From IMG/VR virus record IMGVR_UViG_3300006616_000032, positions 1 through 39,333 of that record: a stretch of DNA of 39,333 bases; one strand, given 5' to 3'. The notes under the pieces are model-generated. The model did not search any database. It was not told the DNA's origin and worked only from the letters and a program-made list of their open reading frames with translations. Source of the DNA: a virus. Each line of letters opens with the position of its first letter. Position 1 is the stretch's first letter. Shown here in pieces: positions 1 through 39,333 of the stretch. The position numbers and the translations under genes are program-made.

Positions 1-156
1 GAACGCATCAAAGAATTAGAAAAACAAGTGGAAGCATTGAATGTGGACACAAGTGATAACGTTTATACTGCAGAAGAAAATAACGTTATTAAAATTTACA
101 AAATATGGGCTTTAGTTGGTCCATTAGTCGGTGGCATTATCGGCTTAGCATTATAA
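1..156 (+). CDS. C-terminal end of a small membrane protein (5' partial)
   Basis: Frame 1 is open from the window edge to a TAA at 154-156, giving the last 51 residues of a protein whose start lies outside. The visible part begins with a charged, coiled-coil-like stretch (ERIKELEKQVEAL). It ends in a hydrophobic glycine-rich segment (about residues 35-51, IWALVGPLVGGIIGLAL) that looks like a membrane helix at the extreme C-terminus. It is the only rightward gene here and converges on the long leftward late series, so it probably belongs to the oppositely transcribed early or middle half of the genome. I do not recognise the family. A tail-anchored membrane protein is the most that can be said. 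Confidence 0.6.
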   Translation, partial: ERIKELEKQVEALNVDTSDNVYTAEENNVIKIYKIWALVGPLVGGIIGLAL

Positions 157-162
157 AATATT

Positions 163-197
163 AAAGGGGATAGCGCCGTAATGGTACTATCCCCTTT
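163..197 (+). terminator. Rho-independent terminator between convergent gene blocks
   Basis: AAAGGGGATAG (163-173) pairs perfectly with CTATCCCCTTT (187-197), giving an 11-bp stem. The loop can pair further through CC (176-177) with GG (183-184). On the plus strand the stem runs into TTTTGTTTTTT (195-205), a good U-tract, so it should stop the rightward gene ending at 156. On the minus strand the stem is followed only by AATATTTTATAA, so it is a weaker stop for the late series, whose last stop codon is at 204-206. Confidence 0.85.
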
Positions 198-203
198 TGT
201 TTT

Positions 204-3200
204 TTAATAAAGCTTTTTACGCTTCTTTATCTCTTGTGTAGAAGGTTCAGCAGCATATGCTTTCTTCTCCCAAGGTAAATCTTTATGTCCTTCAATATAA
301 GCTTTACCGTTATAAATTATATTTCCGTTTTCTCTTTTATGTTTACTGCCGTTCCAGTATACATAATCGTCGTCATAATCTAAACGTCCAGCGTCTATAT
401 CTTTAACATGTTGTTTCTCGTGAGCAATTGTTTTCTCACGCTCTACTGGTGATAAGTTAGGATCAACTTCAATCGATCCATCTCTGTTAGCTACACCAGC
501 TACACCTCTTTCGAGCTTCTTAACAGGAGTATCCCATTCGTCATCAGCCCAATCGTCATCACTCCATTTGTCGTCAGCCCAATCGTCATCACTCCACTCA
601 TCTTTTTTAACTTTCTTCTGGTTTCTTTTAGCTTTAGCAACGTCAGGTGCAATTTCATATTCATTATATCCTAATTGCAACATTATCTTTTGCCAAACGT
701 CAAGCTGATCATCAAATAAACCTACGAATGAATTTGTAATAGCTATCATATTGTCTAAAGGTACACCTACAAAAGACCCTACCTTGCCGGCCATGCCTAC
801 GTAATCATCGTATTTTCCAGCCCAATAAGCTGAATTTAAATCTCTAAGTTTAGAATTTAACGGTGGTGATATTTCTGTAGCAGCTAATGCAATCTTTTCG
901 CCAGAAGTTCTTTCTTGCATAGCTTCTTTTAATACAGAATATGTAGCAGCTGTAATAGCTCCAGGGTTACCTAATGACTTTGCAAAACCTGTTAAAGAGC
1001 GTTCAACCGCTTGGAGTTGAAGCTCGTCGATTTTTTCTTCATCATCTTCATCACCAAACATCAATAGAGCTAATAAACCGCTTTGCAGTGCGTTAAACAT
1101 TGCAGCTTGAGCTACTGTGTAATAAAATATAGACCCAACGTCGCGTTTAATGTTTTCAGATCTGCCGCTTGTTATATCCTGCATTTTTCTTTTAGCATAC
1201 CTTGCATACTGGAAAGGTGTATTAGCAAATGCATAGATAATTTTACCAACAGTCGACGCTTGTATTTCTGATATCTTAGATGGGTCAGATGACTGCTGAA
1301 CTTCTTCTGCTGCGTCAATCCATTGTTGTAGTGCTTCAGCTTCAGCTTCTTTTTTACTCATACCAGCTTTAATTAAAGCGTCTCTAGTATTTATATAAAA
1401 AGGAGTTCCACCAAATGCAATAGCTAAACTATCCGCCATTTTTGTTGGCCAAAAACCTGCGTTTAATATTTTATCAATTATGTTTTCTTCACCAGCAATT
1501 TCGTCGGCAAGAACATCAAACTTAGCGCCTGTGCGCCTATTAACAAGATAATCACTTGTCCATAGCTTTTTAAATATAGCGTTTGCTTCAGGCGAAGCGT
1601 ATGCTCTCGTAGCTTGGAATAGATTGTTGTTATCTTTGCCAATAAAGTTTATAAAAGAAGTAGTTTGTAATAAAGCTGATCTACGGTTGACGAACATTGT
1701 AGACCCAACAGATCGGCCAAGCCATTTAGCAAATACATTACTTTGTGCATCTAACCCAGCTCTATTACGGCCAGTTTTCATACGCTTAATGGTTCCGCGT
1801 AAAGACTGCACATACTTCTTACCAAACTGTTTCTCTAATTGATCTAAATTTGTTTGATCAAATATAGCATCAACGTTTTTAGAAAACGTTTCTAGGTTTT
1901 TTGTTCTAACACCTTTTTGTACTTCAGTTAGAATAGTTTGACCTAAGCTTTCTGTAAGCATTCTATCGCTATACTTTATATCAACATTCTCGTTTAAAAA
2001 ATCAGCGAGTTCTACTAATCTAGGATTGCTTTCAACAGTAGCAATCATTCTATCAATAATAGCTTGTTTTTGTGAGCTTTTAGAATTAGGTAAAGGGTCT
2101 TGACCATTACGTACCCAATTGTATGCTTTAACAGCAGTCCCAATAGTGTAAGGGGTTCCATCAATATCTTCATTTACATTAAGATCTGATATTATTTCCT
2201 TAATTGCTTTTAACTTATTAACAACTTCAGAGTTTGCATTTTGTACACCTCTATGATAAGGATCTAAAATATATTTAGTATAAAACTCTTTAGCTTCTTT
2301 ACCAGCTTCGCCATCAGGAAATAATGTGTACAACAACCCTCTAAAATCTTCAGCGTTTGGTGGTATAAACCATTTTGTTGGTTTACCTTTACCTTTGCTG
2401 GAATATATAAGGTTACGTGCTTTACGATTTAATTCCTCTGTAAACTCTAACTCTTTAGCTTCTTTAATATTGTCTAAAGATATTTCGTTAGATGCAAGCC
2501 AAGTGCCTTTAGCTGTATATAATGTTTTACTATTGTTAACATCAACTTCTTTTACGGCTTGCTCAACAAAATCGGTCCATGTTTCTAATGAATAAGAATC
2601 TTTTACTACATCATATCCAGCTTGTATTGCTTTTTGTAGGTCTTTTGATTTTCTATACTCATTCTTTAAAGCTTGTAAGCCCTTAAACTGTTTGTCTTGC
2701 GAAACACTAAATGCTGGATCTGCTTTTGCAATTCTGCTTTTTAGCCAGCTTTTTGGGTTTAATTTAGATAATCTACTTCCTGGTTTACCAGATAACACTT
2801 CAGCAGTCATAGTATCTAGTACTTCTTCTACTGTCATATCCTGTAACGATTTATTATCTGGCATTTTAGTTATACCTAAAAAGTCTTTAAGTATTTGCCA
2901 GTATTGTTTTAATAAATCATTCCAAGACTGTTGTTGATTAACTTCTTTAAATACCTTTGCGCCATTTAATCCGCTAACACCAGCTACAACCTCGTCTTTA
3001 AATTCAAAAGAGTTTTCGTCAAATTTATAGCCAGAATCTTTAATTCTTTTTACCTGTTCTGCGTATAATTCAGGTGCTTCATTTTTAACTTTTTCAAATA
3101 TAGCGTTAAAAACACGAGGTGATTTACTATAAACAACTTTATTCCAAACGTGTCCAAATTCATGGAAAGGTGTGTCTAAGTTTGCATCAGTTCTGTTTAT

Positions 3201-6200
3201 ATAAACAAAATTACCTGTTTGAAAACCATTAACTCTATCAACAACTTGTTTTGCTTCTGCTTTTGAATAACCTTGATCCATTAGCTTTTGCATTGCTGTA
3301 ATACGATTTGTTGATGTTTCTACGGTTCCGCCCCATGCGTTTTCTAGCATAGCTGTTAAAGTTCTAGCTGTATCTTCATTTGTTATAGCAGCATCTTTAA
3401 TTTCATTGAACTTATTGGCTAGGGCTTGATTAAGTTGTTTTTCTTTTTTGTCACGCAAACCTTCTAAGGCCTCTTGTCTTTTTATTTGGAAAGACAACTT
3501 ATCATCAGGTGTTATATTATCAAGAGCTGCTTTAAAGTCTGCAACGTTTTCTTTGTTGTCTAATGTAAAGTCTGACTTTTCAAACTTACCTTTAATACCC
3601 AACTCAGCTGTATAACTAAATGATGCAGCTTTAGATGTTGAACCTCCTGGCTTTAACCTGAACCTTGCTACAACATTACCGTCAAACTTTTTAGAAGGTA
3701 TACCTTTTATAGGCTCTTTAAAATGGTACAACCCACTATCTCCTATCTGTATTAAGAAAGAAGATTTATCTGGCCCTTTACTAGTATAGTGATCAATAAC
3801 AGCATCTACGGGTATTTCGACCTCACCAACTAAATCTCTATAAGCAGGAAGTTTTAATATCTGTTGCCATGTTTCTGGCTGTATCTTAGTGCCAAATGGT
3901 ATTCCTGTTATTTTTTCATTTGCCTTAGGCTTGCCTGGTTTTTCAGGCTTTATTGTCCGACCTTCTATTTCATTTATCTTATCAAGTACTTGCTTAAAAG
4001 AATTACTATTAAGTCTTTCTTTAATAAACTGATCTATGACCTTACCGCCTGGATAATTATCAATATCAACGTCTTCTCTGTTCTCAACATATCTAACGTT
4101 GCCATCTTCAATTTTAACTGTAAATTGGCCAAGTCTATCGCCTTTACTTGATTTGTATTCAACATTCAATATTCTACCATCGGCAACCCTTACTTGCAAA
4201 TCAGGTACGGTTGAATCAAAACCACCTGATTGTACTTCTAACACATCAATACCAGCAGCCCTTAAAAATGCCTTTGATGCGTCTTCGTATATAATACCAC
4301 CATATGTTTTACCAACAAGGTCGCCCTTGTCATACATATCTTTCGCAAACTGAACAGCATAATTAGGTAACATAGCTTTTTCAACAAATTCATTGAAAGC
4401 GTCATTATCGTAGCCTTTGTTTTTTACGATATTATCTGCTATAGGTTTTACCATTTTAGCAAATGTATTTGCAGAACGAATGCGCTCACCAATCTCCATT
4501 GGGCTATACATTCTATCTGCAGACTCTTCTATAATTTGTTTACTTAAATTATTTATGTTAGCCTGTGCTTCTTGATTGCTACCTACAAATTCTTGCCAAG
4601 CTTTTTGTCCAAGACTATCGGCTATTCTTTCTGCAACTTTATCCTTGCGGCTATTTAAAGCATTGCGTCCTTTGGCTGTAGATAAATCTAAATCTTCGCC
4701 CATAATGTAATCCGCAAACTCTTTATTAGTTGGAGGTGTAATACTCCATGTTGCAATTGGTCCAGAACGCACTTTATTCAGCCCTGGTGCTGCCATATAT
4801 AATTCCTTAAGCGTATCTACATTTTTATAAACATAGTTCTTTAAAGCTTTTTGTTTCTCTAGTTGAGATCCTTTAGGCTTTAAAAAGCTTTTTATTTCAG
4901 GAGTTAAATATGTTTTAAAGAAATCTTTTTGTTGCTTAACATAGTCTTTAATGTTAGATATTTTGTCAAGCTTAAGATTAAATAGCTCTGCATTTGTTGC
5001 AGCTTTCTCAATAGCTGATTGTGGTATTGTTAATCTATCAGCTAATTCAGCAGAGGTTGGCCCAGAATCTTCAGCCATAATACCTCTAGCTTGTGTAATA
5101 TCTTTATCTGCTTTTTGTTTTGTATATTGTTTTATAATTCTATCACCACGCTTATCTAATAAGCTACCAACATATGCGGCTAAAGAATCATTTTTTTGTG
5201 GGTCATAAGTTTTTATTAAATCTAAGATACCACCTTTGCCGTACTTTAAGCCAGATAAAAAATCTTGATAAGTTCCTTTTTGTAAATCAGGAGCAACTAA
5301 CGACCATTTTCTTGTGGCAATGTTACCAGCTAAGCCGCCAAGCTTATCTGCAATTACAGTTGGATTAGCTTCAGTTTCATAAAGATCTTGAACTTCTTTA
5401 GATAGCTTTATACTTCTAGCAGATACAGGATCTTTGCGTTTGATATCAGTGTACTCTGGGTTTACAAATAGTTCTTCTTGTTTTTGTTTTAATTTACTAA
5501 TTTCTTGTTGGAATATAGCTTTAGACGAGTCATCATAGTTTTCGTCATTAAGCATGTCTTCATACATTGAAATATCTGCAGATACCTGAGTTAGTTCTTT
5601 AAGCTGCTCGTCTGACATATTAGCAAATTGGTTTTCTACCATTTTATTGCTATCTGCTAAAACTTGCTTCTTTTCTTTAATTTGCTTATTGATTATTTCT
5701 CTAGCTTCTTCTGATGTTGCGTTTTCTGCAGCATTCTCTAGGTCCATTATTTCAACGGCAGCTTGTTTTTGGGCATTAGATATTTGATTAGGTTGGGTTT
5801 GTTTTATAACCATTGTACGTTGCGGTGATGGGACAGCCATATTAACAGTACCACCCATTACAGCACCAACGAGAGAATTTCTAACAAAAGATCTACCAGC
5901 ACCATCCCAAGCATCTTCTCTACCTAAAATATAGTCGTCAGCAGCTCTTTCAATTGTGTCAGCAAGACCTTCAGAAAGACCTTCACCTCCTGCAGCTAAA
6001 GCTGTATTAGCTATATTGTTAAAAACGCCTTTAACACCTTTAGCCCCTGCTTTTCCAAAAACTTTAAACATACCTTTACCGATCATTGATGTTACCATTT
6101 CGGTAGCAAATTCACCGGCTCCAGTCACTGTTGCAGCTCCCCAAATAGATCCCATTGAATCGTCTTGGTTTTCATCTATAATTTCAGCAGACTTTGAGCC

Positions 6201-6860
6201 AACAGCAGATAGTCCCAAAGCAAACGCTCCCCCAGGAAGGAAAGCAGCTCCAATACTAGGTAAAGCACCGAATAAATCTTCCGTAAATGCTTTTGCTGCA
6301 TTTCCATAATCTCCTTCTTGAGCTAAATGAGTATAGTCCTTAGCAACCGCTTCGCCTGTTTCTTCGTCTACAATAGTCCCAAAATCTGTTCTTGCTGCTT
6401 GACCAAACTTCTCAACCTCCTCAATAACGTTTCTATCTATAAATTGATCAACGCCACCGGGCAAACCAGGCATTATTGATCTTAGGCTGTCTGTTATTGC
6501 TTTTTCACCTTCTCTGTCTAAATTGTTACCAGTGTAGTCATCAAATGTTTTTACAATGGTATCCATAAAATCATATTTAATACCTTTGTACAATGATGCA
6601 GCGCTACCTAAAACGTTTATGGCTTGTTTACCAAACCACCCAGTGTTTGTAATATTAGCTATGTTATCTAAAGCCGCCTTTCTTGCTTGTTGCTCTAAGG
6701 CTTCTTGTTCTTGGTTATATTGTTCTTCCATTTGATCTATTTGATATTGATCAAATGATATAGGACTATCGAATCCATCTGCTTCCACGTTTTCTGAGGG
6801 TGAAATATCTTTCGATTGTCCATTCTCCCACTCAGAAAAAGTCATTGTTTCGTCTTCCAT
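204..6860 (-). CDS. Giant internal/ejected virion protein with two zincin motifs and a PD-(D/E)XK-like motif
   Basis: At 2218 residues this is the last gene of the late series. Such proteins in podovirus-like phages are usually packed in the head and ejected with DNA; that role is inferred here. In order: a coiled-coil-like N-terminus (about 40-66); glycine-rich hydrophobic stretches (199-222, 328-342) that could cross membranes; a segment near 535-580 resembling sigma-70 region 2 (TYDP at 551-554); a PD-(D/E)XK-like motif (P886 D887, E901-Y-K903); a first zincin motif HEFGH (1233-1237) with a possible third ligand E1290; a long helical region; a hydrophobic patch near 1915-1935; an acidic Trp/Asp repeat (about 2087-2113); and a C-terminal HEKQH (2147-2151) with possible ligand E2198. 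The start ATG follows AATAAT, one base after the upstream stop. I found no DFDxD RNA polymerase motif, unlike the giant polymerases of gut crAss phages. Confidence 0.8.
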   Translation of the reverse strand: MEDETMTFSEWENGQSKDISPSENVEADGFDSPISFDQYQIDQMEEQYNQEQEALEQQARKAALDNIANITNTGWFGKQAINVLGSAASLYKGIKYDFMDTIVKTFDDYTGNNLDREGEKAITDSLRSIMPGLPGGVDQFIDRNVIEEVEKFGQAARTDFGTIVDEETGEAVAKDYTHLAQEGDYGNAAKAFTEDLFGALPSIGAAFLPGGAFALGLSAVGSKSAEIIDENQDDSMGSIWGAATVTGAGEFATEMVTSMIGKGMFKVFGKAGAKGVKGVFNNIANTALAAGGEGLSEGLADTIERAADDYILGREDAWDGAGRSFVRNSLVGAVMGGTVNMAVPSPQRTMVIKQTQPNQISNAQKQAAVEIMDLENAAENATSEEAREIINKQIKEKKQVLADSNKMVENQFANMSDEQLKELTQVSADISMYEDMLNDENYDDSSKAIFQQEISKLKQKQEELFVNPEYTDIKRKDPVSARSIKLSKEVQDLYETEANPTVIADKLGGLAGNIATRKWSLVAPDLQKGTYQDFLSGLKYGKGGILDLIKTYDPQKNDSLAAYVGSLLDKRGDRIIKQYTKQKADKDITQARGIMAEDSGPTSAELADRLTIPQSAIEKAATNAELFNLKLDKISNIKDYVKQQKDFFKTYLTPEIKSFLKPKGSQLEKQKALKNYVYKNVDTLKELYMAAPGLNKVRSGPIATWSITPPTNKEFADYIMGEDLDLSTAKGRNALNSRKDKVAERIADSLGQKAWQEFVGSNQEAQANINNLSKQIIEESADRMYSPMEIGERIRSANTFAKMVKPIADNIVKNKGYDNDAFNEFVEKAMLPNYAVQFAKDMYDKGDLVGKTYGGIIYEDASKAFLRAAGIDVLEVQSGGFDSTVPDLQVRVADGRILNVEYKSSKGDRLGQFTVKIEDGNVRYVENREDVDIDNYPGGKVIDQFIKERLNSNSFKQVLDKINEIEGRTIKPEKPGKPKANEKITGIPFGTKIQPETWQQILKLPAYRDLVGEVEIPVDAVIDHYTSKGPDKSSFLIQIGDSGLYHFKEPIKGIPSKKFDGNVVARFRLKPGGSTSKAASFSYTAELGIKGKFEKSDFTLDNKENVADFKAALDNITPDDKLSFQIKRQEALEGLRDKKEKQLNQALANKFNEIKDAAITNEDTARTLTAMLENAWGGTVETSTNRITAMQKLMDQGYSKAEAKQVVDRVNGFQTGNFVYINRTDANLDTPFHEFGHVWNKVVYSKSPRVFNAIFEKVKNEAPELYAEQVKRIKDSGYKFDENSFEFKDEVVAGVSGLNGAKVFKEVNQQQSWNDLLKQYWQILKDFLGITKMPDNKSLQDMTVEEVLDTMTAEVLSGKPGSRLSKLNPKSWLKSRIAKADPAFSVSQDKQFKGLQALKNEYRKSKDLQKAIQAGYDVVKDSYSLETWTDFVEQAVKEVDVNNSKTLYTAKGTWLASNEISLDNIKEAKELEFTEELNRKARNLIYSSKGKGKPTKWFIPPNAEDFRGLLYTLFPDGEAGKEAKEFYTKYILDPYHRGVQNANSEVVNKLKAIKEIISDLNVNEDIDGTPYTIGTAVKAYNWVRNGQDPLPNSKSSQKQAIIDRMIATVESNPRLVELADFLNENVDIKYSDRMLTESLGQTILTEVQKGVRTKNLETFSKNVDAIFDQTNLDQLEKQFGKKYVQSLRGTIKRMKTGRNRAGLDAQSNVFAKWLGRSVGSTMFVNRRSALLQTTSFINFIGKDNNNLFQATRAYASPEANAIFKKLWTSDYLVNRRTGAKFDVLADEIAGEENIIDKILNAGFWPTKMADSLAIAFGGTPFYINTRDALIKAGMSKKEAEAEALQQWIDAAEEVQQSSDPSKISEIQASTVGKIIYAFANTPFQYARYAKRKMQDITSGRSENIKRDVGSIFYYTVAQAAMFNALQSGLLALLMFGDEDDEEKIDELQLQAVERSLTGFAKSLGNPGAITAATYSVLKEAMQERTSGEKIALAATEISPPLNSKLRDLNSAYWAGKYDDYVGMAGKVGSFVGVPLDNMIAITNSFVGLFDDQLDVWQKIMLQLGYNEYEIAPDVAKAKRNQKKVKKDEWSDDDWADDKWSDDDWADDEWDTPVKKLERGVAGVANRDGSIEVDPNLSPVEREKTIAHEKQHVKDIDAGRLDYDDDYVYWNGSKHKRENGNIIYNGKAYIEGHKDLPWEKKAYAAEPSTQEIKKRKKLY
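541..600 (-). repeat. 30-bp tandem repeat inside the 2218-residue gene
   Basis: Two adjacent 30-bp units (541-570 and 571-600) share a core, AGCCCAATCGTCATCACTCC, and differ at only a few positions. They encode a repeated ten-residue acidic, Trp-containing unit of the WSDDDWADD type. This is a recent in-frame duplication in a linker just before the C-terminal peptidase-like domain. Confidence 0.85.
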
Positions 6861-6861
6861 A

Positions 6862-9003
6862 TTATTTTATGTATTTTGGATTACCTCCTGCAAGTGTTAC
6901 AATTTGTCTTTGTCTTACTTCTGGATTATTAGATAATTTAATTACCTGTTTGTTAACCATAACTCGAAGATTTCCGTTTTTATCAATTTGAGCGTCGTCG
7001 ATTTTCCCAAGCCCAGCTAAACCGCTTACGCTTTCTGTAGTAATTTCACCTAAATTGTTGTATGCGGATAATATTTGTTCTGTGTTTGTTCTAGTTCTTT
7101 GATCAACAGCACCTTCTTTTGTTGCACTAGCCGGTGTGATACCCGTTTTATTAGGGTCATATTTTGTTGTAACTGATTTAGGGAAGTATGTTGCTTCAAA
7201 GTCTTGCATTAAATCTTGAACAATATCGTTCTTAATTAATTGCATGTTTTCTTTTTTAGCATCTCCTGTAGCGTTTATAAGTTGCTCAAAGCCATCATAA
7301 TCAAGCCCTTGCGCTGCCGCTAAGGAACGTAGTTTATTAACATCATCACCTATAACGGTATAAAAATATTGTTCCATTCTAGGTCTTATCTGCTCGGCGC
7401 TAACATTACCTTTACCAATACCGTATTTTGTTGCATACTCTTCAATATAAGTTGAAGCAACTTTATTACCGGCATCGACGTAAGTTAATGGGTTTACTTT
7501 TTGAACCAGTTTAAAACCAGCTTGACCATTAGCTACTTTCGATACAGGCACCTTTACTTCTTTACCTTGCTCAGTTGTTCCTACTAAGTGTTGAACACCA
7601 TCAATGTTTTTTACGGTAAAAGAATCTGGGTTGTGTTCTAACGTATTATAAAAGTCAACCATTTGTGGTTTACTAGCTTCTATATCATGGGTGCCTTTAC
7701 TTTCCATGAATTGCTGACGTAGCTGACCTAAAGTATCTTGCGCTGCTTTAAATTGAGCTGCTTGATCTTTAAAGTTTTGAAGTCCTGCTTTTAATTCAGC
7801 GTTGCTTATTTCACCTCTAGCATATTGTGCCTTCATGTTAGAGTATTCACTCTTCCAACCAGAAAGTGCTTCAAGTCTGTCTTTATTAAAGTTTTCTCCG
7901 GCAGATGGATCATAGTCTATAACTAGCTCACCCATTTCATCTTCCAGCTCTCTATCGTAACTTTCTTGCGCAGCTCTTTTGTAGTTTTGTCTGTCAATAG
8001 CTAAATTAAATCCTTCAGCAGCAGCTGATCCAAAACCTTGCTTTGCATATTCAGGCATTGTAGCTCTTTGCATATAACGATAATCAACACCTTCCATGTC
8101 CGGTGTTTGATCTGTCCGTGTGAAAGGAGAATTATATATGTGTGCTATTTTACGCAAAGGTGATTCACCTGCGTGCCTACGCTTATACATTAAGCCTTTA
8201 AACTTTTCAAAGGTTTCAGGTTGTTCTAAAGCCAGCCGTTTAATAGGGTTGTCATCCTTTTTACGCTCTAATACGTCATCTTCTCCAAACCAGTTTACAC
8301 CACCTTTAAACACGTCGTCGCCAAAAAGGCTTTCTATTGAGGATTGTAAAAAACTTTTTTCTTTGCTTCCGCTTAATCTTTCAGCTTCTTTACTACCTTC
8401 TGTATGTTTTTGATTACCTAAATATGTACCGCTTGAAAGTAATTGAATATTACCTGGTCCCTTGTTTTCTTTTTGCGGAATAGTAGGAAAACCATTTCTT
8501 AATTTTTCAGGGTTGTTAGCAATGTCTGTTCTAATCATTTGCTGAGTAGACGATGTTCCTGAACCTGTTGTATCTCTTACTACTTCTGGTGGAGCTTGTA
8601 TCACTGTATTCCCCCCACCTCCTGTTGTTAGGTCTGGTTTAGACTCTGGTGTTGTGCTTACAGTTTCAGCTACTGTTTTAGGTGGGTCTTGTTTTGGATC
8701 GCCTGTTATAACACCTAAGCTTAAATCTGGTCTTTCAAATTCTATAGTAGGTTTTTCTGTGTTTAAAAACTTGTCAAAACCATTGTCAGGCTTATCTTCT
8801 ATTTCAGGCTTTTCGTCTTCGTCTAGCTGAGACATGATTGCACCTAAGTGAATTAAGCTACGGCCAAATAAATCTGAACCTGTATCTCTATTAGGATTAC
8901 TCGCGCGACCAATTGCTTCAAAGTCTAAAAGACTAGCAATACCTTGTCCTAAGTCAAATAAAGGGCTACCCTTCTTTAACTGCTTGTTTATTTTATTGCT
9001 CAT
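6862..9003 (-). CDS. Probable internal virion protein, 713 residues
   Basis: No catalytic motif was recognised. Residues 1-60 hold the only mildly hydrophobic part. Residues 60-210 are Pro/Thr/Gly-rich and probably disordered, with a run of four glycines. The rest is charged and mostly helical, with long predicted helices in the middle (MKAQYARGEISNAELKAGL and the region after it). It lies between the 208-residue and 2218-residue proteins. Its start codon overlaps the upstream stop (TAATG) and its stop is one base from the next start. Size, helical content and position match the middle member of an ejection-protein trio such as T7 gp14-gp15-gp16, but this is an analogy of position and not detected homology. 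It may equally be a non-ejected head cargo protein. Confidence 0.6.
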   Translation of the reverse strand: MSNKINKQLKKGSPLFDLGQGIASLLDFEAIGRASNPNRDTGSDLFGRSLIHLGAIMSQLDEDEKPEIEDKPDNGFDKFLNTEKPTIEFERPDLSLGVITGDPKQDPPKTVAETVSTTPESKPDLTTGGGGNTVIQAPPEVVRDTTGSGTSSTQQMIRTDIANNPEKLRNGFPTIPQKENKGPGNIQLLSSGTYLGNQKHTEGSKEAERLSGSKEKSFLQSSIESLFGDDVFKGGVNWFGEDDVLERKKDDNPIKRLALEQPETFEKFKGLMYKRRHAGESPLRKIAHIYNSPFTRTDQTPDMEGVDYRYMQRATMPEYAKQGFGSAAAEGFNLAIDRQNYKRAAQESYDRELEDEMGELVIDYDPSAGENFNKDRLEALSGWKSEYSNMKAQYARGEISNAELKAGLQNFKDQAAQFKAAQDTLGQLRQQFMESKGTHDIEASKPQMVDFYNTLEHNPDSFTVKNIDGVQHLVGTTEQGKEVKVPVSKVANGQAGFKLVQKVNPLTYVDAGNKVASTYIEEYATKYGIGKGNVSAEQIRPRMEQYFYTVIGDDVNKLRSLAAAQGLDYDGFEQLINATGDAKKENMQLIKNDIVQDLMQDFEATYFPKSVTTKYDPNKTGITPASATKEGAVDQRTRTNTEQILSAYNNLGEITTESVSGLAGLGKIDDAQIDKNGNLRVMVNKQVIKLSNNPEVRQRQIVTLAGGNPKYIK

Positions 9004-9629
9004 TAAAATAATCCTTTTATTGCACCACCTATTTTTTTGTCTATGTTTTCGCCTCCAGGTATTACACCGCCTGTTACTAAGCCACCAGCCATTTGACCAA
9101 TGCCTCCTAGCAATCCAGCAGTAGCTTGTTGTCTAGCTGCATTAGCTGCATCTAGTCTACCTTTTGCTATACCCATTATTTGTTGTTTTTGCGAGTATTG
9201 ACGTAATTGTAAATCGTCTGCACCTCTGCGTTCAAGAGTTTGTAATCTTGCCGCTTCTTGTGCACGAGCCGCTTGGTTAGCCTGCTCTTGTCTTGCTAAG
9301 TCAGCAGATATGTTTTGTTTTGATTGTAACGCAGCTTGTGCAATGGCTTGTGCCCCACCACCGCCTCCGCCTCCAGCTACAATAGCATCTAAGCCTTGCG
9401 CGAGTGCTGCGTCTGTCTGTTGCGCCTGAAACTGACTTGCTTGTTGATTTACAGTTAAATCTTCTGCAAAGTTTTCCATTCCAGCGAACTGATTGGTAAG
9501 TTGTGTATTTTTAAATGCGTCAAGCTGTTGTTGATAGTCTGATCTTGCTGTGCGTTGTTCTCTTCTTCTTGCACCTCCGCCGATCATTGATCCAACAATT
9601 TGTGTTGCGCCTCCAATAATTGATCCCAT
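9003..9629 (-). CDS. Small Ala/Gln/Gly-rich internal virion protein (gp14-like by position)
   Basis: This 208-residue protein has glycine-rich amphipathic or hydrophobic ends (GSIIGGATQIVGSMIGGG at 2-19, and GGIGQMAGGLVTGGVIPGG near 174-192). The middle is a long Gln/Ala-rich helical segment, interrupted by a run of seven glycines near residue 90. That design, membrane-active ends around a helical middle, is typical of the smallest ejected protein of short-tailed phages, which inserts into the host outer membrane. That is knowledge of the class; no direct homology was shown. It is the first of three consecutive large late genes of similar character. The leader is AT-rich and has no Shine-Dalgarno sequence. 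Confidence 0.6.
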   Translation of the reverse strand: MGSIIGGATQIVGSMIGGGARRREQRTARSDYQQQLDAFKNTQLTNQFAGMENFAEDLTVNQQASQFQAQQTDAALAQGLDAIVAGGGGGGGAQAIAQAALQSKQNISADLARQEQANQAARAQEAARLQTLERRGADDLQLRQYSQKQQIMGIAKGRLDAANAARQQATAGLLGGIGQMAGGLVTGGVIPGGENIDKKIGGAIKGLF

Positions 9630-9630
9630 G

Positions 9631-10035
9631 TTAGTATTGTATTATTAATTCGTAACTCGGAGTTTCATCTATTGTGAAACCTGTTTGTTTATATTTTTCT
9701 AATAATATGCCGGGCTTAGCCCATGCAAATGAATATTTGTACCCTAGATCTTCTGCGAAGTCCGTTGTAAAATCCACCAATAACTGTAATGCATCACTTC
9801 TATCATCATCTTTGTAATATTTATCAGAGATAACTATAGCTGGAATTGCAGTTTTTGAGTTTGTCGTGTAAAGAAACATTGCCGCTATTGGGTCTGTGTC
9901 TTTGCATACCATAAATCCACCTAAACCATTGTCTGGTAAAAAGTCTCTTTGCGGTACAGGTTGACCGTATTCTTTCCACCAAGATGGTAAGAATTTCCAG
10001 TCTGTTTCAATAAGTTTTCTTATTTGTAATTTCAT
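9631..10035 (-). CDS. GNAT-fold-like protein in the structural module
   Basis: This 134-residue protein starts with a typical GNAT opening (IRKLIETDW, 5-13). It has a central beta-strand with a hydrophobic run (PAIVIS, 65-70) followed by a helix, and a closing segment (KYKQTGFTIDETPSYELI, about 114-131) that matches the last strands of acetyltransferases. The acetyl-CoA pyrophosphate loop, normally Q/RxxGxG/A after the central strand, is not seen: residues 72-82 are DKYYKDDDRSD. The protein may therefore have lost activity or use a divergent loop. Related proteins occur next to tail and internal protein genes in marine phages as I recall, and substrates are unknown. Its start overlaps the stop of the previous gene at 10035. 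Confidence 0.6.
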   Translation of the reverse strand: MKLQIRKLIETDWKFLPSWWKEYGQPVPQRDFLPDNGLGGFMVCKDTDPIAAMFLYTTNSKTAIPAIVISDKYYKDDDRSDALQLLVDFTTDFAEDLGYKYSFAWAKPGILLEKYKQTGFTIDETPSYELIIQY

Positions 10036-10358
10036 TAAATAGAGGATTGAAACACCTCACTTGAGATAGAATATAATTCTGCACGATCGGTGCTTGTATT
10101 GATAATTGTAGTTGTTGCCTCATAACCAATAATACCAGATAATTCTGCTTCTGCTGGCTTTGAAAAAAAGATATAATTTCCTGCAGCCGGTGCTGCTACT
10201 TCCAAATCACGGTTTACATTGCATGATAATCTATCGTCTGCAACTGATGTGCATGGACCTAGTGTTACAATACTCGTGCCGTCTAAATAATAAACAATGT
10301 CCCCCGGAACGAGGGACACGTTTATCTTATTGTTAAATGTTAATGTTATTTCTTCCAT
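10035..10358 (-). CDS. Small beta-rich structural protein, 107 residues
   Basis: The predicted protein is beta-strand rich with no membrane segment. Its opening (LTFNNKINVSLVPGDIVYY) and its end, which mentions residues such as AELYSISSEVFQSS, resemble a small protein I have seen repeatedly in marine phage structural modules, always without a known function. Two cysteines (near residues 36 and 46, PCTSV and LSCNV) could pair. It overlaps the adhesin upstream by a single base (TAATG) and the GNAT-like gene downstream in the same way, so it is probably translated with them. A minor virion or neck part is likely. Confidence 0.5.
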   Translation of the reverse strand: MEEITLTFNNKINVSLVPGDIVYYLDGTSIVTLGPCTSVADDRLSCNVNRDLEVAAPAAGNYIFFSKPAEAELSGIIGYEATTTIINTSTDRAELYSISSEVFQSSI

Positions 10359-13300
10359 TAGCCTGCTGCTAAATTAACTGTTAATTCAATATAACCTCTT
10401 GCGTAAACACCTTGAGCAGGGTCCCATGATGTATTATCATAGTGTCTATTCGAAACACGTATTCTAATAGTTGCTGATTTAGCTGGTTGGCCAGTAGCAT
10501 TAGCTGCCACATTAAATATTACAGGATTTATATTATCTCTGAATACCCCAACTTCTTGCTGACCAGTAATAACCGCTCCAGATATTATATTATCAGGGTC
10601 GCTAGTTACTTCAACATGGTAACCCGGTATTGGATTATTCATATTAGTTGTTATAGGTAATGAAAAATTACCACCTGAGTTTGCTACATTTATTGTTTGG
10701 TTGTACGCGTTATTGTAGTTTGCAACTACCGTATGTGTAACACCATTAAATCTTATATAATCTGGTATACAAGCTTCACTGTATTCTGTAACAATTTCCC
10801 CGTTAGATTGATCTACTTCAATTATAGTACCGTTATCCATTTTCATAGAAACGTGCGGATAAGTACTATACTGAGCGTCAAATGCAGATGGAGTCCCCAC
10901 ATTGTAAGGTCCATTAGCAACAAAGTCACCAACCACAGGATAAGTTCCTGCTCCATTGTGATATAATGTTCTGGTGTAAGTTGTATTAGAGCATAATCGT
11001 TCTAGCCAATTATCATAAGCAAATCCCGCTGGGTAAATACTTAATTCTGAACTATTTGCTACAGAAAAAGATGTATCGTAGTTATAAAAAGTAACGTTAG
11101 GAGTTGCTGCGCTAATAGTTATAGGAATTATTTTAACGCCATCGTCTGATCTAAGTTCAAACCTTCTATTAGTTAATGAACCTGTCATAGGACTATTTTC
11201 AAATGTATGACCTAATATATATATAACTAGATTATCTCTATTCATTGATATATATCCCATTTCGTCTCCTGATGTCCACGAATTTTCTGTAGGTAAGCTA
11301 CTGTCGGCATTATGTATACTAGATCCTGTTTGACTAAAATACATATATTTGTTAGTAGGGTGTGAATCAAATAATGAGCGGTTCATAACAATTTCATTAT
11401 TGTTCAATGTATCTACTAATTTCCAGCCCACGTGAGAATATTCTAAACCTAACCTTGATAGGAATAAATTGTTACTATATCCCGGGTTATATGCATCTTC
11501 TGCTGATCTGTTTATGGTAATCGCACTAAAATAATTAGAGCCAGGACCGTTATAGTTAGCGCCAAGCGGGCTTAACGCGTCTACTGTCCCTGTGTGAAAA
11601 GGCCAGCTTTGCTGACTTCCGGTTCCACCTGCGTTTAAAAACTTAGCTGAAAATACACGCGCAAAATCTCTATCAGTTGTGTGAGTAGTGTTTTGGAAAG
11701 TAACAGTTATTGGCGTTCTTTGGTTTTCTACCGTATGTATCTTAAGAGTGGTTGACTCAAAATCGTTGTTGTAACGATATGGCCAAGCACCAATATAACT
11801 GTCACTAAATTCAACACGTATTGCATCATCATTGCTGTCACTGCTTGGATCAATAACCGCTCTAATAGCTGATCTACTAGAATCCGTTGTGTTATTATAT
11901 CCTAAATAATTACCAAATTCAGTATCACCTCCTCTAGTGTTTGTAAGCGCTGGAGATGTATGAGATGTTCCACCGGTTGTTCTTTGTGTAGCTGTTGTAC
12001 TTACAGTGTGAAACCAATTACCTGGACAACTAGACATTACGGTAGCACTCATAGGTGTTTCATTTCTGCCATCTAAACCATTTACTCCATTATTAGTTCC
12101 GTCGTTATAAACATAACTAGGGTCTAATCCATGCATATCAGTTAAACCTCCACTTTTAGCAGGGTACTGATTAAAGTCTCTTGCTATAGTAATTTCTTTA
12201 TATCCCATTGGATATATAAACTGAGGGTTAACTAAATTATTGTTAGGGTCTTGAAAGGTTGGTGATACACATACTAAGGCTGCGTCTGGTATGTTAGGGT
12301 CTATTTGATGCCATCCACTGTAAGTTGGATTTGCTAAAACTTCTGCTTTTGTACCTTGATAGTTGATATCTAAATTGCTAAAACCAGTAAATCCTTCTTT
12401 AAAATCTGCAGCTGTTATTGCGGACGATGAAACGGCTGTTGTTCCAGAATGCGCGTTAGTTACAACATACCCATTTAATGGGTGTTCCGTCCAAGTAGAC
12501 CTTGCGGATCTACTTTGAAGTACAGATGATTTATTACCAAAAGTTATCCATTCTTTAGGCCACCCTAAGTGGGTATCACTAAAATCTAATTGCGTAACAT
12601 CAGGAAGCCAGTAATAATTCCTAAAATACAAATAAGATTCAGGATTAGGGCATGTATTGGTTCTGCCTAGTCCTGATATATCTGGTCTCGAATTAGCGTC
12701 TAATGGATCAGATCCTGCTGCTATTTCAACTGTGTCTAAGTGTCCGTCATTATCATCGTCAGTATCAGCATTATTTCCAATACCATCCCCATCAGTATCT
12801 ACTGATTCATTTGGATCTAATGGGAATGCATCATCAGCATCAGGTACACCATCACCATCATCATCAAGGTCTGCATTATTTCCAACACCATCACCATCTG
12901 TATCCGTATCTTCTGTTGCATCTAATGGGAAAGCATCAGCGCCATCGTTAATTCCATCTCCATCTGAATCAGGGTTATCTGGATCAGTACCATCAGCAAC
13001 CTCTTGATCATTACTCACACCATCACCATCTCTATCTGGATCAACGCTATCTGCAATACCATCGCCATCTTGATCAGGAAAAGGTTGTATTAAGTTTACG
13101 GTTGTGCTTTCACTTGGGAATGAAACAGATGTTACTGTTAGCTGTCCTGTTATGTTAGCTATTCCGTTGTTTACTTGATTAGGGGTTACCGTTATTGTTG
13201 TTGTTCCATCAGGACCTGTTGTAGGTGTTGAATTAAACGCTGCAACTGTTCCAGGGTGAGATATAGTAACAACATCTCCATGAGAAATTAAACCTTGAAA

Positions 13301-16300
13301 ATTAAAGCCCATAATTGTTATAAGCTTTGGTGCACCGGTAGAAGGGTTAAACCCATCACCTTGTAATAGAGAAAGGTTGTTTGAAACCCGTGTAATACCA
13401 TTTATAGTTATAGTAACGTCAACATTATCATCTCTAAGAGCTGCATCTAAAGCATTAATTCTAGCTTGAAAACCTGCTAAACTTTGTTGTGTTACCGGAA
13501 AGTTTGGAGAGCCACTACCAATTACATCAAAATAGCTTGAACCTGTGTTTTGTAGAGCTGTTGTTACAGTAAAATTAAAATCGTTATAATTTGCAGGACT
13601 TGTTCCAGTTACTGTAGACGTAAACCCTCCACTACCTGTTAAACTGTTAACATAAACATCCATAGTTGTTGATGCAGTAGTAGTGTCAAACGTGTGTGAA
13701 CTTTTAGTTGTAGTAGTTCCTGTATTATAAACATTAAGTGTAACCGGTATACTATTGCTATCTAAAGGATCACTTCCAAAACTAATTTCATCACTATCAC
13801 TATATCCGTCGCCGTCATCATCAGTATCAGCATTGTTTCCTATCCCATCTCCATCGGTGTCGGTGTCTTCGTTCGGATCAAGTGGGAAAGCATCTGCGCC
13901 GTCATTAGTTCCGTCATCATCAGAATCTGCATCTAATGGATCAGTGCCGTCTGTAGCTTCATCGGTATCAGAAACGCCGTCTCCATCATCATCCGTATCG
14001 GTATTATCACCTGTTCCGTCTCCATCTGTATCTGTATCCTCAGTAGCATCCAGTGGGAAATCATCATCCGCATCTAATACACCATCGCCGTCGTCATCAG
14101 TGTCAGCATTATCGCCTGTACCGTCTCCGTCTGTGTCAGTGTCTTCAGTAGGGTCTAACGGGAATGCATCATCTCCGTCATCTACCCCGTCATCATCACT
14201 GTCAGCATCAAGTGGGTCGGTGCCATCAGCTGCTTCATCAGTGTCGCTAACTCCGTCACCGTCATCATCTGTATCGGTATTGTCGCCAGTACCGTCACCA
14301 TCCGTATCTGTATCTTCATTTGGATCAAGCGGGAAATCGTCGTCACCATCATCTACAGTATCATCATCTGTATCCGAATCTAGAGGGTCAGTTCCATCAG
14401 TTGCTTCATCACTATCAGATACCCCATCACCGTCGTCATCGGTATCAGCGTTATCCCCTGTACCATCCCCATCGGTGTCGGTATCCTCTGTACCATCTAA
14501 CGGGAAATCATCATCAACGTCGGGAACACCATCACCATCATCGTCTGTATCAGCGTTGTCTCCAACTCCATCACTATCTGTATCAGTGTCCTCTGTGTCG
14601 TCTAGTGGAAAATCATCTTCTGTATCCGGTACGCCATCTCCATCGTCGTCAGTGTCAGCGTTGTCACCAGTTCCATCTCCATCAGTATCAGTATCTTCAT
14701 TGCCGTCTAAAGGAAAGTCATCATCAGCATCTGGTACACCGTCGCCATCATCGTCCGTGTCGGTATTATCACCAACCCCGTCACCATCTGTGTCAACAGG
14801 AGTATCATCTGCGTCTAGCGGATCAGTATCTTCGTTTCCTTCATCTGTATCACTCCAGCCGTCGCCGTCATCGTCGGTGTCTGTATCATCAGGGATTCCA
14901 TCACCATCGGTGTCTAAGAAAGAATCTCCAGCAATATTTACATCAATATTACCATCATTGTTAGGAATTGTACCAGTAATATTTCCGTTAAGTTGTGTGT
15001 GTGGTGCATTCCCAACAGCCGAAGGCCCAGAAACAACACCACCTCCAACAGTAGCTACTAAAACTAAATGTGGAACTTTAAATATATTAGATGTTTCTGC
15101 AGTTAAAGTATATGGTTTAGTAAATGATCTTCCAGCTATATCTGTTATAGTGGTTAAATCATTTATAGTCATAGAGGTTTGCACATTGTTAGCACCTCTA
15201 AAATTATTACCTGTATTAAAGTCTAAATCTACAATCTTTTTAGCGCCGCCTGTTGGTGTAAAATTATAAACGGCAGGTGCGCTTCCATAATTACCTTGCA
15301 ATGTCCATGCTACTGTTATTGTAGATATAGCTGTTCCGGTAAACGAAGCCCCTTGTAAACTAGATATCGTAGGTGTTACTGTTACAGATGCAATATTGTT
15401 TTGCGAATGTCCTGATGCTATAAAACTAGAAGTTGTTATATTTAAATCAGTATCGTGCCATGTAAACCCCGCATTTGCCGTTAATGTAACACTAAGCTCA
15501 GTTCCTGAAACAAGCGATCCAGATGCACCTGAATAAACTATTTGGTAATCATCAACAGTATAATTAGCCCCATCACTAAAGTTTAATATTACAGCTGGTT
15601 CGGAGTATGCTACACTAGCTACTAAAGGTATTTCATATAGAGCATCGTCATTTTGAAAAACACCTTCAGAATATTCTAAAAATAAAGATAAATTACCGTT
15701 TGGTAACTTTATTGCTTTGCCACGACAAAAATCAACGCCTGGATCCGCACTTGTTCTCAATAGTATTTCGGCACCCTCTACTAGTTTAACTTCGTTAGCG
15801 GCAACTTCTGCCGCGGTACCATTTAAAGTCCATGTCCCTCCAGAAGGTGGTGGTACCTCAATGTTTATAATACCTCCGTTGCTTTTACTTCCTTCTGTTT
15901 TAGGGCCTAATAGCACGTTGTATTTCCAATCTGCTCCAATTGTTGCTCCACCTTCAAGGGGTTGAGGTACATTAGAATCTGGACAAACAAAGCTTATTGT
16001 TATTTTACTTTGGTTTTTTGATTTTATTGGATCAGGTAAATCAGTAATATCTACTGGGTTTGTATTATCATCTTCGTCAAAATCAAAATTCCACACAATA
16101 TCGTCAACATCGTCAGGTGTGTCGGGTGTACATATTGCATTACCAACATTTTCATCACCCGCTGCACTTGGTATTCTAACGACTTTTTTAAACTTACCCT
16201 CAGAATCTAAGGTTAATGTTCCTGATATTGTACTGTATGTTGTTGTTGAGCTTGCTGGTTCAACCGTAGGCGTTAATGAGAACGTCCCAGACGCACCCGG

Positions 16301-17056
16301 ATCTCCTCCGGCTGTAATTAATATAAATCCACCGTTTAAGCCGTCTAAACCGCTTGTATCAACTCTTATCCATTCAATATCTTTACTATCAACTGGTGAT
16401 TGATTAGTTGGTACAGTGTCGCCAACTTCGGTTATATCACCTGTTGTTACTGTATTGTTCTGTCCGTTAGTATCATCCGTGGGTATTGTTACTATAATAT
16501 CAAAAGCCCACCCATCATCACTTAAAACACCGTCACCTAAAGAATACGGGTGAGGTAGCTCAATATCTGGTTCAATTGGCCCATTGTCGTCTTCGGGTAG
16601 TTCTTGTCCGTCACCTGTTGTAATTATAACAACACCAACAGTATTAGTATCACCTGGCTCACCGTCAGTATCTATATTTAAGACACCATCGCTAGATACA
16701 TTGCCGTCATCATCTGTGACTATAAACTCGTATCCATCTTCTGTATCGTCATCAAAATCTAAATCACCATTAAAATGTATTACTGATGATCTTGCGTCTC
16801 CGGATATATCAATATCCATATCAAAATCTTCGTCAGTAAATACTATGGTGTTAATTAAATCAAACGTAATTCTAACATTAGCTCCTTGCTGTACTATGAC
16901 TATGTTTTCAAAATTAATTGTATCAACAATTGAAAAATCTGTAGCAACAAGTCTATAGCCTGATTTAGGTGATAGTGTTAACGTCACTGTCTGGGTACCG
17001 GCGGTTGTTCCGACAGTACCCGTTATGCTATTTACAGTGTAAGTATAGTTAGCCAT
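10358..17056 (-). CDS. Giant adhesin / receptor-binding protein with thrombospondin type 3 calcium repeats
   Basis: This 2232-residue protein is the largest in the window. The N-terminal 700 residues are beta-rich, Ig-like or fibronectin-like modules. Residues about 713-1100 hold nine copies of a DTDDDGDG-centred unit of the thrombospondin type 3 family (Asp-rich, calcium-binding), separated by FPLD linkers. A beta-rich spacer follows, then a second shorter repeat block (about 1327-1456), then a unique C-terminal domain of about 770 residues with many aromatic residues that may bind the receptor. The repeats would form a calcium-stiffened rod. Its place directly after the muzzle gene, one base away, supports a tail role. 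No signal peptide is present, as expected for a virion protein. Host flavobacterial adhesins use the same repeats, so an origin by transfer from a host is possible. Confidence 0.75.
12691..13077 (-). repeat. Thrombospondin type 3 repeat block 2
   Basis: About three Asp-rich calcium-binding units (DQDGDG, DSDGDG, DTDGDG and similar) lie in the adhesin gene, C-terminal to a beta-rich spacer. One unit departs from consensus (DTDDDNDG). On the plus strand the tract is a run of CATCACCATCATC-like triplets. Confidence 0.85.
13757..14918 (-). repeat. Thrombospondin type 3 repeat block 1, nine major units
   Basis: Nine units centred on DTDDDGDG, each about 35-45 residues with its linker (for example DDFPLD or DGTDPLD), are almost identical in protein. 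They differ widely at third codon positions, so the DNA is less repetitive than the protein. Confidence 0.9.
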
Positions 17057-17057
17057 A

Positions 17058-20000
17058 TTATGTTACATTAAAGGTTATAGTTCCCTGACCTGTTATTGGT
17101 GACGGTGTTGTTGTTCCATCTGGTAGCGTTACACCGGCTAAATTACCAATACCTAAATGATCATTATGCAAAGAATCATTGTCAACAAATTTATATACCT
17201 TTTTGCTTTGTATACTGTTATAGGTTTTACGTTTAATTTTATCCTCCTTAAAGAAATCAATAGCTCCATTTGTTCCGCTTGTAGAATTTAAGCTATTTAT
17301 TTTGCTTATAAGGTTTTTATTGCTTATTCCATTAATATTATTATACCATTTACCTTCCTTTGCGACAAAATCAATAATAGATCCTGATTGTTGATCAGTT
17401 AATATTAAAGGCACTTCCCAGCCTTTTGTACCTTCGTAGTTAATAGTTTTAAAAGCTTTTATACTTGAAGGTTCTTGGTTGAATACTGTCGTTAATGTGG
17501 ACTGATATTGTACGCCATAAAAATTATTACGATTTACCGATGCCACATTATGTTGCCATAAATTACCATTATTGAAAGTATAGAATATATTATTTAATGA
17601 AATAGCGTTTTCTGGTTTGTATGAAACTCTACTAACCCATCCTTTTGACTTTTCAGAAAAAGTTAAACTATAATCATCTAATGTTAATACATATTTTCCA
17701 CTATAAGAGTCATAGCTTCCAACTATTTTATTAACATTGTTTTTTAGTTTATCTCTAAAAAAATCACTCATTCCAGCCTCAGATATTTGTGTAATACCGT
17801 CTGTAGAAAGTCTTATTACAGAACCTCTGCTGCTATCAACAAAATACATTCTATTTGCATAGCTAGCAAATGACTGAGCTTCTTTACTTATTCCAAATTC
17901 ACCCACAAAAGGTGTTGCTTGGCCTAGTACATTTCTTGAACCAACTACTTGAGGATTTCCGTCGGCGTTAAATAAAATATCTTTATCAGCCATAATACTA
18001 AATACTTTGTCTTCACATAAAGCAACCAAATTAGTATCTCTTGTATATAGCTTTTGTATACCGCCGTAATTAGGTTCAAGATCTTTAGTTATACCATCAG
18101 AGTAAACAAATTGATTTAATCTATTAGTACCTGTTCTAGAGTTAAAAATACCAGAGTATATAAGACCGGTTTTTCTGCGTTCTTGCTCGTAATTTTCTTG
18201 AGGTACGTTTACCCTAACCCCTTTTGCTATTTGAACAGAATTAAACTGATCAAATATTCTTTGTGTTTCAATAAAAACTCCATCATCAATAACAGCAACG
18301 CAATTATAAAAACCTAGTTTTATTCTATCATTATGTTGAGCAATTGGTATTGATTCACTAGCCTCCCAAAATAAGTTTAAATTACTTTCTTCAATAGCTG
18401 GTAATGTTTCAAACCATATAGCTTTTAATATTTGAACCTCATTATCATCATTAAAAACAGATTGGCCAGTTGGCAATACGTCTAATGGCTTTGCTTTACC
18501 AGCACTATAATCTTCCCATGAATACTCGTTATTTGTTGCTCTTTTTACTTTAATGAAAAAAGACCCGGATAAGTTTTTTAACGCATTTTCGGTTAAGTCT
18601 CCTTTGTGTATAGCAAAAGCCTGCCCAAAAGGATTTACGCCGATAGGTTCTTCTAATGTGAATCTAATAGTATCTCTATTAAAATCTCTACCTGGGTCCG
18701 CGCTAAAAGAGTATCCAACTGCAATTTCTGTTATTTTAACTTTGTTTGCCGTACCTGTTTCTGCAACAGTACCGGCTCCAACTCCAAACCATAAACCTCC
18801 TTCAACCCCTGAAACGTCTATAACTTGTGCTTCATCATATTGACCTTGCTCTACGTTAGAAACCTCTAAACCGGGTAAACCGGCTAACCCTAAAACAGAA
18901 TTTAAAGCCGATATAAAAGAAGCTGTGGTTAATCCTTGTTGATTATGATCAGCTTCGTAATAAAGTTCTTTACTTTGTTCTCCATAGTCGCTTGAAGAAG
19001 CTAATTGATTATGCCCAACATTAAATCCTGTAGTTAAAAACATTTTGTTTTGATTACTTTGGACATCGTTGGTAAACTTAACTTCTGCACCTAGCCTTCT
19101 TAAATCAACTGGTAATTGTGACTTAACAATATCAGGCGCTTCGCTTTCAATTTCTAAAACTTTATGTCTTGAAAAGTTTTTTACAATGTAATTAAATTTT
19201 TCAACAGCTGGCTCTGCTGCTTGATTAGGATCAGGAGGTGTTGAAGCTGTTCTAAATTCAGCTTGTTTTATACCAACGTGTACCCGTTTTCTTCTTTTAC
19301 ATTTCCATCTACCAATTACTGGCCTAACTTTATCTCCAGCCTCTAAATCAACAGACATTAAAGAATAAAATCTATAGTCACGAGCTAAATTTGCTCCAGC
19401 TCCATTTCCTGTAAAATCAGCTATTTTAAACCTAGGGTCTTTTTCAAAGCTAGTTTTTAAATCCCTAAATGTTTGCCCATTTCTAGCTACTTGAAAGCTA
19501 GAAGCTGTTTTAACATAGCCATTACTTGTTTGATTTTCTCCGAACCATTCTAGCTCTCCTTCAAACTCAAATGTATATTTACCAGGTACGGTGCATGTAA
19601 ATATAGCTTCTGGGTTGGACTGGGACATACCGTTTATGTCGTCTTGTTGACCATGCCCGTCGTACCAATCTGGGCCGCCAGCATTTCCGTCCCCAGGCGC
19701 CCAACATATTCTATCTTTAGTGTTTGTATCAGCTTCCCATCCTACGTTTACATTTCTAATATTAACACTGTTTAATGGTGTAACAAAACCTAATTGGTTT
19801 GAACCATCGCCCGTCGTAACACCCGTGGGATTATGAGTATGTCTCCTTGGTGCTATAAATGTATCTTCGTCAATTTTATTTCTTTCAGAAGATGGCACTT
19901 GTAACCAAATAAACTCACTATTTATTTTTTCCTTATCACCGTCGTTGAATGTATTATAACAAACAAAATTATGATGATCTTGTGATGTATCTTTTATATA

Positions 20001-21275
20001 GTATTTAAAATGTGTAGCCCAACTAGGAGCATTTCCTATTATTTTAGCATCTAACGCTTGTCTTTTATTAGTGCTAAAATTAGTTGTATAACCTGCGTTC
20101 CCTGTTATAAGCGCTCCTTGTCTCCCGTACTGGTCTTCATATGCTACCCCTATTTCGTAATCTCTAAAACCTTTAACACTTAACCCGTTATTTGAATCAA
20201 TTGGTTGTTGTGATACAGATATTAAAGCTGTTTTTGGTTGTTCAAAATTATGCAAGTAATTTGCATATATTAACCTATTAGCGGTAATCTCTTGAGCTTT
20301 AGCTTTTAGTGGTATTGAATCAAAATGTCTTGATAGTTGATTATCTGGTAATGCAGAATAAAAAGACCTTTTTGTAAATGTTTGATCATCTATATAATTT
20401 CTACCGTTTCTATATCCCCAATCTTTTTTAAGAATAGTCTTTAAAGTGTATACTGTTGTACTTATTGACTCTGTGTATAGAATGTCTATAGCAATAACAT
20501 CTTCAGGCCCTCTAGGTATATTTCCTACTGTTATCTCCGTTACAATGTTTTTAACAGCTTCGTTGTATCCTTCTTTATAATGGTCTAATGCACTATATTC
20601 GTCCGCAACAAACACAGGCTCAGTGAAAAAAGAAAATGGACTATATTCACCATCAGCATATTTCCATCTATATGCAAATTGTGGAAATATTTCTTCAAAT
20701 GGTAATTTGTCTGCATCAGGATTAGTGCTCACCTCAAAGCTTAATCTTTCTTTTGGGTGTTTTTTTATTACAGCAATATCTATTTCAGAAAAAGCTCTGT
20801 TATATACTTTAGTAGGAACATTTACGTGGTTAGCGTCCCTCCATGTTTCAACATTAATCTTACGCGGCTCATTTAAATCATCTGTCCAGAATAATAAATT
20901 ATCAATTATATTTATACCTGTAATTGGATAATCTTCCGAAAGATTTAAATCGCCTCTTATTAATATTGATATTACATTATTAGTTTGGTTAAATTCATAT
21001 ATACCGTCATACGATGGCGAAGTTATGATATAAAACATTCTATCATTAGCCTCATCTTCAATAGAACCAATAACTTTAGCATTAGTAGGTATTGAATTAG
21101 CTCCAGCTGAAATTATTTGATTACCCATAAGGTTTTCAACTGTACCCGCATCGTCGCTTTCGGAAGACACTACGTTTATGTTAAGTGCATCTCGGTATTC
21201 TCCGGATCCAATCAAGCGCTCGTCTAAATCTTTATTTAAACGCCCCGCTAGAAACGTATTTTTAATTTCCGGCAT
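17058..21275 (-). CDS. Muzzle / tail stabilisation protein of crAss-like type
   Basis: This 1405-residue protein opens with [19 protein letters not shown], a start I associate with the large tail or stabilisation protein of Bacteroidetes podoviruses and crAss-like phages. Late in the protein are further familiar stretches ([15 protein letters not shown], then [19 protein letters not shown]). In crAss001 the equivalent large protein forms the muzzle at the tip of the short tail. The protein is soluble and beta-rich, without membrane segments. The glycine-rich C-terminus ends in TITFNVT. It follows the two ring proteins and precedes the adhesin, the order expected for portal, rings, muzzle and fibres. 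Its start is four bases past the upstream stop. The family call rests on remembered similarity and order, without a search. Confidence 0.75.
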
Positions 21276-21279
21276 AGTG

Positions 21280-22215
21280 TTAGTGTTTAATCCATTTCGC
21301 TTTATTTCTCAATACTTGAGCAAGCTCTTCAGATTTATAGTTAGTTAATCTTATTTTTGCATTGCGTAGTTTAGCGGCTGCTTCTTTTTTATACAAAGGC
21401 GCTAACTGTGCAACACTCGGTCTTAGCTTTACTAGATTGTACAATATATACGCGTATAAAGCATCCTCAGCTAGCTTTGGCACATAAACCTTAGTAAGAT
21501 CATCACTATCAGCTAAACCATCAGAAATATACTCTAAAATGATTAATTTATTTTCTCTATCCGCAAAGCTTCCATCAAAAAATATAATTCCACGTACAGT
21601 GTCAATATAAAAACCGCCACCTTTACGCATATCCTCTGGGTTACTACCGTATCTTTTATTGAAGTAAGAAAAGTTATCGTGATTGTAATTATTATTGTAA
21701 TAATCTTGTGCAGCTACTAAATCTCTGCTGTCATCTTGAAAGTCTTGTATTGCTTCTGAATTAGCAGCAAAGACTTGCTTGTCGTCGGAATCATATGTGT
21801 AATTAAAATTACTATCTTGCACCGGTGCCTGCGGGTTAATTGCTCCTCTTACAGGGTAAACAGGTATTTTTATTCCATCATCAGCAACCATTGATACTTT
21901 AACATAGTTGACGTAATCTTGTGGTAAAGGAAATTGCAGAGCTGGCCCTAATTCAATCTCAATAGATTTCTCAGAATGCAATACGTCATAACTAAACTCT
22001 TGTAAACCGCGCTGGGCCCAAAAAGCTATTTCGTAATCCGGCACTTTATTAAGCACTTTGTCATCACCTATGTAAGATATTACAAAGCTTTCTATTATAT
22101 CTTGTAAGCTTGATCTTTGATAATACCCTAGTTGTAGACCTTCGAGTACGTCATCTCTGCCTTCAAATCCAGCGTAATACTGCTTATCGTTATATTTTAA
22201 TTTAGATCCTGCCAT
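21280..22215 (-). CDS. Neck/tail ring protein (crAss-like), 311 residues
   Basis: The N-terminal half contains VPDYEIAFWAQRGLQEFSYD (58-77) and FPLPQDYVNYVKVSM. Both are recurring signatures of a structural protein found beside the muzzle gene in crAss-like and related flavobacterial phages. The first is a helix-rich adaptor-like part of the type that stacks under the portal; the second leads into a beta domain. The C-terminal part is helical and basic (YKKEAAAKLRNAKIR). Its start codon overlaps the last base of the upstream ring gene. Role: one of the head-to-tail or tail ring layers. Which ring it is cannot be decided from sequence. Confidence 0.7.
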   Translation of the reverse strand: MAGSKLKYNDKQYYAGFEGRDDVLEGLQLGYYQRSSLQDIIESFVISYIGDDKVLNKVPDYEIAFWAQRGLQEFSYDVLHSEKSIEIELGPALQFPLPQDYVNYVKVSMVADDGIKIPVYPVRGAINPQAPVQDSNFNYTYDSDDKQVFAANSEAIQDFQDDSRDLVAAQDYYNNNYNHDNFSYFNKRYGSNPEDMRKGGGFYIDTVRGIIFFDGSFADRENKLIILEYISDGLADSDDLTKVYVPKLAEDALYAYILYNLVKLRPSVAQLAPLYKKEAAAKLRNAKIRLTNYKSEELAQVLRNKAKWIKH

Positions 22216-22934
22216 TATCGTTCAGATTGAGTTATTTGTTGTTCTTTTTGTGCAGTAGCTTGCGCAACATCAACCGCTTTTACAGCAACACCTGCGTATT
22301 GACATATTTTTAGCACCAGCTCAGTAACTTCAGAGGGATGTAATTCAAAATCAGTAGATGTATTTGCGTTATATAACGGCTTGCTATTAACCATAGTATA
22401 GTCCCATTCAACTTCAGCAGGTGTTCTAACATAGTTGATTGTTATGGTAGGTTCTGTTGTTTCTGTTGCGTTAGGTGGATCTGGAATACAAACTAAACCG
22501 CCTTCGTGTCTAACATATATAGGTTGACGCACTGTTGGCTTAGTGTATTTTGATCTTTTAACATATGTAACATGCTTCGCTGACACTTCTTGTGCAACGT
22601 AATCGTCGTCATATATTACAGATACCAGGTGATAAAAATTCGATGGGTAAGGGTAATATCCTTGCGTAGTATTACCTGCTGGATTTGTAAAAGTAGTTTT
22701 AGATATTGTTTCTTCATTATCAAAATAAGAAATCTTTTCCTCAACATTACTTTGTATATCCGAATAGTCAGAACTATTTGTGGCTACCATGTTACGCATA
22801 GAAAAGTAACTGTGAAAAATCTCTTGTTGCGCTTGATTTGCAAAAAGGTTAAATTCAACTGGTGGTAAATAACCACGCTGCTCTTTATTTAGTATTTTTT
22901 GTACTGTTTGATATACTCTATCGATTCCTACCAT
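22215..22934 (-). CDS. Neck/tail ring protein (crAss-like), 239 residues
   Basis: It starts with a short helical block, VYQTVQKILNKEQRGYLPP (7-25), followed by EFNLFANQAQQEIFHSYF. This is a strong signature of a head-tail connector-like protein in crAss-like and flavobacterial phages. The middle is beta-rich, and the C-terminal helix is rich in Ala and Gln. It overlaps the next ring gene by one base. A perfect 11-bp hairpin lies 20 bases upstream of its ATG and may influence its expression. The product is probably a ring layer between portal and muzzle. Confidence 0.7.
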   Translation of the reverse strand: MVGIDRVYQTVQKILNKEQRGYLPPVEFNLFANQAQQEIFHSYFSMRNMVATNSSDYSDIQSNVEEKISYFDNEETISKTTFTNPAGNTTQGYYPYPSNFYHLVSVIYDDDYVAQEVSAKHVTYVKRSKYTKPTVRQPIYVRHEGGLVCIPDPPNATETTEPTITINYVRTPAEVEWDYTMVNSKPLYNANTSTDFELHPSEVTELVLKICQYAGVAVKAVDVAQATAQKEQQITQSER

Positions 22935-22954
22935 TTGTTATTTATTAATTAGTT

Positions 22955-22982
22955 GGTTATAGTTAAACGAATAACTATAACC
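22955..22982 (-). promoter_or_regulatory. Perfect hairpin ahead of the first ring gene
   Basis: GGTTATAGTTA (22955-22965) is fully complementary to TAACTATAACC (22972-22982), with a six-base loop. It lies between the stop at 22990 and the ATG at 22932-22934. In the direction of transcription it is followed by AACTAATTAATAAATAAC and not by a U-tract, so it is not a standard terminator. It could be an mRNA stability or processing element, or affect ring-gene translation. Confidence 0.65.
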
Positions 22983-22989
22983 TGGTATT

Positions 22990-23718
22990 TTACGAAAGCT
23001 TTTTAGTAATTGCTTTCATAACGTCTACACCTTCGTCTGTTTTTAAGAACCGTGCAAACGCTCCATATGGGTGTTCATCAAATGGAACAGTTAAAATCTT
23101 TTTACCGTTAGACGCCCATTTGAATACTGTATTGTCGTCAGTTAAATTAACGATATTAGCTTCTACAGCTCTATTTGCTAAGTTACGTAGTTTAATATCT
23201 TCGTCATTAGCAAGCTCTAAGAATAGTCCTGGATCGTTTTTAGCCAGTAAATAACAGTCACGTTTAATTTCTTTTGATGACATTTTAGCTACGTCTGAAC
23301 CAACTTCTGTACGTAATATAGCTTCAAGATGCTCAATATCAAGCTCTTGCACTAATTTAAGCGCTTCAAGCTCAAGCTCAATAAATTCAATATCGTCGTT
23401 GGCTTCTTGTACATAATCTAATTCCATCCAAATATTGTCTCTATCTGGGTGAAACTCAGAAAGTAATTGTTGTAACAATGGATTTGTTCGCGGTACAACT
23501 AAGTTGCCATCTGTAAATACGATATGCTCTAATTGTGCAAAACCATCTTGTTCGTCTCTAAATAAAGACTTTTGGTTTTTAGCATATCGTAATTCGCGGT
23601 TAGTCTTCTTGTCTTCATCAAAAAAGATTAATCCTGTGCTTTTAATTTTATAAGTTAACGGTGCTAAACCGTTTCGCAGAACATAAGTTCTGTCTTTAAT
23701 TTCCCAATTTTTTACCAT
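22990..23718 (-). CDS. Conserved structural protein after the capsid gene, 242 residues
   Basis: The N-terminal 70 residues are beta-rich (WEIKDRTYVLRNGLAPLTY near 5-23). The middle is strongly acidic and helical (EFIELELEALKLVQELDIE), and the last 60 residues are mixed. I recognise the opening as a type seen beside capsid genes in marine phages but know no function. It has no membrane segment and no catalytic motif. It sits between the major capsid gene and the ring genes and is set off on both sides by hairpins (23736-23770 upstream, 22955-22982 downstream), so its amount may be set separately. An auxiliary capsid or connector part is likely. Confidence 0.55.
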   Translation of the reverse strand: MVKNWEIKDRTYVLRNGLAPLTYKIKSTGLIFFDEDKKTNRELRYAKNQKSLFRDEQDGFAQLEHIVFTDGNLVVPRTNPLLQQLLSEFHPDRDNIWMELDYVQEANDDIEFIELELEALKLVQELDIEHLEAILRTEVGSDVAKMSSKEIKRDCYLLAKNDPGLFLELANDEDIKLRNLANRAVEANIVNLTDDNTVFKWASNGKKILTVPFDEHPYGAFARFLKTDEGVDVMKAITKKLS

Positions 23719-23735
23719 AATATATAATTTAATAA

Positions 23736-23770
23736 GGGTAAGTAATACCCCTGAAATTACATCAGGGGTA
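23736..23770 (-). promoter_or_regulatory. Overlapping, mutually exclusive hairpins just after the capsid gene
   Basis: TACCCCTGA (23746-23754) pairs with TCAGGGGTA (23762-23770), giving a perfect 9-bp stem with a seven-base loop. The same TACCC (23746-23750) can instead pair with GGGTA (23736-23740). In transcription order the large stem comes 24 bases after the capsid stop codon, and no strong U-tract follows. A partial terminator, an attenuator-like switch or a 3' stabiliser of capsid mRNA are all possible. Confidence 0.65.
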
Positions 23771-23793
23771 AAACCTACATTAATCAGTTAAGA

Positions 23794-25221
23794 TTATTTT
23801 TTCAACAATACGAAGTTGTTAGCTCCTTGAGTGATTAAACAACGCTCAGACAAGAATGAAACTCTCATCTCATCGATAGTAGAAGTAGATGCTCCTACAG
23901 ATCCAGTGATCCAAGTTTTCATTTTGCGGTTGTCAGTTTCAGAAGCGCGGTAACGTACGTGTAAGAATGGACGCTTGATGTTTTTACCAAGATCTTGATC
24001 GTACACAGTAGAAGTACCGGCAGGAATGATAGCTCCTTCGATATCTCCAAATCCTCCGCGAGTAGCGAAGTCATTTAAGTATTTCCAGTCAGTTTTATAG
24101 AAGTCATAAGACCCACGACGGAAACCAGAGAATCCTAAGTTAAGTGCCATATCCTCAGAGTTATTGAATACTCCGTAAGAAGTACCGCCAGTTCCGTAAG
24201 AATTTTTAGCAGCTAAAGCATCATCGATTGCTAAAGATAAGGCACGGTTGCTATAGATCATATTTTCTTCGATAGATCCGTTCTTATCTAATTGCTTCAA
24301 GATGTCATCAAATCCGCTCATATCAGTACCAAGATCTCCAGAAAGATCAGTGTATACATTTCCGCGAGCTTCTAATGCAGCGAAGAAACCTTCAGTTCCA
24401 GTGTAGTCAGAAGACAAAGTAGATCCAGTTGCTTTTTTCACTGATTCAACCATACTCATTTCTAAGTAGTCTTCAAAACGCTGACGAGTTTCGTGCTCAG
24501 ACTTTAAGTACCATAAGTACCCTGATTTTCCACCATCACCTTCAACTTCGATCCATCCGATTTGAGCAGTGTCAGAACCGTTGATAGCGTAGTTGTCTTT
24601 TAAGATGATTGGTTTGTTGGTGTATGAGCTGTAATCAGCATCAACAGATCCAACCATAGAATCAGTTCCTTTGGCGAATTCAGATCCGTAAGCTAATACA
24701 GTTGCTTTGCTATACCCAGTAGCTCCAGTAATTGCAGCCCAGTTAGCAGCACTATAACATACAGCGGTGAAAGTACCAGTTGTAGCAGAAGCGTTGGCTC
24801 CAGCAACAGTTACAACACCTTTTAATACAGGTCCTACAGCAGCGCCAGAAGCGTTTTTACCTTGAACCATTACAGTTTGTCCAGCACGGAATACAGGAGC
24901 AGCTCCAGAAGGAACAGCAGATCCGTCAGGATTAGCAGCAAACGTTACAGTAAATACGTTACCAGCGATAGCAACGTTATCGTAACGAGTGTGCAAACGT
25001 CCTTGCTCTACCCAACGAATTTCGTCAGATGTAGAAGGCATCTCAGCTGATACCATACGTAAGAAAGAAGAGATAGAACGATTTCCGTAGATCTCAGCTT
25101 CTTTTTCGTATACGTCAGGTAAGAATTGTTTTGTAAAATCAAAATCGGTAATATAGTTACCTTGGAATAAAACTCCTTTAGTAGACGAAGGAGTTAAGTT
25201 TTCAATGCCAGTTAATGCCAT
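23794..25221 (-). CDS. Major capsid protein (crAss-like, HK97-fold expected)
   Basis: The 475-residue length, position after portal and scaffold, and opening (GVLFQGNYITDFDFTKQFLP, then YGNRSISSFLRMVSAEMPS) match the major capsid proteins of crAss-like phages as I remember them. The N-terminal arm is followed by a beta-rich Gly/Ala insertion (about 85-165) and a long helix rich in charged residues (about 235-260), as expected for the HK97 fold with an added surface domain. The gene looks less AT-rich and more uniform in codon choice than its neighbours, in keeping with very high expression; this was judged by eye. The leader is AACTTAATTAAAATG without a Shine-Dalgarno sequence. Hairpins follow directly downstream. 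Confidence 0.85.
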   Translation of the reverse strand: MALTGIENLTPSSTKGVLFQGNYITDFDFTKQFLPDVYEKEAEIYGNRSISSFLRMVSAEMPSTSDEIRWVEQGRLHTRYDNVAIAGNVFTVTFAANPDGSAVPSGAAPVFRAGQTVMVQGKNASGAAVGPVLKGVVTVAGANASATTGTFTAVCYSAANWAAITGATGYSKATVLAYGSEFAKGTDSMVGSVDADYSSYTNKPIILKDNYAINGSDTAQIGWIEVEGDGGKSGYLWYLKSEHETRQRFEDYLEMSMVESVKKATGSTLSSDYTGTEGFFAALEARGNVYTDLSGDLGTDMSGFDDILKQLDKNGSIEENMIYSNRALSLAIDDALAAKNSYGTGGTSYGVFNNSEDMALNLGFSGFRRGSYDFYKTDWKYLNDFATRGGFGDIEGAIIPAGTSTVYDQDLGKNIKRPFLHVRYRASETDNRKMKTWITGSVGASTSTIDEMRVSFLSERCLITQGANNFVLLKK

Positions 25222-25238
25222 TTTAATTAAGTTTTAAG

Positions 25239-26402
25239 TTATTTTCTTAGTTTAATCTTTAATTTTGAGCTAGAATCTCCAGAAACTACTCTAAACTTTT
25301 GACCAGTCTTAGTTTCGATTACACCTTCTTGTCTTGGACCCATATCAATATTTTTAGCCTCCTTAGCGGATGTGCGCAGAGCATCGGCACGGCCTTGCTC
25401 ATAAAAATGTTCTGCTAGTTTATCTGCATTACGCGCAGCAAACAAAGCTTTGTGGTATCCAACGGCATCTTCGATTTCGCCTTTGTCGTTTAAATAATTA
25501 CCTATGAAGTTCGCAATATCACTTTGCGCTGTTTTAGTTTCAGCTGCATTGTTTACTTTAAAACGATATTTATTGCTTCCAACTTGGAAGTCAAAACCTT
25601 TAAAGTCATTATTGAAAACATCTTCAGTTTTCTTTAAAAAAGTTTGAGTAAGTTGCTGATTAGCTTCTTGGCTCTCTTTATAGTTATTATATTGCTCAAA
25701 AGCTTCTTGGTATTCGGTAGGAATATCTTGTTGCTTATTCAACTTGAGGTCAGCATAATATTTCTCACGATTACTTTGAAGGAACTTTTTTGCATTATAA
25801 ATCTCTTCTTTAAAAGCTCGCTTACGAGCTCTAATAGTTCTTTGATCGTCATTCTCCTCGTCATAAGAGAAGTTATCCTCTAAGAACTCTTCTATTTCTT
25901 TAGAATCCCAAGGTTTAGACTGTCTGTAATATTCTCTTAGCAAATCACCATCAGGTAATTTATCTAAATCCATATTCAATCTGACGTAGTCTTCAAGAGA
26001 ACCACCAGTCTCTTCCATAAACTCAACCAGCTTGTCTACATTTTCTGGTAAATTAACACTTGGTGTTTCTTGTACCGGCTTTTCAACTTGCTCTTGAACT
26101 ATGGGTTCTTCTTTAACCTCTTCTTCAGCTTGCTCAGGTTCGTCTTCAATTAATTCTAAAGGACTATCTTCGTCAGCTAAGTCTTCTTCAATCTCTTCAA
26201 CTGGAGCTTCTTCTTTTACAGGCTCTTCTTCTTTGTTAAGATCGTTTAAGTTAATTTTAGGTGTCTCTTCAGTTTCTTGACCAGCTGCCTCTGGGGTAAT
26301 ATCACCTTTTTCGACAGCTTGGTCTAATACTGCTTGTTCTTCTTGTTGTGCTGTCTTTTGTTCTGTACCTTCAACAGCACCTTTTATTTTCCATTCACTC
26401 AT
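25239..26402 (-). CDS. Scaffolding protein
   Basis: This 387-residue protein is very acidic at the N-terminus (about 40-115, many Glu/Pro pairs). The middle is helical and charged (about 160-250), and the end is basic (SSKLKIKLRK). It lies exactly between portal and major capsid, the usual place for a scaffold. Scaffold proteins of tailed phages are typically helical, acidic and tipped with a basic capsid-binding end, which fits. No protease motif was seen, so it may leave the head intact or be cut by an enzyme coded elsewhere. The final basic helix is the likely capsid-binding part. Confidence 0.75.
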   Translation of the reverse strand: MSEWKIKGAVEGTEQKTAQQEEQAVLDQAVEKGDITPEAAGQETEETPKINLNDLNKEEEPVKEEAPVEEIEEDLADEDSPLELIEDEPEQAEEEVKEEPIVQEQVEKPVQETPSVNLPENVDKLVEFMEETGGSLEDYVRLNMDLDKLPDGDLLREYYRQSKPWDSKEIEEFLEDNFSYDEENDDQRTIRARKRAFKEEIYNAKKFLQSNREKYYADLKLNKQQDIPTEYQEAFEQYNNYKESQEANQQLTQTFLKKTEDVFNNDFKGFDFQVGSNKYRFKVNNAAETKTAQSDIANFIGNYLNDKGEIEDAVGYHKALFAARNADKLAEHFYEQGRADALRTSAKEAKNIDMGPRQEGVIETKTGQKFRVVSGDSSSKLKIKLRK

Positions 26403-26429
26403 AATTTGATAATATAAAATAGTTTATTT

Positions 26430-28766
26430 TTATTTTGGTTCAAAAGCACTTAGGTCAAATCCACCAAGCACATCATTACCTTTAGACTCAAAAGGTTTTT
26501 CTTTTCCTTGTGAGATACGCTCTTTACTATTAAGTTCCATTTGCTTTAGCTTCATGTTAAGATCAAACTCGTATTGCATGAGTTCTTTCTTAGTCTGCGC
26601 TTCAACTTCAAGTTTCTTAATATCAAACTGTGTTTGTGCTTGCTGTAATTTCATTTTAGCTTCAGCTTTAATATTTTCAGCTTGTGCTTTTGCCATTTCA
26701 GCAGTTTCAGCAGCTTTACCGTTTGCTTCAGATTGTGCAGCTATATTTCTTTCCGCTATCATCTGGTCCGTAGCCATTTTCTTTTGTCTACGGTATTTTA
26801 ATAATTGATTAGCAAGTTTTATATTTTTAATTTGTCTAATATCAATTGCATCTTCAAGATGTATTTGATCTCTTGACAATGCCATTTGAATATTTTGCTC
26901 AACCAATTGTTTTTCGTCTTCATCAGGATCTAATTCTAAAAATATGCCAAAATCATGTAGATGAAGATTTTCCATTTCTTTTAATGATCCTACTGAAAAT
27001 TTACCAATGCTTGTTACTAAAGCATCTCTTTGTGGGTGAAACTCTAATATATCTTTAACACGTATTGCAATTGCTTCTGCAAGTGTTGTAGTAATATACA
27101 TAGAACTGTGCAGTATGTGTCTTGTTGCTGTATTTGAATTAGCAGCAGCGAGTTTTTGTACACCTACTAAAGCATAAGGGTCAGGATCAGATCCGTCACG
27201 TGCTTCATTCAATCCTGTTACATCTCTTATCATATTAAGATAATAATTGTATGATTGAATAAGCAATGCGCTTTGTTGACCACCACCACCTGGTAATTCT
27301 TGAATTGGTATTTTGCCAGGATTCATATCCCCCTCAACTGTCATTGATCTACCAATAACAGATCCTGTTTGGAAATATAAGTTTAATGCTTCTTGCGGGT
27401 TGTAACTTGTACCGTTACCTAAATCAATTTCAGCTAAACCATCTGCGTCTAGATAAACACCTGATGGTGTCATTCTTTGAATCACCTGTTGTAGCTTTAA
27501 GTGAGTAAGTTGAATTAAATCTGCATACGTTACCATACGAGATACTAAGCTTTCAATCTTACCTTTATACATACGTGGTGCACTAACTACATAATTCATC
27601 ATTACGCGATTTGCGTTTGATTGTGGTCTTACCATATTAGTGGCTTTTTCCCACTTAAGTAATTTATCAGTGCCCAACACTAAAACACCTTCGTAAACAA
27701 CTTCACGTGCTTGCGCAACACGTTCAAATCTTGTACGCTGATCTTTTGGTGGGTTAAAAGTATCATCTTTTTCAATCGCTTTTTTAGCGCCAGTAGATGT
27801 TTCTTTTATTTTATATACGCTCTTTTCCCAAGTCTTCCAGTTAAAGTATAAGACAGATAATGTATTACTGTCTCGTTCTTCAGCTGCGTTATTTGTCGCA
27901 TAGTCATAGTCTTTATAATTAGTTGACTTTTCTAACGCTTCTTTAAACTCTTCATTACTTAGCTTAGGAAATTGTTTTCTTAACTCATTACTTTTAATGT
28001 GTTTTACTTCACCAAAGTAATAACAGTCTTGAAAGTTAGGGTCTTCTGTAAACGAGTATACCAGATTAGCTGGATCAACATATTCTAATGTAACACCATC
28101 TGTGTTATTAAAACCATGCTTTGCTGATGATATACCTAATACAGTTTGGTCATAATCTAAACGTTTTTTTAGCTCATGATATTTGTTCTTTTGAAACGTG
28201 TTTTCAATAACCTGCTCTTCTGCTATTTCAATACCTTGCTTATAATTAAGCTGCATGTGTAACTCAAGCTCCTCTGTAGACTGAGGCAGCTGACCAGCTG
28301 GAATTTCGCGAGCATCAACGCCCATTATAGATTCCATCTCAATCATAAGTTCTTGAGTAGCCATTTCGGTTTCCATTAACTCAACAAACTTGGTTCGTCT
28401 TTCAGTCGCTAATGGATCCTGAGCAAAAGCTTTTATAGTAAACAGTCTATCCTGCATTCCGTTCACCACAATATCTACAAACTTAGGGATGATAGGCACA
28501 GGTTTCCAATCTAGGTTTAAGTACGAAAGATCTCCATTAATAGAAAATTCATCCTTGTACTTTTGAATAGATTGTTCTCCCCTGGCATATAACCGAAGTT
28601 TGTGAAATTCGCGTTGGTTCTGCACGTACCGACCTACGCCGGAATTCCTTTTGAACCATTCGTGCTGTATACCACGCGCCACTTCCATACCGTAATCTTT
28701 GCTCTTTTTAACAGAGTCAGAAACGATTTGGCTGGGAAATTGTGTGGATGTTTTAGCTCCTGCCAT
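26430..28766 (-). CDS. Portal protein (crAss-like)
   Basis: The 778 residues form the dodecameric DNA gate of the head. The N-terminal part (ARGEQSIQKYKDE near 58-70, then VPIIPKFVDIVVNGM near 89-103) matches portals of crAss-like phages as I recall. The middle includes the conserved GLNEARDGSDPDPYALVGVQ (about 513-532), which helps form the wing and stem. Residues about 660-745 are an uninterrupted charged, Ala/Gln-rich coiled coil corresponding to a long barrel or crown. The ATG overlaps the terminase stop by one base (TAATG). Order terminase, portal, scaffold, capsid is standard. Confidence 0.88.
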   Translation of the reverse strand: MAGAKTSTQFPSQIVSDSVKKSKDYGMEVARGIQHEWFKRNSGVGRYVQNQREFHKLRLYARGEQSIQKYKDEFSINGDLSYLNLDWKPVPIIPKFVDIVVNGMQDRLFTIKAFAQDPLATERRTKFVELMETEMATQELMIEMESIMGVDAREIPAGQLPQSTEELELHMQLNYKQGIEIAEEQVIENTFQKNKYHELKKRLDYDQTVLGISSAKHGFNNTDGVTLEYVDPANLVYSFTEDPNFQDCYYFGEVKHIKSNELRKQFPKLSNEEFKEALEKSTNYKDYDYATNNAAEERDSNTLSVLYFNWKTWEKSVYKIKETSTGAKKAIEKDDTFNPPKDQRTRFERVAQAREVVYEGVLVLGTDKLLKWEKATNMVRPQSNANRVMMNYVVSAPRMYKGKIESLVSRMVTYADLIQLTHLKLQQVIQRMTPSGVYLDADGLAEIDLGNGTSYNPQEALNLYFQTGSVIGRSMTVEGDMNPGKIPIQELPGGGGQQSALLIQSYNYYLNMIRDVTGLNEARDGSDPDPYALVGVQKLAAANSNTATRHILHSSMYITTTLAEAIAIRVKDILEFHPQRDALVTSIGKFSVGSLKEMENLHLHDFGIFLELDPDEDEKQLVEQNIQMALSRDQIHLEDAIDIRQIKNIKLANQLLKYRRQKKMATDQMIAERNIAAQSEANGKAAETAEMAKAQAENIKAEAKMKLQQAQTQFDIKKLEVEAQTKKELMQYEFDLNMKLKQMELNSKERISQGKEKPFESKGNDVLGGFDLSAFEPK

Positions 28767-30994
28767 TATCTTATTATTTTGCTATTTATTCCGTTATTAT
28801 TATATCTTGAGAAACCAAAGTCAATTTTTCTTACTTCTCTTTGGCTTCTTGATGCATATAAATGTTTCTGACATGCCATTATAGCTAAGCCAGAACTAAT
28901 TGATGCATCAAATTTTGTTCGTTTAGTAATATCAAATTTAGCCCAGTCTTCTAGTGTTCGTTGAAAATACATATTACCGCAATCTCCGTTTTCCTTAAGG
29001 CCAACATGGTCTTCAATATAACTTTCAATTGCAGCAGCGTGTGCTTGTTTAATATCTTCAGAAGAGTTAGGTATTCCACCTAATTCTTTTTCACTAACAG
29101 ATAGTTTACTATAGGTTCGATCTGGACGATTCATTGAATAACCTCTATAACCTCTTCTTTTAATATGATATAATAATCTTGGTTTATTGTTTTCTGCTAG
29201 TATTGGCATTCCATAAAATACAATAGCCATAAGCACGTCTTCGAAAAATATTTCAGCGGTTTGTGGTCGCGCTACATATTCTAAAAAGAATTGGCTTGAT
29301 GGTACGTTAGCTAACATACTGTATGTGGTCAACCCGTGCAATGCTCCATTAGATCCACCACCATCTGTGGTTCCACTAATATCATAACTATCACAACCGA
29401 ATGCTCCACGGTCTATATTACCCGGGTATTTAAGTCCATTCTTAACAACAATATTATTTTGCATTTCTACTGGAGGTAACCAAGATACTTTAAAGCGTCC
29501 TTGTGGATTTGGATGCCACTCTACTTCAGAATCTTTTACTCCGTTTTTCCATTGAAACGACCCACGCGTTACGTAGCCGCTCATTGTCATTTCTTCATTG
29601 AAATCAATTTGCTCGTATATCCTGTTTAGATTGAACAATGATTTTTGTATTTCATCTCTGAATGCGTGCTTTTCGCTTCTAGGGAATTGTCTATAAAATT
29701 CATTTAGTCCGTCATTGTTACCCTTAAGCCCGTCTGCTTCATTCTCCCAATGCTCGATAACTCCATATCTGATAAGTTCTCCGTCGATTCCAATGACTGG
29801 TTCTTTTGGAGTATCGAATACAGGAAATCCATAACGATCGATGAATCCTTCGTAATTCCATTCCATAGGAATGAACAAAGCGTATAGTCCACTAGCAGTC
29901 TGCCCATTACGGTTTCGTTTTGTTGCATCTGAGTCATAGTAAAGTTTTTTAAAGTTATCTCCTCCTTTATCTAAAGCATTAGAGGTGGATCCCATCATGC
30001 ACTTCCCAACGACCTTAGCTCCTAGTCTAAGACAAGTTTTTGTAACACGCCAGTTGTTTAATATATTATCAGGTCTTTCCCATTTGCCACTTTCATCGTG
30101 TACCAGTAGCTGTAGCTTTTCGCCATCATATGAGTTGTCCCCTGTGTTCTTCCAGTCTATTGTTGTATCAAGCCCTTTTTGGCCTTCTCCTTCGGTTGTC
30201 TCAGTGATGGACTTACGGGTAAGTCTTCTTGAGGGTACTTTATACGATAGTTCTGTCTTTGGCCGTTCCATTCCGTCCTGGATTGGTTTAAAGAAGAATG
30301 GATAGTTTGCTGAGATTGGTACAACTTTGTCAGTAAACATCTTTTTAGCATCTCCACCAGACTTTGATAGTATGCCGAATCGTGCGTCTCTAGACATTGT
30401 AGCTCGGTTAACCGTTTCTGAACTTGCCATAAAGGAAAAACCAGAGCGTCTGTTCTTGAGGTAACACATTCCGTAACTTCGTGCATCAGCGACGCATGCC
30501 TCCCAGAAGTAATAGAAGATTCTATTAGCTTGTCTAAAGTCTGGTTGTCCAACGTCGATCTTTGTCCAGTTGAGGTATACATAGTGCGACCCTGTAATGT
30601 AACACGGGGTGCCGTTGCACATGAACCAATAGCCATTACTACGACGAGTAAACTCAGCTTCAATATATTCATAATACTGTTCTTTAATATCGTCTTGTAG
30701 TAGCTTAAATTCATATATAGATTTTATTTTATTTAAAGAAGCGGGTTTTTGTGTTGGTGTAAAAACCTGTTCTTCTGGTATATTGCTATTAGATTGTATA
30801 TCCGAAGTTTCAGGTAATCCTATTCGTAATCCCTGTATTTCGTATATTTCTCCAATTGTTCCGTCTTTGCTTATTACAACACAATCAAGATCTTCATTGT
30901 AACCGTACTTAAATTCTTTTTTCTTATTAAGCTTTTTTACAAATTTCTTAAGTAAGTGATCTGTATGTACTGTATAGAGTGTTTGCTTATACAT
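28766..30994 (-). CDS. terL: Terminase large subunit (crAss-like)
   Basis: This DNA-packaging motor has an ATPase domain and a nuclease domain (742 residues). The Walker A-like loop is KNRRSGFSF (K180, G185); it deviates from GxxGxGKT as in many phage terminases. Walker B is LQLLVHDES with D300 and E301. The coupling motif GSTSNA follows at about 340-345. The nuclease domain starts with the acidic site GCDSYDISG (D535) and continues in a DGGGSNG stretch. The stretches around Walker A (YGMCYLKNRRSGFSFM) and after Walker B (KWERPDNILNNWRVTKTCLR) are near signatures of crAss-like terminases. Its start overlaps the stop of the 86-residue gene (TAATG). The protein acts at the portal vertex during head filling. 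Confidence 0.92.
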   Translation of the reverse strand: MYKQTLYTVHTDHLLKKFVKKLNKKKEFKYGYNEDLDCVVISKDGTIGEIYEIQGLRIGLPETSDIQSNSNIPEEQVFTPTQKPASLNKIKSIYEFKLLQDDIKEQYYEYIEAEFTRRSNGYWFMCNGTPCYITGSHYVYLNWTKIDVGQPDFRQANRIFYYFWEACVADARSYGMCYLKNRRSGFSFMASSETVNRATMSRDARFGILSKSGGDAKKMFTDKVVPISANYPFFFKPIQDGMERPKTELSYKVPSRRLTRKSITETTEGEGQKGLDTTIDWKNTGDNSYDGEKLQLLVHDESGKWERPDNILNNWRVTKTCLRLGAKVVGKCMMGSTSNALDKGGDNFKKLYYDSDATKRNRNGQTASGLYALFIPMEWNYEGFIDRYGFPVFDTPKEPVIGIDGELIRYGVIEHWENEADGLKGNNDGLNEFYRQFPRSEKHAFRDEIQKSLFNLNRIYEQIDFNEEMTMSGYVTRGSFQWKNGVKDSEVEWHPNPQGRFKVSWLPPVEMQNNIVVKNGLKYPGNIDRGAFGCDSYDISGTTDGGGSNGALHGLTTYSMLANVPSSQFFLEYVARPQTAEIFFEDVLMAIVFYGMPILAENNKPRLLYHIKRRGYRGYSMNRPDRTYSKLSVSEKELGGIPNSSEDIKQAHAAAIESYIEDHVGLKENGDCGNMYFQRTLEDWAKFDITKRTKFDASISSGLAIMACQKHLYASRSQREVRKIDFGFSRYNNNGINSKIIR

Positions 30995-31254
30995 TATTTA
31001 GCTCGGCCCTCCGCGCCGAAAAACGTATCAGCTTTTGACTTTGGTTTATCTTCCATCATTGAGTTAATTTGCTCAACTCTTTCAAGCAGTGCCATAGCGT
31101 CTTCCATAGCTAATCTGTAAGCCGAAGCTGAAATTTTAACTTTCTCAGGATCTAGTTCTTCTGGATCCATCTTCTTGTTCATTACCTTAATCAATTCGTT
31201 GATTGAATTTTCAGCAGCATCAAGAATAAGTTTGCGTTTTTTCTTTATGTCCAT
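30994..31254 (-). CDS. Small helical protein before terL; possible small terminase
   Basis: The 86 residues are almost entirely helical and charged (KKKRKLILDAAENSINELI at 4-22, then a second helix near 40-68). There is no recognisable DNA-binding motif. Position directly upstream of terL, with the stop overlapping the terL start, is where a small terminase subunit is usually found, and small helical oligomers fit that role. This is inference from place and size only. The gene starts 35 bases inside the end of the GroES-like gene, an overlap in a different frame; a later in-frame ATG is not convincing because the first helix would be lost. Confidence 0.5.
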   Translation of the reverse strand: MDIKKKRKLILDAAENSINELIKVMNKKMDPEELDPEKVKISASAYRLAMEDAMALLERVEQINSMMEDKPKSKADTFFGAEGRAK

Positions 31255-31807
31255 AGTTGATAGTTATTTCTTTGGATAAAATTCTATATAGTTTTTTATC
31301 ATCTATGTTAAACTCATATTCTGAGTCTGGGGTAAAGCCCACCAGATCGCCACAGGACAACCCTAATGAGTCTAAGTATTCATTAGTATATGTAAGCTTA
31401 CCTATAAGTTTTTTCTCGGTTTCTAAGCTCCATATGTCGTCGTTTTCAACGGGCTCTACAAAACAATATTCGCTAAGACAACGCCATTCTGTGCCGTTGT
31501 GTATAGCAAATACCGAATCCGCATCAACCATATATAAATTTTCATCTATATAGTTAGCAGAGTTTCTTTCATTACCGCGTACATCATACCATCTTCTAAA
31601 TACATTATGATGTACTATTGCTTTGTCGCCTGATTTTGCAATTGTTTTAATATTAATAGGAACGTTAACTATTGTGCCTACACGGTTTACAAAATGATAA
31701 TCTCGTTCTGTTACTTCGCTGTTTAATATTAATTCGTTACCATCGACATCAACTTTATTGTTGTACCGATCTTCAGTGGATATAATATAATTGTAAAGTG
31801 ATTTCAT
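31220..31807 (-). CDS. Tandem GroES-like beta-barrel protein
   Basis: The 195-residue protein appears to hold two GroES-like units. In the first (about 5-103) a strand and loop lead to GTIVNVP (44-50), then SGDKAIVHHN (59-68) and a closing ADSVFAIHNG. In the second (about 113-186) YCFVEPVEND opens the barrel and LSCGDLVGFTPDSEYEFNI (150-168) followed by LYRILSKEITI matches the end of co-chaperonin 10 proteins, where GDxVxF, a mobile charged strand and a final dI strand are diagnostic. T4 gp31 is a known phage GroES substitute needed for capsid folding, so a role in folding the capsid protein with host GroEL is plausible. Whether the mobile GroEL-binding loop is kept cannot be decided. It could also be a structural beta-barrel. 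Confidence 0.6.
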   Translation of the reverse strand: MKSLYNYIISTEDRYNNKVDVDGNELILNSEVTERDYHFVNRVGTIVNVPINIKTIAKSGDKAIVHHNVFRRWYDVRGNERNSANYIDENLYMVDADSVFAIHNGTEWRCLSEYCFVEPVENDDIWSLETEKKLIGKLTYTNEYLDSLGLSCGDLVGFTPDSEYEFNIDDKKLYRILSKEITINYGHKEKTQTYS

Positions 31808-32025
31808 TAATAGTCTAAATTGTATTCAATTGAAACAGGCATGTTGCTATTAAAATGTTTCCAAGGCAATTGATTTCCTTCTTTTTCAATGAATATTTTA
31901 TATTCGCCATTATCTTCTAGTATATCACATATACGGTGCCCACCATATACTTCTTGTCCTACAGAATAATGCATTGCTTCATTCTTGTAGTCTTGACCGA
32001 TTGATATTTTTCTAATTAATTTCAT
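31807..32025 (-). CDS. Hypothetical small protein, 72 residues
   Basis: No family was recognised with certainty. It is soluble, beta-rich and slightly acidic, with a central glycine pair (SVGQEVYGGHRI, about 21-32) and a C-terminal PWKHFN stretch. Its stop overlaps the ATG of the GroES-like gene (TAATG) and its start directly abuts the peptidase gene, so it is translated from the same message. Conserved packing inside the operon suggests it is real. Confidence 0.55.
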   Translation of the reverse strand: MKLIRKISIGQDYKNEAMHYSVGQEVYGGHRICDILEDNGEYKIFIEKEGNQLPWKHFNSNMPVSIEYNLDY

Positions 32026-32376
32026 TTAATATGTCCATATTGTCATACTCGGCGCATCAGGATACCCTATGCCTACGTGTACAAAGTTACTTTTTCTTGA
32101 AATACCTATACGAGTAAACCCAACGTCAATGGCGGCTTTAACTAATTTAAAAGTAGCTTCTCCCCCTACACACTTTATATCTACAGCGGCACCATATGTA
32201 TGCTCACCAGGTTTAGATTTTTTAGCTTCAATTGGATGATCTGGAGATCTATATGATGAATTTAAAACTATTGGATGCCCATAAGCTTCTCTTAAAGAAT
32301 CTAACATATCTAAAAGCTTAGAGTCCATTTTATGCATATTCCCTTTAAAGTCTCCTTCGTCTGTAAAGTATTTCAT
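32026..32376 (-). CDS. M15-type zinc peptidase, probable endolysin
   Basis: This 116-residue protein is a compact M15_3-like domain that would cut peptide cross-links or stems of the cell wall. Expected zinc ligands are H59 and D66 in GEHTYGAAVD, matching SxHxxGxAxD with Glu in place of the usual Ser side, and H100 in FVHVG. SSYRSP (40-45) is the usual substrate-side motif. Family members I recall often have Asp two residues after the last His; here it is Gly102, so the site is slightly unusual. There is no signal peptide or membrane anchor, so release would depend on the nearby holin-like proteins. It is shorter than two-domain endolysins and has no separate wall-binding part. Confidence 0.85.
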   Translation of the reverse strand: MKYFTDEGDFKGNMHKMDSKLLDMLDSLREAYGHPIVLNSSYRSPDHPIEAKKSKPGEHTYGAAVDIKCVGGEATFKLVKAAIDVGFTRIGISRKSNFVHVGIGYPDAPSMTIWTY

Positions 32377-32386
32377 ATAATTTTAT

Positions 32387-32704
32387 TTATCTATTTCTTC
32401 TATAATTATTTCTAACTTCTTTTTCAAAGTCGTGCAAGTTGTCCATGTTTTCTTTAGCTTGGATTGCTACTTTTTCAATCTTAAGATTATACTCAACTTT
32501 TAACCCATCAATGTCTTTTACACTCACCTCTTGGGCTGGTAACTCCTCAGCTCTTTTTATCCTTGTGTCTAATTCACTAATTTTATTTTGCAAGGAATAA
32601 TAGCTACCAATCATTGAAGCCACAACAGTAAGCACTGTAATAACTTGTGGTAGGCTAATATTAAAATCTACTTTACCATCTCTATTCCAATCAATTCCTG
32701 CCAT
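32387..32704 (-). CDS. Single-span membrane protein with coiled coil, lysis cassette
   Basis: The 105 residues begin with DWNRDGKVD (5-13), which fits the DxNxDGxxD calcium loop of EF-hand or dockerin type. One membrane helix follows (about 19-38), then a long charged helix or coiled coil (about 39-104) ending in a basic tail (NNYRRNR). It sits between the peptidase and other membrane proteins, so a spanin-like, holin-like or anti-holin role is likely but not shown. Its ATG lies inside the end of the 53-residue gene (14-base overlap), which suggests coupled translation. Confidence 0.65.
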   Translation of the reverse strand: MAGIDWNRDGKVDFNISLPQVITVLTVVASMIGSYYSLQNKISELDTRIKRAEELPAQEVSVKDIDGLKVEYNLKIEKVAIQAKENMDNLHDFEKEVRNNYRRNR

Positions 32705-32852
32705 CGCATATCTTTTTATAAATATTAATACCTGTGTAAATAATAGTTAATAAAAGTACAATTGTTTGAAGAAGAGGATTAATTCCTCCCGCCCATTCGC
32801 TACTAGCAAATAATGCTGTTATGTTCAATCCGTAAATTTTTAGATCTGTCAT
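32691..32852 (-). CDS. Small membrane protein, 53 residues, probable lysis gene
   Basis: This short frame fills what would otherwise be a 144-base gap. It starts at an ATGA overlap with the stop of the holin-like gene (ATG at 32850-32852) and ends within the start of the 105-residue gene (TGA at 32691-32693). One membrane helix is clear (about 26-44, PLLQTIVLLLTIIYTGINI), followed by a basic tail (YKKICDGR). The N-terminal part has a second, weaker hydrophobic stretch (about 6-18). Small single- or double-span proteins inside a lysis cassette are often holins or anti-holins. Both end overlaps and the close fit between neighbours argue that it is real. Confidence 0.7.
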   Translation of the reverse strand: MTDLKIYGLNITALFASSEWAGGINPLLQTIVLLLTIIYTGINIYKKICDGRN

Positions 32853-33265
32853 TTGTGTTTGTTGTTGCCCATGATTTTCTCAGCACCTCGCGATCCGAAA
32901 TATCCGATGAAAACCAGTTGTAATAATTCTTTAACAGTAGATAGCTCTTCAAGCTGCAATCCCCATCCTATAACAAAAGCTATTGTTAAAAAAGCTAATG
33001 TTAATGGACGAACATTTGCAGCGAGCCAACTACCAGATCTTGAGTCTGCAACCCATCTTCTGGTTATACCGTCAAATTCGTGTATCTCTTGTTCTAATTT
33101 CTTTAACGCAATATCTTTGTCTTCCGCTGGCATATCAGATCCACCAATAATAGCTTTTATGATTCCGCCAACAGGAGTGTCATCAGCAATTGCGCCTACG
33201 ACACCTGGAATTTTTTGTAATAAAAATTTTCCAACATCAGTGTCCTTGAATTTCTTTTTTCCCAT
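32849..33265 (-). CDS. Holin-like protein, GTA_holin_3TM type
   Basis: The 138 residues contain SGSWLAANVRPLTL (77-90), which is the signature I associate with the three-helix holin family first described in gene transfer agents. Hydrophobic segments lie at about 20-40, 86-103 and 112-124. The middle helix is charged (MPAEDKDIALKKLEQEI), and the C-terminus is basic and faces the cytoplasm by the positive-inside rule. It would form membrane lesions that let the peptidase reach the wall. It overlaps the end of the glycosyltransferase-like gene by 29 bases and the 53-residue gene by ATGA. Confidence 0.8.
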   Translation of the reverse strand: MGKKKFKDTDVGKFLLQKIPGVVGAIADDTPVGGIIKAIIGGSDMPAEDKDIALKKLEQEIHEFDGITRRWVADSRSGSWLAANVRPLTLAFLTIAFVIGWGLQLEELSTVKELLQLVFIGYFGSRGAEKIMGNNKHK

Positions 33266-34151
33266 CTTTCTTTTCTACTATAAACCAGTTGTTACGTTTG
33301 CTTTTGTATTCTAATATATAATCTAAGTATTTATCAATTTTCTTTTTCCAATCTCTATCAAGAACAGGATTAATAATACCACTTTTATATGAAGAGAATA
33401 CTCTATCAATTACTGTTGGGTCATCTTGATAATCAAACATAACTTTGTTTATATTAAAGAATGATCCTTCATGTAAATGATTGTATACGTCAACAGGTTC
33501 GATTTCTTTCCCAAGCGCCACGGCATATGATGCGGTTTCGCTCATGTGAGTTGTAAATACTTTATTCGCTTTTTGTAAGTAATAATACATATCAATATCG
33601 CGGGGTAAAACACTATCTTCCCCAAAGAAATCTTTTAGTTCACCAATAACCGCGTGTGTTGTTAATGGATGTGGTTTAAAATAAACATCATCTAAATATT
33701 TATCTTTTATCCAACGCAGTTTATTTAAGCAAACATGTGATTTAATTTTGTTTGACCCAGGAAGAACCACTAAATATTTTCTAGCAGGATATTTATCAAA
33801 AGTCTTTTTGCGATGTTGGTATTTGTTTACCATGTCGTTTTCAACGTAATCACGTAAAGCTTGTGCATATCCTGTTGCATATTCTGTATGGTCATTCAAA
33901 GCATCAGTAATCATTCTCGTACGAATATCAAAACTCAAAGGTTGGAATATAAAGTGATTAGCATATTCCGTGTACCCCATTGTCCAGAAGTCGTAAGGCT
34001 CGTCTGCTATAACGTCATACGAAGCATCAAGCCCAACCTCTTTTATTCTTTTTAAAGCGTATTTTTCAACTTGCTTTAATACGTTTAAACTTTTACTTTT
34101 CTTTAAACTCCCAATTCTTTCTCTAAGAGTTTTTTGGTCAAACATTTCCAT
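33237..34151 (-). CDS. Glycosyltransferase-like protein (GT-B C-terminal half features)
   Basis: This 304-residue soluble protein has an alternating beta-alpha pattern. VVLPGS lies in its middle, then YFKPHPLTTH (KPHP at 159-162), then a VFTTHMSETASYAVALGKE stretch (about 199-217). In the capsule polysaccharide, polysialyl and CDP-glycerol phosphotransferase-type families the KxHP loop and a Ser/Thr-Glu before a helix bind the nucleotide-sugar donor. This is only a motif resemblance. An N-terminal acceptor domain would be short. It might modify virion fibres, whose stalk genes lie directly upstream and are rich in Ser and Thr, or the host surface; both are inference. It could also be a phage protein with only the fold. 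No signal peptide or membrane segment is present. Confidence 0.5.
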   Translation of the reverse strand: MEMFDQKTLRERIGSLKKSKSLNVLKQVEKYALKRIKEVGLDASYDVIADEPYDFWTMGYTEYANHFIFQPLSFDIRTRMITDALNDHTEYATGYAQALRDYVENDMVNKYQHRKKTFDKYPARKYLVVLPGSNKIKSHVCLNKLRWIKDKYLDDVYFKPHPLTTHAVIGELKDFFGEDSVLPRDIDMYYYLQKANKVFTTHMSETASYAVALGKEIEPVDVYNHLHEGSFFNINKVMFDYQDDPTVIDRVFSSYKSGIINPVLDRDWKKKIDKYLDYILEYKSKRNNWFIVEKKDGKKEIQGH

Positions 34152-34160
34152 ATAATATAA

Positions 34161-35591
34161 TTAAAGTGTGAATCTTTTAAATCTTTGATCTGTTTCGTCT
34201 CCCCATATTATTTCTGTTCCGTTATTAATAACACAAGGAGCTCCAGGCCTACCGCTTGCAGTAGCAGATGAATATGTTTTAGCGCTGGCTAAATCATTAC
34301 CTGTTGCAAAGTTTATTTTATAAACATTAGGGGTTCCTGTCAAGGCAACACCTATATATTGTGTACCATCATAATTCATATGACCACCGTATGATCTTAT
34401 ATCTGAAACACCTACTGTTGATGGGGTTATTGTTAAAGATTGCTCTTGTGTGACTGTACTTGTTATATCGTAAGCTGTAGACAAAGAAAACTTGGTTAAA
34501 GTACCTGTTGTTTGACCTGAATACCCAAAAGTGTACATTGTATAACCTTCATTAGTAAAGTTAATACCATATGTTGTTACTGGTGCTACTAAAGATTTTT
34601 CATTTGTTCTTGTGCTTAAATCCCAAGCTGTGGTTAAATCGTAAGTATATATATAATTTGAACTAGTTACAGCAATTGCCATAAAAGTTCCATCTTTATA
34701 AAACTTAACATCCCCAGCGTATGCTTGTGGTGGATCCCACGAGTTATAAGCTGAACCAACACTATCTATGTCATAAGGCGTAGATAAATCCCACTGTCTC
34801 ATCGTATTGCTAGAGTACTCCATGATGTGCACAAGTTTTGTACCATCTTCACTCATTGCAATACCTGATCTAATATAAGTACCTAAGCCAATTACATAAC
34901 TATCTTGTTGTGTCAGTGTCCCTGATAAATCAGCAACTGTCCAATCGTGTTCTACATCCGGTGTATACGGTTGCTTGTAGAATGTTGTTTGAAACTGCTG
35001 CGGTAATGTAGTTGTTACTTGGTATGGTGTTAAATTTGTAATGCGCTCCATTGGAACAAGCGTTGCCGTCTGCTGACTTGTTTGGAACGTTGTTGTCCAG
35101 CTAGTAGTCGTATTATGACTAGTAGCAAGCATTGTGTTAGTATATAACGTTGTTGTCCACGACGTTGTTGTTGATCTCGATGTACTCCACGAAGACGCTG
35201 TATTAAACGTAGTTACGTGTGATGTGTTTTGAGAATACGTGGTATTCCAAGTTGTTGTATAATTTGTTGTCCAGCTTGTTGTCCAAGAAGTGTTTTCCGT
35301 CCAACTTGTAGTTGTGCTGTTACTATATGCTGTATTCGCGTTCCAACTTGTGGTCGTGCTAATAGCAACTGCTGTGGATACGTTCCAGCTTGTGGTATAA
35401 TATCCTGTTTTTGTCGTACTTACCGTCCATGATGTTGTATAAGACGTTGTATGACTTGTAGTTCTTGATCCGCTAGCTGACGTGGTTTTTGATGTACTCC
35501 ATGTGGTAGACGTAATATGCGACGTCTGCCAAGATGTAAGCTGTACCCCACTAGTGTTAAAGTAGGTATACCAATAAGTTGTCCATGACAT
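34161..35591 (-). CDS. Tail fibre: Ser/Thr/Trp stalk plus probable beta-propeller head
   Basis: Residues 1 to about 180 are low-complexity and nearly free of charge, made of TTSW, TTTW and NTS units spaced roughly 8-16 residues apart. Residues about 215-476 carry at least four repeats of a YDLTTAWDL-like motif (WDLSTPYDI, YDLTTAWDL, FSLSTAYDI, INFATGNDL), each after a two-strand segment. That pattern is typical of a blade-repeat beta-propeller as seen in marine phage appendage proteins. The stalk resembles that of the gene directly upstream, which points to duplication followed by exchange of the C-terminal head. The most likely role is host-binding fibre or spike. The start ATG is preceded by AATTAGTAGAT, without a Shine-Dalgarno sequence. 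Confidence 0.65.
   Translation of the reverse strand: MSWTTYWYTYFNTSGVQLTSWQTSHITSTTWSTSKTTSASGSRTTSHTTSYTTSWTVSTTKTGYYTTSWNVSTAVAISTTTSWNANTAYSNSTTTSWTENTSWTTSWTTNYTTTWNTTYSQNTSHVTTFNTASSWSTSRSTTTSWTTTLYTNTMLATSHNTTTSWTTTFQTSQQTATLVPMERITNLTPYQVTTTLPQQFQTTFYKQPYTPDVEHDWTVADLSGTLTQQDSYVIGLGTYIRSGIAMSEDGTKLVHIMEYSSNTMRQWDLSTPYDIDSVGSAYNSWDPPQAYAGDVKFYKDGTFMAIAVTSSNYIYTYDLTTAWDLSTRTNEKSLVAPVTTYGINFTNEGYTMYTFGYSGQTTGTLTKFSLSTAYDITSTVTQEQSLTITPSTVGVSDIRSYGGHMNYDGTQYIGVALTGTPNVYKINFATGNDLASAKTYSSATASGRPGAPCVINNGTEIIWGDETDQRFKRFTL
35052..35591 (-). repeat. Degenerate Ser/Thr/Trp stalk repeat (propeller fibre)
   Basis: About 180 residues consist of short units such as TTSW, TTTW and TTSY with spacers of Asn, Ser, Ala or Tyr. 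At DNA level the plus strand shows a run of GTTGTNCA-like words. The units are not exact copies. Confidence 0.8.
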
Positions 35592-35602
35592 ATCTACTAA
35601 TT

Positions 35603-36754
35603 TTAATTACTATTTTGTAAATGATTGTGGGTTAATATTCCGTTACAGAAAAAAGTATCGTTATCTTCTGTGTCTATATCGTAAACAGTGAAATAACCGT
35701 CTTCTTCTGTTATACTAGTTATCAAAACTTCTTGATTGTTTTGATTTAAAAAAGAATCACCTTCTCTAAGTATATATAAAGGCAAAACCCTCCACATATT
35801 TAATTCCTTTTTCTTTGCTATACACATATGGTCTGCGGTAGCTCTAAACAGATTGTGATTAACGTTTATTATGTTATCGCGAATCGCTGGGGTACAATGT
35901 ATAACTGTAGCTGGCCTTGTATTTAAAGATGAAATTTCATACGCCTCAAATTCATGTAAAGCTATATGATCTTGCGTATTAAAGCTACCGTTTTTTGACA
36001 AAACTTGCATTCCAGGTTGTAAGTCATCTACTAGTATACTTGTACCATCTGCTAAAGCTATTAATTGGTTGCTTGCAACGCATTGAAATTCACCAGGATC
36101 AAAACCGCCGCTACCTGTTGTTGATCTACTCGTAAACCTAGATGTTTGATGTGAAACATATGTTGACGCAGAAGTATTATAATACGTAGAATACGGGCCA
36201 CCTGTAGTAAAAGTGGTTGTCCAACTTGTGGTAAACGACGTACTATATGAAGTCGTTTTTGATGTCGTTCTAGAATAAGTTGTGTTAGCTTGATATTGAT
36301 AGCTAGTAGTTCGCGAATAGCCTGTATTCCTGTAACTATAAGTAGTCGTTGATCTAGAATAAGCCGTGCTCACAGAGTAAGAAGTTGTCGTAGAGCGACT
36401 ATAAGTCGTAGCTTGCGATGTTGTTCTTGATGTTGTCTTTGACGTGGTTCTTGATGTAGAAACTTGCCAGCTTGTTGTATAACTCGTTGTTCGACTTGTT
36501 GCCCAAGTTGAAGATGTTGTAAACGTCGTGGTTGTACTTCTTGATACAGTGTATGAAGTAGCAACAACTGTTTTTAATGTATTGTATGTAGTAGAAGTAG
36601 ATTGAGATGTTACTCTTGATGTATTCCAAGAAGTAGTTGTATTTCTCGAGGAATTCCAAGATGTCGTCTGGGTAGGTGTTGTCGTAAACGTAGTTGTTAC
36701 GTTTGGCCCGTTTGTATTAAAAACGAATAATCTTTGAAATCCTATTTGCTTCAT
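35603..36754 (-). CDS. Tail fibre stalk with C-terminal Hint (intein-like) self-processing domain
   Basis: Residues about 17-216 form a Ser/Thr/Tyr/Arg-rich low-complexity stalk with many TTS, YSRST and TSY units. A Hint domain begins at C225, in CVASNQLIALADGTSILVDD: this fits block A of inteins and hedgehog-type autoprocessing domains, with a Cys followed by an xLADGxxxxVDDLxxGMxV pattern. Block B is ATADHM (T306, H309). Block F is VYDIDTEDNDTFFCNGI and block G is THN (T375, H376, N377). Only six residues (HLQNSN) follow the Asn. The first of these is His, not Cys, Ser or Thr, so normal protein splicing is unlikely; cleavage at either end, as in bacterial intein-like (BIL) domains, is possible. 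It neighbours the propeller fibre and has a related stalk. Confidence 0.85.
   Translation of the reverse strand: MKQIGFQRLFVFNTNGPNVTTTFTTTPTQTTSWNSSRNTTTSWNTSRVTSQSTSTTYNTLKTVVATSYTVSRSTTTTFTTSSTWATSRTTSYTTSWQVSTSRTTSKTTSRTTSQATTYSRSTTTSYSVSTAYSRSTTTYSYRNTGYSRTTSYQYQANTTYSRTTSKTTSYSTSFTTSWTTTFTTGGPYSTYYNTSASTYVSHQTSRFTSRSTTGSGGFDPGEFQCVASNQLIALADGTSILVDDLQPGMQVLSKNGSFNTQDHIALHEFEAYEISSLNTRPATVIHCTPAIRDNIINVNHNLFRATADHMCIAKKKELNMWRVLPLYILREGDSFLNQNNQEVLITSITEEDGYFTVYDIDTEDNDTFFCNGILTHNHLQNSN
36107..36706 (-). repeat. Degenerate Ser/Thr/Tyr stalk repeat (Hint fibre)
   Basis: About 200 residues of short TTS, RSTTT, YSRTTS and TSWxTS units carry periodic aromatic or arginine residues and no acidic residues. 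The plus-strand DNA is a run of GTTGTNGA/GTCGT-like words. The stalk of the propeller fibre (34161-35591) has the same style with more Trp and less Arg. Confidence 0.8.
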
Positions 36755-36755
36755 G

Positions 36756-37109
36756 TTAACTAAAATTACCTATATAATTCACTAATACGTTTGATGTGTC
36801 AACAATAAAATAAGATATAATTGCTAAGTCTCCTGAATCTGTTTGCCATACAACTAAATCACCATTTGGTGTTTTCATTATTGCTGGCAATGCTGCAGGA
36901 ACTGTAGCCGCTGTGTTTTTAATTATAATGTTACCAGCTTGGCCAATTTGATCAGCGTCGACAGTAACAGCTATAGAATAACTTCCAGATGCTTCTAATA
37001 TAAAGTTTAGATTATCTGCAAAATCTATGTTAAATACATTACTTGCATCTTTAGTCACCGTTGTCGGCGCTACAGATGTCATAGTAACTGGTACTCTTGT
37101 TAATGCCAT
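36756..37109 (-). CDS. Small tail-fibre/appendage protein, 117 residues
   Basis: Beta-rich, with the opening MALTRVPV, a middle that reads DADQIGQAGNIIIKN (about 53-67) and an end that reads VLVNYIGNFS. This combination is one I have seen in short fibre proteins of marine podoviruses, in the C-terminal beta-sandwich. No catalytic motif and no membrane segment are present. It ends one base before the Hint fibre begins and starts one base after the 116-residue gene. The N-terminus resembles that neighbour (MALTKIS), so both may share a small anchoring segment. Confidence 0.6.
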   Translation of the reverse strand: MALTRVPVTMTSVAPTTVTKDASNVFNIDFADNLNFILEASGSYSIAVTVDADQIGQAGNIIIKNTAATVPAALPAIMKTPNGDLVVWQTDSGDLAIISYFIVDTSNVLVNYIGNFS

Positions 37110-37110
37110 A

Positions 37111-37461
37111 TTATGCTGGTTGTGTTATTGTGTAAAAGAATTCTGGTGATGCACCGTCTTTAGTACATACTATTTGTATAAAATTCTTAGTTCCAGATGT
37201 AGAAACAAACGAACCGCCTAAATTACTTGCTGTAGATGGAAACGTTAATGATCCACCTCCACCGCCAGTTAAAACCAATATCTTAACCATACCTGCGGTA
37301 AAGTCTGTAAATGTAAGCGTGGTTGCTCCTGAAGTAACTGGCGTAAATCTAAATATCTGCGCACTGTTCCAATCTATTGTCATTGCGCTAGCTGCGCCAG
37401 GTTCTGCTACCGTCTGGAATTCATCCGCTATAACACCTGTTGATATTTTTGTTAATGCCAT
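37111..37461 (-). CDS. Small tail-fibre/appendage protein, 116 residues
   Basis: The start at MALTKIST (ATG at 37459-37461) is chosen over an upstream in-frame ATG near 37533. The later start lies one base past the stop of the upstream gene, follows an AT-only leader and matches the MALTR start of the neighbour. The protein is beta-rich (FTPVTSGATTLTFTDFTAG) with a run of five glycines near residue 68 and a TVAEPGAASAMTIDWNSAQ stretch typical of phage fibre C-terminal domains. It has no enzymatic motif. It is probably a short fibre or decoration subunit. Confidence 0.6.
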   Translation of the reverse strand: MALTKISTGVIADEFQTVAEPGAASAMTIDWNSAQIFRFTPVTSGATTLTFTDFTAGMVKILVLTGGGGGSLTFPSTASNLGGSFVSTSGTKNFIQIVCTKDGASPEFFYTITQPA

Positions 37462-37462
37462 A

Positions 37463-38248
37463 TTAATCGTCTTGAAACCAAAATTTTGTATTGAATGGCC
37501 TATTTTGACCAGAGCTATATGAGCCTTGCCCAATCATCCATATTAAATCTATATTTGCACCATAAGTAGGTACTGTATATGTTATGCCTTCTGCGTATCC
37601 ATATCCTGTAGTTGGAGATGCTGTCACATCAGATGTTGGAACTGTTTGGTCTTGTCTCATAAAGATCACATTACCATTAGAATCATTCCACGCTAAATTA
37701 TCTCCCCATGATGTTGAAGGATACCAACCAGGGTAATGACTAGCATTTGGGTTTGTCATTCTAAAGAATTGATAACCAGCTGCTTGTATGTGTAATCTTG
37801 TGTTTGGGAATGTAACGCCACCCCATGTTCCGTTAGAAGTAATACTTAAGTCCGAAAACCTATATCTTTTCATTCTAAACGGAGTGTTTGAAGAAACTCT
37901 AGCGCCACCGTGACTGCTGGAATAGCTACCACCGTTGTTGTTTAAGCAGGCAATACCTATTGTTCCATCAGATGTTAACTTAGGATATCCAGACGCAGGC
38001 TCACCTCCATGTCCCCCTAATGTTGCCCATGTAGAATCTATTCGTGCCCATGCTCCTGAAGTGCTCCCGCATTCAGATCCGTCCACACAAAAATAATAAT
38101 TTCTGACCCTACCCGCTGCATCTGTAACCCAGTAATACCCATTTGTAGTTGCGTTTGAAGCAACATCGGCAAACGAAGTATAAGGATTAGCCTCAGAGTT
38201 TGGTACAAGAAGCAAAGGTTTAGACATCATTTGCGTAACGCCTATCAT
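37463..38248 (-). CDS. Putative receptor-binding/appendage protein, 261 residues
   Basis: Aromatic and Gly/Asn-rich, with a YYWVTDAAGRVRNYYFC stretch (about 38-54) that recalls fibrinogen-like or similar carbohydrate-binding folds, and a FCVDGSECG pair of cysteines (about 53-60) that could be bridged. The last strand is TKFWFQDD. Aromatic surface residues and lack of a membrane segment fit a virion binding module. The start is an ATGA overlap with the stop of the gene before it (ATG at 38246-38248), which fixes the start. Three further Met codons occur in the first eight residues. Function is inferred only from composition and place. Confidence 0.55.
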   Translation of the reverse strand: MIGVTQMMSKPLLLVPNSEANPYTSFADVASNATTNGYYWVTDAAGRVRNYYFCVDGSECGSTSGAWARIDSTWATLGGHGGEPASGYPKLTSDGTIGIACLNNNGGSYSSSHGGARVSSNTPFRMKRYRFSDLSITSNGTWGGVTFPNTRLHIQAAGYQFFRMTNPNASHYPGWYPSTSWGDNLAWNDSNGNVIFMRQDQTVPTSDVTASPTTGYGYAEGITYTVPTYGANIDLIWMIGQGSYSSGQNRPFNTKFWFQDD

Positions 38249-38556
38249 GACCAGGGAAAGTTTGACGTTTCATCAAAGCTATCTTTTTCTAATAGCGTTT
38301 TCATTTCGTCTTTTATAAACTGCGTTTCTGGACCGTTTTCTTCGTACCAAGAAAGGACAGTTGCTTCTGTCAGCAATTCATATGGTATAAAACCATCGGG
38401 TTCAATTGCTCCTAAGAAATCAATTTCATACTCCTTAGAAAACTGGTTGGTACCGTCAGAAGCAGTAACCTCAATAACTGCGCTTTTAACAGTATTGAGG
38501 TGTGCTCCATTATTTTTCTTAAGGGAAATAACTCTATTAGTGTAAGTTACTGCCAT
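38245..38556 (-). CDS. Small conserved phage structural protein, 103 residues
   Basis: It holds a beta-rich first half (VISLKKNNGAHLNTVKSAVI), a helical GFIPYELLTEATVLSWYEEN segment (about 55-74) and an ending in Pro-Trp. I recall this pattern (FIPYExLTExxVLxW, then terminal PW) from many marine phage genomes, always near fibre genes and without a function. No catalytic residues or membrane segment are seen. Its start overlaps the stop of the 188-residue gene and its stop overlaps the next start, so it is translated in a chain with both. Confidence 0.6.
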   Translation of the reverse strand: MAVTYTNRVISLKKNNGAHLNTVKSAVIEVTASDGTNQFSKEYEIDFLGAIEPDGFIPYELLTEATVLSWYEENGPETQFIKDEMKTLLEKDSFDETSNFPWS

Positions 38557-39122
38557 TATTTAAGTGCTGTTATAATTAATTTAGGTGCTGTGAATACATC
38601 TGTTCCACCGCCACTTGAGTACTGCGTCATATGCCACTTATACCAATAATTTGATGTAGAATATCCACGGCCCATAACTTTAATGGTTTTATCTGATGTC
38701 CAGCTTGCAAACTTAGCGTTAGCGTTACTATCTGTGTTAGCTGAGTTAATATCAAACACAGACGTTAGAACCACCTCATCCTCACGGTAATACCCACCAG
38801 AAGTGTGGTAGGTATCCGTGATTGCTGTATTATCTACGTACACTTGAAAGTGCCCGATATTGTGTGTTCCTTGATGCCATCCAATTTGCATTCTAAACTC
38901 ATATATAACTTTAGTAGCATCTGCTGGCGGAGTATAATCAATTTGGGATCCGTTGACTTTTGTCCACGTAGTGGTTTGCCCACTTTGGTATCCAGTTACA
39001 TTTTCAGGCGTAATTGTGTTACCAAAAGAATCCGTCATAGAATCTCCTTTGCATTGAAACGCAAGTTGCTCTAAAACATTGCTACCAGCTGGTGCTGGAA
39101 AAAAGCCTGTTAAATTACCCAT
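38556..39122 (-). CDS. Virion appendage protein, 188 residues
   Basis: The opening VLEQLAFQCKGDSM (about 16-29) and the TYTPPADATKVIYEFRMQIG-like middle resemble a jelly-roll or beta-sandwich appendage protein common in marine podoviruses and cyanophages. The C-terminus is beta-rich and ends in KLIITALK. It is soluble and no catalytic site was seen. It lies one base from the partial gene beyond it and overlaps the 103-residue gene by a TAATG junction. Probable tail fibre or adhesion tip part. Confidence 0.6.
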   Translation of the reverse strand: MGNLTGFFPAPAGSNVLEQLAFQCKGDSMTDSFGNTITPENVTGYQSGQTTTWTKVNGSQIDYTPPADATKVIYEFRMQIGWHQGTHNIGHFQVYVDNTAITDTYHTSGGYYREDEVVLTSVFDINSANTDSNANAKFASWTSDKTIKVMGRGYSTSNYWYKWHMTQYSSGGGTDVFTAPKLIITALK

Positions 39123-39123
39123 A

Positions 39124-39333
39124 TTATTGTCCTATAATTACCCAGCCTTCATCATTCCCTGAATAAATTAATTCAAAGCTTGCTGATGCTGTATCTAATG
39201 TTAAATCTGCGGTATCGCCCATTATCTTATTACCACCTGCTCCAAGTACACATGTGTCTACACCTGATCGGTTTGAAATCTTAATAGATTGACCAATCTT
39301 AGGAAGTGCTGGCAAAGTTAATGTTAAATTACC
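39124..39333 (-). CDS. C-terminal part of a tail-fibre-like protein (5' truncated by window)
   Basis: The frame is open to the window edge, so at least 69 residues of the C-terminus are seen. A TTG at 39313-39315 is not needed as a start, because the frame continues upstream in the same style (NLTLTLPALPKIGQ). The end, NKIMGDTADLTLDTASASFE followed by GWVIIGQ, is the usual final beta-sandwich of phage fibre or decoration proteins. Nothing more can be said without the missing part. Confidence 0.7.
   Translation of the reverse strand, partial: GNLTLTLPALPKIGQSIKISNRSGVDTCVLGAGGNKIMGDTADLTLDTASASFELIYSGNDEGWVIIGQ

What the first reader, a model, noticed from the sequence alone, without database searches (positions are those of the whole stretch)
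35603..36754. Fibre-like protein ending in a complete Hint (intein-like) domain
Seen: a low-complexity Ser/Thr/Tyr stalk, then C225 in a block A pattern, T306/H309 in block B, a block F-like VYDIDTEDNDTFF and a terminal His-Asn, with only six residues after. Known: Hint domains make a thioester at the first Cys and cleave after the final Asn; the His in place of a +1 nucleophile resembles bacterial intein-like domains. Inference: the stalk is cleaved, or joined to a nucleophile of another virion protein, during assembly. A self-processing adhesin stalk would be a new way to mature or cross-link phage fibres.
Basis: partly seen in the sequence, partly recalled or inferred. Interest (0 to 1): 0.8.

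Follow-up and report, generated by a model that had tools for sequence, protein, structure and literature searches.

The report
Phage fibre stalk with self-processing cap
A virus that probably infects flavobacteria makes a threonine/serine-rich fibre stalk that ends in an intact intein-like (Hint) domain, one case of a widespread and apparently undescribed habit of capping phage fibre proteins with what looks like a self-cutting domain; the cutting itself has not been tested.

Summary
ORF 35603-36754 on the minus strand (383 aa) is a Thr/Ser-rich stalk followed by a Hint domain with C225, T306/H309, a block F, H376-N377 and only HLQNSN after it. Family models are weak but consistent. An AlphaFold model (pLDDT 86) matches bacterial-intein-like (BIL) domains best, ahead of inteins and Hedgehog. 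A strict block F-G pattern in IMG/VR returned 54 stretches, all 54 in-frame phage Hint proteins. Cys and TxxH, which the pattern did not select, are present in 52/52 complete copies, and the +1 residue is never Cys/Ser/Thr. In freshwater phages and Erwinia/Dickeya/Yersinia jumbo phages the Hint likewise ends a repetitive or collagen-like fibre protein. Marine T4-like phages carry it inside one. In the window virus's relatives the same locus has paired Thr-rich stalks beside a GT-B-like gene. There stalk 1 ends instead in an S74 self-cleaving chaperone, or in a GG-Cys-rich tail followed by a methyltransferase fused to half a Hint lacking His-Asn. Best reading: an A-type BIL-like domain that cuts itself off the stalk during fibre maturation. 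The fold and conserved active site are shown computationally; cleavage, timing and any cross-linking are inferred.

The parts
35603..36754 (-). Stalk 1-Hint protein, 383 aa, ATG to stop
   Evidence: starts right after the upstream gene and ends 11 nt before stalk 2, so a tight operon
36104..36700 (-). Thr/Ser/Tyr-rich repeat stalk, residues 19-217
   Evidence: composition and autocorrelation peaks at 4 and 14 residues
35624..36082 (-). Hint domain, C225 to N377 (block A C225; block B T306/H309; block F 357-369; block G H376-N377)
35606..35623 (-). Six-residue tail HLQNSN after N377; +1 residue is His
34161..35591 (-). Stalk 2, 476 aa: similar Thr/Ser/Trp-rich repeats and a C-terminal repeat domain (propeller-like by eye) related to fibre proteins of Roseobacter and Lentibacter phages
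   Evidence: no Pfam match
33237..34151 (-). 304-aa protein, weakly GT-B-like (glycosyltransferase/epimerase fold); relatives sit directly 3' of Thr-rich stalk genes
36756..37109 (-). 117-aa upstream gene; its homologue also lies just 5' of stalk 1 in relative L170, marking stalk 1 as positionally equivalent

Best explanation
The protein is a fibre stalk whose C-terminal cap is an A-type BIL-like Hint domain. After folding, C225 attacks the preceding peptide bond to form a thioester between the stalk and the Hint. The thioester is then resolved by water or an available amine, releasing the Hint and leaving a mature stalk end. N377, helped by H376, can cyclise and cut off the short tail. Because the +1 residue is His, canonical Cys/Ser/Thr splicing is not expected. 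The cap is thus a removable, self-processing end piece, used at the place where a relative uses an S74-type chaperone. Shown computationally: fold, intact catalytic residues, recurrence and placement on fibre proteins. Inferred: that cleavage occurs, its timing, and the benefit to the virion.
For: AF2 model with pLDDT 85.9; best PDB matches are BIL domains (6y75 E 4e-11; 2lwy TM 0.85, rmsd 2.2), then inteins, then Hedgehog. Cys and TxxH present in 52/52 complete IMG/VR copies, positions not selected by the search pattern. +1 is K46, F3, A2, Y2, I1, never C/S/T, which is the stated difference of BILs from inteins, and type A BILs keep the terminal His-Asn (PMC4031507). The C-terminal-cap layout recurs on unrelated stalks: YYAAP and SPVGV repeats and collagen-like stalks of cultured jumbo phages. 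In the marine T4-like group median dN/dS is 0.26 in the Hint against 0.42 and 0.34 in its flanks. Relatives replace the stalk-1 cap by an S74 domain (L167, PF13884 E 5e-4, just below cut-off) or a GG-Cys-rich tail.
Against: No biochemical or virion mass data were found. Pfam Hint models are below their gathering scores. Half-Hints without His-Asn in close relatives and a huge-phage copy with S..Q in place of T..H show that the fold can persist without the full active site. The marine T4-like copies have about 100 residues after the Hint, so they are not terminal caps. The dN/dS pairs share ancestry.
Confidence: 0.6

Rival explanations
1. Transfer rather than release: the C225 thioester is attacked by an amine or other nucleophile of another molecule, so the stalk end becomes covalently joined to a neighbouring fibre subunit, another virion protein or a cell-surface group.
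For: Type A BILs can ligate through a free amine without a nucleophilic side chain (PMC4031507). A second stalk protein is encoded next door. The acceptor-free, Hedgehog-like placement at a chain end suits transfer.
Against: No conserved acceptor identified. In type A BILs cleavage products dominate (PMC4031507).
Confidence: 0.15
2. Excision: the Hint cuts at both ends and the stalk is rejoined to the short tail, or in the marine T4-like proteins to the C-terminal Fn3-like domain (BIL splicing without a +1 nucleophile).
For: His-Asn is conserved. The +1 Lys and following Gly are kept in 42 T4-like copies. Tails after HN are similar across the jumbo phages.
Against: For the window copy the product would be only a six-residue extension. 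The tail is not conserved between groups.
Confidence: 0.12
3. An inactive Hint kept only as a folded cap or assembly nucleus of the stalk.
For: Catalytically incomplete half-Hints and a block B variant exist in related phages.
Against: The window copy and 52/52 complete IMG/VR copies keep Cys and TxxH; representatives are 23-29% identical to the window Hint.
Confidence: 0.1
4. A selfish mini-intein or a polymorphic-toxin-type Hint that frees a C-terminal effector.
For: Same fold; PT-HINT and Intein_splicing are among the weak Pfam hits.
Against: No homing endonuclease domain, no conserved host gene, nothing after the Hint but six residues, no +1 nucleophile. No cellular relative of the motif found in 84,980 genomes.
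Confidence: 0.03

Closest known systems
A-type bacterial intein-like (BIL) domains, e.g. C. thermocellum BIL (2lwy)
   Same: Hint fold, N-terminal Cys, TxxH block B, terminal His-Asn, no +1 nucleophile, in variable, poorly conserved proteins
   Different: Here the domain ends a phage fibre stalk six residues from the C-terminus; block F has Asp in the ID.E.ND motif
Class 1 (mini-)inteins
   Same: Fold and all N/C catalytic blocks
   Different: No C-extein of any size, no +1 Cys/Ser/Thr, no conserved host protein, no homing endonuclease
Hedgehog (Hog) autoprocessing domain
   Same: A C-terminal Hint that activates the preceding chain through a thioester
   Different: Terminal His-Asn kept; no sterol-recognition region; structurally a weaker match (1at0 E 2e-6 against 4e-11 for BIL)
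Peptidase S74 / endosialidase intramolecular chaperone
   Same: Self-cleaving C-terminal domain of phage fibres; found at the equivalent place on stalk 1 of a relative (L167)
   Different: Unrelated fold and chemistry
phrog_38766 fibre proteins of Erwinia/Dickeya/Yersinia jumbo phages; intein-domain fibre proteins of phage NCTB
   Same: Fibre protein ending in a Hint with C, TxxH, D, HN plus 3-10 residues
   Different: Collagen-like or other stalks, about 20% identical Hint, myovirus context

Membership tests
A-type BIL domain | Hint fold | tested here: met
   AF2 pLDDT 85.9; Foldseek best hits are BIL domains
A-type BIL domain | N-terminal nucleophile and block B TxxH | tested here: met
   C225, T306, H309
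A-type BIL domain | C-terminal His-Asn | tested here: met
   H376-N377
A-type BIL domain | No +1 Cys/Ser/Thr | tested here: met
   +1 is H378; relatives K/F/A/Y/I
A-type BIL domain | Located in variable, non-conserved proteins | tested here: met
   None of 80 terminase-matched relatives carries it; fibre region swapped
A-type BIL domain | Autocleavage at N and/or C end | not testable with these tools
   needs protein expression
Class 1 intein | +1 Cys/Ser/Thr | tested here: not met
   H378
Class 1 intein | Inserted in a conserved host protein with a C-extein | tested here: not met
   six residues only after N377
Peptidase S74 | S74 domain | tested here: not met
   no S74 hit in the window protein; present on relative L167 just below cut-off
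Polymorphic-toxin PT-HINT | Toxin domain after the Hint | tested here: not met
   six-residue tail

The most novel reading that the evidence does not exclude
Phages use Hint domains as interchangeable processing caps for repetitive fibre stalks, both in cis and in trans. In relatives of the window virus, stalk 1 ends in a GG-Cys-rich tail (GGGGGGC.RGC or GGCFRNC) exactly when the next gene is a methyltransferase fused to half a Hint (12 of 12 loci, against 0 of 3 with other tails; about three related clusters in the 12). The half-Hint protein would act on the stalk's terminal Cys as a naturally split system that caps or links the stalk end.
Probability: 0.13. Interest if true: 0.85.

Novelty: new variant of a known kind. 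Interest (0 to 1): 0.6.

Why it matters
If the cap cleaves, phages have a second, chemically different self-processing end for fibres besides S74 domains, spread over freshwater, marine and jumbo phages with unrelated stalks. A thioester-forming stalk tip could leave a defined end or a covalent link, which would bear on how very long low-complexity fibres are finished. Cultured phages with the same layout (Erwinia, Dickeya, Yersinia jumbo phages) make it directly testable by virion mass spectrometry. The members tested of this ID.E.ND Hint clade score below the Pfam gathering cut-offs, so routine annotation will often miss them.

Tried and rejected
Close relatives of the window Hint in IMG/VR: none. 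Hint or stalk in 80 terminase-matched relatives: none, which showed the fibre region is variable. Cellular relatives with the ID.E.ND motif: two genome scans, none confirmed. Relatives of stalk 2's C-terminal domain in IMG/VR: none; found in Roseobacter/Lentibacter phages. Defence-system models: none. Toxin and selfish-intein readings rejected on anatomy. Frame-broken C-extein considered and rejected: stalk 2 is in another frame, and short tails are found in other phages too. Literature searches found no description of Hint-capped phage fibre stalks, only inteins in terminase, RNR and similar genes; subscription papers and preprints were not searchable. A1 against A3 profile comparison is not independent evidence because both hold the window sequence. 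Published virion mass data for the jumbo phages: not found.

Full report
What is there. The window is a 39,333-base IMG/VR virus record. Its structural genes run on the minus strand: terminase, portal, capsid-type protein. The terminase is 63% identical to an environmental phage and about 45% to Flavobacterium phages, so a Bacteroidota host is likely (inference). ORF 35603-36754 (-) encodes 383 aa: a short N-terminus, a stalk of 37% Thr, 23% Ser and 9% Tyr (residues 19-217), a Gly-containing linker, and a Hint domain from C225 to N377 followed by HLQNSN. The plus strand is closed. The gene sits in a tight operon between a 117-aa gene and a second Thr/Ser/Trp-rich stalk gene, followed by a 304-aa gene and the lysis genes.

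Is the Hint real? Sequence models are weak but consistent: TIGR01443 above its cut-off; PF14890 E 5e-4, below cut-off; phmmer hits to solved BIL and intein chains at E about 0.007. The AlphaFold model from 16 window and IMG/VR sequences has pLDDT 85.9. Its best solved matches are the Tetrahymena BIL2 domain (E 4e-11) and the C. thermocellum BIL (TM 0.85, rmsd 2.2), then inteins, then Hedgehog. Among predicted viral structures the top entries include proteins of 1304, 153 and 506 residues, lengths that match the three NCTB intein-domain proteins; that identification is an inference. Others in the list are annotated as Hint, Fn3 or PASTA proteins of uncultured phages.

How widespread. tblastn finds the same kind of domain at the C-terminus of three NCTB proteins and of collagen-stalk fibre proteins in many Erwinia, Dickeya and Yersinia jumbo phages. 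A search from these found freshwater-type phages in which long YYAAP or SPVGV repeat stalks end in Gly-Cys-Hint-HN plus 3-9 residues ('freshwater' is inferred from gene content). A strict DNA pattern for ID.E.ND.[FY]...HN in IMG/VR matched 54 stretches, and all 54 are in-frame Hint proteins. Block F-G identity is by construction. The Cys and TxxH, present in 52 of 52 complete copies, were not selected for. The +1 residue is K, F, A, Y or I, never C, S or T (the tally's 8 'G' entries are a one-residue offset before Cys). Most of these copies (T4-like, next to tail sheath genes) carry the Hint inside the protein, before an Fn3-like domain, so the terminal layout is one of two. Within that group median dN/dS is 0.26 for the Hint against 0.42 and 0.34 for the flanks; these are non-independent pairs and only show that the Hint is at least as constrained as its flanks. 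Two scans of 84,980 bacterial and archaeal genomes with the motif gave no confirmed relative.

The locus in relatives. None of 80 terminase-matched relatives shows the Hint or the stalk, and the nearest one with DNA there has a LamG-type fibre instead. Searching with the 304-aa neighbour opened a second view: 33 relatives, in viruses with about 68% identical terminase. In 28 of 28 loci with DNA upstream, the neighbour lies directly 3' of a Thr/Ser-rich repeat stalk, and often two stalks are present. Stalk 1 ends in one of three ways. In L167 it ends in an S74-type self-cleaving chaperone (PF13884 E 5e-4, just under the cut-off). In 12 loci it ends in a GG-Cys-rich tail, and there the next gene is a methyltransferase-like protein whose C-terminal part matches the second half of the Hint (hhalign probability 98.7, E 2.7e-16) but lacks block A and His-Asn. 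In L170 and L185 it ends in a Gly-rich tail followed by methyltransferase-like genes without the Hint part. The Cys-tail/half-Hint link is therefore 12 of 12 against 0 of 3, but the 12 fall into about three related clusters, so it is a lead and not a proof. The L170 homologue of the window's 117-aa gene sits just before stalk 1, so the window's stalk 1-Hint is in the equivalent place.

Glycosyltransferase neighbours. The 304-aa protein has a modest model (pLDDT 72) whose best matches are GT-B-fold enzymes such as UDP-GlcNAc 2-epimerase and TagF, with low TM-scores. A GlcNAc transferase (PF11397 in L089) lies just 3' of the Hint gene in 9 freshwater-type loci. A conserved 330-aa gene, sugar-transferase-like by eye but without a Pfam hit, lies next to it in 36 loci, among them the huge phage L157. 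Glycosylated stalks are a fair guess, not a result; the background rate of such neighbours was not measured.

Mechanism. From established Hint chemistry and the review in PMC4031507, the intact A, B, F and G blocks without a +1 nucleophile predict thioester formation at C225 and Asn cyclisation at N377, with cleavage favoured over splicing. The position at a stalk end, with a self-cleaving S74 domain at the same place in a relative, makes maturation cleavage the best explanation. Transfer to an acceptor, excision with rejoining, and an inactive cap remain open, as listed. L157's S..Q block B and the half-Hints show that not every phage Hint is catalytically complete.

Verdict. Observation confirmed; interpretation partly supported. 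It fits A-type BIL domains on every sequence and structure feature testable here; the activity that also defines them was not testable. It is a new variant by its use as a fibre-stalk cap. No published account of this use was found in the open-access literature searched.

Noticed in passing
window 33237-34151; L159-L189: A 304-aa GT-B-like gene is found directly 3' of giant Thr/Ser-rich repeat stalks (up to 1390 aa or more) in 28 of 28 related loci with upstream DNA, suggesting stalk glycosylation.
   Followed up: partly
L161, L163-L165, L171-L189 (e.g. L172:1470-2522): Methyltransferase-like protein fused to a half Hint without block A or His-Asn, sitting between stalk 1 (ending in a GG-Cys-rich tail) and stalk 2.
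   Followed up: partly
L103, L116, L139 and about 40 other marine loci: T4-like phage fibre-type proteins with an internal Hint (LC...HN-KG) before an Fn3-like domain, +1 Lys fully conserved, next to a conserved possible sugar-transferase gene and the tail sheath gene.
   Followed up: partly
L157:3182-4480: A 484-kb uncultured phage has a C-terminal Hint with S..Q in block B instead of T..H but with Cys and His-Asn kept, beside the same gene type as in the T4-like loci.
   Followed up: partly
window 10358-17056: 2232-aa protein with long runs of DTDGDGxxDxxD repeats, like thrombospondin type 3 calcium-binding repeats.
   Followed up: no
window 204-6860: 2218-aa protein with two HExxH-type motifs (HEFGHVWN and AHEKQHVKD); the C-terminal one resembles a separate 102-aa protein in relative L027 (4895-5203).
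   Followed up: no
window 31220-31807; L027:287-2087: 195-aa gene matched to a GroES family (PHROG, E 7e-26) before the terminase; related contig L027 carries a GroEL-like gene followed by an 86-aa GroES-like gene.
   Followed up: no
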